Shown here: piece by piece, positions 1 through 64,000 of the stretch
Numbering within the stretch: the first letter of the stretch is position 1
Layout: the number at the start of each line of letters is the position of its first letter
Source of the DNA: Bacteroidota bacterium
GTDB taxonomy: Bacteria > Bacteroidota > Rhodothermia > JANXDC01
Length of the DNA stretch: 64,000 nucleotides
Assembly: GCA_025998875.1 (NCBI GenBank)
Contig: AP024675.1
Span: 62,001-126,000 of the forward strand
Direction of reading: 5' to 3'
Made by a program: the position numbers and the translations under genes
The notes under the pieces: generated by a model
The model's input: the letters and a program-made list of their open reading frames with translations, nothing else
Databases searched by the model: none
What the model was told of the DNA's origin: nothing

Positions 1-1456
1 CCTCCAGCTGCTTAATCCCCAGGCTGATGCGGCGGTTCTCCACGTCGATATCCAGCACCACCACCTCGACCTGCTGGCCTTTTTTGAGCATCTCGCCCGG
101 ATGGCGAACCTTCTTCGTCCACGACAGGTCGCTTACGTGCACCAGCCCCTCGATGCCTGGCTCCAGCTCCACAAAAGCTCCATACTGGGCCAGGTTCTTG
201 ACCGTGCCCAGATGGCGCGAGCCGATCGGGTATTTCTCCGGGATCTTGTTCCACGGATCCTCGGTCAGCTGTTTGATGCCGAGGGAGATCTTGCGGTTCT
301 CTTTGTCTATAGACAAAATCACCACATCGACGAGCTGGCCCACGGAGAGCATCTGGGAGGGGTGCTTGATGTGCTGGGTCCAGCTCATCTCGCTCACATG
401 CACCAGCCCCTCGATGCCCTTCTCCAGCTCCACGAAGGCCCCGTAGTCGGTCAGCGAGACCACGCGGCCCTGAACACGCATCCCCTCGGCGTAGCGCTCT
501 TCGATGTTCTCCCACGGATGGGGCTGTAGCTGCTTGAGTCCGAGGCTGATGCGCTGCTTATTCTCATCGAAATCCAAGACCACCACCTGCAGCTTCTGAT
601 CGAGCTGCACGACCTCGCTGGGATGGTTGACACGACCCCAAGACAGGTCGGTAATGTGCAGCAGCCCGTCGACCCCGCCCAGGTCGATGAAGACGCCGAA
701 ATCCGTGATGTTCTTGACCGTACCTTCGAGTACCTGTCCGCGATCGAGGTTCTCCAGGATCCGCTGTCGCTGTTCTTCGAGGTCCTTTTCGATAAGCACC
801 CGATGCGAGACGACCACATTTTCGCCGGCTCGATTGAGCTTGACGATCTTGAACTCCATGCGCTTGCCGATATAGGAATCAAAGTCCCGCACGGGCCGCA
901 CATCGATCTGCGAGCCAGGCAGAAAGGCCTCGATGCCGAAAATATCCACCATCATGCCGCCTTTGACGCGGCGCTTGATCTCCCCTTCAATTACCTCATC
1001 GTTCTGGTAGGCCTGCTCGATGCGCTCCCAGATGCGCATGAGATCGGCCTTGCGACGGGAGAGCACCAAACGGCCTTCGGCGTCCTCAACGGATTCGATG
1101 TACACCTCTACCTCATCGCCGGGCTTAAGAGAGGTGATCTCCTTGAACTCCTGGATGGGGATGACCCCTTCGGATTTGAGCCCCACGTCCACGTACACCT
1201 CGCGGTCCGTGATAGCGGTAATCCGACCGCGTACGATCTCCCGCTCCTGGAAACGGGCCAGCGTGGACTCATAAATTCTGGCCTTCTCCAGACGCTCTCG
1301 CTCGCGCTCTTCTTCGAGCCGTTTCAGCTCCTCGAGCTTGATCACCCGGGAAGGGGCCTGGGGAGCCGAAGATACCCCCTCGGCAAGCAACTCAGGACCC
1401 TGTACTGCCTCGGATTCCACCGCCGTCTCGATCGTGCTTTTGTGCTCTTCCTGCAT
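1..1456 (-). CDS. rpsA: 30S ribosomal protein S1 (3' end outside window)
   Basis: Binds mRNA on the small ribosomal subunit and helps place it for initiation. About 485 residues are visible and the frame stays open to the left edge, so the C-terminus is missing. After a charged N-terminal stretch of about 60 residues come five S1 (OB-fold) repeats. The last three are the clearest, each with a G-x-F/A-V-x-L core followed by GLLH or GLVH and a D/E-x-SW motif. The ATG at 1456 was chosen because GGAGAG lies 6 nt upstream. An upstream ATG at 1530 is in another frame. Its own promoter is upstream. The family is certain from the repeat pattern; the number of missing repeats is unknown. Confidence 0.95.
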
Positions 1457-1585
1457 GCAGAGCTCTCCCTGTGGCTGTGCGCTCGCCACCACCGGCCAGC
1501 CACCACCGGCGATGGGATAGGGTTAGACATCCTCGCTCAGCTGCGGAAAGGCGCAACGAAATGAGGCGCTCCGCAGTTTAGCATG

Positions 1586-1617
1586 TAAAAGTACGACAGA
1601 CCTGCCTGCTCAGGCAA
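1586..1617 (-). promoter_or_regulatory. Bacteroidota-type promoter of rpsA
   Basis: On the minus strand TTG (1617-1615), a 21-nt spacer, then TACTTTTA (1593-1586). This fits the Bacteroidota primary-sigma consensus TTTG-N19/21-TAnnTTTG. It lies between the M48 protease stop and rpsA, leaving a leader of about 125 nt, so rpsA can be transcribed apart from the ccm operon. Confidence 0.6.
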
Positions 1618-1622
1618 GCCAA

Positions 1623-2426
1623 CTACCATCCCACCGCCTTCAGGCGCCGTTTGAAGCTCACGTAGCGCTCCCGAAAATCCGAACGCCCCTCCACCGGGGG
1701 GCCGGAGGCCAGCAGGCGCTCGATCTCCCGGATACGTCGCGCTGGATCCGGATGGGTGGAAAGCAATTCCGGGGGACGGGGCTCATTCTGGATACGGCGC
1801 AGGAAATCGGCCATCGCATCGGGTCGGTAAGGGGAGTTGAGCAACCACTGCGTGGCGGAGCGGTCCGCCTCCAGCTCGAAACCCCGGCTGAAACGCAGCG
1901 AGGCCAGCCCCACGCCCAAAGAAGCCACGATCTCTTCAAGAAGCCCCCGCTCTTCACCCAGCACGATCTGGCTGAGCACGCTCAGGCCGTAGCGGGCGGT
2001 GAGTTGACGGGTCACATGCCGATAGGCGGCGTGGGCCATCTCGTGGCCCAGGATACCGGCCAGTTCGGCCTCTGACTCCACGGCGTGTAACAGACCCGTA
2101 TAGACGTACAGATACCCGCCCGCGGTGGCAAAGGCGTTTACGATCGGTCCCCGGATCAGGGAGACGCGATAGCGAAACAACTCCTTGTAGGGCACCGTGT
2201 TGCGCTCCAGCAGGGTATCTACGATCCCCTGCACATAGCCAACCAGGGCGCGCTCCTCCTCCGTACGGGGCTCCACGATGGAGTATTCCGAACTACGCCG
2301 CAGGGCCGCATCGAACTGCGCCCCCAGACGCAGGTCCTCTTCGGCCGGAAACAGGTTCAGGCCGGCCGGGACGTGACAGGAGGCCAACAGGATCAACGCA
2401 CCCCCGATGCTCCTGCGTAGACCCAT
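1623..2426 (-). CDS. M48 family metalloprotease, lipoprotein
   Basis: Predicted zinc metallopeptidase of the periplasmic M48 (BepA/LoiP-like) type, probably acting in envelope protein quality control. A signal peptide ends in LLASC with the lipidated Cys at residue 17. The zinc site is HEMAH (128-132) plus a third ligand in ELEAD (184-188). The 267 residues are a single catalytic domain with no TPR tail, so it is shorter than BepA. The start codon lies 34 nt inside the end of truA, which suggests translational coupling and makes it the last gene of the ccm-truA run. The family is clear; the substrate is unknown. Confidence 0.9.
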   Translation of the reverse strand: MGLRRSIGGALILLASCHVPAGLNLFPAEEDLRLGAQFDAALRRSSEYSIVEPRTEEERALVGYVQGIVDTLLERNTVPYKELFRYRVSLIRGPIVNAFATAGGYLYVYTGLLHAVESEAELAGILGHEMAHAAYRHVTRQLTARYGLSVLSQIVLGEERGLLEEIVASLGVGLASLRFSRGFELEADRSATQWLLNSPYRPDAMADFLRRIQNEPRPPELLSTHPDPARRIREIERLLASGPPVEGRSDFRERYVSFKRRLKAVGW

Positions 2427-3175
2427 GGCAGTTCTTCTCCGTATTCGACGCTTTCGAGAACCAGACCGTGCGCGGGAGCCGCATAGCGGGCCTTATGCCG
2501 CTGCGGCTCTTCAAGATAGCATCGAAGGATCTCCACGGGCAGACGTCCGCGTCCGATCTCCACAAACGTACCCACAAGCAACCGGACCATACCCCGCAGG
2601 AACCGGTTAGCCGTGATCTCGAAATACCACCGATGCGGCCAGAGCGGATGGGCACACCACCGGGCCGCATACACCAGGCACCGGCTCCTGGTCGGAAGAT
2701 CGGCTGAGCGGCAGAAGGATCGAAAATCATGCTCTCCCGGCAGAGCCAGACCCGCCTCCTGCATACGATCCCAGTCGAGCCGATGGGGCACAAACCAGCT
2801 CTGCGTCCGATCCAGGGCCGCGGGCACGGTGCTCAGGTAGTAGCGGTAGGTGCGTCGGATGGCGCTGTAGCGGGCATGAAAGCCCTCCGGCGCCTCGGCC
2901 GCCGCCCAGACGCGCACATCCCGGGGCAGAAGCCCATTGAGCGCGGCAAGAAGCCGCCGCACCTGCAGGGGCTTTTCGAGCTGGAAATGGGCCACCTGCT
3001 CGCGCGCATGCACGCCCGCATCCGTGCGCCCGGCGCCCACCACCGCCACGGGCTGGCGCAGAATCGTGGCGAGCGCTTCCTCCAGCAGGCCCTGAATAGA
3101 AGGACCGTTGGGCTGGCGCTGCCAGCCCACATAGCGGCTGCCGTCGTACTCAATGCGCAGCGCGTAGACAGGCAT
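2393..3175 (-). CDS. truA: tRNA pseudouridine(38-40) synthase TruA
   Basis: Converts uridines 38-40 of the tRNA anticodon arm to pseudouridine. At 260 residues it is full length for the family. The catalytic aspartate is D52 in GAGRTDAGVHA, the TruA signature, and the N-terminus reads ALRIEYDGSRYVGWQRQP as expected. It starts 1 nt after the ccmF stop and overlaps the M48 gene by 34 nt, so it is co-transcribed with the cytochrome maturation genes. That link looks like operon position and not a shared function. Confidence 0.96.
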   Translation of the reverse strand: MPVYALRIEYDGSRYVGWQRQPNGPSIQGLLEEALATILRQPVAVVGAGRTDAGVHAREQVAHFQLEKPLQVRRLLAALNGLLPRDVRVWAAAEAPEGFHARYSAIRRTYRYYLSTVPAALDRTQSWFVPHRLDWDRMQEAGLALPGEHDFRSFCRSADLPTRSRCLVYAARWCAHPLWPHRWYFEITANRFLRGMVRLLVGTFVEIGRGRLPVEILRCYLEEPQRHKARYAAPAHGLVLESVEYGEELPWVYAGASGVR

Positions 3176-3176
3176 T

Positions 3177-5648
3177 TCAGATGGCCGCCGATGCCTCTAC
3201 GGGCTCCCGCTGGGGCGGCAGGGGGTGCGCCTTCTGCTGACGCAGTTCACCCCACCGGCGCAGGATGGAGAGCGCAAACCCGGCCATGAGCACCACGGTG
3301 CCCAACCAGAGCAACCCGATAAAGGGCTTCTCGTGCACCTCTACCAGCACCCAGGGCACCTGTCTAGGACCCTGCGCGCGGAGCACGGCCTGGCCCTGAT
3401 CAACGTTCATGCCCTCGAACCAGAGCGTCACGTTCCACTCCGGCACCCCGTCGGGAAGAAAACGCTGCGTTCGATCGCGCAGGATCAGGTACACGGGCCG
3501 GAGCGTGCGCACCTCACCCGTGCCCGTATGGGTGAGCTCTACGAGCGCGGCCACCGCGATGTCCACCTCTTCCTCCCGAAGATCTTCCGGCAGGCGCAGC
3601 TCGCCCTCGGCCCGCATGGGTTCAGGGGCCTTGAGGATCTGGAAGCGCGCAAAGCGGATCCGGTATGCCCCGAGCCGCTCTTGCTCCCCACGGCGGAGCA
3701 AAAACCGATGCGTGGTGCTGTCTGTATCCTCTTCCTCAGAGCGCAGCATCCAGTCCGGCACCACGGCCACGTAGAGATCCCGATCCCAGAAACTGACCAC
3801 ATCGGGATGCTGGATGGCTTGGCCGTTGCGGCTCCGGTAGGCGCTGGGCTCCAGGACCACGGATCGGCCCCGGGGATCGGTGATCGCGATGCGGTAGAAG
3901 GCCTCTCCCCGACGCGGCTCGACGCGCTGCCCCACGTAGGCGATCCGATACCCCGCCACCTGCCGCTCCTCGCCCAGATAGAGGGGAAAGTGCTTGGGCT
4001 GCACATCCCGATGCGCCACGTGCGGATCGTTCGGATCTCCGAGCAGGATGCCCTCCCCCGGAGGCACAAGCGTGCGATCATGGCCGGAAGAAGAAACAAT
4101 CCCGAAAAGCACCAGGGCCATTCCGATATGGGCGATGGCGCCACCGGCCAGACGGGGATTGCCCCGAAAAAGGCGAAGCAGCACGCGCGCGTTGGCGAAA
4201 AAGGCAAAGGAAGCCCCCAGAATCAGCAGAAGATAGCGCCCCTCCCGCACCCCCGCCGCCCACAGGGCCAGCGCCGTAACGGCCGCGCTCAGCATAAAGG
4301 GGACAAAGAGCGCGCGCACAAAGGCCCGGCCATCCATGCGATACCACCAGAGCAACTGTCCGAGCCCGATGAGCAGGCCCAGGGCGATGGCCAGGGGCAG
4401 AGTCCAGCTGTTGTAGAAGTGCATATCCGGAGGGGCCGGATTGTCCCGAAACAGCCTGCCTAGAATGGGGGTACTTGTGCCCACGATGATCACCATGGCC
4501 ATGGCCGAAAGCACCATGGCGCCCAGAAACAGCACAAACTCCCGGCTCAATAGCGCCGGATCCTGCTTCGGTCGGGGTAGTTCGCGGAAACGGAGCACAA
4601 AAAACCCCAGCCCCAGCCCCACCACGGACAGCATCCAGAGCAGCAGCTGATTGTATAGCCCCAAATCCACAAACGAATGCACGCTGGCATCGCCCAGAAT
4701 ACCGCTTCGGGTCAGGAAGGTGGAGTAGACGACAAAGGCAAAGGCCAGCATAGGAAGAAGCAGAGCGGCCTTAAAGCTCGTCCCGCTGCGGCGATAGGCG
4801 ATCATCACGTGCACGGCGCCGGCCGCCAGGAGCCAGGGCACCAGAGAGGAGTTCTCCACCGGATCCCAGGCCCAGTAGCCGCCGAAAGAGAGCGTGACAT
4901 AGGCCCAGTAACCGCCCAAAATGATGCCCGCGCCCAGAACAAGCGTGGCAAAAAGCGTCCAGGGCAGCGCCGGACGGATCCACTGCGTATAACGCCGCGT
5001 CCACATACCCGCCACGGCGAAGGCGAAGGGCACAACCATGGCGGCAAACCCCACAAAGAGCGTGGGGGGATGAGCGGCCATCCAAGGGTTCTGCAACAGA
5101 TCATTGAGCCCGTTGCCGTCCTCCGGACGAAAGCCCGGATTGTTCTGAAAAACCGGAGCGTCAGGGAACTTCTCTGCCAGCAGGAGAAAGGGGCTACTGC
5201 CCACGCTGATCGGACCCAGGCGCGCGCCCACGATCATGGAAAGGAGAAACAGCTGGCTCAAGGCTACCACGGCCATGACGGAAGCCTCGAAATCGCGCGC
5301 CGTACGCCAGAGCGCCCACCCGATAAGCCCCTGAAAGAGGGCCCAGAGCAGGAAACTCCCCTCCTGTCCGGCCCAGAAGGCGGCGATCACATACAGCAGG
5401 GGCAGCTCCCGTGCGGTGTGCTGATAGACATAGGCGTATTCAAAGCGCTGCTCCAGCAGCAGATACCACAACAGCGCCGAAGCGCCCCCAAGCCCCAAGA
5501 GGGAAACCGACCAGGCCGCTCGGCCCCAGCGCCGCCAGGCATCCGCCCACACAGGCTGCCGCACGGCCTGCCAATAGGCATAGCCGGATACCGCCGTTGA
5601 GACAAAAGCGAGCTTGATGAGCCCGCTCCCCCAGAATCCGATCTCCAT
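3177..5648 (-). CDS. ccmF: Cytochrome c maturation heme lyase CcmF
   Basis: Large polytopic membrane protein (823 residues) that attaches heme from holo-CcmE to apocytochrome c on the periplasmic side. The tryptophan-rich heme-handling WWD segment GGYWAWDPVEN begins near residue 256, and the family motif FWAGQEGSFLLW lies near 92-103. Hydrophobic segments continue to about residue 510, followed by a soluble periplasmic region (about 530-770) and a last membrane helix near 780. GGAG lies 7 nt before the ATG. It sits directly after ccmE in the ccm operon. Confidence 0.95.
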   Translation of the reverse strand: MEIGFWGSGLIKLAFVSTAVSGYAYWQAVRQPVWADAWRRWGRAAWSVSLLGLGGASALLWYLLLEQRFEYAYVYQHTARELPLLYVIAAFWAGQEGSFLLWALFQGLIGWALWRTARDFEASVMAVVALSQLFLLSMIVGARLGPISVGSSPFLLLAEKFPDAPVFQNNPGFRPEDGNGLNDLLQNPWMAAHPPTLFVGFAAMVVPFAFAVAGMWTRRYTQWIRPALPWTLFATLVLGAGIILGGYWAYVTLSFGGYWAWDPVENSSLVPWLLAAGAVHVMIAYRRSGTSFKAALLLPMLAFAFVVYSTFLTRSGILGDASVHSFVDLGLYNQLLLWMLSVVGLGLGFFVLRFRELPRPKQDPALLSREFVLFLGAMVLSAMAMVIIVGTSTPILGRLFRDNPAPPDMHFYNSWTLPLAIALGLLIGLGQLLWWYRMDGRAFVRALFVPFMLSAAVTALALWAAGVREGRYLLLILGASFAFFANARVLLRLFRGNPRLAGGAIAHIGMALVLFGIVSSSGHDRTLVPPGEGILLGDPNDPHVAHRDVQPKHFPLYLGEERQVAGYRIAYVGQRVEPRRGEAFYRIAITDPRGRSVVLEPSAYRSRNGQAIQHPDVVSFWDRDLYVAVVPDWMLRSEEEDTDSTTHRFLLRRGEQERLGAYRIRFARFQILKAPEPMRAEGELRLPEDLREEEVDIAVAALVELTHTGTGEVRTLRPVYLILRDRTQRFLPDGVPEWNVTLWFEGMNVDQGQAVLRAQGPRQVPWVLVEVHEKPFIGLLWLGTVVLMAGFALSILRRWGELRQQKAHPLPPQREPVEASAAI

Positions 5649-5660
5649 CGGGTTTCTCCG

Positions 5661-6062
5661 TTACATAGAGGTTGTGCTGCGCCCGCTGGCCACCTGATCG
5701 TTGTACTTCGAAGGGCACTTGATCAGAATGCGATCGGCGTAGAAGATCCCCTCCTGCATGCGCCCTTCGACCACGATCCGCTCCGCATCTTCGAATCCGG
5801 CGGGCTTGGGTCCTGCGTAGACGACGCGGCGAAGGTTGCCCATCTCGTCTCGCATCCAGAAGCTGAACTCCGCACGCGCAAGATCGAAGCGCGTGCCGCG
5901 CTCCGGTACCCAGAACCCCACCACATGCGCGCGCGCCCCGGAAGATTCCGCCCGGGCGAAATCCATGTATCCGCCCACGCTTTTACCGAAGTTTACCAGC
6001 AATAGCGCGGTAAAACCGGCCGCGATCACCCCGCCGAGGGCGAGCTTAATTGTACGCCTCAT
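5661..6062 (-). CDS. ccmE: Heme chaperone CcmE, Cys-type variant
   Basis: Periplasmic membrane-anchored heme chaperone that passes heme from CcmC to CcmF. It has one N-terminal membrane helix (about 5-25) followed by the OB-fold domain, 133 residues in all. The usual covalent heme ligand is a histidine in an HxxxY motif. Here the equivalent segment reads LIKCPSKY, giving C116-x3-Y120. Cys-type CcmE proteins of this form are known from archaea and some bacteria. The ATG at 6062 was chosen because the TM helix begins immediately after it; an upstream extension in frame has no such character. It overlaps the small ccmD-like gene by 17 nt. Confidence 0.9.
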   Translation of the reverse strand: MRRTIKLALGGVIAAGFTALLLVNFGKSVGGYMDFARAESSGARAHVVGFWVPERGTRFDLARAEFSFWMRDEMGNLRRVVYAGPKPAGFEDAERIVVEGRMQEGIFYADRILIKCPSKYNDQVASGRSTTSM

Positions 6063-6294
6063 CCTCGACCTCCGTGATTTTTGCCTGCAATCGGGGGATT
6101 TCCCGCTCCAGAAGGCGCATGCGCCGCTCCAGATGCAGCAGAAACAGCACAATACCGACCCAGATCAGCAGCACCACCCCGAGTACCACGTAGAGCTTTC
6201 CCTCGCTGAGCATGGTTGCCTCGAAGGCGGAGGGCGCCAGGCGCCCGGCAGCCAGCGTATCCCAGGAAACCAGCGTATCGGAAACCATGGGCAT
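6046..6294 (-). CDS. CcmD-like small membrane protein
   Basis: An 82-residue protein with one strong transmembrane helix (about 35-54) followed by a charged, coiled-coil-like tail with an LERRMRLLER segment. This is the architecture of CcmD-family proteins, which stabilise the CcmABC complex and help release holo-CcmE. It lies between ccmC and ccmE, the usual place. The ATG at 6294 has AGGAAGG upstream. An internal ATG at 6213 would give a 55-residue protein closer to typical CcmD length, so the start is uncertain. Confidence 0.75.
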   Translation of the reverse strand: MPMVSDTLVSWDTLAAGRLAPSAFEATMLSEGKLYVVLGVVLLIWVGIVLFLLHLERRMRLLEREIPRLQAKITEVEDEAYN

Positions 6295-6297
6295 GAT

Positions 6298-6975
6298 TCA
6301 CCCTTCCTGCATGCGATATCGATGCGCTTCCAGCAGACGACGAATGCGTCCGTGTCGATAGCTGAGCTCGAAGAGCCAGAAAAACAGCCCCAAAAAGCCG
6401 ACCACGGAGGCGTAGAAAACGATCCGCATCTGGGGAGCGGTGATCTCATCAAAGGCCGGATTGCCCTCCGCGCCGGGATGCAGGCTGGGCAGCTGTCGGG
6501 GGATGATGAAGAGCAGAAACGGCACCGTGACCAGGGCCAGGGCCGCGTAGACGGCGCTCAGGCGAGCGCGCCGGCGCTCCTCCTCCACCGTGCCCCGAAG
6601 GGCAAAATACGCCCCGAGCAACAGCAGCTGAGCCAGGGCGAGCGTCTGCTTGGGGTCCCAGTTCCACCACGCCCCCCAGGTAAAACGCGCCCACAGGGAC
6701 CCCGTTAGCAGCCCCAGGAGCCCGAAGAGCGCAGCCACCCGGGCGGCGTGTTCGGCCTTCATATCATCCTCGATGCGGCCGCGCACCAGGTACCGCACCC
6801 CATAGAAAACCGAGAGCGCAAATCCGAACACCATGACAAACCACATGGGCACATGGAAATACAGATTGCGCGCCGTCTGTTCCAGAATGGGCAGATCGGG
6901 CACCGGCACAAGAAAGGCGGCCAGGAGCACGGCCGTCATCCAGAGGATCAGGATCTTCTTCCAGAAAGCCCGCAT
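6298..6975 (-). CDS. ccmC: Heme exporter/CcmE-loading protein CcmC
   Basis: Integral membrane protein that presents heme to CcmE. Its 225 residues form about six transmembrane helices. The WWD signature WGAWWNWDPKQT is at 100-111, and flanking histidines (FHVPMW near 41, SLHPG near 166) are candidate heme ligands. It starts 8 nt after ccmB ends and its stop is 3 nt before the ccmD-like start, so it is a tight operon member. Family and role are well supported. Confidence 0.95.
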   Translation of the reverse strand: MRAFWKKILILWMTAVLLAAFLVPVPDLPILEQTARNLYFHVPMWFVMVFGFALSVFYGVRYLVRGRIEDDMKAEHAARVAALFGLLGLLTGSLWARFTWGAWWNWDPKQTLALAQLLLLGAYFALRGTVEEERRRARLSAVYAALALVTVPFLLFIIPRQLPSLHPGAEGNPAFDEITAPQMRIVFYASVVGFLGLFFWLFELSYRHGRIRRLLEAHRYRMQEG

Positions 6976-6983
6976 GTGTATCG

Positions 6984-7661
6984 CTATTCATGCCAGACGT
7001 AGTCGAAGAGCACGAAGGCGGCCGCAAGCACCGCTCCGGCGTATCCCGTTAACGCCAGAAGCTCCGGACTCGTTTCCATAAAGCTCGCCCCCCGGATCGC
7101 CTGCTCCGTTCCCCGCGCCCCGGCCAACAGCACGGGAATGAGCACGGGGAAGCCCAGCACCGCCAGAAGAGGGCCGCGCGCCGCGGTGCGCGCGATCAGC
7201 GCGGAAAGCAAGGTCATGGCCGCCGAAAGCCCCACAACCCCGAGGCCGAGCACGGCAAAGAACACATCCGGCCGTTGCACGGACAGGCCCAATAGCAGGA
7301 CGTAGACAGCCGCGGAAGCGAAGCCCACAAGCGCGCTCAGCCACAGAGTAAAGAGCCATTTGCCCGCATAGACGGCCGAGGCCGGGGCGTGCAGGCGAAG
7401 CACCCATACCGTACCCCGTTCTTCTTCACTCACAAAAGCCCGCCCCAGCCCGTTTCCGGCCGAAAACAGGAGCACCACCCACAGCAGGGCCGCATGCAGG
7501 CCCGCATCCCGCACCTGCCCTCGCACGGCGAAGAGCACAACCAGGAGGGCGGCGGCGGAAAACAGAAACAGGATGGCCAGCCCGTGGCGCAGGCGCAGTT
7601 CGGAGACCGCCTCCTTGCGCACAACCGCCCAGACGCTAAAAAACCAGGCGCGCAGGTCCAT
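6984..7661 (-). CDS. ccmB: Heme exporter subunit CcmB
   Basis: Membrane subunit of the CcmAB ABC complex needed to release holo-CcmE. The 225 residues form about six transmembrane helices, with a conserved NGLGRAFVSEEERGT segment early in the protein. It is the first gene of the ccm operon, directly after a Bacteroidota-type promoter. The partner ATPase CcmA is not next to it and is not found anywhere in this window, so it must be encoded elsewhere. Confidence 0.9.
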   Translation of the reverse strand: MDLRAWFFSVWAVVRKEAVSELRLRHGLAILFLFSAAALLVVLFAVRGQVRDAGLHAALLWVVLLFSAGNGLGRAFVSEEERGTVWVLRLHAPASAVYAGKWLFTLWLSALVGFASAAVYVLLLGLSVQRPDVFFAVLGLGVVGLSAAMTLLSALIARTAARGPLLAVLGFPVLIPVLLAGARGTEQAIRGASFMETSPELLALTGYAGAVLAAAFVLFDYVWHE

Positions 7662-7671
7662 AAGAGGCAGG

Positions 7672-7704
7672 TAAACCTACGCAACCGGAAGCGGAGGATG
7701 CAAA
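7672..7704 (-). promoter_or_regulatory. Promoter of the ccm-truA-M48 operon
   Basis: Minus strand TTTG (7704-7701), 21-nt spacer, TAGGTTTA (7679-7672); ccmB starts 11 nt downstream. It matches the TTTG/TAnnTTTG consensus and is back to back with the promoter of the divergent MFS gene. Confidence 0.65.
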
Positions 7705-7712
7705 AAAACAGG

Positions 7713-7743
7713 TCGAATTTTCCGTGAAATCCCCCTATCTTCG
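7713..7743 (+). promoter_or_regulatory. Promoter of the MFS transporter gene
   Basis: TCG (7713-7715), 20-nt spacer, TATCTTCG (7736-7743). The start codon follows only 11 nt later, so the mRNA should be nearly leaderless; no Shine-Dalgarno sequence is visible. The -33 part is a weak match. Confidence 0.45.
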
Positions 7744-7754
7744 CCCCCGCAGAT

Positions 7755-9155
7755 ATGCCCGAACCCATCCCGGTCCCCCCGAAGCAGCGAGTCTGGATCA
7801 CCCGAGGGGTACTCCTCGGGGTGTGGCTGGTGGCCCTGGAGGGCACCGTCGTGGCCACAGCCATGCCGCGCGTGATCCGGGATCTGGGCGGAGCGGCCCT
7901 CTACAGCCTGCCCTTCACCTTCTACATGCTGGCCATGACCATCAGCGGCCCACTCTGGGGTCGGTTTTCCGACCTCTGGGGCCGCCGTAAGCCCTATTTC
8001 GGGACCCTGGTGCTCTTTCTCCTCGGATCTGCCCTCAGTGGAGCGGCCTGGAATATGGAGGCTCTGGTCGGGGCGCGCACCTTGCAGGGCGCCGGGGCGG
8101 GAGGGCTACAGGCGCTCAACCTGACCCTGATCGGGGAGCTTTACCCCATGCGCGAGCGCGCTCGGGTGCAGAGCTACATCAGCCTGATCTGGGGGCTTTC
8201 TTCCGTGCTCGGTCCGCTCATCGGCGGGGTCATTACCGAGACGCTCTCCTGGAGGGCCGTCTTCCTGCTGGCTATCCCGGTGGGCCTGCTGGCCCTGACG
8301 CTGGTGGGCCGTTTCTATCCTCCCTGGCGCGGAACCGAAGAGGCGCCCCGCATAGACGGCCTCGGGGCGCTCTGGTTCAGCCTGAGCGGGGTGCTCGGAC
8401 TCTACGGATTGGAGAGCCAGCACTGGGGGCTAGTGGGCCTGGCGGCCCTGCTTCTGGCCGTTTTCCCCCGGATAGAGGCCCGACATCCGATGCCGTTACT
8501 GCCCCTGCAGCTCCTGCGGGACGGATTCCTGCGGCGCTCGCTGGGGAGCAATTTTCTGGGCGGGATGGCCTTTTTCGGCTCCGTAGCCTTCATCCCCCTC
8601 TGGGGACAGACCGCCCTCGGAAGCAGTGCCGTAGAGGCCGGCCTGTTGCTCACCCCGCTCAGCGGGGGATGGACGCTCAGCGGCCTGCTGGCCGCCCGCT
8701 GGCTGCCCAAATGGGGTCCACAACGGCTTATTCGCCTCGGCGCCGCGCTGATCACAACAGGTTTCACCGCCTGGGCCATGCTGAGCCAGAGCCCGCTATA
8801 CGTGCAGATGGGCTGTGGCCTGCTCGTCGGACTGGGAATGGGACAGGCCATGATCGCTTTGCTCATCAGCACGCAGGAAAGCGTAAAACGCACCGAGCTG
8901 GGCGTGGTGACAGCGCTCATTTTCTTCTGCCGCAACGTCGGAGGCGCGCTGGGCACAGCGCTCATGAGCGCCCTGCTGGGCCGTAACCTCTTCGAACCGG
9001 CGGGGCTTCTTGCCCGCTTCCCGGGGGTCCTTCTTTTCGCCGCCGCCCTGGGGCTGGGTATGCTCTTCATCGGAGGCACGCTGCGGGAACGCCCCCTCAG
9101 CGCCGAAGGCGCTCCGGATCGGGTGCAAACACCTCAGCAGGCCATCGGCTCGTAG
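7755..9155 (+). CDS. MFS drug-efflux-type transporter (EmrB/QacA-like)
   Basis: Major facilitator of 466 residues with a likely 14-helix (DHA2-type) layout. The first helix reads LEGTVVATAMPRVIRDLGG, the DHA2 motif D1 region. WGRFSDLWGRRKPY (about 73-86) is the cytoplasmic loop 2-3 motif A of MFS proteins. The second motif, GPLIGGVITETLSWRAVF, matches motif C-like helix 5. It probably exports drugs or metabolites by proton antiport; the substrate cannot be told. Its 3' end overlaps the convergent FAD oxidoreductase gene by 59 nt. Confidence 0.88.
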   Translation: MPEPIPVPPKQRVWITRGVLLGVWLVALEGTVVATAMPRVIRDLGGAALYSLPFTFYMLAMTISGPLWGRFSDLWGRRKPYFGTLVLFLLGSALSGAAWNMEALVGARTLQGAGAGGLQALNLTLIGELYPMRERARVQSYISLIWGLSSVLGPLIGGVITETLSWRAVFLLAIPVGLLALTLVGRFYPPWRGTEEAPRIDGLGALWFSLSGVLGLYGLESQHWGLVGLAALLLAVFPRIEARHPMPLLPLQLLRDGFLRRSLGSNFLGGMAFFGSVAFIPLWGQTALGSSAVEAGLLLTPLSGGWTLSGLLAARWLPKWGPQRLIRLGAALITTGFTAWAMLSQSPLYVQMGCGLLVGLGMGQAMIALLISTQESVKRTELGVVTALIFFCRNVGGALGTALMSALLGRNLFEPAGLLARFPGVLLFAAALGLGMLFIGGTLRERPLSAEGAPDRVQTPQQAIGS

Positions 9156-10209
9156 CCGCCCATCTGGGCAGCACCTCCGGCCGGTCTTCCCGGATGCAAC
9201 GGGCCAGCTTCGCCCCCAGCGCGGGCGCCCACAACAGACCCCGAGACCCCAGAGCGCCGAGCAGAAACAGCCCGGGCCATCCCGGAACCGGACCCACAAG
9301 GGGCCGGAAATCCGCCGATGCAAGGCGCAGGCCGGACCAGAGCTCCACGGCGCTGGCCTCCTCCAGGGGAGGATACAGCTCGGCAAAGCGCCTCCAGAGC
9401 CGCTCGGAAGATTCCGTCTGGAAGGCGGGCCCATCACAGGCACGATACACCCCTCCCAGCCAGGCCTCCTGCTCGGAGGCCGGAAGCAGATGCCCTCGAT
9501 ACTGCAACACCACGGAGGGCACGGGCCGAAAACGGAGCCGCAACAGTTCACCCTGGTAGCGCTGCACGGGCATGCGGGGGAACCAGTCCCGCAACCCCGC
9601 CCCGGGAGCCAGCACCACGCACGAGGATCGTATGCACCCCCAGGAGGTGTGCGCCCGCCATCCGGAAGGGGTCCACTCGAGCCTTTCCACGCTTCCGGAG
9701 AGCACACACAGGCCGACTTCCCGCAGCCGGGCCTCGAGCCGGGCGAGCAATCCGGCGCCCGAGAACACATATACCGGCGCGATCCGATAGGCGTGGCCCG
9801 GTTCCTGCAGACGGAGCTCGGGGCAGTGTGGCCGGACCCGGTCTGCCTCAAGCGGCGTGACGCTCATCCCCGCTTCCCGGAACCGGTCCATCCCCCGCTG
9901 CCGGGATCGCTCCAGGCGTGCGGCCTCCTGATCGTCGGCCGGAATCCGGATTAGCTCCGCGGGGGTCAGCTCCGGGATCAGCGACCGCAACCAGGAGAGC
10001 GCCACCCGGTAAGCCCACACGGCCTCCGGGGACGGATACAGGGAGCGTGCGGAGAAGGGGTGCAGCAGCGCCCGGGGGACTTGCGAGGCGCCCGCGCCAG
10101 GGTCTCGGATGAGCACAAGCTCCCCGGCCGGCAGGCCGGATCGGACCAATGCTTCAGCCAGGGTCAGCGCGGCCCACCCGCCGCCTACGATGAGCACGCG
10201 GGGACTCAT
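9097..10209 (-). CDS. MnmC-type FAD-dependent oxidoreductase domain protein
   Basis: DAO-fold flavoprotein of 370 residues with an N-terminal dinucleotide-binding motif (VLIVGGGWAAL, 5-15) and a C-terminal G-L-x-L-x-x-A-D-F-R-P-L-V-G-P signature. In E. coli MnmC the C-terminal FAD domain removes the carboxymethyl group from cmnm5(s2)U34 of tRNA and the N-terminal methyltransferase then makes mnm5. Here the two activities are separate genes in the same order, overlapping by ATGA (4 nt). The start at 10209 was chosen because the Rossmann motif starts a few residues later. The assignment to tRNA modification is inferred from the partner gene. Confidence 0.75.
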   Translation of the reverse strand: MSPRVLIVGGGWAALTLAEALVRSGLPAGELVLIRDPGAGASQVPRALLHPFSARSLYPSPEAVWAYRVALSWLRSLIPELTPAELIRIPADDQEAARLERSRQRGMDRFREAGMSVTPLEADRVRPHCPELRLQEPGHAYRIAPVYVFSGAGLLARLEARLREVGLCVLSGSVERLEWTPSGWRAHTSWGCIRSSCVVLAPGAGLRDWFPRMPVQRYQGELLRLRFRPVPSVVLQYRGHLLPASEQEAWLGGVYRACDGPAFQTESSERLWRRFAELYPPLEEASAVELWSGLRLASADFRPLVGPVPGWPGLFLLGALGSRGLLWAPALGAKLARCIREDRPEVLPRWAATSRWPAEVFAPDPERLRR

Positions 10210-10961
10210 CGGGTCAGGAAAAAGCGCTCGTATGGCAACACGGTGTACCCCTCGAGGACCTCGGCCCGATGTGCGGCCACGGTCATTTCCCGCTTGCGCA
10301 GAATCCCGGGCAGGCGGGCAATGACCAGGCGGGCCCGCAGCATGGCGCGTCGCGCCGCGGTGGAGGCCCCGTAGGTGGCCAGAATCCCATCCGGAGCCAT
10401 GCGGTAGGCCAACCAAGCAAAACAGGCCCGTGTCCAGCATTCCGGGTTCACCTGGGGGCCAAAGGGATCATGATAGACCGCCTGGGCCCGCAGGCGAGGT
10501 AGGGAGGCCCGACGCCAGTCCACCGGATACAGATACAGGCAGATGCGTCCCCCCATGCCCAGCGTAATGACCGGGTTCGGACCCGGATCCCGCCGCGCGC
10601 GCGCCAGCGCCTCCTGCACCACATCGACCAGCTCGGGATGGGTAATGCGCTCACGAAATCGCAATGGCTCTATCAGTTCGGGACTCAAAGGATCGCGCTC
10701 AAGGGCGTAGTACTCGAGCAGACCCCGGGCATATCGGTGCAGAAAGGCCTCAGCCGTCAGGAGAAAGTTTGTCCCCGCCCCGAAGCCCAGCTCCAGGACC
10801 TGCCACGGGGGCGGGTGACGCCCCAGCCGCGTGCCTTCTACAAACACATAGCGGGACTCGGTGAAGGCTCCGGCCAGAGAGCGCAGGGAAACACCCCTGC
10901 CGGGGTCCTGTAACGTCCAGGAGCCATCTCCGGTCTGTACGGGCACGTAAAGCGCCATCAT
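10206..10961 (-). CDS. MnmD-like tRNA methyltransferase (DUF752)
   Basis: SAM-dependent methyltransferase matching the N-terminal MnmC/MnmD family, which makes the last step of mnm5(s2)U34 in tRNA wobble positions. The 251 residues contain the family opening DGSWTLQDPGRG, the SAM loop LELGFGAGTNF (about 56-66) and the catalytic-region motif DPFGPQVNPECWT in place of the E. coli D-x-F-A-P-x-x-N-P-x-M-W. GGAGG precedes two consecutive ATG codons (10961 and 10958); either could be used. It is followed by the FAD partner with a 4-nt overlap. Confidence 0.82.
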   Translation of the reverse strand: MMALYVPVQTGDGSWTLQDPGRGVSLRSLAGAFTESRYVFVEGTRLGRHPPPWQVLELGFGAGTNFLLTAEAFLHRYARGLLEYYALERDPLSPELIEPLRFRERITHPELVDVVQEALARARRDPGPNPVITLGMGGRICLYLYPVDWRRASLPRLRAQAVYHDPFGPQVNPECWTRACFAWLAYRMAPDGILATYGASTAARRAMLRARLVIARLPGILRKREMTVAAHRAEVLEGYTVLPYERFFLTR

Positions 10962-11099
10962 CGGGCCTCCGGGCTGTACAAAGTACACGGTGGAATTACA
11001 TTTCGCCACGGCCGGCGAACCGGAACCGGGCCGCTGCGGACTCGTTCAATGAGGGCGGGTGGGCCGCATTTGTGGCAATGAATTTGCAGGTTAACTTGC

Positions 11100-11130
11100 T
11101 TGACAAGCCTACCGACCCCGCATAAATTCC
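11100..11130 (+). promoter_or_regulatory. Promoter of clpC
   Basis: TTG (11100-11102), 20-nt spacer, TAAATTCC (11123-11130), in line with the other starts in this window. The same TTG extends to TTGACA, so a -35-like reading is also possible. The leader to the clpC ATG is about 90 nt with no strong Shine-Dalgarno. Confidence 0.6.
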
Positions 11131-11223
11131 TCCAGACTGCGGCGGTCAGAGGCCAAGAGGCTTCGTGCGGGGCTCGGCTCAAAGAGTCAGACGGACAAAC
11201 AACGACAGACATCACGGGCTTCT

Positions 11224-13734
11224 ATGGAAGGTAACTTCTCCAACCGGGTACGTGACGTAATCTCCTACAGCCGAGAGGAGGCCATTCGGTTAGGGCACGA
11301 CTACATCGGCACCGAACACCTCCTGCTGGGGATCATCCGGGAGGGCGAAGGGATCGCGGTCAAGATCCTGCGCAATCTCGGGGTGGACCTGCAGCGCCTG
11401 AAGCGGCGCATCGAGGAGGCCGTCCGACCCTCGGGAGGAACCTTTACGGTAGGCAACCTGCCCTTGACCAAGCAGGCCGAAAAGGTGCTCAAGATCACCT
11501 ATCTGGAAGCCAAGCTCTACAAGAGCGATGTCATCGGCACTGAACACCTGCTGCTGTCCCTGCTGCGAGACGAGGAGAACATCGCCGCCCAGATCCTGCA
11601 CGAGTTCGGCGTCTCTTACGAAAGCGTGCGCAGTGAGCTGGACGCCATCATCAGCGGTCGCCCCAGTCGATCCAACGCCTCAGCGCGGACCGCTTACTTT
11701 ACGACATCGATTGCCTCCAAGACGGAGTCCAGAAAGATGGAGAAGTCCAAAACCCCCGTACTGGACAACTTCGGCCGGGATCTGACCAAGCTGGCCGAGG
11801 AGGGCAAGCTCGATCCCGTTATCGGACGCGACCGGGAGATCGAGCGCGTCGCCCAGGTGCTCAGCCGCCGCAAGAAGAACAATCCCGTTTTGATCGGTGA
11901 ACCGGGTGTGGGGAAGACGGCCATCGCCGAAGGGCTGGCCCTGCGCATTGTGCAGAAGAAAGTCAGCCGCGCCCTCTACAACAAACGCATCGTCTCCCTG
12001 GATCTGGCCGCGCTCGTGGCGGGCACAAAGTACCGCGGACAGTTCGAGGAGCGCGTCAAGGCCGTCATGAACGAGCTTGAGAAAAACCCAGACGTGATCC
12101 TGTTCATCGACGAGCTGCACACACTCGTTGGCGCCGGAGGCGCCTCGGGCTCCCTGGATGCCTCGAACATGTTCAAGCCCGCTCTGGCGCGGGGCGATAT
12201 TCAGTGCATCGGGGCGACCACGCTGGATGAATACCGGCAGTACATCGAAAAAGACGGCGCCCTGGAGCGGCGTTTCCAGAAGATCATCATCGATCCTCCG
12301 ACCCCGGAGGAAACGCTGGAGATCCTGCGCAACATCAAATCCAAGTACGAAGAGCACCATGGCGTCCGCTACACCGACGAGGCGCTCGTGGCGGCCGTGA
12401 AGCTATCGGAACGCTACATCACGGATCGGTTCCTGCCCGATAAAGCGATCGACGTCATCGACGAGGCCGGAGCGCGCGTGCGCTTGTCGAACATCAAGGT
12501 GCCGCAGGAGATCCTCGATCTGGAAGCCGAAATCGAACGCATCAAAGAGGAGAAAAACCAAGTTGTCCGGAGCCAGCGCTTCGAAGAGGCCGCCCGTCTG
12601 CGAGACCGCGAAAAGCGGCTTCTCGAAGAGCTCGAGCTGGCCAAGGAACGCTGGGAGCGCGAATCGGCCAATACGATCTATGAGGTCACGGCCGATCACA
12701 TCGCCGAGGTTGTGGCCATGATGACGGGCATCCCCGTGCACAAGATCGCCCAGAGCGAGTCGAACAAACTGCTCAACATGGCCGAGGAACTCAAAAAGCA
12801 GGTCATCGGGCAGGATGAGGCCATCGACAAGCTTGTGCGGGCGATCCGACGCAGCCGGGCGGGGCTCAAGGATCCCCGGCGGCCCATCGGCTCCTTCATC
12901 TTCCTCGGCCCCACCGGGGTGGGCAAGACGGAGCTGGCCAAGGCCCTGGCTCGCTACCTCTTCGATACGGAGGAGGCCCTCATCCGCATCGACATGTCCG
13001 AGTACATGGAGAAGTTCTCCGTCAGCCGGCTCATCGGCGCCCCGCCCGGATATGTGGGCTACGAAGAAGGCGGACAGCTGACGGAAAAAGTCCGGCGCAA
13101 GCCGTACTCGGTGGTGCTGCTCGACGAGATCGAAAAGGCCCACCCGGATGTGTTCAACATCCTCCTGCAGGTGCTCGACGATGGTATCCTGACCGATGGG
13201 CTGGGCCGGCGCGTGGACTTCCGCAACACGATCGTCATCATGACCTCCAACATCGGGGCCCGGGATATCCGCAACCTCGGCAAGGGCATCGGATTTACCC
13301 CTGTGCCCCAAGAGGCCAATTACAAGAACATGAAGTCCACGATCGAGGAGGCGCTGCGTCGGGTATTCAATCCGGAATTCCTCAACCGGATCGACGACGT
13401 GATCGTCTTCCACCCGCTGGAGAAGCCGCACATCTACCAGATCATCGACGTCATGACCGCCGATCTTATGAAGCGGGTGCGCGATCTCGGCTATGAGCTT
13501 GAGATCACAAAGGCGGCCAAGGATTTCCTCGTCGAGAAGGGTTACGACCCGCAGTTCGGCGCCCGGCCGCTGCGGCGTGCGATCCAGAAATACGTCGAGG
13601 ACCCCATGGCCGAGGAGATCCTCAAAGGCTCCTTCCGGGAGGGAGACCGCATCAAGCTCGATCTGGACAAAAAGTCCGGCGAGCTGGTCTTCCGCACCCA
13701 GCGCGCCGCTGAGCCGGCAGAAAAAGCAGAATAA
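11224..13734 (+). CDS. clpC: ATP-dependent Clp protease ATPase subunit ClpC
   Basis: Hsp100 unfoldase that feeds substrates to ClpP. The 836 residues show two Clp N repeats (1-145), AAA+ domain 1 with Walker A GEPGVGKT (225-232), a short UVR-type middle segment (about 440-475) that marks ClpC instead of ClpB, and AAA+ domain 2 with GPTGVGKT (562-569). The C-terminal domain is followed by a charged tail. It has its own promoter and a strong terminator and stands alone; mcsA/mcsB and ctsR are not adjacent. Confidence 0.96.
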
Positions 13735-13753
13735 CGTTCCTTTTCCTGTACAC

Positions 13754-13784
13754 AACCCGAGGCCTGCAGGCCTCGGGTTTTTTT
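13754..13784 (+). terminator. Rho-independent terminator after clpC
   Basis: A 26-bp perfect palindrome (13754-13779) followed by a run of T to 13784, 20 nt after the clpC stop codon. It separates clpC from mscL. Confidence 0.92.
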
Positions 13785-13811
13785 ATCCCTTTACCAAAAG
13801 GAGACATGCCT

Positions 13812-14186
13812 ATGAGGATGAGGAAAGAGCTCAAAGGGCTACGGGATTTCCTGTTGCGCGGCAACGTGGTGGAGCTGGCCGTCGCCGTGCTCATCGGGTC
13901 CGCCTTCGGTCAGGTGGTCAACAGCCTCGTATCCGACGTGTTCACCCCGCTGTTCGGGGCGCTGGGGGGCGCACCGGACTTCTCTTCCCTGCATCTGGGA
14001 CCTGTCGCCATAGGTCGATTCCTCAACGCCGTAGTCAGTTTCCTCATCACGGGCAGCGCCATTTATCTGCTTGTGGTCCTGCCCATGCGGAAGGGGCAGG
14101 AACGCGGCAATACCCCTGCCCCGGAGCCGCCGGAAGAGGTTCGCCTGCTGCGCGCCATTCTGGAGGAGCTCCGAAACCGCCAGTAA
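13812..14186 (+). CDS. mscL: Large-conductance mechanosensitive channel MscL
   Basis: Pentameric inner-membrane channel that opens under membrane tension in hypo-osmotic shock. At about 124 residues it is typical in length. It has an amphipathic N-terminus with the family motif FLLRGNVVELAVAVLIG (TM1), a periplasmic loop, TM2 and a charged C-terminal helix. AAGGAG is 8 nt before the ATG at 13812; an ATG at 13806 would be too close to it. It converges on murQ. Confidence 0.95.
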   Translation: MRMRKELKGLRDFLLRGNVVELAVAVLIGSAFGQVVNSLVSDVFTPLFGALGGAPDFSSLHLGPVAIGRFLNAVVSFLITGSAIYLLVVLPMRKGQERGNTPAPEPPEEVRLLRAILEELRNRQ

Positions 14187-14244
14187 CTTCCCCCTTGGGC
14201 CGCAGCCGACCCGCAAAGCCTCTGCGGGCGACAGCGCGAAGGGC

Positions 14245-15162
14245 TCATCCCTCCTGTATGGCGCGGCGTACAAAGCCCCCGGCCCGGTGCAGGCGTCGAC
14301 GCGCCTCTTCGGCATCGACCCCGGCCAGGAGCATGACCAGAGCCGTCTTGACGTGCCCGGAGGCGGCCTCCAGAGCCCGGGAGGCGGACTCGTAATCGGC
14401 TCCGGTGAGGAGCATGAGAATGCGACGGGCGCGCTGGCGCAACTTCTGGTTGGTCAGCTGCAGATCCACCATGAGGTTTTCGTATACCTTCCCGAGCCGG
14501 ATCATGCTCGCTGTGGAGATCATGTTCAGGACGAGCTTCTGGGCCGTACCGCACTTCATGCGCGTAGAGCCCATGATCACCTCCGGTCCCACCACGGGGC
14601 AGATGGCCACATCGACCTGGAGGTCGAACTCCTCGCGGGGATTGCAGGTGACGAAAATCGTGCGCGCCCCTCGGCGCCGGGCCTCCTCAATGGCCCCCAC
14701 CACAAACGGGGTGCGCCGGCTGGCAGCCAATCCGCAGACCACGTCGCGCTCGCTTACTCCGCGTTCGCGGATAGCGCGCGCCCCGTCCTCGGCCCGATCT
14801 TCGGCCCCCTCCTGAGCCCGGAAAACGGCTTCCGGTCCCCCGGCGATAATGGCCTGCACCATTTCGGGGTCTGTGCCAAAGGTCGGCGGACATTCGGCCG
14901 CATCCTGGACGCCGATACGGCCGCTTGTGCCGGCGCCCACGTAGAAGAGCCTCCCTCCCTGGCGGAAAGCCTCCACGACAAGCTCCACCGCTTGCGCGAT
15001 ATAGGGGATCTCCCGGCCCACGGCCTCCGGCACCCGTCGATCCTCCGCGTTGATGATACGCAGGATCTCCTCCGTATCGGCCAAGTCGATATGCATGGAG
15101 GCCGGATTGCGCTGCTCGGTCAGCAGGCGGCTCAGCTGCGCGAAAAGCTCTCGATCCCCCAT
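14245..15162 (-). CDS. murQ: N-acetylmuramic acid 6-phosphate etherase MurQ
   Basis: Cleaves the lactyl ether of MurNAc-6-P to GlcNAc-6-P and D-lactate during peptidoglycan recycling. The 305-residue SIS-domain protein contains FYVGAGTSGRIGVQDAAECPPTFG, the signature of the family, and VIMGSTRMKCGTAQK. The ATG at 15162 lies 2 nt after the argS stop; the frame continues upstream inside argS but shows no homology there. No MurNAc transporter or kinase is visible nearby. Confidence 0.95.
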   Translation of the reverse strand: MGDRELFAQLSRLLTEQRNPASMHIDLADTEEILRIINAEDRRVPEAVGREIPYIAQAVELVVEAFRQGGRLFYVGAGTSGRIGVQDAAECPPTFGTDPEMVQAIIAGGPEAVFRAQEGAEDRAEDGARAIRERGVSERDVVCGLAASRRTPFVVGAIEEARRRGARTIFVTCNPREEFDLQVDVAICPVVGPEVIMGSTRMKCGTAQKLVLNMISTASMIRLGKVYENLMVDLQLTNQKLRQRARRILMLLTGADYESASRALEAASGHVKTALVMLLAGVDAEEARRRLHRAGGFVRRAIQEG

Positions 15163-15164
15163 GA

Positions 15165-16808
15165 CTACATCTGCTCCGGCGCGGACACCCCCAGCACGGC
15201 CAGCCCGTTGCGCAGCACCAGGCGCGTGGCCTGCGCCAGATGCATGCGCGCGGAGGCCAGCTCCGGCTCCTCGCCCAGAATCCGGCATTCGTGATAGAAG
15301 CGGTGAAAGGCCGCGGCGACCTCGTTAAGATAGACGATCACCCGATGGGGCTCCAGGTGCTCGGCCGCCTCCTCGATCACCCCGGGCAGGTCCACGAGCG
15401 CCTTCATGAGCGTGATCTCGTGCGGATGCAGGAGCCGTTCGTAAGCGGGATGCTCCCGGAAACGAACCCCCACCTCCTGCGCTTTGCGCACAATAGAGGC
15501 GATGCGCGCATGGGCATACTGCAGGTAAAAGACCGGGTTTTTCTCCGAGGCCTCCCGGGCCAGATCCAGATCAAACTCCAGGTGTGTGCCCGGACTGCGC
15601 ATGAGGAAGAAAAAGCGCGTCACATCCGCCCCGACCTCATCGATGAGCTCATCGAGCGTAACAAATGTAGCCCGCCGAGTGCTCATCTTGTAGGGCTGGC
15701 CGTCCTTGAGCAGGGTGACGAACTGATAGATGAGCACCCGGATGCGTTCGGTCGGATATCCCAGCGCCCCTACGGCGGCCAGCACATCCGGATACGTGTC
15801 GATATGGTCGGCCCCGAAGACATCGATGATGAGATCGTAGCCCCGCTCGAGTTTGTTGATGTGGTAGGCTATATCCGGTAGCCGATACGTGGGCTCGCCG
15901 GTGCTTTTGACCAGCACCACATCGCGATGCCGCCCGAGCGCGGTGCCCCGGAACCAGATAGCCCCCTCGGCCTCGTAAATCAGATCCCGCTCCCGGAGCC
16001 GGTCGATCACCCGCCAGATGGCTCCGGACTCATAGAGGCTGTGCTCGTTGAAGAAGCTATCCATGCGGATGGATAGCCGCTCCAGAGTGCGCACGATCTC
16101 GGCAAAGATCATGCGCTCGGCCGTCTCCTTGAAGATCGCCAGATCCTCTGTATCGGCCAGCCCGTCTCCGTGCTCCTCTAGAAGGGCATGAGCGATGTCC
16201 CGGATATATTCTCCCTGATAGCCTTCTTCAGGAAAGTCCACCGGCTTGCCGAGCAGCTCCAGGTAGCGGGCGCGCACGGACTCGGCCAGCAAGCGCATCT
16301 GCCGGCCGGCGTTGTTGAAGTAGTACTCGCGCGTGACCTCGTAACCTGTGCACGCCAGCAGACGCGCGATGGCATCCCCTAGAACGGCGTTGCGTCCGTG
16401 TCCCACGGTAAGGGGACCGGTGGGGTTGGCGCTCACAAATTCGACCAAGGCCCGCCGCCCCCGATTGGATTCGCTACGGCCGTACTCCTCGCCCCGGCTG
16501 AGGATCTCCGCCAGCACGGCGTGCAAAAACGCGGGCGCGTAAAAGAGGTTGATAAATCCGGGCCCGGCCACCTCGACGCGCGCGATCCGGGCCGGATCGA
16601 GCTCCAGATGCTCCACCAGGCGCCTGGCCACCTCCCGTGGCGGAAGGCCGACCTCCGGAGCCAGGCGCAGGGCCACGTTCGTGGCCCAGTCCCCGTGTTC
16701 GGGACGGGCCGGTTTCTGAAAGATGATTTTCTGCAGCGACGCGCCGGAAAAGCCGGCTTGCTCCGCGGCGGCACGAAAGGCCGCTTCCAGATACGGACGT
16801 AGATCCAT
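15165..16808 (-). CDS. argS: Arginyl-tRNA synthetase
   Basis: Class I aminoacyl-tRNA synthetase charging tRNA-Arg. Its 547 residues carry the HIGH-equivalent VGHGRN within NPTGPLTVGHGRN (near residue 126), the KMSKS-equivalent KMSTR (near 373) and the C-terminal DALR anticodon-binding domain ending LRNGLAVLGVSAPEQM. The N-terminal Arg-tRNA synthetase domain covers about 1-90. It is transcribed from a consensus promoter with a 25-nt leader and followed 2 nt later by murQ. Confidence 0.97.
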   Translation of the reverse strand: MDLRPYLEAAFRAAAEQAGFSGASLQKIIFQKPARPEHGDWATNVALRLAPEVGLPPREVARRLVEHLELDPARIARVEVAGPGFINLFYAPAFLHAVLAEILSRGEEYGRSESNRGRRALVEFVSANPTGPLTVGHGRNAVLGDAIARLLACTGYEVTREYYFNNAGRQMRLLAESVRARYLELLGKPVDFPEEGYQGEYIRDIAHALLEEHGDGLADTEDLAIFKETAERMIFAEIVRTLERLSIRMDSFFNEHSLYESGAIWRVIDRLRERDLIYEAEGAIWFRGTALGRHRDVVLVKSTGEPTYRLPDIAYHINKLERGYDLIIDVFGADHIDTYPDVLAAVGALGYPTERIRVLIYQFVTLLKDGQPYKMSTRRATFVTLDELIDEVGADVTRFFFLMRSPGTHLEFDLDLAREASEKNPVFYLQYAHARIASIVRKAQEVGVRFREHPAYERLLHPHEITLMKALVDLPGVIEEAAEHLEPHRVIVYLNEVAAAFHRFYHECRILGEEPELASARMHLAQATRLVLRNGLAVLGVSAPEQM

Positions 16809-16833
16809 AGAGAATCCGTGAGGGTTCGACCGG

Positions 16834-16865
16834 CAAAGTTAGAACAGGCCCACGGCCGACGGCAA
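16834..16865 (-). promoter_or_regulatory. Promoter of argS-murQ
   Basis: Minus strand TTG (16865-16863), 21-nt spacer, TAACTTTG (16841-16834). The -7 element is a perfect TAnnTTTG match. Confidence 0.72.
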
Positions 16866-17029
16866 CGCGGTCGCAGTCCGCTCCGGTGTACGGAGATGTA
16901 CGGAAAAACGAACACTCCGGACAACGGCATCCCCCAGAAATCCCCGTTTTCCGGATGCGGGCAAGCTCGGCATACCGCTTGCTCACTTTAGCTCGAGAGT
17001 GTAGATAAGATAGGTGACGCCTCCTTCTG

Positions 17030-17066
17030 GACCCCGTGTGTGTGGTGACACACGGGGTCTTTGTTT
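17030..17066 (+). terminator. Terminator-like hairpin upstream of the LOG gene
   Basis: An 11-bp perfect inverted repeat (17030-17040 with 17049-17059, 8-nt loop) followed by a T-rich stretch. On the plus strand it has no upstream gene to terminate; argS lies divergent. It may end a short RNA from the 16.87-17.03 kb region or insulate the LOG promoter, whose -7 element begins at 17066. Confidence 0.6.
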
Positions 17067-17073
17067 ATCTTCG
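17066..17073 (+). promoter_or_regulatory. -7 element upstream of the LOG gene
   Basis: TATCTTCG, 16 nt before the start codon. The -33 position (17043-17045) lies in the hairpin loop and reads TGG, a weak match. Confidence 0.4.
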
Positions 17074-17089
17074 TTGCGCCTTCGAGACG

Positions 17090-17632
17090 ATGGACCGTCC
17101 GTATATCGCCATCTTCGGTAGCTCGCGGGTGCGCCCCGGAGATCCCCTCTACGCGCTGGCCGAGGAGCTGGGCTTTCGCCTGGCGCAGGCCGGGTACAAC
17201 GTCTGCAACGGAGGCTACGGGGGCGTCATGGAGGCCAGCGCCCGAGGCTGCCGGCGCGGAGGAGGACGGGCGCTGGGTGTGCCCATTGCGGGATCGGGGA
17301 CCCCGAACGCATACGTAGACGAGCTGGCCCCGGCAAGAGATCTGTGGGAACGACTCCGCACCCTCGTAGAGACGGGGTCCGGATACGTCGTTCTGCCCGG
17401 CGGCACCGGCACGCTTCTGGAGCTGGCCATGGTCTGGGAGCTGGCCTATAAAGGATGGGCCCGATCCGCGCCGATATGGGTCTGGGAACCCTTCTGGGGG
17501 CCGGTCCTGCAGCGCATCCAGAGCGAACCCGCTTCCGAGGGCCTGGCCCCCGGACTGAACCCGCTTGATCTGCTTCGGCCAGTCGGTACGATAGAGGAAA
17601 TCCTGATCGACCTTTCTGGAGCCTCTCGCTGA
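17090..17632 (+). CDS. LOG family protein (putative nucleoside 5'-monophosphate phosphoribohydrolase)
   Basis: Rossmann-like protein of 180 residues with the LOG/lysine-decarboxylase-like signature PGGTGTLLE (102-110) and an early GGYGGVMEA motif. Family members cut ribose-5-phosphate from nucleoside monophosphates, in plants to activate cytokinins. The ATG at 17090 places the IAIFGSSR strand at the N-terminus as usual. It is a single gene. ilvE follows with its own promoter, whose -33 TTG begins immediately after the stop codon. The physiological substrate in bacteria is not established. Confidence 0.85.
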
Positions 17633-17663
17633 TTGCGCTCAAACTGACCTCCGGCTATCTTGC
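17633..17663 (+). promoter_or_regulatory. Promoter of ilvE
   Basis: TTG (17633-17635), 20-nt spacer, TATCTTGC (17656-17663), with a 24-nt leader to the ATG. Confidence 0.6.
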
Positions 17664-17687
17664 TGCCCGAAAGCCGGGAATGTGACC

Positions 17688-18602
17688 ATGAAGCGGCTGT
17701 GCGAATGGATCTGGTTCAACGGCCGGCTGGTGCCCTTTGAAGAGGCGCGCGTGCACGTGCTGGCCCACGTCATTCACTACGGATCGAGCGTTTTCGAAGG
17801 GATCCGCGCCTACAGCACCCCCAAAGGCACCGTGGTCTTCAGGCTGCGCGAACACCTGCGGCGGCTCTATCATTCCGCCCGGATCTACCGGATGTCCATC
17901 CCCTATGCTATGGAAGCGCTTCATGAGGCCGTGCTCGAAACCATACGGGCCAACGGGTTCGCCTCCTGCTACATCCGCCCGGTCGTCTTTCGCGGATACG
18001 GCACCATGGGGGTAAACCCGCTCAACTGCCCCGTTGAGGTGAGCATCGCCGCCTGGGAGTGGGAATCCTATCTGGGCCAGGAGGCCCTCACGGAGGGCGT
18101 GGACGTGCAGGTCTCCTCCTGGCATCGCATGTCGGCCAACAGCATCCCGTACATGGCCAAGGCGGGTGGCAATTACCTTAACGCCCAGCTGATCAAAATG
18201 GAGGCCCTGATGCATGGCTACAGCGAGGGGATCGCCCTGGATCAGGAGGGCTTCCTGGCGGAGGGGAGCGGGGAAAACCTGTTTCTAGTCTGCGATGGAC
18301 GTCTGATCACTCCCTCGCTGGAGGCCCCCATTCTGCCCGGCATCACGCGCGACGCGGTCATCCGCCTGGCCCGAGATATGGGCATAGAGGTGATCGAAAC
18401 ACGCCTGCCGCGAGCTGCCCTGTATGTGGCCGATGAGCTCTTCTTTACCGGCACAGCCGCCGAAATCACCCCGATCCGGTCTGTGGATCGCATCCCTGTT
18501 GGAACCGGAACCCGAGGACCGATCACCGCCCGCCTGCAGGAGGCATTTTTCCGCATCGTACACGAGGGCGAAGACCCCTACGGATGGCTTACGCCCGTCT
18601 GA
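17688..18602 (+). CDS. ilvE: Branched-chain amino acid aminotransferase
   Basis: PLP-dependent class IV transaminase that exchanges amino groups between glutamate and Leu, Ile or Val keto acids. At 304 residues it is normal in length. The PLP lysine is K158 in YMAKAGGNY. The helix motif [11 protein letters not shown] and the C-terminal [12 protein letters not shown] also match the family. A GTG at 17682 is also in frame, but the ATG at 17688 is preferred. The next genes make pantothenate from ketoisovalerate, a valine-pathway intermediate, so the grouping is metabolically sensible. Confidence 0.94.
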
Positions 18603-18611
18603 GCACCCCGG

Positions 18612-18642
18612 TTGTGCCCGGTGGCGTAATTCCATAACTTGG
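18612..18642 (+). promoter_or_regulatory. Promoter of panB-surE-suhB
   Basis: TTG (18612-18614), 20-nt spacer, TAACTTGG (18635-18642). It begins 9 nt after the ilvE stop. Confidence 0.62.
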
Positions 18643-18677
18643 CCGTGGCCGTCCACGCTTCAACCGGGAATCTGTCC

Positions 18678-19505
18678 GTGAGCACACAATCCAGTAGCAC
18701 ACCGCCGGTGCGGAGGGTAACCACGCGCACCGTGGTGGACATGAAGGCCCGCGGCGAGAAGATCGCCGTGCTTACGGCCTACGACTACACCATGGCCCGC
18801 CTAGTCGATGCGGCTGGGGTGGACATCATCCTCGTCGGAGACTCCGCCTCCAACGTCATGGCCGGACACGAGACCACGCTTCCCATCACGCTCGATCAGA
18901 TGATCTACCACGCCCAGTGCGTGGTGCGGGGCGTCAGAAGGGCCATGGTGATCGTGGACATGCCCTTTGGCACCTATCAAGGGAACAGCCGCGAGGCGCT
19001 GGCTAGCGCCATCCGAATCATGAAGGAAACCGGGGCGCATGGGGTCAAGCTCGAAGGCGGCGAGGTGATCCTGGACGCCGTCAAACGCATCGTCGATGCG
19101 GGCATCCCCGTTATGGGCCATCTGGGCCTGACCCCGCAGTCCATTTACAAGTTCGGCACCTATCAGGTGCGAGCCCGCGAGGAGAAAGAGGCCGAGCAGC
19201 TGCGCCGAGATGCCGGGCTGTTGCAGGAGGCCGGCTGTTTTGCCCTCGTCCTGGAGAAGATCCCCGCCCAGCTGGCCCGGGAGGTCACCGACATGCTCAC
19301 CATCCCGACCATCGGCATCGGCGCCGGCCCCCACTGCGACGGGCAGGTCCTGGTCCTGCACGATATGCTTGGACTCAACCGGGAATTTCGCCCCCGTTTC
19401 GTGCGCCGGTACCTGGAGCTGGATGAGCTCATTCAGGATGCGGTGCGACGGTATGTCTCGGACGTAAAAACCGGACAATTTCCCAGCCAGGCAGAAAGCT
19501 ATTGA
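18678..19505 (+). CDS. panB: 3-methyl-2-oxobutanoate hydroxymethyltransferase PanB
   Basis: First committed step of pantothenate synthesis: transfers a hydroxymethyl group from methylene-THF to 2-ketoisovalerate. It is a 275-residue TIM barrel with [18 protein letters not shown] and the metal-binding [15 protein letters not shown], and a family-typical [15 protein letters not shown] near the C-terminus. The GTG at 18678 is chosen. A TTG at 18639 is in frame but falls inside the -7 promoter element, so it cannot be in the transcript. It overlaps surE by 1 nt (TGATG). Confidence 0.95.
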
Positions 19506-20278
19506 TGTCGCAGCGGCCTCTTATTCTGGTCAGTAACGATGACGGCATCGATGCCCCTGGCCTTGAAGCGCTCGCCCAGGCCATGGAGGCCCTGGGCGAA
19601 GTGCGCATAGTCGCTCCGGAACGTCAGCAGAGCGCCGTGGGACACGCCATCACCATGCAGCATCCCCTGCGCGCCTATCCGCATCGGCGCCAGGGGCGCG
19701 TCTTCGGCACCGCGGTGACGGGCACGCCCGCTGACTGCGTCAAACTCGCCCTGGCCGAACTGCTGGAACGCCCCCCGGCGCTCGTGGTATCGGGCATCAA
19801 CCACGGATCGAACACCTCCACAAACGTGCTCTACTCCGGTACCGTATCGGCGGCGGCCGAAGGTGCCCTCTACGGCATCCCCTCGATCGCCTTTTCCCTT
19901 TGCCATCCGGACTGGGAGGCGGATCTATCGGCGGCACGCCTCGTGGCCGAGCACATCGCCCGCAAGGTACTTGAACGCGGCCTGCCAGAGGGCGTGTTGT
20001 TGAACGTCAACATCCCCCCGCTGCCGTTTGAGGAGATCCGGGGTATCCGGATCACCCGTCAGGCCCAGGCCCGATGGATCGAGGAGTTCGACTCCCGCAC
20101 CGATCCGCTGGGCCGAACGTACTACTGGCTCACGGGCACCTTTGTGAACTTCGATGAGCGAGAGGATACAGACGAAGCCGCTGTCGCCGCTGGCTATGTC
20201 TCCATTACCCCTATCCACTATGATCTGACCGCCTACTCCGTGCTCAAGGAATTGCGGACATGGCCCTGGAGTCTATGA
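19505..20278 (+). CDS. surE: 5'/3'-nucleotidase SurE
   Basis: Metal-dependent nucleoside monophosphate phosphatase, also active on exopolyphosphate in some species. The 257 residues begin with the metal-site motif SNDDG (10-14) and contain APERQQSAVGHAIT, VTGTPADCVK and the GINHGSNTSTNVLYSGTV active-site loop. It is coupled to panB upstream (1 nt overlap) and to suhB downstream. Confidence 0.96.
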   Translation: MSQRPLILVSNDDGIDAPGLEALAQAMEALGEVRIVAPERQQSAVGHAITMQHPLRAYPHRRQGRVFGTAVTGTPADCVKLALAELLERPPALVVSGINHGSNTSTNVLYSGTVSAAAEGALYGIPSIAFSLCHPDWEADLSAARLVAEHIARKVLERGLPEGVLLNVNIPPLPFEEIRGIRITRQAQARWIEEFDSRTDPLGRTYYWLTGTFVNFDEREDTDEAAVAAGYVSITPIHYDLTAYSVLKELRTWPWSL

Positions 20279-21078
20279 CCGTCTCGCTGGATGTGGCTCT
20301 GGAGGCCGCCTGCCGGGCCGCTCGCCAGGCCGGTGCGCTCATCCGTGCAGCCTGGGGCCGGTTCGATCCGGAAACCGTGGCGGAAAAGAGCGTGCACGAT
20401 CTGGTCACCGAGATCGATCGGGAGGCCGAGGCGCTCATCCTGACCCTGCTGGAGGAAGCAGTTCCGGGCGGTGTTTTCCTGGCCGAAGAGAGCACCCCTC
20501 AGACCCCCTCCCCAGCCAGGGGTCCACGCTGGATCGTCGATCCGCTGGATGGAACAACGAACTTTGTACATGGGGTACCGGCCTGTTCCGTAAGCATCGC
20601 CCTGGAGCTCGAAGGCCAACTCCTGCTGGGGGTTGTCTACGAGCTGGGGCAGGATGAGCTCTTCTGGGCCGTGCGCGGCCGGGGCGCCTATCGAAACGGG
20701 CAGCCCATCCGCGTCTCACGCGTTCGACGCCTCGAGCGCGCCCTGCTGGCCACCGGCTTTCCGTATCGGGAATTCGATCGACTGGATGCCTATCTGGCCG
20801 TTCTACGGCACTTTATGCTCAACACTCAGGGCATCCGACGGCCCGGATCGGCAGCCATGGACCTCTGCTACGTGGCCTGTGGCCGCTTCGATGGGTTCTG
20901 GGAGCTCGGCCTCAGCCCCTGGGATGTGGCCGCAGGCGCGGTGATCGTGGAAGAAGCCGGAGGACGGGTAACGGATTTTTCCGGGGGAACCGATTACCTC
21001 TTTGGCCGGCAGATCGTGGCCACCAACGGGCTGGTGCACGAGGCGATGTTACAGGCCGTGGCGCCTCTGCGGAGCTAG
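20275..21078 (+). CDS. suhB: Inositol monophosphatase family protein
   Basis: Mg-dependent sugar phosphatase of the IMPase/FIG superfamily. It shows WIVDPLDGTTNFVHG (86-100), an upstream LAEES metal motif and GLSPWDVAAGAVIVEEAGG at the C-terminus. The ATG at 20275 overlaps the surE stop as ATGA and has GGAG just upstream. A second ATG at 20260 in the same frame is an alternative. Substrate could be inositol-1-P or another phosphate ester; the symbol reflects the closest familiar bacterial member. Confidence 0.85.
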   Translation: MTVSLDVALEAACRAARQAGALIRAAWGRFDPETVAEKSVHDLVTEIDREAEALILTLLEEAVPGGVFLAEESTPQTPSPARGPRWIVDPLDGTTNFVHGVPACSVSIALELEGQLLLGVVYELGQDELFWAVRGRGAYRNGQPIRVSRVRRLERALLATGFPYREFDRLDAYLAVLRHFMLNTQGIRRPGSAAMDLCYVACGRFDGFWELGLSPWDVAAGAVIVEEAGGRVTDFSGGTDYLFGRQIVATNGLVHEAMLQAVAPLRS

Positions 21079-21209
21079 AAAACCGCCATAGCCCGGCCCC
21101 TGAGGCCTCCCCGGCCTGCCAGAGAGGGCCCAATCCGCCCCGACCCACCTTGCTCTCGGTATGCCCGCCCCCCTCGGGGCAGCGTTTTCCTTCCGGTTAG
21201 AGGGGGCTC

Positions 21210-21240
21210 TTGCTCGCCACAAATGCGCATCCTATATTTG
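21210..21240 (+). promoter_or_regulatory. Promoter of tRNA-Thr
   Basis: TTG (21210-21212), 20-nt spacer, TATATTTG (21233-21240), a perfect -7 TAnnTTTG 12 nt before the mature tRNA 5' end. Confidence 0.75.
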
Positions 21241-21252
21241 CGCGTGTCCTAT

Positions 21253-21325
21253 GCCAACGTAGCTCAGCTGGTAGAGCAGCTCACTCGTAATGAGCAGGTC
21301 GTGGGTTCGAGTCCCACCGTTGGCT
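21253..21325 (+). tRNA. tRNA-Thr (anticodon CGT)
   Basis: A 73-nt cloverleaf: acceptor stem GCCAACG paired with CGTTGGC and discriminator T, a D-arm with AGCTGGTAGA, an anticodon loop CTCGTAA with CGT at 21286-21288 reading ACG, and a T-arm GTGGG-TTCGAGT-CCCAC. CCA is not encoded. It is followed by a strong terminator. Confidence 0.96.
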
Positions 21326-21330
21326 CCGTT

Positions 21331-21360
21331 GCCCGCCCAAAACGGCGGGCTTTTTCTTTT
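21331..21360 (+). terminator. Terminator after tRNA-Thr
   Basis: GCCCGCC (21331-21337) pairs with GGCGGGC (21344-21350), followed by TTTTTCTTTT. Confidence 0.92.
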
Positions 21361-21836
21361 TCAACAGGCCGGTTGCCCGGCCAATAGGGCTCGGATTTCC
21401 CGCTTTCCCTGATCCAGGGGGCTTCGAGGGCAGAAGCTGTGCGTCGATAGGCCCCCTCGAAGGGCGTATTCGCCCGGATCCCTTCCGGATACAACTCAGC
21501 AGCGGGCCCGTGCCTCCCGCCTCCACCGATTCCGAACGGCCCTCGCCAATACCTTGAGCGCAAGGCGCGGTAGATCGTCCTTGAGGCTCCGGCGCCCATC
21601 TGCGCGCTTGCCCCTCGGACCCATCGGCGGAAGCAGCTGTAGGATGCAGATGCGGGCATCCATCGTGCCCACGGCCGATAGGGCAGGCTGTGCCCTGCGC
21701 AGCCTGCGGGTTTTTTCTAGACAGCCCCCAACGCCTCCCGCACCATTTCAGGCGCCCGTCTGAGAGCGGAAGGGCCGGCTCTGCCGCCTTCGGGGAGGTC
21801 CGCAACACCTCCGTCAGGGAACTATCGGCCCCCGGG
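21361..21836. other. Long intergenic region with structured segments
   Basis: No coding frame here looks real; the short frames have no recognisable domain and run into the tRNA. Inverted repeats are visible at 21422-21430/21454-21462, at 21620-21627/21676-21684 with an inner hairpin near 21641-21660, and a terminator at 21683-21716. A weak -7-like TACCTTGA lies at 21551-21558 on the plus strand. This could be a small non-coding RNA gene, or debris; I cannot assign an RNA family. Confidence 0.4.
21683..21716 (+). terminator. Orphan rho-independent terminator
   Basis: GCAGGCTG (21683-21690) pairs with CAGCCTGC (21700-21707), then GGG and six T. No plus-strand gene lies between it and the tRNA terminator 320 nt upstream. 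Confidence 0.8.
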
Positions 21837-23288
21837 TCAATTTCCCACGGGCGGCTTCTGGTCCCTGGGTATCGGAGATCGATAAGGCTTACCCCCTGTT
21901 TTGCGCAGGAACTCCTCCCTGGCTGCCTGAAGCAATCGGGGCTGGCTCAGCAGGTCATAAGCCGTAAGCGCCAGTACTTTGGCCGCCACGAGGGCCCCGG
22001 CGTGTCCGATCGAGGTGCCATGGCAGGCCGTGGAGGCCCAGCTGTGCCACGGGATACCCTGAGCGGCGGTGGCCACGCTGAATCCGGCCGTGGGCACAAT
22101 CCAGCTCACCTCGGCCACATCGGTTGAGCCTCCCGTGGCTGGCTCCGGTCGAGGGGCGAGGGGTTTGATCGCGGTGCTGAGCCCTTTTTCCTCTACTCCC
22201 AGAAAGCGCTGTAGCTCTCGGGCGAAAGCCTGCTCTTGCTCGGTGAACCGGGGGGGACCGACGCGCTGCAGGTTGGCATACAGGGCCTCCTGCAGGGGCC
22301 GATTGAGCAGGTACTCGTGCACCCCGGTGATGAGCGTGACCTTGTAGCGTGTACCGGTGGCGATAGCCGCCCCTTCGGCGCAGCGCAGCACACGCTCATA
22401 GAGCGCCTCAACGGCCGTGCGGGAAGTATCGCGCACGTAATACCAGACCTTGGCGTATTCGGGCACCACGTTCGGCGCCCCACCCCCGTCGGCGATCACG
22501 TAGTGTATGCGGGCCGAGGGCCGTACATGCTCACGCATGAGGTTGACGGCGTAATTCATCAGCTCCACCGCATCGAGGGCGCTGCGGCCATTCCAGGGAT
22601 CGGCCGAGGCATGCGCGGCCTGCCCGAAGAACTCTATGACGAAGTTGTTCAGCGCCCTGCCAGGTTGATTGCGCACCTCGGTCTCCGTGCCCGGATGCCA
22701 TTCCAGCGCCGCGTCCAGATCATCAAAAAGTCCTTCTTTGGCCATGTACACCTTGCCCACCACGGTCTCCTCCGCCGGGCATCCGTAGAGCCGAATGGTA
22801 CCGGGCAGGTTATGCGCCTGCATGTACTCCTTAAGCGCCAGCGCGGCCACCACACAGGCCGCACCGAAGAGATTGTGCCCGCATCCGTGTCCGGATTCGA
22901 CCCCGTCGGTTCGAGGTGCCTTCTCGGGCCTGGGCTCATTACCCACCCCGGGTAAGGCGTCGAATTCGGCCAGAATGCCGATGATGGGTCGTCCACTTCC
23001 ATAACTGGCCACGAAGGCCGTGGGCATGTCCGCAACTCCCCGCTGCACCTGGAAGCCGGCTTGCTCGAGCACCTGGGCCAGCAGCGCGGCCGAACGTTCC
23101 TCCCGCAACGCGGTCTCCGCATACCTCCAGAGCTCATCGGAAAGGCGCACCAGCTCCGGACGTAATGCCTCTACGCGCGCCTCCAGCTCGGCTTTGGGAT
23201 CCGTCCGGACCGCCCTCCGCACCTGGGCCTCGAGCTCCGGCAAGGCGCAAAGCCATACCAGCAGGCTCAGCAACACCATGCGCCCCAT
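21837..23288 (-). CDS. Secreted M20-family amidohydrolase (AbgB-like)
   Basis: Zinc-dependent amidohydrolase/carboxypeptidase of the M20 family, closest in pattern to p-aminobenzoyl-glutamate hydrolase subunit B. The ATG at 23288 has GGAGGA upstream and starts a signal peptide (cleavage near LEAQ, residue 22). The 483 residues include ESGHGCGHNLFG, GCPAEETVVGK and EWHPGTETEV metal-site segments and a dimerisation domain inserted in the middle. It is probably periplasmic, since it has a signal peptide. The substrate, an acylated amino acid, is not determinable. Confidence 0.85.
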   Translation of the reverse strand: MGRMVLLSLLVWLCALPELEAQVRRAVRTDPKAELEARVEALRPELVRLSDELWRYAETALREERSAALLAQVLEQAGFQVQRGVADMPTAFVASYGSGRPIIGILAEFDALPGVGNEPRPEKAPRTDGVESGHGCGHNLFGAACVVAALALKEYMQAHNLPGTIRLYGCPAEETVVGKVYMAKEGLFDDLDAALEWHPGTETEVRNQPGRALNNFVIEFFGQAAHASADPWNGRSALDAVELMNYAVNLMREHVRPSARIHYVIADGGGAPNVVPEYAKVWYYVRDTSRTAVEALYERVLRCAEGAAIATGTRYKVTLITGVHEYLLNRPLQEALYANLQRVGPPRFTEQEQAFARELQRFLGVEEKGLSTAIKPLAPRPEPATGGSTDVAEVSWIVPTAGFSVATAAQGIPWHSWASTACHGTSIGHAGALVAAKVLALTAYDLLSQPRLLQAAREEFLRKTGGKPYRSPIPRDQKPPVGN

Positions 23289-23324
23289 GGCTTTTTTCCT
23301 CCTCACCCTGACGAAGAGCACAGG

Positions 23325-23356
23325 CCCAAATAAGTGCTTTTTCCTCTGCGGAGCAA
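23325..23356 (-). promoter_or_regulatory. Possible promoter of the M20 gene
   Basis: Minus strand TTG (23356-23354), 21-nt spacer, TATTTGGG (23332-23325). The spacing fits the local pattern but the -7 box is imperfect. Confidence 0.35.
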
Positions 23357-23527
23357 GTCGGCTCCCGAAGAACAGGACGCGCTGTATTCGGAAATGGACA
23401 ACCCTGCGGCCCCGAAGAGTCGAAGCGTCGCGTGGCATGGGTTTTTCTTCATCCGGGCCCCGGCCACGGCAACAAAATACGGATTGGGGCGTCAAACAGA
23501 ACGAAAGGCACGACAGGACAGGGGGTG

Positions 23528-24424
23528 ATGGCCATGCGGTCCGTTCTGTTCAGGGGACTTCTTCTGGGGCTGGGGCTTTTGCTGGGCACGGGTTGCTATA
23601 CGCAGCTCCAGCTTACACGCCCCGAATCCGCCCGCGATGCCGAGCACAGCCATTCCGATGAGTCGGACAAGCCGGGCTACCGGGACGAGGGGCCGTATTT
23701 CTACCATCGGTACTTTGCCCGCTTCTACGGGCCCCGCATCGGGCTCTCGTACTTTCATCCGTACTACTACAGCTGGAGCTGGACGTGGTACGATCCCTGG
23801 TGCTGGGATGAGCCCTGGTGGTGGGACCGGAGCTACGTGCGCATCACGCTGATCTACCGTTACCCCTGGTGGGGCACCTATTGGGTATGGTACCACGACC
23901 CGTTCTGGCGGCCACATGCCTACCAGAGCCCCTGGTACTATAGCGGCCTGTACCGGTATCGGGTACCCCAGCCGGTGGACTTTCGCCCCCGGGAATCGGG
24001 GCGCCCCGCCTACGAATCCCCGGAAAGCGGAAGGGGATCCCGGAGCACACGAACGATCCTGTTGCCCACCTCCCTGCAGCCCGGCCGGGAGTCCGGAGAA
24101 CGGCCCGGCATGGGATCGGGCTCTGCCCGAGAACCCGCTTCCGGGGAAAAGCGCCCCCTGCGCACCCCGGAGGTGCAGTCCGGCTCTCCTGGCAGGCCTC
24201 CTGCGGAAGCCTCCACGCCAAAGCGCTCCGAGGAGGGGACAACGACGAGAAAGGCTCCGGATCGGACGCCACGAGGGTCCGGGCGCGTCGGATCGGAAGA
24301 AACCGCCCCCGCCCCTCGCCACACCCCTCCGTCCCCGCCCCGGCGTGTGGATCCTCCACCCCGCCCCACGCGCACCGATAAAGGGGAAAATCGGCCTCCA
24401 CGCCGACCCCGGGATGGCCAGTAA
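23528..24424 (+). CDS. Trp/Tyr-rich lipoprotein with Pro/Arg-rich tail
   Basis: No known family recognised. A hydrophobic signal segment rich in Leu and Gly ends in LLGTGC, so the protein is probably a lipoprotein. Residues of about 50-135 are extremely rich in Trp, Tyr and Phe (runs such as HPYYYSWSWTWYDPW), and the remaining half is a low-complexity Pro/Arg/Ser/Gly segment. Two nearby ATGs (23528, 23534) are possible starts; GGGGG precedes the first. It is 18 nt upstream of an OmpP1-type outer-membrane protein and likely in one operon, which suggests a surface or envelope role. Confidence 0.7.
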   Translation: MAMRSVLFRGLLLGLGLLLGTGCYTQLQLTRPESARDAEHSHSDESDKPGYRDEGPYFYHRYFARFYGPRIGLSYFHPYYYSWSWTWYDPWCWDEPWWWDRSYVRITLIYRYPWWGTYWVWYHDPFWRPHAYQSPWYYSGLYRYRVPQPVDFRPRESGRPAYESPESGRGSRSTRTILLPTSLQPGRESGERPGMGSGSAREPASGEKRPLRTPEVQSGSPGRPPAEASTPKRSEEGTTTRKAPDRTPRGSGRVGSEETAPAPRHTPPSPPRRVDPPPRPTRTDKGENRPPRRPRDGQ

Positions 24425-24442
24425 CAGAAGAAATCAGCGGCT

Positions 24443-25876
24443 ATGCCTCAGATGCGTTGCGGAATCCGTCTTTTGCTCCTGATGGCGCTCTCCGCCCCTT
24501 CCGTGCTTCGGGCGCAGAACGAAAACGATGCGCTGCGCTACAGTCGTCTGCACCTGGCTCCCGGCGCTCGGGCGCTGGGCATCGCCGGCGCCTACGGCGC
24601 CCTGGGAGGCTCCTGGGAGGCAGCCTATCACAACCCGGCCGGGCTGAGCCTGGCCACCCGCTCCGAGGTGCTTATCAGCCTCAGCGGTACCGCGGTGGTC
24701 GATCAGACCCAGTACCTGGGGCAGGCCGTCCGGACAAACGTGCAGCGGCTTGCCGTGCCCAACCTGGCCTATCTGCAGAAAGTCCCCACCCGACGGGGCA
24801 GCCTCAGCATCGGTATCGGCTATGATGAAGTGAGCAATTTCACGCGCCGGCTCACCTTCGCGGCCTTCAACCCGGAGCATTCCATCACGGAGTACTTTTT
24901 GCAGAGCGATTTTTACTTCGACCTGGCCTTCCGCACTTACGCCATCGACACGCTGCCCGGCCGACGATACTATCCGGCCGTACTGGAAGGTGAAATCGAC
25001 CAGCAGGGAGAGATATTCGAGCGCGGCCGGCTCGGTCAGATCACGCTCGCCTACGGCATCGAGGCGCTCCGAGACCTGCACTTCGGAGCCGCGCTCTACC
25101 TGTTTACCGGGCGCTACAGCTACGAACGCATCTTCGAGGAACTCGATAGCCGCAACATCCACAACGGCCGCTCAGGCACTACGGATTTCCACTCCCTGCA
25201 GCTGCTCGATGAGATCACCTCGGATCTTTCCGGCCTGCAGGCTCGGCTGGGCCTGCTCTACAGGCTCGGAAACACCCTGCACCTCGGCGCCTCTCTGCTC
25301 ACCCCGGGACGGTTGGAGGTACGTGATGCCTACCGTAGCACGCTCCGGACAAGCTTCGATAACGGGGATCGGTTCTCTGAAAGCCTCTCCGGCCTCTACA
25401 AGTACCACATCCTGCTGCCCGCCCGCTTTTCGGCCGGGGCCTCCTTGCGCCTGGCCCTGCTCCAGGTGAGCGCCGAGGCGGAATGGACCGACTACTCCGC
25501 GCTGGAACTCTCGCCGAGCGCGACGTTTCTGGAGGCCAACCGGCGCCTGCGCCAGGACTATCAGGCCACGCTGGAGCGACGCCTGGGCGCCGAGCTCACC
25601 CTGCCCACCCCCCAGCGCCTGATCCTGCGAGCCGGATGGGCCCAGTCTCCAAGCCCCCATCGTCAGCTCGATCTGAGCCAGCGCAGCTGGACTGTGGGCC
25701 TGGGCCTGCCCCTGGGGGAACAGATGCAGCTGGATGTGGCCTATGCCCGCATGCAGTTTTCCGATCGGTTCCGGCAGTACACTGCTCCCGTGGACCCGGA
25801 GCCGGTCGTCTACGAACAGGTCACCCGCAACCGGCTGGTCTTCAGCCTGCGCTGGTTTCCGGGCAGAGGCCGCTGA
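24443..25876 (+). CDS. OmpP1/FadL-type outer membrane protein
   Basis: Predicted beta-barrel of 477 residues with a signal peptide (cleavage after about LRAQ, residue 25). The N-terminal LAPGARALGIAGAYGALG ... AAYHNPAGL pattern is typical of the FadL/PorV superfamily in Bacteroidota. The rest alternates in amphipathic beta strands and ends in an aromatic strand (LVFSLRWF). PorV-like relatives act in T9SS, while FadL relatives import hydrophobic compounds; I cannot decide between them. The 3' end overlaps the convergent methyltransferase gene by 35 nt. Confidence 0.75.
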   Translation: MPQMRCGIRLLLLMALSAPSVLRAQNENDALRYSRLHLAPGARALGIAGAYGALGGSWEAAYHNPAGLSLATRSEVLISLSGTAVVDQTQYLGQAVRTNVQRLAVPNLAYLQKVPTRRGSLSIGIGYDEVSNFTRRLTFAAFNPEHSITEYFLQSDFYFDLAFRTYAIDTLPGRRYYPAVLEGEIDQQGEIFERGRLGQITLAYGIEALRDLHFGAALYLFTGRYSYERIFEELDSRNIHNGRSGTTDFHSLQLLDEITSDLSGLQARLGLLYRLGNTLHLGASLLTPGRLEVRDAYRSTLRTSFDNGDRFSESLSGLYKYHILLPARFSAGASLRLALLQVSAEAEWTDYSALELSPSATFLEANRRLRQDYQATLERRLGAELTLPTPQRLILRAGWAQSPSPHRQLDLSQRSWTVGLGLPLGEQMQLDVAYARMQFSDRFRQYTAPVDPEPVVYEQVTRNRLVFSLRWFPGRGR

Positions 25877-26639
25877 GGTAGGCCAGAAGAATCCCTCCGG
25901 CCACGGCCGCGTTGAGCGATTCGACCCCGCGTCCTATGCGGGGGATATAGACGCGTTGCTGCACAAGGGCCTGCAGCTGCGTGCGGATTCCCATCGCCTC
26001 CGAACCGATCAACAGCGCCACCCGATCCGGGGGTGGGATCGCACAGAACGGAACCCCCCCTTCTACAACCGCCCCCCAGAGGCACATCCCCTGCTGGCTC
26101 AGCTCCTTGAGGGCGGAGCCAAGCGGAGGATCGAACACCGGCACAAAAAAGAGCCCGCCCATGCTGGAGCGCACCGCCTTGGGGCTGTAGGGGTCGGCCG
26201 ATCCGGCACCGAGCAGAACGGCATCCCATCCGAACCAGGCGGCACTCCGAATGAGCGTCCCCACATTGCCTGGATCCTGTAGCCCGTCGAGCACCAGCAC
26301 CCGACGCCAGCTCGCCCCGATCTCCGGCCGCCACGAGCGGCCTGGAATGGGACATACAGCCAGAACCCCCTGGGTCGTCTCCACATCGGAGAGCCGGAAC
26401 AACTGCTCCCGAGGCAGGACAACAAGCCGCGCCCCGCGATCCGTCAACCGCGCAAGCGCGGGGGCAAGCTCCGGATCCCTTTCCCGATCCGGGCTGAGGA
26501 GCAACCATTCTACCGGCCAGTCGGAGCGGGCCAATTCCATGAGCAGATGAGGCCCCTCGACGAGAAATCGGCCGTAGCGGCGTCGGTACTTTTTCTCCTT
26601 CAGCGCGACCAGCTCTTTGAGGCGCTCTCGACCTAGCAT
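25842..26639 (-). CDS. TrmH/SpoU family RNA 2'-O-methyltransferase
   Basis: SPOUT-fold rRNA or tRNA ribose methyltransferase, 265 residues. An N-terminal substrate-binding domain (1-95; KYRRRYGRFLVEGPHLL) is followed by the trefoil-knot domain with DPGNVGTLIRSA (motif 1), IGSEAMGI (motif 2) and VESLNAAVAGGILLA (motif 3). RlmB- and TsnR-type members share this form; the target nucleotide is unknown. It is 16 nt downstream of the ABC permease gene. Confidence 0.92.
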   Translation of the reverse strand: MLGRERLKELVALKEKKYRRRYGRFLVEGPHLLMELARSDWPVEWLLLSPDRERDPELAPALARLTDRGARLVVLPREQLFRLSDVETTQGVLAVCPIPGRSWRPEIGASWRRVLVLDGLQDPGNVGTLIRSAAWFGWDAVLLGAGSADPYSPKAVRSSMGGLFFVPVFDPPLGSALKELSQQGMCLWGAVVEGGVPFCAIPPPDRVALLIGSEAMGIRTQLQALVQQRVYIPRIGRGVESLNAAVAGGILLAYLSGLCPETSAG

Positions 26640-26655
26640 GGACGTAGCGGTTGCC

Positions 26656-27486
26656 CTATGGACGTGTCAGGGATCGAGGCCGGTAAGGCTCTCCCAGCAC
26701 ACGAAGATACATCCATCGCAGCGCCAGGGTCGATAAGCCCACGCTGTACAGGAGAAGAACACCCAGCCCCAGCGTGTCGGCCCATGTCCATTGGCCCCAG
26801 GTGAGCGTATCGCGCACAATGCGGGTTAGCTGATAGACCGGATTGAGCTGGCTTATTCCGTAAAGCACAGGATGGAGATCCGAGACCGGAAAATACGTAT
26901 CGCTCAGCAGAGCCAGGGGCACGGCGATCAGGAAGACGGGATAGTTCATGAAATCGATGTGAGGCACCCGGGCCGTGAACAGCAGGGCGCCGGCCCCGAA
27001 GACCACCCCGGCCAGCGCTCCGGCGAGGGCGATGGGCAGCAGAGCCCAGTAGTGAAAGCGCACCAGCCCCGCTAGAGCCAGTCCGGCCAGCACGAGCAGC
27101 ACACAGAAAGCGCTCAAGAGCCCTTTCAGAGCAGCCCATAGGATCTCCCCCCAGACGACGTGCTCCATCTCCACCGGAGTGGCCAGCTGGGCATCGAAGG
27201 TGCGCTGATAGAACATGCGCACATAACTGCCGTAAAGCCCCTCGAAGAAGGCCTGATAGAGCAAGCTTACAGCCACCACACCCGCGGCCAGATAATTCAC
27301 ATACTCCAGCTCGCCCTGGGGGCTCTGAACCCCTCCCACCAGCGCGCCCACGCCCAAACCGAAAACCCCGAAATAAAGCAGGGGCTCCAGCAAAGGGGGC
27401 AGAAAGGCCAGGTGCCACGTTCGACGCCAGAGCCGCCAGTGCCGGTACAGTACCGCACGCGTTTGCCAGGCAAACAGCGCCCGCAT
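26656..27486 (-). CDS. ABC-2 type transporter permease
   Basis: Membrane subunit of an ABC-2 exporter (276 residues) with six predicted helices and the C-terminal family segment ISQLNPVYQLTRIVRD. It resembles NodJ/DrrB-type permeases that export polysaccharides, lipids or drugs. The ATG at 27486 follows AGAGGGG; an in-frame TTG at 27504 also exists. No ATP-binding subunit is encoded beside it, so the partner must be elsewhere. Confidence 0.85.
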   Translation of the reverse strand: MRALFAWQTRAVLYRHWRLWRRTWHLAFLPPLLEPLLYFGVFGLGVGALVGGVQSPQGELEYVNYLAAGVVAVSLLYQAFFEGLYGSYVRMFYQRTFDAQLATPVEMEHVVWGEILWAALKGLLSAFCVLLVLAGLALAGLVRFHYWALLPIALAGALAGVVFGAGALLFTARVPHIDFMNYPVFLIAVPLALLSDTYFPVSDLHPVLYGISQLNPVYQLTRIVRDTLTWGQWTWADTLGLGVLLLYSVGLSTLALRWMYLRVLGEPYRPRSLTRP

Positions 27487-27564
27487 AGCCCCTCTTTCGC
27501 ACAAGGCGCCCTGTTAGACCCCTACGAAGAGGCTTGGGATCCCGGGGCAAGAAGCCCCAGGGGG

Positions 27565-28647
27565 CTATCGGCTCTGGCGCCGTTCGTACAGGTAGGCGCA
27601 ATCGAGCAACCGGGCCTGGGTGCCGTCGTGCACGGCGAATTTTCCGCTTCGCCAGATCTCGGCGGCCCCGAACTGACCGGCCTTGTTGATGGCGTAAAAG
27701 CGCACATTGAAGTTGGGCCGGCCCTCCTCATCCTGTAGACGCCGCATCTTGTTGTTCTTGACGATGCGTTTGCAGGCCTCCAGACAGGCCTCCTCGGGGG
27801 ATTTGCCCGCGCGCATCTGCTCGACGATGAAGACGCAGGAGCAGTTGACCAGGTTGGCCTCTCCCCGGCCGGTCGAGCCCGCCGCCCCGACCTCGTTGTC
27901 CACATACAGCCCGGCCCCGATAATGGGGGAATCCCCCACACGACCCGGGATTTTGAAAGCCAGCCCGCTTGTGGTCGTCACCCCTGAGATATTGCCCTGC
28001 AGATCCAGCCCCAGACAGGTGATCGTACCATAGTAGCGGATCACCTCCCGCAGCGCCTCCCCGATATCCCGATCCTCCGGCCCATGCGGAGGCAGGTAAT
28101 CATCCCGATTGCTGAGCGTCTCCTTCCACTGTACCCAGGCCAGACGGGCTTTTTCGGTGAGCAGGTTCTCCTTCTTGAACCCGTGCATGAGGGCGAATTC
28201 GAGCGCCCCTTCCCCGACCAGAAGCACATGATCGGTGCGCTCCATGACCAGCCGGGCCACTTTCGAAGGGTTGCGGATGTACTTGAGCGCGGCCACAGCA
28301 CCGGCTCGATGCGTGGGCCCGTGCATGACGGAGGCATCCAGCTCCACCTCTCCGCGCTCGTTGGGCAGCCCGCCCAGGCCGACGGTCATGTCCTCGGGAT
28401 CGTCTTCGACGAGGTTCACTCCTGCAATAACGGCATCCAGAGCATCCGCGCCCTCCCGGATCATCTCCATGGCCTTCTCCACGGCCCGCAGGCCATTGCC
28501 GCTGGAGATCACCACGGGGCGAAACGCCCGTTGCGGTCCAGACTCCCTTCCCCAGACGGGCTCCAGGACGCCGGCATAGGGAACCACGGCCGCCCCCGCA
28601 CCGAGCGCCGCGGCCGTACGCAGAAAGTCTCGACGGGAAACACGCAT
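27565..28647 (-). CDS. Tat-exported N4-(beta-GlcNAc)-asparaginase / isoaspartyl peptidase family
   Basis: Ntn-hydrolase of the glycosylasparaginase (type 2 asparaginase) family, 360 residues. The N-terminus SRRDFLRTAAALGAG is a twin-arginine signal, so it folds in the cytoplasm and is exported. Autocleavage should occur at G207-T208 in the segment YYGTITCLGLDLQGN; T208 becomes the N-terminal nucleophile. The oxyanion and substrate segments RVGDSPIIGAGLY and GSTGRGE match the family. GGAGGAC precedes the ATG and a consensus promoter lies upstream. Natural substrates could be glycosylated or isomerised Asn/Asp peptides. Confidence 0.88.
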   Translation of the reverse strand: MRVSRRDFLRTAAALGAGAAVVPYAGVLEPVWGRESGPQRAFRPVVISSGNGLRAVEKAMEMIREGADALDAVIAGVNLVEDDPEDMTVGLGGLPNERGEVELDASVMHGPTHRAGAVAALKYIRNPSKVARLVMERTDHVLLVGEGALEFALMHGFKKENLLTEKARLAWVQWKETLSNRDDYLPPHGPEDRDIGEALREVIRYYGTITCLGLDLQGNISGVTTTSGLAFKIPGRVGDSPIIGAGLYVDNEVGAAGSTGRGEANLVNCSCVFIVEQMRAGKSPEEACLEACKRIVKNNKMRRLQDEEGRPNFNVRFYAINKAGQFGAAEIWRSGKFAVHDGTQARLLDCAYLYERRQSR

Positions 28648-28674
28648 CGTCTGTCCTCCTCTCTCGAGCGCACG

Positions 28675-28706
28675 GAAAACTAGAAGATCGCCCCCCGCCC
28701 GGACAA
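28675..28706 (-). promoter_or_regulatory. Promoter of the asparaginase gene
   Basis: Minus strand TTG (28706-28704), 21-nt spacer, TAGTTTTC (28682-28675), leader of about 27 nt. Confidence 0.6.
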
Positions 28707-28732
28707 TGCCGCCCGAGGCGGGAACCGAATCG

Positions 28733-29983
28733 TTACAGGGTTTTCTGCCGGGCCACCAGGAGCCGCGCTACATCCATGTACCGAAGCGCCCCCTGGGGAT
28801 GCCACCCTTCCTGCAGGGCGCGCACCAGATCCTCCCCGAACCGGAACGCAAAGGCCGTCCCATGGCCTGTGTAGCCCCCGGCCACCCAGACCCGCTCCAT
28901 CCCGGGAACCGGCCCCAGCACGGGCAGGGCATCGTGCGTAAACCCCATGATCCCGCTCCAGCGGTGGGCAACGGCCACCTCGGCCAGCGGGGGAAAGGCC
29001 TCGCGCAAGAACCTCTCCAGGCCGAGCTGCACCTCCATGCGCAATCCCTCTACGGCATAGCCCACTTCCTGATCCGGAACAGACCACCGATACCCTCCCA
29101 GGATCACCCGCCCTTCTCGGTCCTGCTGCCAGTACTCATAGCCATAGTTGGCGGAAACGGGATGCTCAAAGAGCCGCTCCACCGGTTCCGTGGCCAGCAC
29201 CTGCCCCCGGACGGGAATGACCTGCCCCGCAAGCAGGCGCAGAAGGCGACCCAGCCAGGCATTGGTGGCCAACACCACGGTTCCCGCCTCCAGCACCCCG
29301 CGCGGGGTATACAGGCGCACGGCGCCCGGAACCGGCTCCAGATGCCAGACGGGGGCCTCCAGAGCCAGCCTCACCCCCTGCCTGAGGGCCTCCTCGAGCA
29401 GCCTCCAGACCACCCGAGCCGGGTTCCAGCGGACATCTTCCGGCCGATAGAGCGCGCCCCAGAAGCGCTCGGCAACCGGAAACCCCCACAACCGGGCCAG
29501 CGCTTCCCGATCCAGCAGTTCCACCGAAAAGCCGTCTTCCCGCAACAGCTCAGCGGCACGTCGCTGATCGGCCCACTCCGCCTCTGTTGTGGCAACGTGC
29601 AGACTGCCGGAGCACACCAGCTCTACATCCGCCCCCCACGCCTCCAGAAGCGCCCGGATACGCCGGTTGTTGTCCACTGTATAGGCCCAGATGGCACAAG
29701 CTCCCTCTCGACCCAGACGCGCCCGGAGCTCCGGATACGGGGTTACGGTCCCGGCCAGGTTGAAACCCGCATTCCGACCCGAAGCGCCCATGGCCGGCTG
29801 CGTGCGTTCTTCGAGCACCCAGATCGAGCCTGAAAGGGCGCGGCTGGCCCAGTAGGCTACCGAGGCACCGGTTATCCCCGCGCCGACGATGACCAGGTCC
29901 GCCGAAACAGGCAACTGCCTCTCTGCCGGAACCCAGCTGGCGCCCCGCAACCAATACAACGTCTCCCCCACGGCAACCTCCAT
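28733..29983 (-). CDS. FAD-dependent amine/amino acid oxidoreductase (DAO family)
   Basis: Flavoprotein of 416 residues with VIVGAGITGASVAYWAS (about 30-46), the GASGRNAGF segment typical of the family, and a C-terminal GYTGHGTAFA FAD-binding motif. The pattern fits PuuB (gamma-glutamylputrescine oxidase) and sarcosine oxidase relatives. The ATG at 29983 is chosen because it gives the usual short N-terminal lead; a GTG at 30022 is also in frame. The divergent aldehyde dehydrogenase could take the aldehyde product, as PuuC does after PuuB, but that is inference. Confidence 0.78.
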   Translation of the reverse strand: MEVAVGETLYWLRGASWVPAERQLPVSADLVIVGAGITGASVAYWASRALSGSIWVLEERTQPAMGASGRNAGFNLAGTVTPYPELRARLGREGACAIWAYTVDNNRRIRALLEAWGADVELVCSGSLHVATTEAEWADQRRAAELLREDGFSVELLDREALARLWGFPVAERFWGALYRPEDVRWNPARVVWRLLEEALRQGVRLALEAPVWHLEPVPGAVRLYTPRGVLEAGTVVLATNAWLGRLLRLLAGQVIPVRGQVLATEPVERLFEHPVSANYGYEYWQQDREGRVILGGYRWSVPDQEVGYAVEGLRMEVQLGLERFLREAFPPLAEVAVAHRWSGIMGFTHDALPVLGPVPGMERVWVAGGYTGHGTAFAFRFGEDLVRALQEGWHPQGALRYMDVARLLVARQKTL

Positions 29984-30075
29984 CAAGTCGAAAAAAGCCT
30001 CTTGTTCGGGAACTTCGGGCACAACATTTGCTGTATAAGGAGTAGCACATCCAAGCGCATGTGTTGTACCTCCTC

Positions 30076-30113
30076 AGGGGCGTTCGGCCTGAATCGCCGG
30101 CGCCCCTTTTTTT
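30076..30113 (+). terminator. Orphan rho-independent terminator
   Basis: AGGGGCG (30076-30082) pairs with CGCCCCT (30101-30107), with an inner CGGC/GCCG stem, followed by a T run to 30113. It faces the plus direction although the only gene upstream is on the minus strand, and it lies 60 nt before the promoter of the aldehyde dehydrogenase gene. It may end a short plus-strand RNA or shield the downstream promoter. Confidence 0.85.
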
Positions 30114-30174
30114 GAACGGCTCTGTGCCCAAGCCCTCCGGAAGGTACGACATCGAGGCCCCTCGGGGGTAGGGG

Positions 30175-30207
30175 TTTGCGCCGCTTCCCGGGCGGCCACT
30201 AACTTTC
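30175..30207 (+). promoter_or_regulatory. Promoter of the aldehyde dehydrogenase operon
   Basis: TTTG (30175-30178), 21-nt spacer, TAACTTTC (30200-30207), with a 30-nt leader containing GAGGAG before the ATG. Confidence 0.68.
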
Positions 30208-30237
30208 CCTTCGATCCCCGCATGAGGAGTCCCCGAC

Positions 30238-31782
30238 ATGGAAGCCCCCAAGACGCAACAACCCATCGCCCTTGATCCCCCTCGCGAGTACCTGAACTAC
30301 ATCAACGGAAAGTGGAAGCCCAGCCGCAGCGGCCAGTGGTTCGAGAACCGCAATCCCGCCGATCAGGATGATCTGATCGGGCTCTTCCCGCTTTCCACCG
30401 AGGAGGACGTTCAGGAGGCCGTGGAGGCAGCGCGGGAGGCTTTTGCGCGCTGGCGCCGGGTACCTGCCCCGCAGCGCGGAGCAATCGTTCAGCGAGCCGG
30501 CGACATCCTCCGCGCCCGCAAGGAGGAGATCGCCCGCGAGATGACCCGCGAGATGGGCAAGATCCTCCTGGAGACCCGAGGAGACGTACAGGAAGGCATC
30601 GACACGGCCTATTATGCCGCTTCCGAGGGCCGACGCCTTTTCGGCCACACGGTCCCGAGCGAACTGCCTGATAAGTTCAACATGACCATCCGCATGCCTG
30701 TGGGCGTGGCCGGGGTGATCACCCCCTGGAACTTCCCGCTGGCCATCCCGACCTGGAAAATCTTTCCCGCGCTCGTCTGCGGCAACACGGTCGTCTTCAA
30801 GCCCGCCCAGCTCACGCCGAAAACAGCCACCACGCTGGTGGAGATACTCGAAGAGGCCGGTCTGCCCCCCGGGGTGCTCAACCTGGTGCATGGATCCGGT
30901 TCCGGGGTGGGTGCGGCGATTGTACGCCATCCTGGCGTGGCGCTGGTGAGCTTTACGGGCTCCACGGAGGTGGGCATCCAGATCTCCCGCATGGCCGCCG
31001 ATAGCCTCAAACGGGTCTCTCTGGAGCTCGGCGGCAAAAACGCCGTCATCATCATGCCCGATGCGGATCTGGAGCTGGCTCTGGAAGGGGTGATCTGGGG
31101 CGCCTTCGGCACCACCGGACAGCGCTGCACGGCCACCAGCCGGCTCATCCTGCATGAATCCATACATGATCTTTTCCTGGAGCGGCTTCTGGAGCGCACG
31201 CTCCGACTCCGGCTGGGTAATGGGCTGGACCCCGAGACCGAGGTGGGTCCGCTGGTCAGCGAGGCGCAGCGCCAGACGGTAGACCGCTATGTGCGCATCG
31301 GTCTCGAAGAAGGCGCCCGTCTGCTCTGCGGGGGCGCCCCCGCTACGGAGGGGGCCTTGAGCAAAGGCTGGTTTTATCAGCCCACCATCTTCACCGAGGT
31401 ACAGCCCCACATGCGCATCGCCCAGGAGGAAATCTTCGGCCCCGTGCTGAGCGTGATCCGGGTCCGCTCCCTAGAGGAGGCCATCGAGGTGCTCAACGGC
31501 ACCCGATACGGCCTCTCCTCCTCCATCTATACGCGCAACCTCCAGGATGCCTTCTACGCCATCCGGGAGATCGAGGCCGGCATCACCTACGTCAACGCGC
31601 CCACCATCGGCGCGGAGGCGCATATGCCCTTCGGCGGGGTCAAGCAGACCGGCAACGGCCACCGCGAGGGCGGCTGGGAGGTCTTCGACTTCTACACGGA
31701 AACCAAGACCGTCTACATCGACTACTCTGGCCGCCTGCAGCGGGCGCAGATCGACACGGAACGGCTTTCCGGGGAAGCTTAG
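30238..31782 (+). CDS. NAD(P)-dependent aldehyde dehydrogenase
   Basis: Oxidises an aldehyde to the acid. The 514 residues show the ALDH core: ITPWNFPLAIPTWK, the glutamate motif LELGGKN and the nucleophile cysteine in TGQRCTATSR, then EEIFGPVLSV. The C-terminus has PFGGVKQTGNGHREGG. The substrate is not fixed by sequence; semialdehydes from lysine, proline or polyamine breakdown are possible. It heads a plus-strand operon with a thioredoxin-like protein, a phosphohexomutase and a glycosyltransferase, whose roles do not obviously match. Confidence 0.9.
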   Translation: MEAPKTQQPIALDPPREYLNYINGKWKPSRSGQWFENRNPADQDDLIGLFPLSTEEDVQEAVEAAREAFARWRRVPAPQRGAIVQRAGDILRARKEEIAREMTREMGKILLETRGDVQEGIDTAYYAASEGRRLFGHTVPSELPDKFNMTIRMPVGVAGVITPWNFPLAIPTWKIFPALVCGNTVVFKPAQLTPKTATTLVEILEEAGLPPGVLNLVHGSGSGVGAAIVRHPGVALVSFTGSTEVGIQISRMAADSLKRVSLELGGKNAVIIMPDADLELALEGVIWGAFGTTGQRCTATSRLILHESIHDLFLERLLERTLRLRLGNGLDPETEVGPLVSEAQRQTVDRYVRIGLEEGARLLCGGAPATEGALSKGWFYQPTIFTEVQPHMRIAQEEIFGPVLSVIRVRSLEEAIEVLNGTRYGLSSSIYTRNLQDAFYAIREIEAGITYVNAPTIGAEAHMPFGGVKQTGNGHREGGWEVFDFYTETKTVYIDYSGRLQRAQIDTERLSGEA

Positions 31783-31784
31783 CC

Positions 31785-32273
31785 ATGTGGGCCCTCGCAT
31801 TGCTGCTGGGCGGTTTGCTCAGGAGCTCCGAAGCCGACACCTCGGCCTGGCATCCGGTCGAGCGTGCCGTCTACCGGGCCATACAGGATACAGGACTTGT
31901 GGTCGTGCACTTCTGGGCGCCCTGGTGCCCGAACAGCCAGGCCGAACTGCGTCAGGGCTGGTACCGGATTATCGAATCGCACCCCGATGTGCGGTTTCTT
32001 TTTGTGACCATCTGGAGCGATGGAGACGACGGACGAGCCGTGCTGGAACGCTACGCCGTCGGAGGCCAGCCCAACTTCCAGCTCCTTGTGCTCCCCGGAC
32101 CATCGGAGAAAGATCGGCGCCAGCGGCGCTTTATGAACTTGCCCGTAACCTGGGTGCCCACTACATGGATCTTCCGGGCCGGCGAGCTGCGCTACGCCTT
32201 CAACTACGGAGAGCTGCGCTTTGCCATCTTCGAGCAGTTGCTGCGTGATGCGCGCCAGTCCTGGCAGCATTGA
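31785..32273 (+). CDS. Thioredoxin-like protein with CxxS motif
   Basis: A 162-residue TlpA/AhpC-type thioredoxin fold. A short hydrophobic N-terminus may be an export or anchor segment. The active site reads FWAPWCPNSQAEL: the first Cys is kept but the second is Ser, so it cannot form the usual intramolecular disulfide. The cis-proline region VTWVPTTWIF is conserved. It starts 2 nt after the dehydrogenase and 12 nt before the mutase. It may act as a monothiol isomerase-like or redox-sensing protein; that is inference. Confidence 0.75.
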   Translation: MWALALLLGGLLRSSEADTSAWHPVERAVYRAIQDTGLVVVHFWAPWCPNSQAELRQGWYRIIESHPDVRFLFVTIWSDGDDGRAVLERYAVGGQPNFQLLVLPGPSEKDRRQRRFMNLPVTWVPTTWIFRAGELRYAFNYGELRFAIFEQLLRDARQSWQH

Positions 32274-32285
32274 GGAGCAAACCCC

Positions 32286-33644
32286 ATGGCGCTCATGATC
32301 TCCGTCTCCGGCATCCGGGGCATCTTTGGCCTGGACCTCACCCCGGAAGACCTGGTACGCTATGCGGCGGCCTTCGGGGCCTGGTGTGAGCGGGGCACCG
32401 TGGTGCTCGGCCGGGACACCCGCCCCACGAGCACCCCGGCGGCTCGCATCGTGGCCGCCACGCTGCAGAGCGTCGGCTGCGACGTACTCGATCTCGGCGT
32501 GGTGCCCACGCCCACGGTGGGCTTTACGGTGCGCCAGGCGGGCGCCCGGGGCGGACTGGTCATCACGGCCAGCCACAACCCCATCGAATGGAATGCACTC
32601 AAGATGCTCGGCCCCGACGGGGTTTTTCTAAGCGCCGAGGATGGCTGTCAGGTGCTGGAACTGGCCCGTTCGGCCCGGATTCGCTATGTCCCCTACACGG
32701 AGCTGGGCCGATACGAAAAAAACAAGCGCTACCTGGACCTGCACCTGGAGCGCATCCTCTCACTCCCCTACCTGCCCGTGGAGGCCATCCGGAAGCGCCG
32801 GTTCCGGGTAGTGCTCGACGCCACCAACGGGGCCGGAAGTCGAGCGGCCCTGCGTCTGCTCCAGGAGCTGGGCTGTGAGGTGCTGCCCCTGTACTGCAAC
32901 GAAGGGGAACCCTTCCCCCATCCCCCGGAGCCGCTTCCGGAAAATCTCAACGACCTTATGGATGCGGTCCGTGCCTTCGGCGCCGATCTGGGCGCTGCCC
33001 TGGACCCCGACGCCGACCGGTTAGCCCTGGTCTGTGAGGACGGCCTCTATTTTGGCGAAGAGTACACGCTTGTGGCAGCGGCCGATTTCGTACTCCGCCA
33101 TCGGCCCGGCCCCGTGGTGGCCAACCTCTCGACCACGCGCGCCATAGAAGATCTGGCCGCCCGATACGGACAGCTCGTCTACCGCACCCCCGTGGGAGAA
33201 CGCCACGTCGTTGAAGGCATGCGCCTGGTGGACGCCGTCATAGGCGGAGAGGGCAACGGCGGGGTCATTCTGCCCGAGGTGCACGAGGGACGCGATGGGC
33301 TGACCGCGCTGGCCCTCGTTCTGGGGCTCCTGGCCGAAACCGGCCTCCGGCTTTCCGAACTCGGCCGCACGTTGCCCCGCTACGTCATGGTAAAGGACCG
33401 TCTTGAGGGAATTTCCCCGGATCTGCTGGCTCACCTGCTCGACCGGGTTGAACAGGCCTACGCGGGCCGGGCCGAATTCGATACCCGCGACGGACTGCGC
33501 CTGATGTTCCCGGATCGCTGGGTACACCTGCGCGCCTCGAACACGGAGCCCATCGTGCGCCTGTATGCCGAAGCCCCCACGCGCCAGGAGGCCGAGGCGC
33601 TACTGGAAGCCATCCGCCGACTGCTCGAAGAGGTCTCCGCATGA
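32286..33644 (+). CDS. glmM: Phosphoglucosamine/phosphohexomutase
   Basis: Alpha-D-phosphohexomutase of 452 residues with all four family motifs: the phosphoserine loop TASHNPIEWN (S96), the metal loop DPDADRLAL, the sugar-specificity loop GGEGNGG and the phosphate-binding RASNTEPIVRLYAE. GEGNGG fits phosphoglucosamine mutase or archaeal-type phosphomannomutase relatives better than PGM. It most likely converts GlcN-6-P to GlcN-1-P for UDP-GlcNAc, but a phosphomannomutase role is not excluded. It overlaps a tiny ORF by ATGA. Confidence 0.85.
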   Translation: MALMISVSGIRGIFGLDLTPEDLVRYAAAFGAWCERGTVVLGRDTRPTSTPAARIVAATLQSVGCDVLDLGVVPTPTVGFTVRQAGARGGLVITASHNPIEWNALKMLGPDGVFLSAEDGCQVLELARSARIRYVPYTELGRYEKNKRYLDLHLERILSLPYLPVEAIRKRRFRVVLDATNGAGSRAALRLLQELGCEVLPLYCNEGEPFPHPPEPLPENLNDLMDAVRAFGADLGAALDPDADRLALVCEDGLYFGEEYTLVAAADFVLRHRPGPVVANLSTTRAIEDLAARYGQLVYRTPVGERHVVEGMRLVDAVIGGEGNGGVILPEVHEGRDGLTALALVLGLLAETGLRLSELGRTLPRYVMVKDRLEGISPDLLAHLLDRVEQAYAGRAEFDTRDGLRLMFPDRWVHLRASNTEPIVRLYAEAPTRQEAEALLEAIRRLLEEVSA

Positions 33645-33751
33645 AGGCCATCGGCGAACACCCTCCCTGGCCGTTTCCCAACGGATCGAGGGCCGAATCC
33701 GGCCGCCTCCGCAGGAGGAGACATCTGAGCCACAACCCCGCCGCGCTATGA
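33641..33751 (+). CDS. Possible 36-residue small protein bridging glmM and the glycosyltransferase
   Basis: An ATG overlapping the glmM stop (ATGA) opens a 36-codon frame whose own TGA overlaps the next gene's ATG (ATGA again). The product is basic, with an RLRRRRH stretch, and matches no family I know. It may simply be a coupling ORF that carries ribosomes to the glycosyltransferase, whose start lacks a well-placed Shine-Dalgarno. It could also be chance. Confidence 0.3.
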   Translation: MKAIGEHPPWPFPNGSRAESGRLRRRRHLSHNPAAL

Positions 33752-34785
33752 ACTGGCCCCGGGTGAGCATCATCATCCCCTCCTGGAATGCCCGATCCCA
33801 CCTGGAGCGCTGTCTACCCAGCGTGCTCAACAGCCTGTATCCGGATCGCGAGATCCTGCTGGTAGACAACGGATCCACAGACGGATCGGCCGAGTGGGTA
33901 GAGGCCCGGTACCCGGAGGTGCGCCTGATCCGCCTGCCCGAAAACCAGGGCTTCGCCTCCGGCTGTAACGCCGGCCTGCGCGAGGCCACAGGAGATTACG
34001 TGGCCTTTTTGAACAACGACGTGGAGGTGAGCCCCTACTGGCTTCAGCCCCTGATCTCCGCCCTGGAAGAGGACCCCACGCTCGGGGCTGTACAGCCGAA
34101 GATCATGGATTACCGACACCGCGAGCGCTTCGAATACGCCGGCGCGGCCGGGGGATACCTGGACCGCTACGGCTATCCCTTTGCACGGGGTCGGATTTTC
34201 TCCACCCTAGAAGAGGATCACGGCCAGTACAATCAGCCGGCCGATATCTTCTGGGCCTCCGGGGCGGCCATGGTGGTGCGCCGAAAGCTTGCCGAACAAC
34301 TCGGAGGGTTTGAGGTCTCCTTTGAGATGCACCAGGAAGAGATCGACTTCTGCTGGCGGCTCCAGAACCTGGGCTACCGGATCCGGGCCATCCCGCACAG
34401 CGTGGTCTATCATATCGGGGGCGGATCGCTCTCCTACGGCGAGACCCGCAAGCTGTACTACAACCACCGCAACGGACTGTATGTGCTCTACCGCAACCTG
34501 CCCCCCCGGGGATTCTGGCGCCGACTGCTGGTGCGCTTCGGGCTGGATGTCGGGGCCGCGCTCTTCTACCTGCTCCAGGGCCGGCCTGACTGGGCGGGGG
34601 CCGTCTTGAGAGCCTATCGGGATGCCTGGGCCCTACGAAGCGAGCTCCGCGCCGCGCGCCGCCGTCTACTTGCCGAGCGCATCCGCTGGGGAGACCCCCC
34701 GACGCTTTATCCCGGCTCGATTGTGCTGGCCTACTACGTCTTCCGGCGCCGGAGGTTTTCCGATCTAGATTGGACTATCCCCTGA
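33748..34785 (+). CDS. Family 2 glycosyltransferase (rhamnosyltransferase-like)
   Basis: GT-A fold transferase of 345 residues. VSIIIPSWNARSHLERCL starts the nucleotide-sugar domain, with VDNGSTDGSAEWV and the DxD-like motif NNDVEV near residues 89-94. A membrane-associated amphipathic C-terminal region follows. Proteins of this type add rhamnose or other sugars to surface polysaccharides. The ATG at 33748 is chosen because the first beta strand begins 6 residues later; the frame upstream overlaps glmM and has no homology. It ends 4 nt from the convergent lipoprotein gene. Confidence 0.88.
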   Translation: MNWPRVSIIIPSWNARSHLERCLPSVLNSLYPDREILLVDNGSTDGSAEWVEARYPEVRLIRLPENQGFASGCNAGLREATGDYVAFLNNDVEVSPYWLQPLISALEEDPTLGAVQPKIMDYRHRERFEYAGAAGGYLDRYGYPFARGRIFSTLEEDHGQYNQPADIFWASGAAMVVRRKLAEQLGGFEVSFEMHQEEIDFCWRLQNLGYRIRAIPHSVVYHIGGGSLSYGETRKLYYNHRNGLYVLYRNLPPRGFWRRLLVRFGLDVGAALFYLLQGRPDWAGAVLRAYRDAWALRSELRAARRRLLAERIRWGDPPTLYPGSIVLAYYVFRRRRFSDLDWTIP

Positions 34786-34789
34786 TCCC

Positions 34790-35326
34790 CTACGGCACAT
34801 TGAAGGCGATATTCGTATACAGCACGGCCTGAACGCGATAGGTCGTGTTCGTGCCTGTATTCGAGGAGCGCCCCTCCAGACGCACCGTGAAATTGCCGCC
34901 CCGGATGTAGGCCAGAATATCCGCCGTGGGCAGCGCCGAAAGCACGACCGAATTCCTGCCCGCCGGGATGGAGCCGGTCCCCGCGCTGAGCACCTGCTGC
35001 TCACCGAGCGAAGAGGAGGCGCACCAGACCGAGACAGACTGCACAAAATCAAAGGTGCCCCCTGAAGGGCTCAGGATCGTAAAGCGGACCGAATCCACCT
35101 GGGCGTTGTCGAGATCGGATTCCGAAAAGTTGTTCGCCTGCAGGATGCTGTCCAGCTGGGCTCTAAAATTGACCTCCCGGGAAACAGAGAAACTGCTGTT
35201 GGCCTGTATGGCGGGAAGGTCGAATTCGACCACATACGTGGTGCCCACGCGGGTAAGATCACCCAATAGCTCGCACCCTCCTATCCCCACAACCGCAATC
35301 AGCAGGAGCATGGACGTGATACGCAT
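34790..35326 (-). CDS. Hypothetical lipoprotein
   Basis: No known domain recognised. The 178 residues begin with a signal peptide ending in GIGGC (lipidated Cys at 18). The mature part is rich in Ser, Thr, Val and Asn with a beta-strand pattern, fitting a small extracytoplasmic beta-sandwich. It is a monocistronic gene with its own promoter, AAGGAGG before the ATG, and a neighbouring terminator. Its composition is less arginine-rich than nearby proteins. Confidence 0.75.
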   Translation of the reverse strand: MRITSMLLLIAVVGIGGCELLGDLTRVGTTYVVEFDLPAIQANSSFSVSREVNFRAQLDSILQANNFSESDLDNAQVDSVRFTILSPSGGTFDFVQSVSVWCASSSLGEQQVLSAGTGSIPAGRNSVVLSALPTADILAYIRGGNFTVRLEGRSSNTGTNTTYRVQAVLYTNIAFNVP

Positions 35327-35360
35327 CGCATCGCCTCCTTTGTGTCAGAAACGCTCAGGG

Positions 35361-35392
35361 CTGAAGTAATCCCGAAGGGCAGAAAAAAGCAA
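35361..35392 (-). promoter_or_regulatory. Promoter of the hypothetical lipoprotein
   Basis: Minus strand TTG (35392-35390), 21-nt spacer, TACTTCAG (35368-35361). The TTG sits in the stem of the terminator of the upstream operon. Confidence 0.5.
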
Positions 35393-35404
35393 TCCCGCGA
35401 TTGC
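35383..35404 (-). terminator. Terminator of the E1-quinone reductase operon
   Basis: Minus strand GCAATC (35404-35399) pairs with GATTGC (35394-35389) across a 4-nt loop, followed by six T (35388-35383). It lies 5 nt after the quinone reductase stop. Confidence 0.8.
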
Positions 35405-35408
35405 GTAT

Positions 35409-36395
35409 CTACCAGAGCAGAACGATTTTTCCGAAGTTGCGGTTTTCGGCCATATACCGGTAGGCGGCCTGCGGTTCGGATGCGGGAAAGGCGCAATCCA
35501 GGATGGGACGAAGCCGACCGGAGGCCAAAAGGGGCCAGACCTCCCGGCCAAAGGCCTCACCCAGCGCGATTTTCTCCCACAGCGGACGGGTACGCAACAC
35601 ACTGCCCAGAATCCGCAACCGCTTGCGCAGAACCGGTCCCAGATCAGCCCCTTCGGGCAGGCGCGTCCCGCCGAGCGTGCCCAGAAGCAGGAGTCGTCCC
35701 AGGGGTTCGAGCACGTCCAGGTTGGCTTTCCAGTACGGTCCTCCGACGAGATCAAAGACCACGGAGACGCCTTCGGGCTCCCGATCCCGCAGAGCGCGGA
35801 CGAATTCCTCCTGGCGATAATCCCACCCTGCCGTGAGCCCTAGCGCGCGGGCGCGGGACAATTTCTCGGCCGAGGCCGTGCCATAAATGGCTCGCGCTCC
35901 GGCCAGCCGGGCGATCTGCAGGGCGGCCAGCCCCAGCCCGCTTCCCACGGCATGAATGAGCACGCTCTCTCCGGGCCTCAGGCCGGCCTGCCGGATGAGC
36001 GCATCCCAGGCCGTGAGGAACGCCTCCGGTATGGCCGCCGCCTCGGCCCAGGACATACCCTCCGGAACAGGCCAGGCTAGCGCCTCCTGTACCCGGGCAT
36101 ATTCGGCCTGCCCGCCCCCGCTCAGCAGAGCCATCACCCGATCTCCGGGACGCCAGCGCCGCACCCCGGAACCCACAGCGACCACCTCCCCGGCGCACTC
36201 CAGCCCGGGAATGCGATCCGGCACCCCCTCCGGGGCCGGATACCGGCCCAGACTCTGCAACAAGTCCGCCCGATTGAGGCCCGAAGCGCGCACGCGCAAG
36301 AGGATCTCATCCGGACCGGGCTCGGGGCGATCGAGATCTTCGCGCAGGCGCAGGCCCTCCGGACCTGTGAACTCCTCGATCCATACGGCGCGCAT
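35409..36395 (-). CDS. NADPH:quinone reductase / zinc-independent MDR family
   Basis: Medium-chain dehydrogenase/reductase of 328 residues: GroES-like N-terminal domain (RASGLNRADLLQSLGRYP) and a Rossmann domain with AVGSGLGLAALQIARLAGA. The C-terminal end YRYMAENRNFGKIVL matches QOR proteins. There are no zinc-binding cysteines, as expected. It likely reduces quinones or enones with NADPH. Its ATG overlaps the upstream E1 stop by 1 nt (TGATG), so the two are translationally coupled, though no pathway link is known. Confidence 0.9.
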   Translation of the reverse strand: MRAVWIEEFTGPEGLRLREDLDRPEPGPDEILLRVRASGLNRADLLQSLGRYPAPEGVPDRIPGLECAGEVVAVGSGVRRWRPGDRVMALLSGGGQAEYARVQEALAWPVPEGMSWAEAAAIPEAFLTAWDALIRQAGLRPGESVLIHAVGSGLGLAALQIARLAGARAIYGTASAEKLSRARALGLTAGWDYRQEEFVRALRDREPEGVSVVFDLVGGPYWKANLDVLEPLGRLLLLGTLGGTRLPEGADLGPVLRKRLRILGSVLRTRPLWEKIALGEAFGREVWPLLASGRLRPILDCAFPASEPQAAYRYMAENRNFGKIVLLW

Positions 36396-38500
36396 CAGTA
36401 GGCAAGCAATCGTTCCAGGCCTGTGCGGATCTCCTCCACAGAGGGCAACACGGCCTCCATGAGGGAGAGATTGTACGGGATGGGCACGTCCTCCACGGCC
36501 AGACGCACCGGCGGGGCGTCCAGATATTCGAAGAGCACCTCGGAGACCGTGGCCACGATTTCCGCCCCGATCCCGCAGGTGCGTCGGTCCTCATGCACCA
36601 CGAGCAGGCGCCCGGTTTTGCGCACGGATTCGAAGACCGTCTCCCGATCCCAGGGGTGCACGGTGCGCAGATCGATGACCTCCACAAGCCCCTCAGGAAA
36701 GGCCTCCGCGGCGCGGAGGGCGCGGTAGAGCGCCTCCCCCCAGCTGATCAAAGTCACGGCGTTTCCCGTGCGCACCCGGCGGGCCCGACCCAGGGGAATG
36801 GCATAGGCATCCCCCGGATAGGGGCGCCGCGCCTCGGGGGCATCCAGCAGCGCCCGATGCTCCAGAAACAGGACCGGGTCGTTGCCCCGCAAGGCCGAGC
36901 GCAACAACCCGGCCGCCTCCTCCGCATCGGCCGGGTAGACGACGATCCAGCCGGGCATGCGGGCAAAGGAAGCCTCATCGGACTCGCTATGCCAGGGATC
37001 TCCGCTCCGACGGCTGTGGCCGACGGGAATACGCACCACCACGGGGGCGGCAAATCGACCGGCCGTCCGCCAGCGGATCGTGCCCAGATCGCGCAGCTGC
37101 TCGGTGGCCGGATCGGCGTATTTGCGGAACTGGATCTCCGGAACCGGGAGCAATCCGGCCAGGGCCATGCCCACGGCCCTTCCGATAATGCCCTCCTCGT
37201 TGAGCGAGGTATCGAATACGCGCTCAGAGCCGAACTCACGGGCCAGATCCATCGTCACCCCGTGTACCCCGCCCTTTACCCCTACGTCTTCCCCGAAAAT
37301 GAGCAGACGCGGGTTGCGCGCCAGCTCCGCGCGCAGCACGCGCCGGATGGCCTCGCCCATGTTGATACGGGTTCGATCCACCGGGCGCGGCTCCGATTCC
37401 ATCGGAGGCAACCGCACACCTTCTGCAAGCAAGCCTCCGACCTGCTGGGGAAATCCGGGTTCAAAATACAGAAAACGACGCACCTGAGCGGGATCCGGCT
37501 CCGGGGCCTGAAGCGCCTCTTCGAGGGCCTGGCGCACGATACGCTCGGCCTGCCGGGCCTCTTCTTCCCAGCGCTCCGGAGTCCAGCCGATCTCCCGGAG
37601 CATCCAGCCTCTGAGGGCCACCAGGGGGTCGCGCTCCTGTTCTCGGGCCCGCTCTTCGGGGGATTTGTAAGCCTGATTGTCCGCGTAGGAGTGTCCACAG
37701 AGCCGGGGCACGGAGAAGCGCACCAGAGCCGGCCCCCGACCCTCACGCACCCGCGCGATGGCTTCCTGGAGGAGATGGGCCGCGGCGGCTGGATCGGTGC
37801 CATCGCCGTCGAAAACGGCAAGGGACGGAAATCCGGCAAGCGCTCGGGCGATGTTCCCACCCGGGATCTGCAGCGTGGTGGGCACGGAGATACCATAGCC
37901 GTTGTCCTCGATGAAGAACAGCACGGGCAACTGCAGCGTGGTGGCGATGGTAAGAGCGGCCCAGAAACCGCCCGTGGCACAGGCCGCATCTCCAGCCAGC
38001 GCGGCGGCCATGGCGCCGCGCCACTCCGCATGCCCCAGCACCTCGACACGGTATCGAATGGCCTGCGCCCACCCGACAGCGGGGGTGAACTGCGTTCCCA
38101 CATCCCCGCTCATGGGCAGTACGCTCACCCCGCGGCGGGGAGGAAGGTTGAAAACCACCCCGATATCCCGGCCCTCTGAGGGGCTGCCGGTCCGCGCCAT
38201 GCTCGCCCGCAGCGCCTCAAGCGGGGTCAAGCCCACGGTAAGCATAAAGGGACGAGATCGATAATAGACCGTAGCCCCGTCGTGGGGATGCTTCAGAAGC
38301 AGGCCCAGAAGGATCTGTACCAGCTCATGTCCGCGGGCGGAGAACTGGTAGGTGATGAGCCGCTGGGGAACGAGCTCCTCTTCCTCGATCCGGTCCAGCG
38401 CCCGGGAAAGCAGCATAAGCCGGGCCACCTCTTCCCAGGGGATCGGACCGATTCCGGACCGGGCGAGCAGGTGTTGTGCGGCGTGTGTGGATTTCGGCAT
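36395..38500 (-). CDS. Fused alpha/beta E1 of a 2-oxoacid dehydrogenase
   Basis: Thiamine-diphosphate E1 component with both subunits in one chain of 701 residues. The alpha part (about 1-360) has the TPP motif GDAACATGGFW...EDNGYGIS and the beta part (about 375-701) has NMGEAIRRVLRAEL, FGEDVG and the C-terminal transketolase domain. It should decarboxylate branched-chain 2-oxoacids or pyruvate and pass the acyl group to a lipoyl E2. No E2 or E3 gene is nearby. The promoter overlaps the end of the upstream gene and leaves a leader of only about 7 nt. Confidence 0.9.
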   Translation of the reverse strand: MPKSTHAAQHLLARSGIGPIPWEEVARLMLLSRALDRIEEEELVPQRLITYQFSARGHELVQILLGLLLKHPHDGATVYYRSRPFMLTVGLTPLEALRASMARTGSPSEGRDIGVVFNLPPRRGVSVLPMSGDVGTQFTPAVGWAQAIRYRVEVLGHAEWRGAMAAALAGDAACATGGFWAALTIATTLQLPVLFFIEDNGYGISVPTTLQIPGGNIARALAGFPSLAVFDGDGTDPAAAAHLLQEAIARVREGRGPALVRFSVPRLCGHSYADNQAYKSPEERAREQERDPLVALRGWMLREIGWTPERWEEEARQAERIVRQALEEALQAPEPDPAQVRRFLYFEPGFPQQVGGLLAEGVRLPPMESEPRPVDRTRINMGEAIRRVLRAELARNPRLLIFGEDVGVKGGVHGVTMDLAREFGSERVFDTSLNEEGIIGRAVGMALAGLLPVPEIQFRKYADPATEQLRDLGTIRWRTAGRFAAPVVVRIPVGHSRRSGDPWHSESDEASFARMPGWIVVYPADAEEAAGLLRSALRGNDPVLFLEHRALLDAPEARRPYPGDAYAIPLGRARRVRTGNAVTLISWGEALYRALRAAEAFPEGLVEVIDLRTVHPWDRETVFESVRKTGRLLVVHEDRRTCGIGAEIVATVSEVLFEYLDAPPVRLAVEDVPIPYNLSLMEAVLPSVEEIRTGLERLLAY

Positions 38501-38507
38501 GGCGCAG

Positions 38508-38539
38508 ACAAGCTACGGGTTCGGATCCGAATAGGGCAA
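38508..38539 (-). promoter_or_regulatory. Promoter of the E1-quinone reductase operon
   Basis: Minus strand TTG (38539-38537), 21-nt spacer, TAGCTTGT (38515-38508). It lies inside the last codons of the DnaQ/GIY-YIG gene, and the ATG follows 7 nt after it, implying a leaderless mRNA. Confidence 0.6.
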
Positions 38540-40138
38540 CGGGGACGGTGGGAAGGAGCCGCCTTCCAGCACCCAGCGCGCCGCCCGCTGCCAGTCCGGC
38601 ACAGCGCCCAGCCGCATGATCTCCCCCGGCCGGGCTCGGTAGGCCAGCCAGCTGAGCAGAATCCGCCGCTCCTGTATGGGCCAGGAACGGGGCTGGGGGC
38701 CCATCTCCGGGCGATCGAAAACCGGATCCTCTCCCCACCAGCGCTCCAGCTCTTCGGCCAGTTCCTTCGGGGAAAGGCCCTCGGGCAGGGGGCGCAGCCC
38801 CATCCAGCGGCCGGACCTCAGTAGCCAGACGCACAGCCCATCGGCGCAGCGCTCCCGCCCGAGCACATTGTACTGCTCCAGCGACCCCGCCCCGATGCCC
38901 TGCCAGAGTCGATCGAGTTCCTTCCATAGCTCCCGCCAGACGATGGCCGCCTCGAAATCCTCTGCCTCGGCCGCCTGGAGCATGCGCGCGCGCACAAGCT
39001 CGAGCACCCCGCCAGAGGAAAAGAGCCGACGCGCCTCCCGACACCGATCCGCCTGCGGCAAAGCCCCGAGGTGGTCTTCCAGTAATCGAGCCAACAGCGA
39101 GGCCCACTGCCGGCGCCGAAAAGGCCCGTAGTACTGCCCTCCATCTTCCGGATCCTCCCTGAAGGCCCAGTGTACGCATGGCCCCTGATCCGAAGGGGAG
39201 ATCCGCAGGTAAAACCCGCGCGCCTCCCGAACCCCCTGCCGATTGAAGGGCGGCCGGTGGCGGGCGATCTCCCAGGCCTCCAGGAGTAGGGCCTCTAGCT
39301 CCGATCGGGTCTGCTGCCAGGACAGGGAGCGGAGGCGATCGAGCAGGCGCTGCAGACGCGCGGGCCGACTGTCCGGCGCGGCGAAATAAGAGCGAACACG
39401 CTGACGCAGCGAGACGCTCTTGCCCACATAGAGCAGGCGACCCGAGGCATCGTAAAACCGATACAGACCCGGCCCCTCCGGAAGCGCCTCCAGAAGCGGC
39501 TCCAGCCGGCGCACATGCTCCAGCTCCCGGCGCAGATACCGGGTTGAGTACTGCCAGCGCAACAGCTCTTCCAGGGACCTGATCCCCTCCTGGCGCCTGG
39601 CCCGATCCAGCAGGAAAGCGAACACCTGGCTGAGCAGCTCCACATCGGCCAGGGCCCGGTGCCGGACGGCCACGTCCAGGCCCAGGTATTCGGCCAACGC
39701 GCCCAGGGATCGGCTCGGCAGCCGGGGCAGTAGCCGGCGGGCTACCCGCAGGGTACAGAGGGTATCCTGCGGATGCCATCGAAGGCCCATCCGCAGGAGC
39801 TCGGCCTGCAGCAGGCGCACATCAAAGCGCACGTTGTGTCCGACCAGCACCGCTCCCTCGAGCAGGGGCCCCAGCTGCGGCCAGAGGTCGCAGAAGCGTG
39901 GCGCCTCCAGCAGTTCTTCGTTGCGAATCCCGGTCAGGGCGACGATCGTTCGCGGCACCCAGGTCTCCGGGTTGACGAGACTGCTGAAGCGCTGCTGGCC
40001 TCCGTCGGGCTCCCGGCGCCAGAGGGCGAGCTCGATGATCCGATCCCGTCGCGGATCCGTTCCCGTGCTCTCGCAGTCCAGAAGCACCACGGGTCGGTCC
40101 CAGAATGAGTCCGGGATGGCGGGAAACTGGCGATCCAT
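38513..40138 (-). CDS. DnaQ-like exonuclease fused to a GIY-YIG (UvrC/Cho-like) nuclease
   Basis: A 541-residue two-nuclease protein. The N-terminal DEDDh 3'-5' exonuclease (1-180) has D21 and E23 in LLDCESTGTDP, GHNVRFD and the H/D pair in HRALADVELL. A GIY-YIG domain follows (about 215-310) with GLYRFYDASGRLLYVGK and a UvrC-like N-terminal region beyond. Fusions of this type, related to Cho and the polymerase III epsilon proofreading domain, occur widely in bacteria and are thought to act in DNA repair. Its start codon shares bases with the divergent MarC promoter. Confidence 0.88.
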   Translation of the reverse strand: MDRQFPAIPDSFWDRPVVLLDCESTGTDPRRDRIIELALWRREPDGGQQRFSSLVNPETWVPRTIVALTGIRNEELLEAPRFCDLWPQLGPLLEGAVLVGHNVRFDVRLLQAELLRMGLRWHPQDTLCTLRVARRLLPRLPSRSLGALAEYLGLDVAVRHRALADVELLSQVFAFLLDRARRQEGIRSLEELLRWQYSTRYLRRELEHVRRLEPLLEALPEGPGLYRFYDASGRLLYVGKSVSLRQRVRSYFAAPDSRPARLQRLLDRLRSLSWQQTRSELEALLLEAWEIARHRPPFNRQGVREARGFYLRISPSDQGPCVHWAFREDPEDGGQYYGPFRRRQWASLLARLLEDHLGALPQADRCREARRLFSSGGVLELVRARMLQAAEAEDFEAAIVWRELWKELDRLWQGIGAGSLEQYNVLGRERCADGLCVWLLRSGRWMGLRPLPEGLSPKELAEELERWWGEDPVFDRPEMGPQPRSWPIQERRILLSWLAYRARPGEIMRLGAVPDWQRAARWVLEGGSFPPSPLPYSDPNP

Positions 40139-40170
40139 TTGCCCAGAGCGCTTCAGTCCGACTACCTTCG
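40138..40170 (+). promoter_or_regulatory. Promoter of the MarC gene
   Basis: TTTG (40138-40141), 21-nt spacer, TACCTTCG (40163-40170). The -33 box overlaps the start codon of the divergent nuclease gene, and the MarC ATG follows 9 nt after the -7 box, with GGAGG in between. Confidence 0.62.
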
Positions 40171-40179
40171 CGGAGGTTT

Positions 40180-40764
40180 ATGCGCACCTTCTGGGAATGC
40201 TTCATCCCCCTGTTCGTGGCGCTGAACACGCTGGGGGTACTGCCCATCTATCTGGGTCTGACCGAGGGCCTGAGCCGGGCGGAACGCAATCGGCTCGTAT
40301 ACCAGGCTCTTACGGCGGCCCTCGTATTTGCCCTGCTCATCCTCTTTGCGGGGCAGGCCATTTTTCGCTTTCTTGGCATCACCCTGCATGACCTGCGCGT
40401 GGCCGGGGGGTTGATCCTGCTCATACTGGGGATCTACGATGTACTCTTCTCCGTCGAAGAGCGCCGACGCCGGGACGCCTCGGCCGGCGTGGTCCCGATC
40501 GGCATCCCGCTCACCGTCGGTCCCGCGGCCATCACGACTATACTTGTGCTCGTCTCCCAATACGGATACACGGTCACCCTGCTTGCCCTCGTGAGCAACC
40601 TGGTGCTCTCCGGGGTGATTCTGCTCTTCGGGGTGCGCATCCGGGATCTCATCGGGGAGATCGGCGCGCGGGCTTTCGGCAAGATCGCCAGCCTGTTCCT
40701 TTCGGCCATCGCGGTGGCCATGATCCGCAGAGGGATCATGGGCATGCTGGGTGGGGCTCCATGA
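40180..40764 (+). CDS. MarC family membrane protein
   Basis: Integral membrane protein of 194 residues with six predicted helices and the MarC signature segments FVALNTLGVLPIYLGLT and VPIGIPLTVGPAAITTILVL. The function of MarC/UPF0056 proteins is not established, and the old link to multiple antibiotic resistance was withdrawn. GGAGG lies 4 nt before the ATG. The 3' end overlaps trmB by 29 nt in convergent orientation. Confidence 0.9.
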   Translation: MRTFWECFIPLFVALNTLGVLPIYLGLTEGLSRAERNRLVYQALTAALVFALLILFAGQAIFRFLGITLHDLRVAGGLILLILGIYDVLFSVEERRRRDASAGVVPIGIPLTVGPAAITTILVLVSQYGYTVTLLALVSNLVLSGVILLFGVRIRDLIGEIGARAFGKIASLFLSAIAVAMIRRGIMGMLGGAP

Positions 40765-41509
40765 GGGCGCCGGCCTGGCGCAGCTGCTCGAGCACGCGCA
40801 GACGTACGGCCTCTGTATAGCGGGCCAGGGATTCGACAAGGTGAAAGCGCCGCGCGTAGTCGAGCGGATCCGGCTCGGCATGTCGGACTTTGCGCCCGTG
40901 GAAGCAGTATAGCGTCCGGCCTGCGGCCAACCCCTCGCGCATATATTTCGTCACGGGATACCCCTCGGGCAGCTTCTCCACGTACCATGAGCCGGAGGCG
41001 GGCTCAAGGAATCCGGATCCGGGCAACACCTCCAGGAGATGATCCCGAAACTCCTGCGTATCGGTGACCACCCACAGCTCCCCGCCGTCAGAGAGCCGGT
41101 TGGCCAGCAGTTCCACCATGCCGGGCTGCAGGAGGCGGTGCTTGTGGTGGCGCTTCTTGAACCACGGATCCGGGCAGTTGAAGTAGACCGCCTCGACCGT
41201 CCGGGGCCCGAAGCCCAGCAGCAAAAGCAGGTAGGCATCCCCGTGCAGCAGGCGCACCGGAGGAGATCCGTGGCGCTCCCACCGGGAGGCTGTCTTGAGC
41301 ACGCTCGTGCGTGAGGCCTCGATGCCGACCCAGTTGCGGTCTGGATGTCGAGCGGCGAGCGTGATTAAAAACTCCCCGTTTCCGAAGCCCACCTCGAGCC
41401 GGATGGGGGCTGCGCGGCCAAACCACTCCGCCCATGGGAACGGCACCGGGGCCCGGGTCCAGTCCGGCGTGCAAGGGGTGCGTGTTTCTGGCTCCGTGCG
41501 ATGGCCCAT
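40736..41509 (-). CDS. trmB: tRNA (guanine-N7-)-methyltransferase TrmB
   Basis: Methylates N7 of G46 in tRNA with SAM. The 257 residues contain the SAM loop LEVGFGNGEFL, GIEASRTSV and the family motif NCPDPWFKKRHHKHRL. The C-terminus has TKYMREGLAAGRTLY, also expected. It is longer than E. coli TrmB at the C-terminus by about 30 residues. It starts 6 nt after the sigma-54 regulator ends, so it is probably co-transcribed with it. Confidence 0.93.
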   Translation of the reverse strand: MGHRTEPETRTPCTPDWTRAPVPFPWAEWFGRAAPIRLEVGFGNGEFLITLAARHPDRNWVGIEASRTSVLKTASRWERHGSPPVRLLHGDAYLLLLLGFGPRTVEAVYFNCPDPWFKKRHHKHRLLQPGMVELLANRLSDGGELWVVTDTQEFRDHLLEVLPGSGFLEPASGSWYVEKLPEGYPVTKYMREGLAAGRTLYCFHGRKVRHAEPDPLDYARRFHLVESLARYTEAVRLRVLEQLRQAGALMEPHPACP

Positions 41510-41515
41510 GATGCC

Positions 41516-42919
41516 TCACAGGGTTTTCTGAATGCGAATACCGTACTGCTTGAGCTTTTTCCAGAGGGTGTTGCGTCCGATACCCAGATGCCGGGCTGTT
41601 TGAGACTGGTTGTACTCATAGCGCCGGAGGGTCTGCAGAATATACCAGCGCTCCAGTTCGGCCAGCGTCCATTCCGGGCAGATCGGCCCCCAGCCCTCTT
41701 CCCCCTCCGGGCCGCGCCTCTTGTGGGCAGCGGGCTGGCCTTCGGCGCGCGCCCATTCGGGCAAGTCATCGAGCCCGATCGTATCATCCTGCGAGAGGAT
41801 CACGCAACGCTCGATGGTGTTCTCCAGCTCCCGCACATTACCCGGCCAGTCGTAGCGCAGCAGGGCTTCCATGGCCTCCGCGGTAATCTGCTTGATCGGA
41901 TGCCGGAGTTCTTCGGAGAACTTGGCCAGGAAGTACTTGACCAGGGGCGGAATGTCCTCTTTGCGTTCCCGGAGGGGAGGAATACGAATGGGAATCACAT
42001 TGAGCCGGTAGTAGAGGTCTTCGCGGAAACGCCCCTGTTCGACCAGTTTGCCCAGATCCCGGTTCGTGGCCGCAATCACGCGCACATTCACCCGCCGCAG
42101 CTGCACATCCCCCACGCGCCGGATCTCCCCTTCCTGCAGGACGCGCAGGAGCTTGACCTGCACAGAGAGGGGCATTTCCCCGATCTCGTCCAAAAACAGC
42201 GTGCCCCCGTCGGCCTCTTCGATGAGGCCAGGTTTGTCGGAGACGGCCCCGGTGAAGGCGCCCTTGCGGTAGCCAAAGAGCTCGCTCTCCAGCAGGGATT
42301 CCGGCAGCGCCCCGCAGTTGATGGCCACATAGGGACCGGAGGCGCGCCGGCTATGCTGGTGAATGGCCTTGGCGAGCAGCTCCTTGCCCGTGCCGGATTC
42401 CCCCTCAATGAGCAGGGTGGCGTTTGTCAGGGCCACGCGTTTGGCCTTTTTGATCACGGCCAGCATGGCATCCGAGTAAGCGATGATGTTCTCGAAGCTA
42501 AAGCGGTGCTGGACCTGCTGACGCAGGTTCTGCACCTCGAGCATGAGCCGACGCTTTTCCAGAGCCTTTTCGACGAGCAAGAGCAGCTCTTCGTGCCGGA
42601 TGGGCTTGACCAGGTAATCGAAGGCCCCCAGACGCATGGCGTTTACCGCCGTGCCCACGGTGGCGTAGCGCGTAACGACGATCACCTCCGGCGGCAGAGG
42701 CTGGCGCCGGGCATATTCGAGCACCTCCAGACCCCCGGTCTCCCCCATGCGCAGATCCGTGATCACCAGATCATAGCGACCCGAGGCGATGTGCTCGATG
42801 GCGTCTTCGCCCGTCTCCACCGCCTCAACCCAGTACCCCTGGTTTTCGAGGAACTGTTGCAGGGGAATGCGCACCTGGGGATCGTCCTCGGCGATGAGAA
42901 TACACGCCTGTGCGGGCAT
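41516..42919 (-). CDS. Sigma-54-dependent response regulator (NtrC family)
   Basis: Activator of RNA polymerase with sigma-54. The 467 residues hold a receiver domain (4-120; acidic pocket EDD, phospho-acceptor D55 in VITDLRM), an AAA+ domain with Walker A GESGTGKE (near 170) and the sigma-54 contact loop GAFTGA (near 220), then an arginine-finger region and a C-terminal Fis-type helix-turn-helix. No partner histidine kinase is adjacent. The ATG at 42919 starts directly before the receiver fold. A perfect palindrome sits just upstream of the gene. Confidence 0.93.
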
Positions 42920-42934
42920 GCAGCGGATCCCGAT

Positions 42935-42964
42935 CTGTTCCAACCCGGAACAGGAGCAAACATA
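42935..42964 (-). promoter_or_regulatory. -7 element and palindromic operator of the sigma-54 regulator
   Basis: TATGTTTG (42964-42957), a perfect TAnnTTTG, is followed at once by a 7-bp perfect inverted repeat CTGTTCC-N5-GGAACAG (42935-42953). The repeat covers the expected transcription start, a usual place for repressor or autoregulator binding. The -33 region is a poor match, which is common for regulated promoters. Confidence 0.5.
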
Positions 42965-42979
42965 GCGCACAGGAGCCAG

Positions 42980-43018
42980 AAAAGCCAGAGGCGGTCCCCG
43001 GCAAGGAGACCGCCTCCG
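42980..43018 (-). terminator. Terminator-like hairpin after the S10 peptidase gene
   Basis: GAGGCGGTC (minus strand 43016-43008) pairs with GACCGCCTC (42996-42988) across an 11-nt loop, followed by a short T-rich stretch. The T run is weak. Confidence 0.55.
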
Positions 43019-43036
43019 GTGGGTGGGCTTTTGCGC

Positions 43037-44530
43037 TTAATAGCGGGCCGGCTGACGAGCCGCCTCAACGGCCTGACGGATAAAGGCGCGCAGGTCGTCG
43101 TTGGCGCGTTTGAGGTCTTCGTCGCGCAGGTACATCATATGCCCGCTCGGATAGCCCTTGAAGGCGAAGCGGTCGCGCAGCTTGCCGCTCGGATCGATCT
43201 GCCACATCGTGTACTTGGCCGAGAAGTAGTCCGTGCCCCCGTCGAAGTAGCCGACCTGAAAGAGCACGCGCAGATACGGGTTCTGCGCCATCGCGCGCCG
43301 CAGCTGTTCGCCCGTCTGATCCCCCTGCCGGTTCCAGGGTTGCACGGGGCCGAAGATCCAGTATTCCAGATCCGTGCGCACGCCCAGCTCACTACGCAGG
43401 TACAGGTTGATGGCCGGGGTGAAGGCGTGATTCCAGGCCGAAAGCGCCGGATCGTGATCGAACTGCTCCCCGGCCGCCTGCCTGTCCAGACCCCGATAGC
43501 GAGAGTCCAGGCGCCCGATCGTCAGGCCATCGGTGCGCAGGAGCTCTTTCCAGAACACGTTTCGGGGCACGGCCAGATTGTAAGCCAGTACAGTAGCCTC
43601 CGAGATCCCGGCGTAGCGGGCCACGGTCCGGGCGACGGCCTGTCGGCGATCCGGATCCAGGAACCCGCCCCGAGCCAGGGCCGGCAGGTAGACATCGAGC
43701 GCGTAGGCTTCCACCTCCGCCAGCAACTCTTCCAGATTGCGGCTCTGGAGCTGTGCATCAAGCTTGCGATGATAGTAGGCGGCGGCCGTGTAGTAGGGCA
43801 GCAGTAGGGCTTGACCGACCGGGCCGTCCCGCTCAATGCCGAGCCCGGTGGGCGAGACAAGAATGACCCCGTTGAGGTACATCCAGTGCCGTTCCTGCAG
43901 CGCCCCGGCCAGACCGGAGACGCGCGTGGTGCCGTAGCTTTCCCCGATGAGGAACTTGGGCGAGGCCCACCGACCATGCCGGCTCACCCAGTGCGCGATC
44001 CAGTCGGACAGATAGGCCACGTCCTCATTGACCCCGAAGAACTGGCGCACGTTCACGGTATCCGATAGCACCCGGGAAAAACCCGTATTGACGGGGTCCA
44101 CGTACAGGATATCGGCCACATCGAGGATGGAGTGCGGGTTATCTTCCAGGCCGTAGGGTTGGACGGGGAAGCCTTCTGCGTCGATCCGCACCCGGCGGGG
44201 CCCGGTGTATCCGATGTGCATCCAGACGGAGGCCGACCCGGGTCCTCCGTTAAAGGAGATCACCAGCGGCCGCTCGGCCCGGTTCATCACGTCCGCGCGC
44301 TCGTAATAGACGTAGAAGACATAGGCAATGGGCCTGCCGGATCGGTTCCAGACGGGCTGAGTGCCGGCGACCACCCGATACGGGATGCGCACCCCATTGA
44401 TGAGCGCGGTGCGCTGCTGCACGATCATGGTATCCGGGGAGAGTCGGCGCGGGTTCTGCGCCGACGACGGGAGAGCCTGCACAAGCGAGAGCAGAAGCGC
44501 AAACACCCCGAAAGGCGCCATAGAGCTCAT
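43037..44530 (-). CDS. Secreted S10 family serine carboxypeptidase-like protein
   Basis: Alpha/beta hydrolase of 497 residues with a signal peptide (cleavage after about ALPSSAQ). The oxyanion segment SFNGGPGSASVW, the nucleophile FLIGESYGTTR (near residue 195), an Asp in VGYFDGGTDYF and a His in YPSGHMMY form a serine carboxypeptidase triad. Bacterial S10 proteins of this size occur in Bacteroidota and Acidobacteriota and probably trim peptides in the periplasm. GGAG precedes the ATG at 44530. It has its own promoter and marks the left border of the defence cluster. Confidence 0.9.
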   Translation of the reverse strand: MSSMAPFGVFALLLSLVQALPSSAQNPRRLSPDTMIVQQRTALINGVRIPYRVVAGTQPVWNRSGRPIAYVFYVYYERADVMNRAERPLVISFNGGPGSASVWMHIGYTGPRRVRIDAEGFPVQPYGLEDNPHSILDVADILYVDPVNTGFSRVLSDTVNVRQFFGVNEDVAYLSDWIAHWVSRHGRWASPKFLIGESYGTTRVSGLAGALQERHWMYLNGVILVSPTGLGIERDGPVGQALLLPYYTAAAYYHRKLDAQLQSRNLEELLAEVEAYALDVYLPALARGGFLDPDRRQAVARTVARYAGISEATVLAYNLAVPRNVFWKELLRTDGLTIGRLDSRYRGLDRQAAGEQFDHDPALSAWNHAFTPAINLYLRSELGVRTDLEYWIFGPVQPWNRQGDQTGEQLRRAMAQNPYLRVLFQVGYFDGGTDYFSAKYTMWQIDPSGKLRDRFAFKGYPSGHMMYLRDEDLKRANDDLRAFIRQAVEAARQPARY

Positions 44531-44554
44531 AACCTGTCTCCTGCAACGTCGGGG

Positions 44555-44585
44555 AAAAAATAGGCCCCCCACCGCGCGAGGACAA
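44555..44585 (-). promoter_or_regulatory. Promoter of the S10 peptidase gene
   Basis: Minus strand TTG (44585-44583), 20-nt spacer, TATTTTTT (44562-44555). Confidence 0.55.
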
Positions 44586-44703
44586 CGCGCCGGAAGCGGT
44601 TGTTACCAGATCGTAGCAGAGTACCCCCCAACCCGGACCACCGGGGCCGAAGATTTCCGGATACCGGCGCATCCCGGCGGAGAACCGACGCGAGGTACAG
44701 GGC

Positions 44704-47340
44704 TTAGCTTGCCTCCGAGGTTTCTGCTTCCTTCGGCTCCGTCCACTCGACCGTGCACCCGTAGTCCCGAAGGAGCTTCTCCAGCTCCTTGCGCTTCGTT
44801 GCCATCTGACCTGTTGGGTCGTGCACCCGGATCTCTACGGTGGCATGATCCAGCTGCTGGAGGAGTTGCCGAGCAGCTTGGAGCAGGGGATAGAGCATGG
44901 AAGCGCTCGTCCGGACTCGAAGCGTCAGGGGTTTTCGGGACGGCGGCTCGGGCGGCAGAGTCGGCTCTCCGGGAGGAACTAACACGGCCTGGCTATTGCG
45001 GAGAACCTCGTCGGGAACCGGCTCCCGGATGTAGATCCGGTCCCCGACTTGTATGCCAAAGATGCCCTTCTCCACCCCCTGCCGGATGCTTTCGTAAATC
45101 CGTTCCATGTTCTCCACTAGCGGCTGCCCGGGTGTTCCGGTGAACACGGTGGCGACCTGGGAGACGGGAACCTTCTGCTCCCCGATGCCAAGGGTTTGGG
45201 ACAGATATTCCGGACTCAGTTCGCGAACCAGCTCCCCTTGCTTCTCCAGGACACCGGCGACAAACTCCCCCAGCGTCTTCGCCTTGATGGCACTGGGATC
45301 GCTTACGGGCACAGGGCGCACCCCGCCCGCCTCAGGACGATAGATGCTCTGGTACATCTGGCGGATCAGGACCTCGATCTCCGCTTCTTTATCCTTGAGC
45401 TGCTGCCGCACCTGGTCGTGGTCGTCTCGCTCCATCTCGCGGAACGAAGAGGAGCGCTCGACCCCCTTCAACGCACACCATCTCCTCACCGAGGCATGCA
45501 GCACCGATGCACGTGTTCGATCCGGCACCAAAAACACCAGCATGTTCTTATTGGTGCGGATGCCACCACCCGCTGAGTTCAACGCTTGTTGCATCCAGGT
45601 GTGAGCATCTGCCACATCGAAGGGGAGCAATACCAATGTGGGTTGCGCCCGATCCGGCACCAACTGGGGTTCCCCCGGAGCGAGAACGACTTGAAAGACA
45701 CCCTCCCCCCTACCTGCCACTTGTTCGACCCACTCCCGAAGCGCGTGCTCCAGCTGCTCATCGCTCACCTCGGCTTCAAAATCCAGGATGACCTTGTTGA
45801 GGTTGGGCTTGACCGTAAAGAGATACCTCCGGTCGCGGGAGCGCAAATACCAGAGCCCCTCGCGCAGCCGTCCCAGCACCTCCGAGACCATCGCCGGGTT
45901 GATGTCGGGACGGAGGAGCGCCGTGCGAAGCTCTTCTTCCGTTGCGCCGGCGTCGCGCATTGCCGCCGAGATGCTGTAGAGAAACGTGCAGGTGGCCGCT
46001 CCCTTGCCCAACTGCTCCCGCGCATATTCGCTTCCCAACTGGCGTTCGATCTCTCCAGCCCGCTGTAACACATCCCCTGTTACAATGGCGTCCCAACTGC
46101 TATCCAGCAGCCGCACGACTTCGCCGCGAATGTGTCGGTCCGAAAGATCAATGTGATAGGGCTGAATGAAGAGTGCCGACCCCGGACGCTGATTCCAAAG
46201 CCGCCGCAACACCAGCGCCAGCAGCCGCAGCGCCCCGCGCGTGCGCTGAAACTGCGGATGCGGTCCCCAGCGCTCATACAGCAGGTCAATGAGTTCCGGG
46301 TGAAACGGATATGCCTGGAGCATCCGCGCCTTGTACTCGGGCGAGCGCAGCCGGTCGGGGAAGAAGCGGGCATACTCGTCATAGTACTCCCGCAGGGCAT
46401 CCACCGCCTTTTTATGGTCGCGTTCGTTCCCAACGCTTCGGAACAACCGCCGCCGCAGCACGCCAAAGACCTCATCCTGCGCTACCGGCGTCTCCACCAG
46501 CTCCATCCGCCCCAGCACCTTCTTGGCGTGCTGGAAGAGCCGCTCGGCGATCTCCTGATTCTCCGCCGGAACCTCCAGCGATGAGGCAGGCAAGGCGGCC
46601 ACCAAAGTGCTCTTCGGGACCGCGCTCACCGCTGAGGTGAGTTCGCCCAAGAAGGCGCCCGTCTGCTCCATCAGGTTGCTATCGCCGACCTTCACGGCGC
46701 GGGCTTTGAGCAGGTATTCGAGCACCTCGTCCATCAGGATCAGCGCTGGCTGGAAGCGCTGCAGAAGTGCCGTAAGGAGAGCGCCTCCAGGGGCAGTGCG
46801 GGTCACATCGGCATCTTGTACCATGGCGTAACCTTCCTTGCCTCCAAGCTGGTATGCCAACTCTCCCCACAGCGTGCGAATCGTGATCCCCTCCTCGGCG
46901 CGCCGCTCCCGCACATCCAGCCCGCGCCCGTCCAGCACCGCCACCCGCACGCCCGACGGCAACGCCCGCACATTCAGCCGCCCCAGAACAGGTTTTACGG
47001 CGTCGTGCTCACTGAGTACATCCGGAGAGCGGGCGATATGGTAGAGCGCAGTCATGGTGTGGGTCTTGCCGCCGCCAAAAGGCGTCTCCAGCCGCACAAT
47101 CGGGGCGCCGCGCTCCAGCCCCAAAAGCCGCCCCACCACCCGCTCTAAGAGATCCGCCAGCGCCCGCGTCATGAAGGTGCGCGTGAAGAACCGCTCCGGG
47201 TCGGTATAGTCTCGATCTGCCGTGCCCTGCGCCACATGGTGCAAGCTGATGGCAAAGAGCGACGGGTCCATGTCCCGCAAGAACACATCCGGATGCGGCT
47301 CGCAGACTTCCCAGACTCGCTTGACTCCTCGTGCTGCCAT
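44704..47340 (-). CDS. DUF499 ATPase (BrxC/PglY-like), defence cluster
   Basis: P-loop ATPase of 878 residues. Walker A is TPFGGGKT (86-93) and Walker B is ALILMDEVLEYL (near 200). The middle part includes a helical region with FHPELIDLLYERWG, as in DUF499 proteins, and a charged helix near 640. DUF499 ATPases are the BrxC/PglY components of BREX and of related methylase clusters, where they form the ATP-driven core. It is 14 nt downstream of the DUF1156 methyltransferase and is the last gene of the cluster; GAGG lies just before the ATG. Its precise role in this cluster is inferred from relatives. Confidence 0.85.
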   Translation of the reverse strand: MAARGVKRVWEVCEPHPDVFLRDMDPSLFAISLHHVAQGTADRDYTDPERFFTRTFMTRALADLLERVVGRLLGLERGAPIVRLETPFGGGKTHTMTALYHIARSPDVLSEHDAVKPVLGRLNVRALPSGVRVAVLDGRGLDVRERRAEEGITIRTLWGELAYQLGGKEGYAMVQDADVTRTAPGGALLTALLQRFQPALILMDEVLEYLLKARAVKVGDSNLMEQTGAFLGELTSAVSAVPKSTLVAALPASSLEVPAENQEIAERLFQHAKKVLGRMELVETPVAQDEVFGVLRRRLFRSVGNERDHKKAVDALREYYDEYARFFPDRLRSPEYKARMLQAYPFHPELIDLLYERWGPHPQFQRTRGALRLLALVLRRLWNQRPGSALFIQPYHIDLSDRHIRGEVVRLLDSSWDAIVTGDVLQRAGEIERQLGSEYAREQLGKGAATCTFLYSISAAMRDAGATEEELRTALLRPDINPAMVSEVLGRLREGLWYLRSRDRRYLFTVKPNLNKVILDFEAEVSDEQLEHALREWVEQVAGRGEGVFQVVLAPGEPQLVPDRAQPTLVLLPFDVADAHTWMQQALNSAGGGIRTNKNMLVFLVPDRTRASVLHASVRRWCALKGVERSSSFREMERDDHDQVRQQLKDKEAEIEVLIRQMYQSIYRPEAGGVRPVPVSDPSAIKAKTLGEFVAGVLEKQGELVRELSPEYLSQTLGIGEQKVPVSQVATVFTGTPGQPLVENMERIYESIRQGVEKGIFGIQVGDRIYIREPVPDEVLRNSQAVLVPPGEPTLPPEPPSRKPLTLRVRTSASMLYPLLQAARQLLQQLDHATVEIRVHDPTGQMATKRKELEKLLRDYGCTVEWTEPKEAETSEAS

Positions 47341-47354
47341 GACAACCTCTTATT

Positions 47355-50072
47355 TCAGAACTGGAACTTCAACTGCGCCGCGCTCTGCATGCGCGTCGCC
47401 ACACCCTGCAACACGCTCCGCTTGCTGCCTAAGAGCTGCTCCAGGGCGCGAATCTCCTTCTCCAGAGCGCCGTTGCTCTGCATCTTCTCCACCTCCAGCA
47501 CCGCCTGCGCCGTGCGCCAGAAGGGATGCTCGCCTTCGGAAACGCCCACCAACCGCAAAAACTCCGCCAGCATTTCGGTTTCGCCCTTCTGCCAGAACCA
47601 GAGCGCCAGATGCAACCAGTCTACCTCATTGAGCTGATTCGCCTTGCCGTCCTCTAACACCCTTTGGAAGTGCCTTCCGTTTTCCGCCAGCCGCTCGACG
47701 AAGATCGGGAGACGAACGGTTTGCCCTCTGCGGGCAATGAGCCGATCCTCAGTCTGCAAGGCGTCCAGCTCCGCGCCTGTGGATTTCGCCAGCTTGTTCG
47801 CCTCATCAAAGGCCAGCTCCCCGCCGCCGTACGCCCAGCGGTAGAGCACGTAGAAGCGCGTGGGCGCATCCAGCTGCGCCAGCCCCAGCTGCTCCAGGGC
47901 AAAGCGGGTCACGAGCGCCCGCGCCTCGTCCAGCAGATCGCTCACCGTGACCTCCCGCCCGTCGGGGCGCATGACCTTCTGATACTTGCCAAAAACACCC
48001 ACCGCCGGACCGATTGACGAGATGAAGAAATCCGCCCCGCGGATGCCCGAGCTCCAGAATTCTCGCAACCGTTCGGGGATGACCTCCTCCAGTTCCGCCC
48101 GCACCTGGGCGTACCAGCCCACCCCGGCGTTTTCCGGACGGCGCCGGCAGGCCATCAGGATCGTGCTCTGGATGGCGCCCTTGCCCCGCTGGTGGGTGGA
48201 GGCTTCCATCTCCGTGTGCACGGGCCAGGAGGCGGTGGGGTATAGCCCGGCATCCAGCAGGCTCCGGATGAGGCTTTCCCAGGCTTCGGTGGAGCGATGG
48301 GTGAACATCACCACGGCCATCCCTTCGGGCTTGAGCACGCGGTAGATCTCTTCAAACGACTTCTGCATCAGACGTTGGTAGTGGGCCTGGGCGATTCGCT
48401 CGCCTTGCTTGCCGCCGCCGAAGCGCGCCGGGTTGACGACGGCTTCCTCGTCCTTGGGCACGAGCGGCGTGCCGAAGGCTTCCGGATAGAGGTCGCCCAC
48501 GGTGCGCCGCAGCCACACATAGAAGAAGTCCGAAAGGTCGGCGTAGGGCACATTATCCGCATAGGGCGGGTCAATCACCACGGCGTCAAAGTGCTTGTCC
48601 GGGAAGGGGAGCGCCGCCGCCGAGCCGTGATGGGCAGAGCCGGGCTGGGGGATGCGCGATTCGCGCTGACAAACAGCAACAATTCGCTCCAAGGATGACT
48701 TCCAGCTACCAGTGGCATCGCTCACAGAGTTCGCTTCCCCATACGACCACTGCATATGCAGGTTATGTCCCGAGAAAGTGTTCCACATCGTTTCTCCACG
48801 ATTGTCCCAACCAGAGAGTAAACAACTGTAGTTTTGCATATTACCGATTGCCAGCGCCAAATACGTCGCCACGGCTTTGGCGAAGTCGGGGTCGTGGGTC
48901 TGGCGGAGGATCTCGCGGTGCGCCGCCCGCACCCACTTGCCAAAGGTACAAAGCGCCAAGAGCTGGCGGGGGTTGAAGAACTTCCCCCACGTGGTCATTC
49001 CGTAGCTGGGACGCTGAGACGGCCCTTGTCCGATGGTGCCTGGCGACGGCTCCTCCGGCACCCAGGGGAGGTTGAAGGGCCAGGGGGGAGGCGTTTGCAC
49101 GAGCGCCTGGAGGGCATCTTCGGCTTTGCGGAAGGCGGCGAGGTCTGCTTCCGTCGCCAGGCGGTAGTTGCGCCCCTGCCCGCGCCCGCGGGTGGTGACC
49201 ACCGCCACCAGGCGATGCCCCATGCGCCCGGCCTGGGCTTCGGCTTTCACATAGTCGTCCTTCACGCTGGTGTTGCAGACCAGGCAGACGGCGTTGCCGC
49301 GGGAGACCGTGCCCTGGGCGGGGTCGAAACCCGGCGGGATGGGCGCACCGCCGGGCGCCCCTACGATCTGGAAATCCACCCGTTTTTCCGACTGGTTCGG
49401 GATGGGCTGGAGCGCGACCTTCTTCTTGTCCTTGCGGGCAAGCCAGAACTGACGGAAGAGGGGGATTTCGGCGCCACAGGCAGGATTCGGACAACGAATC
49501 GTGCGGCTCCAGATGTAGGCGATGGGCGTTTCGCTGCCCACGGCGGGGTAGAACGCGGCCAGCTCCCGGCGGGCCTGTTCCAGCACCCACTCGCCCCAGC
49601 GTTTCACTTCGCTCACCAGCCGGTGCCCGTAGCGCTGGGGATACTCGATGGTCGCCTTGAGGATGAGGTACGCCACGGGGTTGTATTCCAGGGCGTGGGC
49701 TTCGCACCCCAGGCGCAGGGCCTCCAGCGGGATCGAGCCGCCGCCGGCGAAGGAATCGAGCACCTTCGGGGGCGACTGGCCGAAGCGTTGGCGGATGAGC
49801 GCCCGCGCTTGCTCGAGCAGGTAGCGTCCGGCGATGTCGCCGTCGTGGATCTCCCACTGGCAGAGGTTAGCGATGAACGTGTCGTCCACTTCCGCTTCGT
49901 CGGTGAGCAAGGCGCCGAGCACGGCGGCGCGAGCGGTCACCAGCGGTCGGCGCGCCCACCACACGTGGAGCGTGGAGATGTGCCCGTGGCGGATGGCCTT
50001 CTCGCGCCGGGCTTCTTCGGAAAGCTCCCGCAAGGGCGGGGTGGATTCGATCAGGAAGTGGTTAGAAGTCAC
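47355..50072 (-). CDS. DUF1156 adenine-specific DNA methyltransferase, defence cluster
   Basis: Predicted N6-adenine DNA methyltransferase of 905 residues. The DUF1156 N-terminus carries STLHVWWARRPL (33-44). SAM motif I is SFAGGGSIP (107-115) and the catalytic DPPY is in VIDPPYADNVPYADL (near 499), about 390 residues later. The insertion holds cysteine pairs (CPNPACG near 194, CLVCN near 262) that may bind zinc. PglXI-type methylases of type 3 BREX share this domain. It starts with GTG at 50072, with GGAGGT 9 nt upstream, and follows a repeat-rich linker. It may mark self DNA, as in other methylase-based defence systems. Confidence 0.88.
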   Translation of the reverse strand: MTSNHFLIESTPPLRELSEEARREKAIRHGHISTLHVWWARRPLVTARAAVLGALLTDEAEVDDTFIANLCQWEIHDGDIAGRYLLEQARALIRQRFGQSPPKVLDSFAGGGSIPLEALRLGCEAHALEYNPVAYLILKATIEYPQRYGHRLVSEVKRWGEWVLEQARRELAAFYPAVGSETPIAYIWSRTIRCPNPACGAEIPLFRQFWLARKDKKKVALQPIPNQSEKRVDFQIVGAPGGAPIPPGFDPAQGTVSRGNAVCLVCNTSVKDDYVKAEAQAGRMGHRLVAVVTTRGRGQGRNYRLATEADLAAFRKAEDALQALVQTPPPWPFNLPWVPEEPSPGTIGQGPSQRPSYGMTTWGKFFNPRQLLALCTFGKWVRAAHREILRQTHDPDFAKAVATYLALAIGNMQNYSCLLSGWDNRGETMWNTFSGHNLHMQWSYGEANSVSDATGSWKSSLERIVAVCQRESRIPQPGSAHHGSAAALPFPDKHFDAVVIDPPYADNVPYADLSDFFYVWLRRTVGDLYPEAFGTPLVPKDEEAVVNPARFGGGKQGERIAQAHYQRLMQKSFEEIYRVLKPEGMAVVMFTHRSTEAWESLIRSLLDAGLYPTASWPVHTEMEASTHQRGKGAIQSTILMACRRRPENAGVGWYAQVRAELEEVIPERLREFWSSGIRGADFFISSIGPAVGVFGKYQKVMRPDGREVTVSDLLDEARALVTRFALEQLGLAQLDAPTRFYVLYRWAYGGGELAFDEANKLAKSTGAELDALQTEDRLIARRGQTVRLPIFVERLAENGRHFQRVLEDGKANQLNEVDWLHLALWFWQKGETEMLAEFLRLVGVSEGEHPFWRTAQAVLEVEKMQSNGALEKEIRALEQLLGSKRSVLQGVATRMQSAAQLKFQF

Positions 50073-50094
50073 GGTTCATGCACCTCCGTTTTGT

Positions 50095-50160
50095 ACTAGC
50101 GCAATTGTTTGCACGCGAGCAATTCTTGATCGCTCGCGAGCGATTATTTGCGCGATCGAG
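50095..50160. repeat. Palindromic, degenerate tandem repeats between defence genes
   Basis: Three diverged units of about 18-21 bp occur in a row (from about 50100, 50117 and 50138), each a variant of GAGC(A/G)ATTnTTTGCnCGC. Between them lies a perfect 16-bp palindrome at 50129-50144 that covers the stop codon of the AlbA_2 gene. The stretch is more AT-rich than its surroundings and lies directly upstream of the methyltransferase start. It could be an operator, an RNA processing hairpin or a protein-binding array. Confidence 0.6.
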
Positions 50161-51846
50161 CATACCGGACCCCTTTGGTAGAACCACCCAGCTTCTGTAT
50201 TTTGCCCTCCGTTTCCAATCGCTTGAGCAGACGATAAGCCTGCATAGAATTCAGCTGGCATAATTCGGCTACCTCCTTCCGGCTAATAGAGCCGAAACGA
50301 TCAATATACTGCAGGATCATCTGTTCCTGTTGAATCGGTTCGAAGCCGCGGCGGCGCACATAGGCAGAAGGGACACCGAGGCGCCTGTATGTAGCGGCGG
50401 AGAGGTGATAGGTGCGTCCTTTCCGCTCGCCCCGCGCTTCCACCAGGCCGCTTTCCACGAGGTGCTCCAGCACCGCGCGGGCGTCCGGCTCGGGCTTTTG
50501 CAGAAGCTTTGCCGCCTGAGGGGTCGTCAGGCTCCGCTCCCGCCAGAGGGTGTTCAGGATGAGGAGTTCATTCAGCCCCAGCAGGCGCCCTGCCCGACTT
50601 TCCTCCTCCCCCACCAGCCGGACGAATTCCAGGTTCGCCTTGCCACCATAGAGCACGAGCACGACGTCCGTCGGCGTGCTCCGTTCATAGGAGGGCGCCG
50701 GGCGACCCGTGCGGAGCTGCTCGGTGAAGATGATGTCAATGCCCCGTCCGGTCCGTTCCACAATACCCGCTCGCTTGAAGGCATCCGCCAGCAGCGGATT
50801 GCGCGGCCGGGGCGGTGTGACCAAGATGTTGTCCAGGCGTACCCCTTCGGGGAAGCCGCCGGGGTTGGAGATCACCAGGTGGTCGTCATACCATTGAATG
50901 TGCACCGCGCCCAGGCGGGTGTAGTCCCGATGGATCAGGGCGTTGGCCACCGCTTCGCGGAAGGCGCGTTCGGAGTATTCGGGCACGCCCACGCGCAGCA
51001 GCCCCATCATCAGTTCCTCTTCGCGATAGCGGGCGCGGAAGCGCTGCAATACCTCCTCCATCACACGTAGTAGGGGGACGCGGAAAAACTCGTTGACTTC
51101 TACGTCCTGCCCCCGCAGCACCTGAAACGCCACCTCATGGGTGGGCAGCAGGCGCCGCAGGGACTCTTCCTTGCCGAAGAGCAGGAGACCCAGGACGCGC
51201 ACGCGGGTGACCTCGTGATTGGCCTCCACGGCGCCGAGGGCTTTGGCCAGCTCCTGATCGGGGAGTTCGAGCAGGGTCGCATCGCCTCGTCCTTGGCTTT
51301 CCCGCACGAAGCGGCGGAAGCGCTCGAATTCCAGGGGATCCAGATCATCCCAGGAAGCGCCGTCCACCACCAAACGGGAGTAGTCCAGGAGCCCTCGTGA
51401 GCTTTGCAGGGATTGGAAGTCGGCCGGTTGCATAGGCAAGCAGATTGGTTCGCCCCGTCCCCCGATGGCGCGCCGCAGATACACGCCGTCGGTGGTGCCG
51501 ATGGGCACTCTGACAGGGGGAACTTCGATGGCGATGACCTCCACGCCTTCCGGCTCCAGGGGCACTACAAAGACCCGCACGGGGAGGGAGGGGTTGGTGC
51601 GGTTGGCGATCAGGGCCTGCAGGCGCAAGGGATCGGTTCGGTCGCCATGACGGGGACGAGCACCGGTCAGGCGCCCGTCGTCCTCGACGCCGATGAGGAT
51701 CCAGCCGCTCTCGGAGCCGGGGCGGTTGGCCATGCACACGACGGTCTGGACGATCTCATCGTCGGAGAGCGGACGATGTGACTCACCCTTGAATTCCAAA
51801 TCCAGGCTTTCGCCCCGTTGGACAAGTTCCCACAGGCGTTCTGGAG

Positions 51847-51850
<4 letters not shown>
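50144..51850 (-). CDS. Schlafen AlbA_2/HATPase domain protein, defence cluster
   Basis: A 568-residue protein with an N-terminal AlbA_2 (Schlafen core) domain (about 1-135; LDLEFKGES and GWILIGVEDDG), a GHKL-type HATPase_c_4 domain (about 260-400; REAVANALIHRDY, TGRGIDIIF) and one or two winged-helix domains at the C-terminus (about 430-568). Proteins of this kind are often labelled ATP-dependent DNA-binding regulators and are frequent in defence islands. It overlaps the helicase gene by ATGA, so it is a true cluster member. It may regulate the operon or act as an effector; the sequence does not decide. Confidence 0.85.
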
Positions 51851-55173
<3,323 letters not shown>

Positions 55174-55200
55174 GGCCCTTCTCCGTCGTGTTTGTCTAGC

Positions 55201-55638
55201 TCAAATGGCGAGATTCCATGCGACGAGCCCTGCCTCGATCGTTTTGCCCACGCCCACATCGTCGGCGATGAGGAGCCGGACCGGATTGAGCCGGAGCGCC
55301 ATCATCAGCGGAACGAGCTGGTACGTGCGGGGACGCACCGAAATGCGCCCAAGCGACCGGAACGGTCCAGCCCCTTCGCGCAGCAGTAGACGAGCCGCCT
55401 GCCAGAGAAGCCGCACGCTCTGCGCATCGGCGACCGCATCCGGCGCCGGCAGCGGAAAGCGCGAGGGGGCAAGGCGCTCTGCCGGAAACGAGTACGCCAC
55501 CAGGTCTGAAAGCCGCCGGTGCAGGGCAATTGTGTCATCGCTCGTGCCGGTCAATGGGCGAAGCATAACAACCTCACCCTCTTCACCGACCAGCACCCAA
55601 TCCCGATGGCGGAAGCGGACGATGGAGCCGATGATCAT
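55201..55638 (-). pseudogene. Truncated N-terminus of a DISARM DrmD-like SNF2 helicase
   Basis: A 145-residue frame that matches the beginning of DrmD-type helicases: an opening R/K-x-R-x-R-x-W-V-L-V segment, GPFRSLGRISVRPRTYQLVPLMMALRLNPVRLL, and Walker A IADDVGVGKTIEAGLV. It stops four residues after that (WNLAI), so motifs Ia-VI and all of the motor are missing. DrmD proteins are normally over 900 residues. The complete helicase of the cluster starts 27 nt later with its own N-terminus, so this is not a frameshift of the same gene. It may be a decayed relic or an internal deletion scar; a retained short product is less likely. Confidence 0.7.
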
Positions 55639-55715
55639 ATAATCTCCCCGACACTCAGCTTCCTCAAAAAGGTAACTCAGCCCCCTAAAAACGTGTTATT
55701 CGGGGCAGGTACACC

Positions 55716-55729
55716 GCGCTCCAGAGCGC
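55716..55729. other. Small palindrome upstream of the defence cluster
   Basis: GCGCTC-CA-GAGCGC, a 14-bp inverted repeat about 80 nt upstream of the first frame of the cluster. A weak -7-like TACCTTTT lies at about 55668-55661 on the minus strand. It may be an operator; the rest of the 223-nt gap holds nothing else I can name. Confidence 0.3.
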
Positions 55730-55861
55730 ATCCCTCATGGGCGGACACGCACCCGACGAATACCACCGCCCCGAAGGACAGAGGGCGCCCGCCGCATCCG
55801 GGGGCCGGGCCCCAATGGCCCCTCCGGACCAGCGGCAGAGGCCCGAAGTCGGAGAGCAGAC

Positions 55862-57451
55862 CTACAGAATTGTATCCCGGCCAAAGGCTGGATCGGGGTA
55901 GGGATAGTCGATCATGTAGTGCAGGCCGCGGCTTTCCCGGCGCATCTGCGCGGAGCGGATAATGAGATAGGCCACCTGGATCAGGTTGCGCAGCTCGAGC
56001 AGCTCCAGCGACGGGGGCCTCTGTCGGTATATCGCCTCCGTCTCTCTGCGCAACCGCTCCACCCGATGCAGCGCCTGCTGCAGATGGGAGCGGGAACGCA
56101 CAATGCCCACGTAATCGGACATCAGACCCTGAAGCTCTTCTCGGGCTTGCGCAATGCGGCCGCTCTCTTCCGGCCGACCGGTATCCACCCCCTCCCATTG
56201 CGGCACGTCGCCCCGCAGATCAGCCTCTCGGAGTTCCGCATAACTGGCCTGCGCGGCGCGGTGGGCGAAGACAAGCGCCTCCAACAGCGAGTTGCTCGCC
56301 AGCCGGTTGGCCCCGTGCAGGCCGGTATGGGCGACCTCACCGGCCGCGTACAGATGCCGGATCGTCGTCCGTCCGTGGGAGTCCACCATCACCCCACCGC
56401 AGACGTAATGGGCGGCAGGCACGACGGGAATCCACTGCCTCGTCATATCGATGCCGTAGCGCAGGCAGGTCGCATACAGGTGGGGAAAGCGCTCGCGGAT
56501 CTCCCCGGCCGGCCTGTGCGTCACGTCCAGATACACGCAGCGATCACCCCGGCGCTTGAGCTCCGCATCAATGGCGCGCGCCACGACGTCGCGTGGGGCC
56601 AGCTCGGCCCGCTCGTCATACCGAAACAGAAAGCGCTCTCCGTCGGCTGTACGCAGATAAGCCCCGTATCCCCGCAGGGCCTCGGAGAGCAGAAACCCTC
56701 CCCCCTCGGGATGATAGAGCGCGGTGGGATGAAACTGGATGAACTCCATATTGGCCAGCCGGGCCCCGGCGCGATACGCCATAGCGAAACCATCGCCTGT
56801 GGCGATCTGCGGATTTGTCGTATGCCGGTACACCTGCCCGGCCCCGCCCGTGGCCAGCAGGGTCAGGCGAGATACAAACAGGCATACCTTTCCGCTGCGG
56901 ATATCGAGCACATAGGCCCCGTGACAGGTGATCTCTCGATTCCCCCTGCGGCGAGATCGGCCTGCAGGGGGAAGGGTGATCAGCTCCAGGGCGGCGTGGT
57001 GCTCGAAAAAGCAGATGTTGCCCTGTGCGCGCGCTCGATTCAGCAGAACCGTCTCAATGGCCCGGCCGGTCTGATCGTGTACGTGCACGATCCGCGGGTG
57101 GGAATGCCCGCCTTCGCGGGCCAGGTCCAGGTCGCCATTTCGGCGCGTAAAGGGCACCCCCCAGCTGAGCAGCTCCCGGACGCGCTCTGGACCTTCCCGG
57201 ACGACCATCTCGACCACCTCGGGATGGCACAGCCCGGCACCGGCGGCCAGCGTATCGCGTATGTGTGCCTCCGGGGAGTCGGCCCCATCCCAGGCAACAG
57301 CGATCCCCCCCTGGGCGTAGTTCGTATTGGAGTCGGCCGATTCCTTTTTGGTGACCACGGCCACATGGGCCCGTTCGGCCATCTTGAGCGCATATACCAG
57401 GCCCGCAATCCCGCTTCCGAGCACGAGCACATCACACTCCCATCGGGCCAT
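55862..57451 (-). CDS. nadB: L-aspartate oxidase NadB
   Basis: FAD enzyme that oxidises L-aspartate to iminoaspartate, the first step of de novo NAD synthesis. Its 529 residues have VLGSGIAGLVYALKMAE (10-26), NTNYAQGGIAV, the substrate loop EFIQFHPTALY and the C-terminal HTGLHGANRLASNSLLEALVFA. The ATG overlaps the nfi stop by 1 nt (TAATG). nadA and nadC are not in the window. It is the last gene of the prfB-nfi-nadB run. Confidence 0.96.
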   Translation of the reverse strand: MARWECDVLVLGSGIAGLVYALKMAERAHVAVVTKKESADSNTNYAQGGIAVAWDGADSPEAHIRDTLAAGAGLCHPEVVEMVVREGPERVRELLSWGVPFTRRNGDLDLAREGGHSHPRIVHVHDQTGRAIETVLLNRARAQGNICFFEHHAALELITLPPAGRSRRRGNREITCHGAYVLDIRSGKVCLFVSRLTLLATGGAGQVYRHTTNPQIATGDGFAMAYRAGARLANMEFIQFHPTALYHPEGGGFLLSEALRGYGAYLRTADGERFLFRYDERAELAPRDVVARAIDAELKRRGDRCVYLDVTHRPAGEIRERFPHLYATCLRYGIDMTRQWIPVVPAAHYVCGGVMVDSHGRTTIRHLYAAGEVAHTGLHGANRLASNSLLEALVFAHRAAQASYAELREADLRGDVPQWEGVDTGRPEESGRIAQAREELQGLMSDYVGIVRSRSHLQQALHRVERLRRETEAIYRQRPPSLELLELRNLIQVAYLIIRSAQMRRESRGLHYMIDYPYPDPAFGRDTIL

Positions 57452-58155
57452 TATCTTCCCTCCTCCTGAGATAGCCGGGTGCGCGCAAAGCGATCGGCCA
57501 GCCGGGTGGGATAGGGCAGTCGATGCCCGTCGAGGAGGGTGAGCACGTATCGAAGCGCGGCCTCAGGGCCGATGCGATGGCCAGGGGAAATGTAAATGGG
57601 CCTGCCCCGCGCCCGGGTCCGGAGTACGTAGCCGATCACCTCGCCCCTGTCCCGAAGCGGACAGGCGCTCAGGGCCTGCTCCGGGAGCGGATCGTGTTCG
57701 CCCCAGAGCCGGGACTTGGCCACGCCGATCGAGGGACGATCCAGACACAGCCCCAGGTGCGCAGCCAGGCCCATACGCCGGGGATGGGCGATACCCTGCC
57801 CGTCGCAGAGCACCAGATCGGGTTCCGGTCCCTCCAGCCGGAAAAAGGCCTCCAGCAACACAGGCACCTCACGGAAGCTGAGCAGACCGGGCACGTAGGG
57901 GAAGCGCGCCCGCTCCCGGGCCCAGGAATGCGACAGAAGCCGGCCCGTGGCGTATTCGAAGAGGAGCACCACCCCGTAGGCCCATTCCCCGCGGTAGGCC
58001 ACATCGCATCCGGCCACATAGCAGACGGGACCCGGATCTCCTTCGGGCTGTATCCGGGCGGCGAGCGCCTCCTGCCAGAGGACCGCCTCCGCGGGGGAAC
58101 GAGGCCAGGTGCCGGCGAGCCCGAAAGGGCCTCCCGGTCCGGGATCAGGGCCCAT
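57451..58155 (-). CDS. nfi: Endonuclease V
   Basis: Cuts DNA near deaminated bases, mainly hypoxanthine. At 234 residues it is typical in length. The family motifs are present: AGCDVAYRGEWAYGVVLL, the metal aspartate and glutamate pair, LSFREVPVLLEAF, LCDGQGIAHPRRMGLAAHLG and GVAKSRLWGE. The ATG at 58155 overlaps the end of prfB by 11 nt; the long frame upstream belongs to prfB in another phase. It is co-transcribed with prfB and nadB. Confidence 0.93.
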   Translation of the reverse strand: MGPDPGPGGPFGLAGTWPRSPAEAVLWQEALAARIQPEGDPGPVCYVAGCDVAYRGEWAYGVVLLFEYATGRLLSHSWARERARFPYVPGLLSFREVPVLLEAFFRLEGPEPDLVLCDGQGIAHPRRMGLAAHLGLCLDRPSIGVAKSRLWGEHDPLPEQALSACPLRDRGEVIGYVLRTRARGRPIYISPGHRIGPEAALRYVLTLLDGHRLPYPTRLADRFARTRLSQEEGR

Positions 58156-59288
58156 CTCCTGCTCCGGCCGCCTCGCGGGCTTCTTGCAACAGATAGGCCC
58201 GGATGAAGCCATCGATTTCCCCGTCCATGACGGCCTGGACATTGCTCGTCTCGTAGCCCGTACGATGATCCTTGACCAGCGTGTAGGGCATGAAGACATA
58301 AGAGCGGATCTGGTTGCCCCATTCGATTTTCTTCTTCGTGCTCTCCAGCTTGGCCCGCTCTTCCTCCCGCCACTGCCGCTCCAGCTGATAGATCCGGCTC
58401 CGGAGCATGCGCATGGCCTTTTCCCGGTTCTGGTGCTGGGAGCGTTCCTGCTGGCATTCCACCACGATCCGCTCAAATCCCCCGTCCGGCCGGGGGTGCA
58501 GGTAGATGAGCCGAACGGCCGTTTCGACTTTGTTGACGTTCTGTCCGCCCTTGCCGCTGGAGCGATAGGTTTCCAGCTCCAGGCGGGCCGGATCGATTTC
58601 TACGTGAATGGTTTCGTCCACTTCGGGATACACGAAAACCGAGGCGAAGGAGGTATGTCGCCGTCCGCTAGAATCAAACGGGGAGATGCGAACCAGTCGG
58701 TGCACGCCGGATTCGGCCTTGAGAAACCCGTAGGCATAGTCCCCGATGACCTCCAGGGTGGCGCTTTTGATACCGGCCACTTCGCCCTCCTGATAGTCGA
58801 CCAAGCGCGCTTCATAGCCATGCCGCTCGGCCCATCGGGTGTACATGCGCAGAAGCATCTCCGCCCAATCCTGGGACTCCGTGCCCCCCGCACCCGGATG
58901 AATGGTCATAATGGCGTTGCGCCGGTCGTCTTCATCCCGAAGCACCAGCCGCAGCTCCAGCTCCTCGATGGCATGTTCCAGCCGTCCGGCCTCGGCCGCG
59001 ATCTCCTCATCCAATTCCTCGGTGCCCGCCTCCTGGGCCAGTTCGAGGAGCGTTTCCAGATCCCGGCGCTGGCGATACAGCGACTCCCAGGCCTCGAGCC
59101 AGGATTTCTCCTCTTTGAGCTGCTTCAGAACGGCCTGCGCGCGTCGGGGATCCTGCCAGAAATCCGGATCCTGGCTTTCGCGCTCCAGTTGGGCTATGCG
59201 TTCCCTGCGTCGATCGACGTCAAAGATACCCCCTGAGGGCATCGGCCCTCTCAAAGAGCGCGCGCAACGCCTCACGTGCTATGGCCAT
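58145..59288 (-). CDS. prfB: Peptide chain release factor 2 (programmed +1 frameshift)
   Basis: Recognises UGA and UAA stop codons. The gene begins at ATG 59288 (AAGGAG 8 nt upstream), runs 22 codons to an in-frame TGA at 59222-59220 and must shift +1 at CTT-TGA to continue, giving about 380 residues. The frame after the shift starts DVDRRRERIAQLE as expected. The tRNA-mimic SPF motif (RISPFDSSGRRH) and the catalytic GGQ (SSGKGGQNVNK) are present. Low RF2 slows UGA termination and raises frameshifting, so the gene controls its own level. It overlaps nfi. Confidence 0.96.
59219..59234 (-). promoter_or_regulatory. Programmed +1 frameshift site of prfB
   Basis: AGG-GGG-TAT-CTT-TGA-C: an internal Shine-Dalgarno-like AGGGGG, the slippery CUU codon and the UGA stop in poor context. 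The peptide before it ends LRGYL, identical to the E. coli site. Confidence 0.95.
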
Positions 59289-59320
59289 GGCGATATCTCC
59301 TTAGCCTTGCCTGCAGGGGA

Positions 59321-59328
59321 CAAAGATA
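59321..59328 (-). promoter_or_regulatory. -7 element of prfB-nfi-nadB
   Basis: TATCTTTG, a perfect TAnnTTTG, 32 nt before the prfB ATG. No TTG stands at the -33 distance. It lies downstream of the SPOR protein stop codon. Confidence 0.5.
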
Positions 59329-59341
59329 GCTCCGGGGCCGG

Positions 59342-59881
59342 CTAGTCCGGTACCCGCACGCGATCGGGCACCACCCAGGCGGATGGATAACGCAGGCGCA
59401 CTTCACTGAGGGCGCGCTGGGCCTGGGCGCGGGTGAGAAAATCGCCCACGTGTACGCGGTAGTAAGGGGACTGGAAAACCACGTACACGGGATAGGCCAG
59501 CTGCTGCAGGGCCTCGATACGCTTCTGTTCGGCCTCCTGGCGGTTCGGGGTGGAGAAGATCTGGATCCGGTATCCGTCTCGGTACGTCGGACGCGCGACC
59601 GACGTTCTGGAGCTGGAAGCCGATCTCCCCGAGGTGCCCGGACGCCGCACCGAACGGGCTCTGAGGTCCCGCAGTTCGCGGGGGATGTCGTGTTCCCGTG
59701 CCCCGGACCGCAGGGAATCCCAGGATTCCCGGTATGGGGCCGGGTCAAAGGTTTCCATCTCCCGCAACCGGGCCCACTCGGCCTCCTGCGGATCCACGCG
59801 GGGGCGCGGGGCCGCACATCCCAGTAGGCCGGCCAGAAACAGCAAAGCCCCCCATCGGACGGTTCTGTTGCCTGCCCGCAT
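59342..59881 (-). CDS. SPOR-domain lipoprotein
   Basis: A 179-residue lipoprotein: signal peptide ending in LAGLLGC (Cys 22), a polar Ser/Arg-rich linker and a C-terminal SPOR domain (about 100-175; YRIQIFSTPNRQEAEQ, YYRVHVGDFLTRAQAQRAL). SPOR domains bind denuded peptidoglycan glycan strands at division sites. Its role is therefore likely in cell-wall or division, attached to the outer or inner membrane. It begins 4 nt after deoC ends. Confidence 0.85.
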   Translation of the reverse strand: MRAGNRTVRWGALLFLAGLLGCAAPRPRVDPQEAEWARLREMETFDPAPYRESWDSLRSGAREHDIPRELRDLRARSVRRPGTSGRSASSSRTSVARPTYRDGYRIQIFSTPNRQEAEQKRIEALQQLAYPVYVVFQSPYYRVHVGDFLTRAQAQRALSEVRLRYPSAWVVPDRVRVPD

Positions 59882-59885
59882 CGCT

Positions 59886-60578
59886 TCAGCCCGTGACGAT
59901 GGCCACTGAGGCGCTGGTTCCGATCCGGTCGGCCCCGCTTTGGATGAGCTCCTCGGCCTGCTGGCGGGTTCGAATACCCCCGGAGGCCTTTACGCCCATA
60001 GCCGGCCCGACAACCCGACGCAGCAGGGCGACATCGTGGACCGTCGCTCCTCCGGGTCCGAATCCCGTGGAGGTCTTTACGAAATCGGCCCCCGCCTGCT
60101 GGGCCAGCTGTGCGCTCAGGATCTTTTCCTCATCGCTCAGGAGGGCCGTCTCCAGAATCACCTTCACCAGAACCCCGTGGGCGTGCGCCGCCTCGACGAC
60201 GGCCCGGATATCGGCCTGCAGGGCTTGGTGAGCGCCGGATTTGAGCAGACCCACATGTTGCACCATATCCAGCTCGCGGGCTCCGTTCCGGATGGCCTCA
60301 AGGGCCTCCTGTACCTTGGTCGAGGTCCGATTGGCGCCCAGCGGAAAGCCCACCACCGTGCAGACGCGCACCGGACTTTCTGCAAGCTCTTCGGCGACCA
60401 GAGGCACCCAGTACGGATTGACGCACACGGAAGCAAACCCATACGTGCGCGCCTCCTCACAGAGGCGGCGTATATCCTGCTCCGTGGCCTCGGGCCGCAG
60501 CAGGGTGTGATCGATACGCGCGGCCAGCTCCATCGGGGAAAGCCGAGCACCCGCAGGGGCCTGTTCCGGTCGAGACAT
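59886..60578 (-). CDS. deoC: Deoxyribose-phosphate aldolase
   Basis: Splits 2-deoxyribose-5-phosphate into glyceraldehyde-3-phosphate and acetaldehyde. The 230-residue TIM barrel has VKVILETALLSDEEKI and the Schiff-base lysine in DFVKTSTGFGPGGAT. AAGGAGG lies upstream of the ATG. It shares a divergent promoter region with lysA. Other deo genes are not visible. Confidence 0.95.
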   Translation of the reverse strand: MSRPEQAPAGARLSPMELAARIDHTLLRPEATEQDIRRLCEEARTYGFASVCVNPYWVPLVAEELAESPVRVCTVVGFPLGANRTSTKVQEALEAIRNGARELDMVQHVGLLKSGAHQALQADIRAVVEAAHAHGVLVKVILETALLSDEEKILSAQLAQQAGADFVKTSTGFGPGGATVHDVALLRRVVGPAMGVKASGGIRTRQQAEELIQSGADRIGTSASVAIVTG

Positions 60579-60594
60579 AAGCTGTTCCTCCTTG

Positions 60595-60626
60595 TAATGT
60601 TAGCCCCTCGGCCTGAAAGCCCGCAA
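60595..60626 (-). promoter_or_regulatory. Promoter of deoC
   Basis: Minus strand TTG (60626-60624), 21-nt spacer, TAACATTA (60602-60595). Confidence 0.55.
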
Positions 60627-60631
60627 CGGCG

Positions 60632-60663
60632 TTGGATCGAACCGCAGGGGATGGTTATTTTCC
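60632..60663 (+). promoter_or_regulatory. Promoter of lysA
   Basis: TTG (60632-60634), 21-nt spacer, TATTTTCC (60656-60663). Its -33 TTG is only 5 nt from the -33 TTG of the divergent deoC promoter. Confidence 0.58.
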
Positions 60664-60687
60664 GTACCGTTTTTCCGGAGCAAGGCG

Positions 60688-61953
60688 ATGTCCACCCATC
60701 CCCCCATACCTTCCAGACGGCTTCTGGAGGCGGTCGAGACCTGGGGCACCCCGTTATACGTCTATGACGAGGCCACGATCCGAGAGCGGTGTCAATCGCT
60801 GCGGGAGCTCTTCGGAACCCTGCCGTATCGGCTCCTGTATGCGCTCAAGGCCAACTACAACCCCCACCTGCTGCGCATCATCCGCGAAGAAGGGTTCGAC
60901 TTTGATGCGGTCTCTCTGGGGGAGGTTGAGCTCCTCCGCCGGGCGCTGGGTGTAGGGCCGGAGGCCATCCTGTTTACCCCGAACATGCTATCGGATGCGG
61001 AAATGCGGGAGGCCGCAGAGCAGGGCCTGTTGCTCAACATCGGCGAACTGGGTCGGCTGGAGCGCTTTGCGGCCGCCTACCCCGGCCATGCGGTGGCGCT
61101 GCGCGTCAATCCGGATCTGGGCTCCGGGCATCACGAGTACGTGATCACGGCCGGAGAGAGAAGCAAATTCGGCATCCCCCGAAGCGATCTGCCCCGAGCG
61201 ATCGAAATCGCCCAACGGGCCGAGCTGCGCATCGTGGGCCTGCACCAGCACATCGGCTCCGGGATCCCGAACCCCGCCGCCTTCGCCGAGGCCATGGAGG
61301 TGTTGCTGGGGCTGGCCGACTCCTTCCCGGATCTGGAATGGCTCGACTTCGGAGGCGGATTCCCCATACCCTACCGGCCCGAAGAGCGTCCCTGGGATCG
61401 AGAAGAGATCCGGGCCCGCATCCTGGCTCCTCTGGAGGCCTTTCTGCATCAGCATCGGCGACCGATTTGCTTCTACTTCGAGCCCGGCCGGTATGTGGTG
61501 GCCGAAGCGGGCCTGTTGCTGGTGCGGGTAACGGAGCTCAAGCGCGTGGGTTCGCGCTGGTATGCCGGAACCGACAGCGGCTTCCATCACCTGATCCGGC
61601 CCGTGCTCTACGGCAGCTATCACCACATCGTCAACCTCTCTAATCCGCACGGCCCCCTGCGGCCCTATACGATAACGGGCAACCTCTGCGAATCGGGTGA
61701 CATCTTCGCCCGGGACCGGGAACTGCCCGAGATTCGGCCCGGAGACGTACTGGCCATTCTGGATGCGGGAGCCTACGGGATGTCCATGGCCTCCACGTAC
61801 AACCTCCGGGAGCTTCCGGCCGAGGTGCTTTACACGACCGAAGGACGTTTTCGGCTCATTCGTCCGCGCCCGGACCGGGCCGCGTTCATAGAACAGATTT
61901 TGCGTCAAACCGCTTTCGTTCCCCCAGGCGATGTTGCCCAACTGGACACCTGA
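60688..61953 (+). CDS. lysA: Diaminopimelate decarboxylase LysA
   Basis: PLP enzyme making L-lysine from meso-diaminopimelate, the last step of lysine synthesis. Its 421 residues contain the PLP lysine K54 in YALKANYNP, the HIGSGI loop, the glycine-rich DFGGGFPI phosphate site, FEPGRYVV and the catalytic Cys in NLCESGD. It has its own promoter. Its end overlaps the DUF4010 membrane protein gene by 23 nt. Confidence 0.96.
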   Translation: MSTHPPIPSRRLLEAVETWGTPLYVYDEATIRERCQSLRELFGTLPYRLLYALKANYNPHLLRIIREEGFDFDAVSLGEVELLRRALGVGPEAILFTPNMLSDAEMREAAEQGLLLNIGELGRLERFAAAYPGHAVALRVNPDLGSGHHEYVITAGERSKFGIPRSDLPRAIEIAQRAELRIVGLHQHIGSGIPNPAAFAEAMEVLLGLADSFPDLEWLDFGGGFPIPYRPEERPWDREEIRARILAPLEAFLHQHRRPICFYFEPGRYVVAEAGLLLVRVTELKRVGSRWYAGTDSGFHHLIRPVLYGSYHHIVNLSNPHGPLRPYTITGNLCESGDIFARDRELPEIRPGDVLAILDAGAYGMSMASTYNLRELPAEVLYTTEGRFRLIRPRPDRAAFIEQILRQTAFVPPGDVAQLDT

Positions 61954-63250
61954 AGAGACGCACCTCCTGGTGGATCTCCTGCTGGCCCTGCTGCTGGGCG
62001 CACTCATGGGGCTGGAGCGGGAGTTTGCCATGCTCCGAAGCCGAAACCGAGAGGGATCGGTCTCTGCGCTATATCCGGCCGGGTTGCGCACCTTTATGCT
62101 TCTTTCCCTGCTGGGGGCGATGGCGGCTTTTTTGGACCGGGGCATTCCGGGAAGCTATCTGGTCATCCTGGGCGCCGTGGCCCTGCTCACGGCCGCGGCC
62201 TACATCATGGTGGCCCGCCAGAGCGGGGAAGCCACCCCCGATGTCGGGGCCACGACGGAAGCAGCCATGCTGGCGGCTTTTCTGATCGGCTCCCTTGTGG
62301 GGTTCGGCTTTCGCGGGATCGCCATATCCGGCGCCGTGCTCGTAACGGCGGTTCTGGCCCTCAAACGGCCAGCCCAGCGCCTGGCCGGTTCCCTGGAAGA
62401 AGTGGACCTGCTGGCTGGACTGCGTTTTGCCGTGGTAGCCCTGGTGCTGCTGCCTGTACTGCCGGATCGCACCTACGGCCCGCTGGAAGTGCTCAATCCC
62501 CGGCAGATCGGGCTCATGGTCACGCTCATTGTCGGGGTCGGGTTTTCTGGCTACGTGCTCGTGCGCTGGATCGGACCCGAGCGGGGGCTGGGCCTGAGCG
62601 GGCTTCTGGGCGGTCTGGTATCCAGTACAGCCGTCACGCTCGCCTTCAGCCAGCGCAGCCGAGAGCAAGGGGCACTTTCCCATGCCCTGGCGCTGGGGAT
62701 TGTGCTAGCCTGCTCGATCGTATTCGTGCGCCTGCTGGTGATCCTGGGATTCGTTTACGCGCCCCTGGCCAGAGCGCTGGCCCAGCCTCTGTTGATCATG
62801 TTCGTTGTGGGTGTCGGGCTCGGGGCGGGGATTTTGTTCTACGAACGGCGTCGGCGACGGCAGGTCTCTTCCACCCCAGCGCGCATGCCGCTTCAGGTGG
62901 AGAATCCAGCTCGTCTGTGGCCCGCCATTCAGTTCGCCCTGGTGTATACGGCGGTGCTCCTGCTGGCCAAGGCCGCGCAGACGTACTACGGAAGCCGGGG
63001 GCTGCTGCTGGCCAGCGTGCTGAGTGGGATCACCGATCTGGATGCGATCACGCTCAGTGTAGCCAGTCTGTTTCGCAGCGCCGCGATCGGATTGGAAACC
63101 GCGCGCGCCGCCGTTATCTTGGCGGCCGTAACGAACACACTGGTCAAAATGGGGTTGGTGCTCTTTCTGGGGGGAAGCGAACTCCGCTGGCGCGCCGGTC
63201 CCGTGCTGGCCGGTATTGCGCTGAGCGGGCTTTTGCTCATCCTCCTTTAG
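61931..63250 (+). CDS. MgtC/DUF4010 family membrane protein
   Basis: Polytopic membrane protein of 439 residues and about 11-12 helices. The first part is MgtC/SapB-like (LLLALLLGALMGLEREF and GLRTFMLLSLLGAMAA) and the second part is DUF4010 (GLLGGLVSSTAVTLAFSQRS; SGITDLDAITLSVA). The function is unknown; MgtC proteins elsewhere affect ion or F-type ATPase homeostasis. It is coupled to lysA by overlap. Confidence 0.85.
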   Translation: MLPNWTPEETHLLVDLLLALLLGALMGLEREFAMLRSRNREGSVSALYPAGLRTFMLLSLLGAMAAFLDRGIPGSYLVILGAVALLTAAAYIMVARQSGEATPDVGATTEAAMLAAFLIGSLVGFGFRGIAISGAVLVTAVLALKRPAQRLAGSLEEVDLLAGLRFAVVALVLLPVLPDRTYGPLEVLNPRQIGLMVTLIVGVGFSGYVLVRWIGPERGLGLSGLLGGLVSSTAVTLAFSQRSREQGALSHALALGIVLACSIVFVRLLVILGFVYAPLARALAQPLLIMFVVGVGLGAGILFYERRRRRQVSSTPARMPLQVENPARLWPAIQFALVYTAVLLLAKAAQTYYGSRGLLLASVLSGITDLDAITLSVASLFRSAAIGLETARAAVILAAVTNTLVKMGLVLFLGGSELRWRAGPVLAGIALSGLLLILL

Positions 63251-64000
63251 GGTAGACGCAGCAGCGGGTAGCCGATTTTTCGACCCAGCTCGTCCTCGAT
63301 CACGAGCAGATACCAGCCAGCGGGTATCTGGGCCTGCCAGCTGATCGTGTGCGTTCCGGCAGACAGACCGCCCTCCCAGGCTACGGCCAGGCGGCGCCCC
63401 AGCAGGTCGTAAAACGACAGGCGCAGAAAAGAGGGCTGATCCGTACGAAACCGCACCTGCAGGGTCTGCCGAAAGGGAACGGGATAGACCGCCTCCAGGA
63501 ACAACCCTGACGGGGTCGGAGGGGCTTCCTCCGCGTATGCGGTGCTGATCCGCTCCCGACTGCGCCAGACCCCGGTTCCCTCCGTGCCCAGGAAAAGCGC
63601 CCCATCCGGCGCCACAGCCAGAGCTGAAAGGGTTGGCCGTGCGGGGATGAGCATCAGCTCCCAGCTCTCGCCCCCATCACGGGATACGAACAGCTGTCCG
63701 GACCAGGAGGAGGCGAAGAGCTCACCCGAAGAGCTCAGAGTCAGCGCCAGTATGGGCTCTCTCACCTCTGTCGGACGCCAGGATATGCCCCTGTCAGCAG
63801 AGATGTAGAGCCCTGCCTCCGTGCCCGCATAGAGCCGATCCTGGCGGGCGCTGTAGGCAAGCACGCGAACCTGGCGTCCCTCCACCCCTGCAGCGGGGCT
63901 CCAGGAGAGGCCATAGTCCAACGACCGGTAGGCTCCGGAAGCCGTCCCGGCCACCAGGGCGCCATCGGGAAGCACAAGCAGAGCCAGCGCATCCGGACCG
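63247..64000 (-). CDS. T9SS-sorted BNR-repeat protein (5' end outside window)
   Basis: The frame is open to the right edge, so only about 250 C-terminal residues are visible. Beta-propeller (BNR/sortilin-like) repeats such as GAYRSLDYGLSW, GLYISADRGISW and LFVSRDGGESWE occupy the first part. The last 80-90 residues form a type IX secretion C-terminal sorting domain (YPVPFRQTLQVRF, LYDLLG-like FYDLLGRRLA, PAGWYLLVIE), which predicts export across the outer membrane. It overlaps the DUF4010 gene by 4 nt at the 3' end. Confidence 0.85.
   Translation of the reverse strand, partial: GPDALALLVLPDGALVAGTASGAYRSLDYGLSWSPAAGVEGRQVRVLAYSARQDRLYAGTEAGLYISADRGISWRPTEVREPILALTLSSSGELFASSWSGQLFVSRDGGESWELMLIPARPTLSALAVAPDGALFLGTEGTGVWRSRERISTAYAEEAPPTPSGLFLEAVYPVPFRQTLQVRFRTDQPSFLRLSFYDLLGRRLAVAWEGGLSAGTHTISWQAQIPAGWYLLVIEDELGRKIGYPLLRLP

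What the first reader, a model, noticed from the sequence alone, without database searches (positions are those of the whole stretch)
5661..6062. CcmE with Cys in place of the heme-binding His
The heme-binding motif reads C-x3-Y instead of H-x3-Y. Such variants are known from archaea and some bacteria and go with an altered System I. The heme bond chemistry must differ, and the partners CcmF and CcmC here may be adapted to it.
Basis: partly seen in the sequence, partly recalled or inferred. Interest (0 to 1): 0.5.

Follow-up and report, generated by a model that had tools for sequence, protein, structure and literature searches.

The report
Cysteine-type heme chaperone CcmE (System I*)
This bacterium loads heme onto its cytochromes with a known cysteine variant of a carrier protein that is the rule among its sampled relatives, and partner proteins of the same pathway carry shared changes that I did not find described.

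Summary
In detail: CcmE at 5661-6062 (-) has Cys116-Pro-Ser-Lys-Tyr120 where E. coli CcmE has His-Asp-Glu-Asn-Tyr. It is neither an error nor rare: each of the 107 CcmE-positive genomes among 158 sampled from its phylum carries exactly CPSKY. This is the published 'System I*', known from archaea, Desulfovibrio and others. As in System I*, the own genome has no recognisable CcmH, and no ResB, yet encodes CXXCH cytochromes.

Their heme ligands are unchanged (CcmC 154 of 154, CcmF 119 of 119). Differences lie elsewhere. (1) CcmF's last periplasmic domain is about twice the usual size in 119 of 122 complete proteins; profile comparison and a model suggest a duplicated 'beta cap'. (2) CcmA, unlinked here and outside the window, has Asn for the switch His in 104 of the 107 genomes; six CcmA from elsewhere have His, two of them beside a Cys-type CcmE.

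As given: an ordinary member of a known variant. With its partners: a mildly interesting phylum-wide version.

The parts
5661..6062 (-). ccmE, 133 aa, Cys-type (CPSKY)
   Evidence: Pfam CcmE 5.2e-12; model matches CcmE structures
5715..5717 (-). [quoted passage not shown]
   Evidence: read from the sequence; aligned with E. coli CcmE sequence and with 107 phylum CcmE
5703..5705 (-). codon of Tyr120, expected axial ligand of the heme iron
   Evidence: sequence; role recalled from HXXXY in E. coli as given in PMC9616876 passages
3177..5648 (-). ccmF, 823 aa, heme lyase with all four ligand His kept
   Evidence: Pfam Cytochrom_C_asm 1.8e-27 and CcmF_C 8.3e-19; ligands
3321..4079 (-). enlarged last periplasmic domain of CcmF (residues 524-776), probably two beta caps
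   Evidence: length; model pLDDT 89.8; halves match each other and the single cap of other CcmF; VIA Z 10.8 to CcmF 6zmq
6046..6294 (-). ccmD (CcmD_alt family)
   Evidence: Pfam PF20077 7.4e-10
6298..6975 (-). ccmC, ligand His and WWD motif kept
   Evidence: Pfam Cytochrom_C_asm 1.4e-21; TIGR01191 4.7e-25, below its cut-off; residues
6984..7661 (-). ccmB
   Evidence: Pfam CcmB 3.7e-14

Best explanation
The gene is ccmE of a System I* cytochrome c maturation pathway, in a ccmB-C-D-E-F run. CcmC, with CcmAB and CcmD, loads heme onto Cys116 of CcmE at the end of the OB barrel, probably as a thioether, with Tyr120 as iron ligand. CcmE brings the heme to CcmF, which joins it to CXXCH of apocytochromes. 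No CcmH is recognisable, so CcmF does this alone or with an unrelated helper; its enlarged, probably doubled periplasmic cap is the best candidate for handling the apocytochrome. Shown here: gene identities, the motif and its invariance in the sample, unchanged CcmC/CcmF ligands, no recognisable CcmH, CcmI or ResB in the own genome, the enlarged CcmF domain, Asn in the CcmA switch. Inferred from published System I* work: covalent heme on the Cys. Inferred only: what the doubled cap and the Asn switch do.
For: CcmE identity and fold. CPSKY in 107 of 107 CcmE-positive genomes of 158. ccmB-C-D-E-F order in the window and in many phylum loci. Own genome: CcmH none at E <= 0.001, CcmI none, ResB none, six PF13442 matches in five frames with CXXCH. 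CcmC and CcmF ligands kept. Published: Desulfovibrio Ccm with Cys-CcmE and no CcmH or CcmG makes cytochrome c in E. coli and binds heme covalently (PMC3601427 section 8); C120A of M. acetivorans CcmE carries no heme (PMC9084895 passages).
Against: Nothing biochemical is known for this protein here. CcmG is undecided: five thioredoxin-type matches, none over the TIGR00385 cut-off, so the reducing partner is open. PMC3601427 says about one third of bacteria with the Cys type do have CcmH, and two Bacillota plasmids here show both, so Cys does not require loss of CcmH. One phylum CcmF without a recognised CcmH (L042, genome G014) has a single cap, against the cap as a necessary substitute. A CcmH too diverged for PF03918 cannot be excluded.
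Confidence: 0.8

Rival explanations
1. CcmE here carries heme without a covalent bond, with Cys116 and/or Tyr120 as iron ligands, so that no stable thioether has to be broken.
For: Breaking a thioether is chemically awkward, as PMC3601427 section 8 notes. Nothing measured here excludes it.
Against: Covalent heme on the Cys was shown for Desulfovibrio, as reported in PMC3601427, and C120 of M. acetivorans is needed for heme-stained CcmE (PMC9084895). The motif is the same.
Confidence: 0.08
2. Cys116 acts mainly as a thiol, exchanging with the apocytochrome or a reductant in the place of CcmH, while heme is held elsewhere on CcmE.
For: The own genome lacks a recognisable CcmH, and Cys116 is the only Cys of the protein (translation).
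Against: Two Bacillota plasmids carry CPSKY together with an annotated CcmH. In E. coli the residue at this place holds the heme.
Confidence: 0.06
3. The Cys is a sequencing error or the gene is decaying.
For: None found.
Against: Same five residues in 107 of 107 genomes; open frame inside a conserved gene run.
Confidence: 0.01

Closest known systems
System I* (Desulfovibrio; CcmABCEF of Methanosarcina acetivorans)
   Same: Cys-x3-Tyr CcmE, here in its commonest form CPSKY (25 of 36 in PMC3601427 section 8); no recognisable CcmH in the own genome; CcmB, C, E, F present.
   Different: CcmD present, as in Desulfovibrio and unlike archaea (PMC9084895). CcmF in one piece with an enlarged cap, while M. 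acetivorans CcmF is split (PMC9084895). CcmA has an Asn switch; the CcmA and CcmF of Desulfovibrio and Methanosarcina were not seen here.
System I of E. coli (CcmABCDEFGH)
   Same: Homologous CcmA-F; CcmC and CcmF heme ligands kept.
   Different: HDENY against CPSKY; CcmH present in E. coli, none recognised here; CcmA switch His against Asn; CcmF cap 105 against 253 residues by the same measure.
System II (CcsB-CcsA / ResBC)
   Same: A beta cap over a WWD/P-His site and a synthase without CcmH (PMC10663686 passages); the second CcmF cap copy aligns with CcsBA 7s9y, Z 8.9, 3.8 A, 91 residues.
   Different: No ResB in the own genome; heme is expected to arrive on CcmE rather than through a channel (inference).
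Bacillota plasmid Ccm of Cytobacillus firmus and Metabacillus sp. B2-18
   Same: CPSKY CcmE.
   Different: Annotated CcmH present, short CcmF cap (99 residues), CcmA switch His.

Membership tests
CcmE family | matches the CcmE profile over its curated cut-off | tested here: met
   46.4 bits against 24.6
CcmE family | OB-fold domain after one N-terminal membrane helix | tested here: met
   model pLDDT 89.2, helix 2-26 then strands; CcmE structures at E 1.5e-5 to 9.8e-5
Classical System I | His-x3-Tyr in CcmE | tested here: not met
   Cys116-x3-Tyr120
Classical System I | CcmH present | tested here: not met
   no PF03918 match at E <= 0.001 in the own genome; the same search rings in E. coli and three other control genomes
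[quoted passage not shown]
System I* | CcmH absent (usual, not universal: about a third of Cys-type bacteria have it, PMC3601427) | tested here: met
System I* | CcmG absent (Desulfovibrio) | tested here: inconclusive
   five TIGR00385 matches, best 49.6 bits against a cut-off of 123.15
System I* | CcmA, B, C, E, F present | tested here: met
   B, C, E, F in the window. CcmA at C1:142850-143479: 116.2 bits, below the TIGR01189 cut-off of 131.6, but orthologs L113 (146.6) and L117 (135.4) pass it and orthologs lie beside ccmB in 21 other loci
System I* | covalent heme on the Cys | not testable with these tools
   needs biochemistry
System II | ResB/CcsB present | tested here: not met
   no PF05140 match in the own genome at E <= 0.001

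The most novel reading that the evidence does not exclude
Bacteroidota run a rebuilt System I in which CcmF alone is the cytochrome c synthase: a duplicated, CcsB-like beta cap takes the place of CcmH in holding the apocytochrome, heme arrives on a cysteine of CcmE, and CcmA drives the cycle with an Asn switch. It would be a natural form between Systems I and II.
Probability: 0.25. Interest if true: 0.65.

Novelty: new variant of a known kind. Interest (0 to 1): 0.38.

Why it matters
The Cys variant is known, but what replaces CcmH, and how a stable Cys-heme bond can be used and broken, are open. A phylum sample with uniform CPSKY, hardly any recognisable CcmH, an enlarged CcmF cap and an Asn-switch CcmA gives a clean comparative set, with named cultured strains (Pedobacter, Gracilimonas), to test both. 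It also widens the picture: the review section I read names delta-proteobacteria, chloroflexi and firmicutes among Cys-type bacteria, not Bacteroidota.

Tried and rejected
1. 'ccmA is missing beside ccmB in the phylum': wrong. My pattern demanded LSGG, while CcmA has S-[ST]-G. With a profile ccmA stands beside ccmB in 21 loci; in the own genome it is unlinked.

2. 'The Asn switch goes with Cys-type CcmE in general': rejected; Cytobacillus and Metabacillus have CPSKY and a His switch.

3. 'Adapted heme ligands in CcmC and CcmF': not seen.

4. 'No CcmH at all in the phylum': softened. One genome (G116) passes the PF03918 cut-off and four match below it. Four of the five were read: G116, G066 and G132 (L032-L034) are zinc-ribbon proteins with two Cys-rich repeats, G076 (L035) looks like a histidine kinase; G047 was not read.

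5. Q-loop: the usual Gln place is Pro in 104 of 104 phylum CcmA, but it is not Gln in the control CcmA either, so I do not build on it.

6. Weak points. Of the 51 CcmE-negative genomes only 5 best CcmA-like matches were read (all His; frames of 304-343 residues); the other 46 were not. The scores of the two groups overlap (lowest Asn-type 157.6 bits, highest His-type 166.0). Three CcmE-positive genomes (G022, G064, G081) gave no strong match, and their best matches were not read. Foldseek gave no match with E <= 0.001 for the CcmF domain (best CcsBA 7s9z, 0.01), and no Pfam family matched the window domain. hhalign puts the first cap copy nearer to the control CcmF (96.7 against 93.4), VIA aligns the second, so which copy is the original is unsettled. 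hhalign against the single Natronorubrum domain gave nothing. Two CcmF (L191, L197) are broken over two frames and 35 incomplete or short pieces were left out of the length count.

7. Errors on the way: one search read minus-strand loci L001-L031 unturned, mended. In one search the switch column is one off for Metabacillus and Pseudonocardia; the sequences show His. In one search the stretch for G012 was a wrong place and gave nothing.

8. Comparison with Desulfovibrio and with chromosomes of other Cys-type phyla was not reached.

Full report
Observation. The frame 5661-6062 (-) starts at an ATG (6062) and codes for 133 residues. Pfam recognises CcmE, E 5.2e-12. Its motif reads ILIKCPSKYND; Cys116 is codon 5715-5717. 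The matching stretch of E. coli CcmE, from NC_000913, is VLAKHDENYTP. A model on 23 relatives (pLDDT 89.2) finds CcmE structures at the top of the PDB search (8ce8_E 1.5e-5, 1lm0 9.2e-5, 1j6q 9.8e-5), and the Cys follows directly on the last barrel strand (106-115).

Surroundings. On the same strand lie ccmB, ccmC, ccmD (CcmD_alt family), ccmE and ccmF. The genome is one contig of 2.35 Mb, completeness 100. Some 'same class' genomes have contigs of exactly the length of named records: G155:C37 and Gracilimonas amylolytica NZ_PQBS01000037.1 (560,937), G092:C146 and a Rhodothermales MAG (16,378). So the class is very probably Rhodothermia and the phylum Bacteroidota in the GTDB sense, which includes Ignavibacteria.

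How common. Of 158 genomes drawn from the phylum, 107 have a CcmE match. All 108 matches were fetched and read: 107 have CPSKY, one per genome, and none has His at that place. The 108th (L112) is a second copy in G062 that ends before the motif. They were chosen by the motif, so they say nothing about its frequency.

Partners. CcmH (PF03918) has no match in the own genome at E <= 0.001; in the sample one genome passes the cut-off and four match below it. Four of these five were read: three are zinc-ribbon proteins with two Cys-rich repeats, one looks like a histidine kinase. In the own genome ResB is absent, CcmI absent, a DsbD-type protein present, CcmG undecided. Cytochromes to be matured exist: six PF13442 domain matches in five frames with one or two CXXCH each.

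CcmC and CcmF heme sites. In 154 of 154 CcmC the E. coli ligands H60 and H184 and W114 and W119 are kept, and in 119 of 119 CcmF the four ligand His. Both sets were filtered for complete proteins of plausible length; they include the window and named loci that were found through the CcmE motif.

CcmF cap. By one measure (from TM-His2 + 16 to the last membrane helix) the last periplasmic domain spans 253 residues in the window protein, against 99-108 in E. coli, Vitreoscilla, Cytobacillus, Metabacillus and Pseudonocardia. Of 122 complete phylum CcmF, window included, 119 measure 206 or more. Of the three shorter, two (L191, L197) are broken over two frames, and one (L042) runs intact from a single cap into the last helix, in a genome without a CcmH match. 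The window domain models well (pLDDT 89.8), as strands whose order appears twice. VIA-align puts the second copy on CcmF 6zmq (Z 10.8, 2.2 A, 93 residues) and on CcsBA 7s9y (Z 8.9, 3.8 A, 91 residues) and 7s9z (Z 7.2); the next row is at 3.5. Foldseek alone is not significant. PMC10663686 (passages read) describes a beta cap over the active site of CcsBA and notes a similar beta structure in CcmF. The archaeon Natronorubrum, with no CcmH annotated in the 24-kb plasmid stretch I saw, also has a long domain (214) but without detectable similarity. A doubled cap as a CcmH substitute fits this but is not shown, and L042 speaks against strict need.

CcmA. ccmA is not in the window. The own copy lies at C1:142850-143479. 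It scores 116.2 bits, below the TIGR01189 cut-off of 131.6, but orthologs in its class pass that cut-off (L113, L117), and orthologs stand beside ccmB in 21 other loci (L037 and L183 seem to be one genome). A profile of 23 such proteins was run over the 158 genomes, and the best match was read in 109. In 104 of the 107 CcmE-positive genomes it has Asn at the switch position, with the Walker B Glu intact; for the other three (G022, G064, G081) it was not read. In the five CcmE-negative genomes read it is an ATPase with His. CcmA of E. coli, Vitreoscilla, Cytobacillus, Metabacillus, Pseudonocardia and Natronorubrum have His. PMC10457321 (passages) lists the E. coli stretch with LTTHQP as switch I of the nucleotide site. 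PMC7756269 (passages) reports that in site 2 of ABCC1 switch-His mutants lose transport, except Gln and Asn, which keep it. So Asn is most likely a working substitute kept by selection rather than decay.

Mechanism. Published work on Desulfovibrio and Methanosarcina (PMC3601427 section 8 and PMC9084895 passages; the primary Desulfovibrio paper PMC2906280 was not held) reports covalent heme on the Cys of CcmE and cytochrome formation without CcmH. By homology the same is expected here. How the bond is broken and what handles the apocytochrome remain open.

Novelty. The Cys variant is known: PMC3601427 counts CPSKY in 25 of 36 and names delta-proteobacteria, chloroflexi and firmicutes. My ten paper searches listed no paper that by its title or abstract start treats the CcmE type of Bacteroidota, a doubled CcmF cap or the CcmA switch residue. 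I saw listings only, apart from the passages and the section named, and the library holds openly licensed papers only, so this is weak evidence of absence.

Noticed in passing
G000:C1:142850-143479 (L283; L237:3947-4636), outside the window: The own CcmA-like ATPase is unlinked from ccmB-F and has Asn (ATNIPEE) where ABC ATPases usually have the switch His; the same in 104 of 107 CcmE-positive genomes.
   Followed up: yes
L042:5372-7402: CcmF of genome G014 has a single periplasmic cap that runs straight into the last membrane helix, unlike its relatives; a natural test case.
   Followed up: partly
L372:12001-12456 (Natronorubrum bangense plasmid NZ_CP031306.1): Haloarchaeal CcmE with neither CPSKY nor HxxxY: it reads LTVRAHEGEHPDDHPD, perhaps HxxxH.
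   Followed up: no
L032, L033, L034: Proteins with a zinc ribbon, a membrane helix and two Cys-rich repeats that PF03918 (CcmH) matches weakly; possibly remote CcmH-like domains in a few genomes of the phylum.
   Followed up: partly
L112:3740-4075: A second CcmE-like protein in genome G062 whose frame ends just before the heme motif.
   Followed up: no
L287:10784-11281 (Cytobacillus firmus plasmid): Annotated CcmH with an unusual Cys spacing (CTDSMTADYC) beside a Cys-type CcmE; the Pseudonocardia protein has CPVC.
   Followed up: no

What the first reader, a model, noticed from the sequence alone, without database searches (positions are those of the whole stretch)
55201..55638. Relic of a DrmD-type helicase cut off just after Walker A
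145 residues match the start of DISARM DrmD helicases and end four residues after the GVGKTIEAGLV motif. The 27-nt gap to a different, complete helicase suggests that an ancestral helicase was deleted or replaced at this point. It hints that the cluster arose by recombination between DISARM-like and BREX-like parts.
Basis: partly seen in the sequence, partly recalled or inferred. Interest (0 to 1): 0.65.

Follow-up and report, generated by a model that had tools for sequence, protein, structure and literature searches.

The report
Stub of a lost ARMADA defence helicase
A bacterial anti-phage gene cluster begins with the cut-off first 140 residues of a helicase from a different, displaced defence system (an ARMADA-type operon), a fossil of one defence operon meeting another rather than a new gene.

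Summary
The 145-aa ORF (55638-55201, minus strand) is real. It is the start of a SNF2/RapA-like defence helicase and breaks just after Walker A. It is not DrmD proper: its full-length relatives (~930-1000 aa) fail NCBI's DrmD and DpdE cut-offs, and in most genomes lie between a YprA/DruE-like helicase and a PglX/DrmMI-like methylase, the layout published as ARMADA (DISARM-related). About 84 relatives from one scan and about 40 matching genomes in two phylum samples showed no conserved ~145-aa gene. No other piece of the helicase and no partner methylase was found in the genome. The following genes form a complete Hma ("Type-1 BREX-related") system with a Schlafen-type accessory. The whole ~11.2-kb block is inserted at the 3' end of nadB; the sister species has the empty site. 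So the stub belongs to the insertion, and loss at this spot is not shown. The mirror arrangement, an hmaA stub before an ARMADA-type helicase, occurs in two Thermoguttaceae genomes, and an hmaA scrap precedes one in another planctomycete. The relic idea holds; the DISARM-like x BREX-like idea holds in corrected form. An ordinary relic with a mildly interesting recurrent junction.

The parts
55201..55638 (-). 5' stub of an ARMADA-type (BrxHII/RapA-like, PADLOC 'DpdE'-like) helicase; residues 1-~140 homologous, last ~5 residues are not
55174..55200 (-). 27-nt gap; holds a Shine-Dalgarno-like GGAG 7 nt before the hmaA ATG
   Evidence: direct reading
51847..55173 (-). hmaA-like SNF2 helicase with C-terminal NOV_C (PF13020) domain, intact, 1108 aa
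   Evidence: 68% identical to G064:C112
50144..51850 (-). Schlafen AlbA_2 + HATPase_c_4 + winged-helix protein, overlapping hmaA by 4 nt; accessory type described beside BREX/BR systems
   Evidence: PMC12839542
47355..50072 (-). hmaB, DUF1156 methyltransferase
44704..47340 (-). hmaC, DUF499 AAA+ ATPase
55855..55861 (.). left end of the insertion at the 3' end of nadB (approximate); TCTGC here and at the right end
   Evidence: alignment to the empty site in G001 (L046)
44608..44620 (.). right end of the insertion (approximate), before the S10-type peptidase gene

Best explanation
The ORF is the promoter-proximal stub of an ARMADA-type operon (BrxHII/RapA-like helicase first, PglX/DrmMI-like methylase second). 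Its remainder was removed by a break just after Walker A, and the break is now joined to the start of a complete Hma (Type-1 BREX-related) operon. Shown: identity of the stub, full length of its homologues, the break point, failure to find a second piece or the methylase in the genome, intactness of the Hma operon, and position inside a ~11.2-kb insertion at nadB. Inferred: that one deletion or replacement event made the junction; that it is recent, since the stub shows no decay; and that the stub has no enzymatic role, because it has a Walker A but none of the later helicase motifs. Unresolved: whether the junction formed here or in a donor; among the genomes searched, the closest homologues of both parts are mostly hot-spring planctomycetes.
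For: Residues 3-143 fit PDLC02853. Homologues are ~930-1000 aa apart from contig-edge or frame-interrupted copies. 28 of 29 columns at least 98% conserved are kept; the one mismatch, residue 142, lies past the break. Low dN (0.17-0.21) against saturated dS, like intact pairs. Own-genome searches find only the stub and hmaA, and no partner methylase. 62 of 84 loci have YprA-like upstream and methylase downstream, the ARMADA layout (PMC12458937). The closest clade has helicase then methylase with YprA later or elsewhere. Hma genes confirmed. Empty site in the sister species. The closest hmaA (68%, G064) has no stub in its 1.35 kb upstream.
Against: The ORF is clean, has a plausible ribosome-binding site and no decay, so retained function cannot be excluded. 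No relative shows the intermediate (an ARMADA operon at the nadB site). An empty methylase search is weak evidence on its own.
Confidence: 0.85

Rival explanations
1. The stub is kept because the hma operon now depends on the promoter and leader of the displaced ARMADA operon: a captured 5' end whose coding part matters little. (Compatible with the best explanation; it adds a reason for retention.)
For: Only 27 nt separate stub and hmaA; the stub is undecayed and in the operon's orientation. In Thermoguttaceae an hmaA 5' stub likewise precedes the intact helicase.
Against: No consensus promoter found on either strand of the region, though that scan covers sigma-70 types only. In L053 the analogous stub is decaying with indels, so its coding sequence is not needed there.
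Confidence: 0.25
2. A functional small protein (Tudor-like N-domain) acting with the Hma system.
For: Open frame; N-domain (residues 1-60) predicted with pLDDT 83-94; BR helicases carry an N-terminal Tudor domain (PMC12839542).
Against: Not found as a short conserved gene in the genomes surveyed; the nearest hmaA lacks it; it ends inside the motor domain rather than at a domain boundary. Most of the model beyond residue 80 is below pLDDT 50 and the PDB search gave no meaningful match.
Confidence: 0.05
3. Assembly or sequencing artefact that joined two loci.
For: Only one genome shows this exact junction.
Against: The genome is a single 2.35-Mb contig; the island ends match the sister's empty site cleanly; a mirror junction exists in other genomes.
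Confidence: 0.03

Closest known systems
[quoted passage not shown] PMC12458937
   Same: The stub's homologues sit in YprA-like helicase - BrxHII-like helicase - PglX-like methylase operons, or in the reversed order
   Different: Here only the first ~140 residues of one gene remain; no methylase, no adjacent YprA
DISARM DrmD (NCBIfam NF038317)
   Same: Same broad SNF2 helicase superfamily; residues 92-143 match
   Different: Full-length homologues score 333-341 bits against a cut-off of 610
DpdE of Dpd systems (NCBIfam NF041062)
   Same: The PADLOC model labelled DpdE (PDLC02853) is the best match
   Different: Full-length homologues score 178-222 bits against NCBI's DpdE cut-off of 500
Hma / Type-1 DUF499-centred BREX-related system (PMC8565338, PMC12839542)
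   Same: hmaA, hmaB, hmaC on one strand, plus a known accessory type
   Different: Carries a foreign helicase stub at its head, and the Schlafen gene sits between hmaA and hmaB

Membership tests
ARMADA | BrxHII/RapA-like helicase of the same family | tested here: met
   N-terminal ~140 residues only
ARMADA | complete helicase motor (motifs after Walker A) | tested here: not met
   ORF ends at residue 145; no other piece in the genome
ARMADA | PglX-like methylase next to it | tested here: not met
   none in the window or genome; present in relatives
ARMADA | YprA/DruE-like helicase in the operon | tested here: not met
   own genome has only a distant DruE-like gene ~1.7 Mb away by coordinates, best matched by Druantia DruE models
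DISARM (DrmD) | score above the NF038317 cut-off | tested here: not met
   stub 55 bits, full-length homologues 333-341, cut-off 610
DISARM | drmA, drmB, drmC in the locus | tested here: not met
   none among the window cluster's genes
Dpd (DpdE) | score above the NF041062 cut-off | tested here: not met
   21 bits for the stub, 178-222 for full-length homologues, cut-off 500
Dpd | 7-deazaguanine synthesis genes nearby | not tested
   no dedicated search made
Hma / Type-1 BR (following genes) | SNF2 helicase + DUF1156 methylase + DUF499 ATPase in one operon | tested here: met
Hma / Type-1 BR | anti-phage activity | not testable with these tools
   needs a bench assay

The most novel reading that the evidence does not exclude
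ARMADA and Hma operons repeatedly displace each other at the same chromosomal spots, with the incoming operon joined behind the outgoing operon's promoter and first-helicase stub, so that a new defence system inherits an expressed start.
Probability: 0.15. Interest if true: 0.5.

Novelty: new member of a known kind. Interest (0 to 1): 0.3.

Why it matters
Decayed neighbours in defence islands are common, but here the displaced system can be named, the break located, and a mirror-image junction found in other genomes. That makes turnover between two named families, DISARM-related ARMADA and BREX-related Hma, directly testable. It also warns annotators against calling DISARM or Dpd from such stubs.

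Tried and rejected
Conserved small gene: not found in ~84 loci (genome scan), ~40 matching genomes (phylum samples), or viral contigs by the pattern method. Remnants of the ARMADA methylase at the 3' end of the island: no credible hit. Promoter scan: nothing found. Long terminal repeats of the island: only 9-nt chance-level matches. Structure and PDB search of the stub: low confidence after about residue 60, no meaningful match. In-frame stop as a read-through fusion: not pursued, a 1-in-3 coincidence. G148's 178-aa open frame looked like a second stub but is a frameshift-broken longer gene. One weak short match, G718:C379 (residues 70-143 only, 197-aa frame), was fetched but not explained.

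Full report
What is there. The minus-strand ORF 55638-55201 encodes 145 residues, followed by 27 nt and a complete 1108-aa helicase. Residues 3-143 match PADLOC model PDLC02853, labelled DpdE, at 111.5 bits (E=7.8e-33); DrmD models match only residues 92-143 (NCBIfam). Pfam finds nothing. The ORF ends six residues after GVGKTIEAGLV, not four.

What it is a piece of. One scan of species genomes gave 80 loci; with relatives of the same class, 84 loci were compared. The encoded homologues are ~930-1000 aa except for copies cut by contig ends or with broken frames. The closest are Thermoguttaceae (77, 76, 73%), bacterium HR29 (74%) and, in the window's own class, G027 (68%). Phylum samples of 394 and 392 genomes gave 25 and 15 matching genomes, mostly with long frames; the short ones inspected were contig-edge or frame-broken, apart from one partial match that was left unexplained. 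In 62 of 84 loci the homologue lies after a ~1700-2100-aa DruE/YprA-like helicase and before a ~1300-aa DrmMI/PglX-like methylase. That is the layout of ARMADA (PMC12458937), not of DISARM or Dpd, whose NCBI cut-offs the full-length homologues fail. The assignment to ARMADA rests on this layout and on family resemblance; no tree of the helicase was built. In the clade nearest the stub the helicase is followed by the methylase with no YprA gene directly in front; in HR29 the YprA gene follows after the methylase.

The break. Against 83 relatives, 28 of 29 columns conserved in at least 98% are retained; the exception is residue 142, past the break. DNA homology ends at about the codons for residues 139-140. 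dN to the closest relatives is 0.17-0.21 with saturated dS, like pairs of intact genes: no sign of decay, so the cut is recent or the stretch is constrained. The rest of the helicase and its methylase were not found in the genome (an empty search is weak on its own).

What follows it. The next genes are hmaA, a Schlafen-type protein, hmaB and hmaC: an Hma system, now also named Type-1 BR (PMC8565338, PMC12839542). Schlafen-family RNases with a minimal histidine kinase and wHTH are reported beside such systems. The closest hmaA found (68%) is in a Gemmatales genome, G064, where hmaB follows directly and 1.35 kb upstream holds no stub.

Where it sits. In the one other genome of the genus, G001, nadB and the S10 peptidase gene are adjacent. 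Alignment puts the insertion at the 3' end of nadB, with TCTGC at both ends, and shows ~11.2 kb of extra DNA including the stub. So the stub is part of the insertion. Whether the junction formed here or before arrival is not settled; GC content does not distinguish the parts.

Mirror junctions. In Thermoguttaceae L051 an hmaA 5' stub (to residue ~175; 91% nucleotide identity over 486 nt to an intact hmaA in another genome) lies directly before an ARMADA-type helicase. In L053 the same stub is decaying with indels and ends at nearly the same place, so this is best read as one shared event. In planctomycete G148 an internal hmaA scrap and an hmaC gene precede a frame-broken ARMADA-type helicase. 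With the window that is about three independent junctions in a sample of roughly 150 loci; no control set was made, so it is suggestive only.

Verdict. An authentic relic of an ARMADA-type helicase at the head of a Hma operon. No structure-based claim is made beyond an N-terminal small beta domain.

Noticed in passing
L051 9288-9821 and L053 9395-9818: hmaA 5' stub directly upstream of an ARMADA-type helicase, the mirror of the window's arrangement; intact frame in L051, decaying in L053
   Followed up: yes
L211 (G148:C1) 5092-18373: hmaC, an internal hmaA scrap and a frameshift-rich ARMADA-type helicase plus methylase side by side; the frameshifts may be sequencing errors
   Followed up: partly
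L200 (own genome C1) 6853-13840: A 1567-aa DruE-like helicase (best PADLOC match DruE1, 629 bits) after a 771-aa protein with no PADLOC match: probably a Druantia-like system elsewhere in the chromosome
   Followed up: partly
50144-51850: Schlafen AlbA_2/HATPase/wHTH protein between hmaA and hmaB, overlapping hmaA by 4 nt; absent between these genes in the closest homologue (G064)
   Followed up: partly
55862-55870: nadB ends six residues earlier than in the sister species, where the island is inserted at its 3' end; the class outgroups also end at about this point
   Followed up: yes
L021 12817-18000: In G027 genes that look by eye like type III CRISPR (Cmr1-like) follow the ARMADA-type helicase-methylase pair, with the YprA-like gene ~13 kb after the methylase
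   Followed up: no
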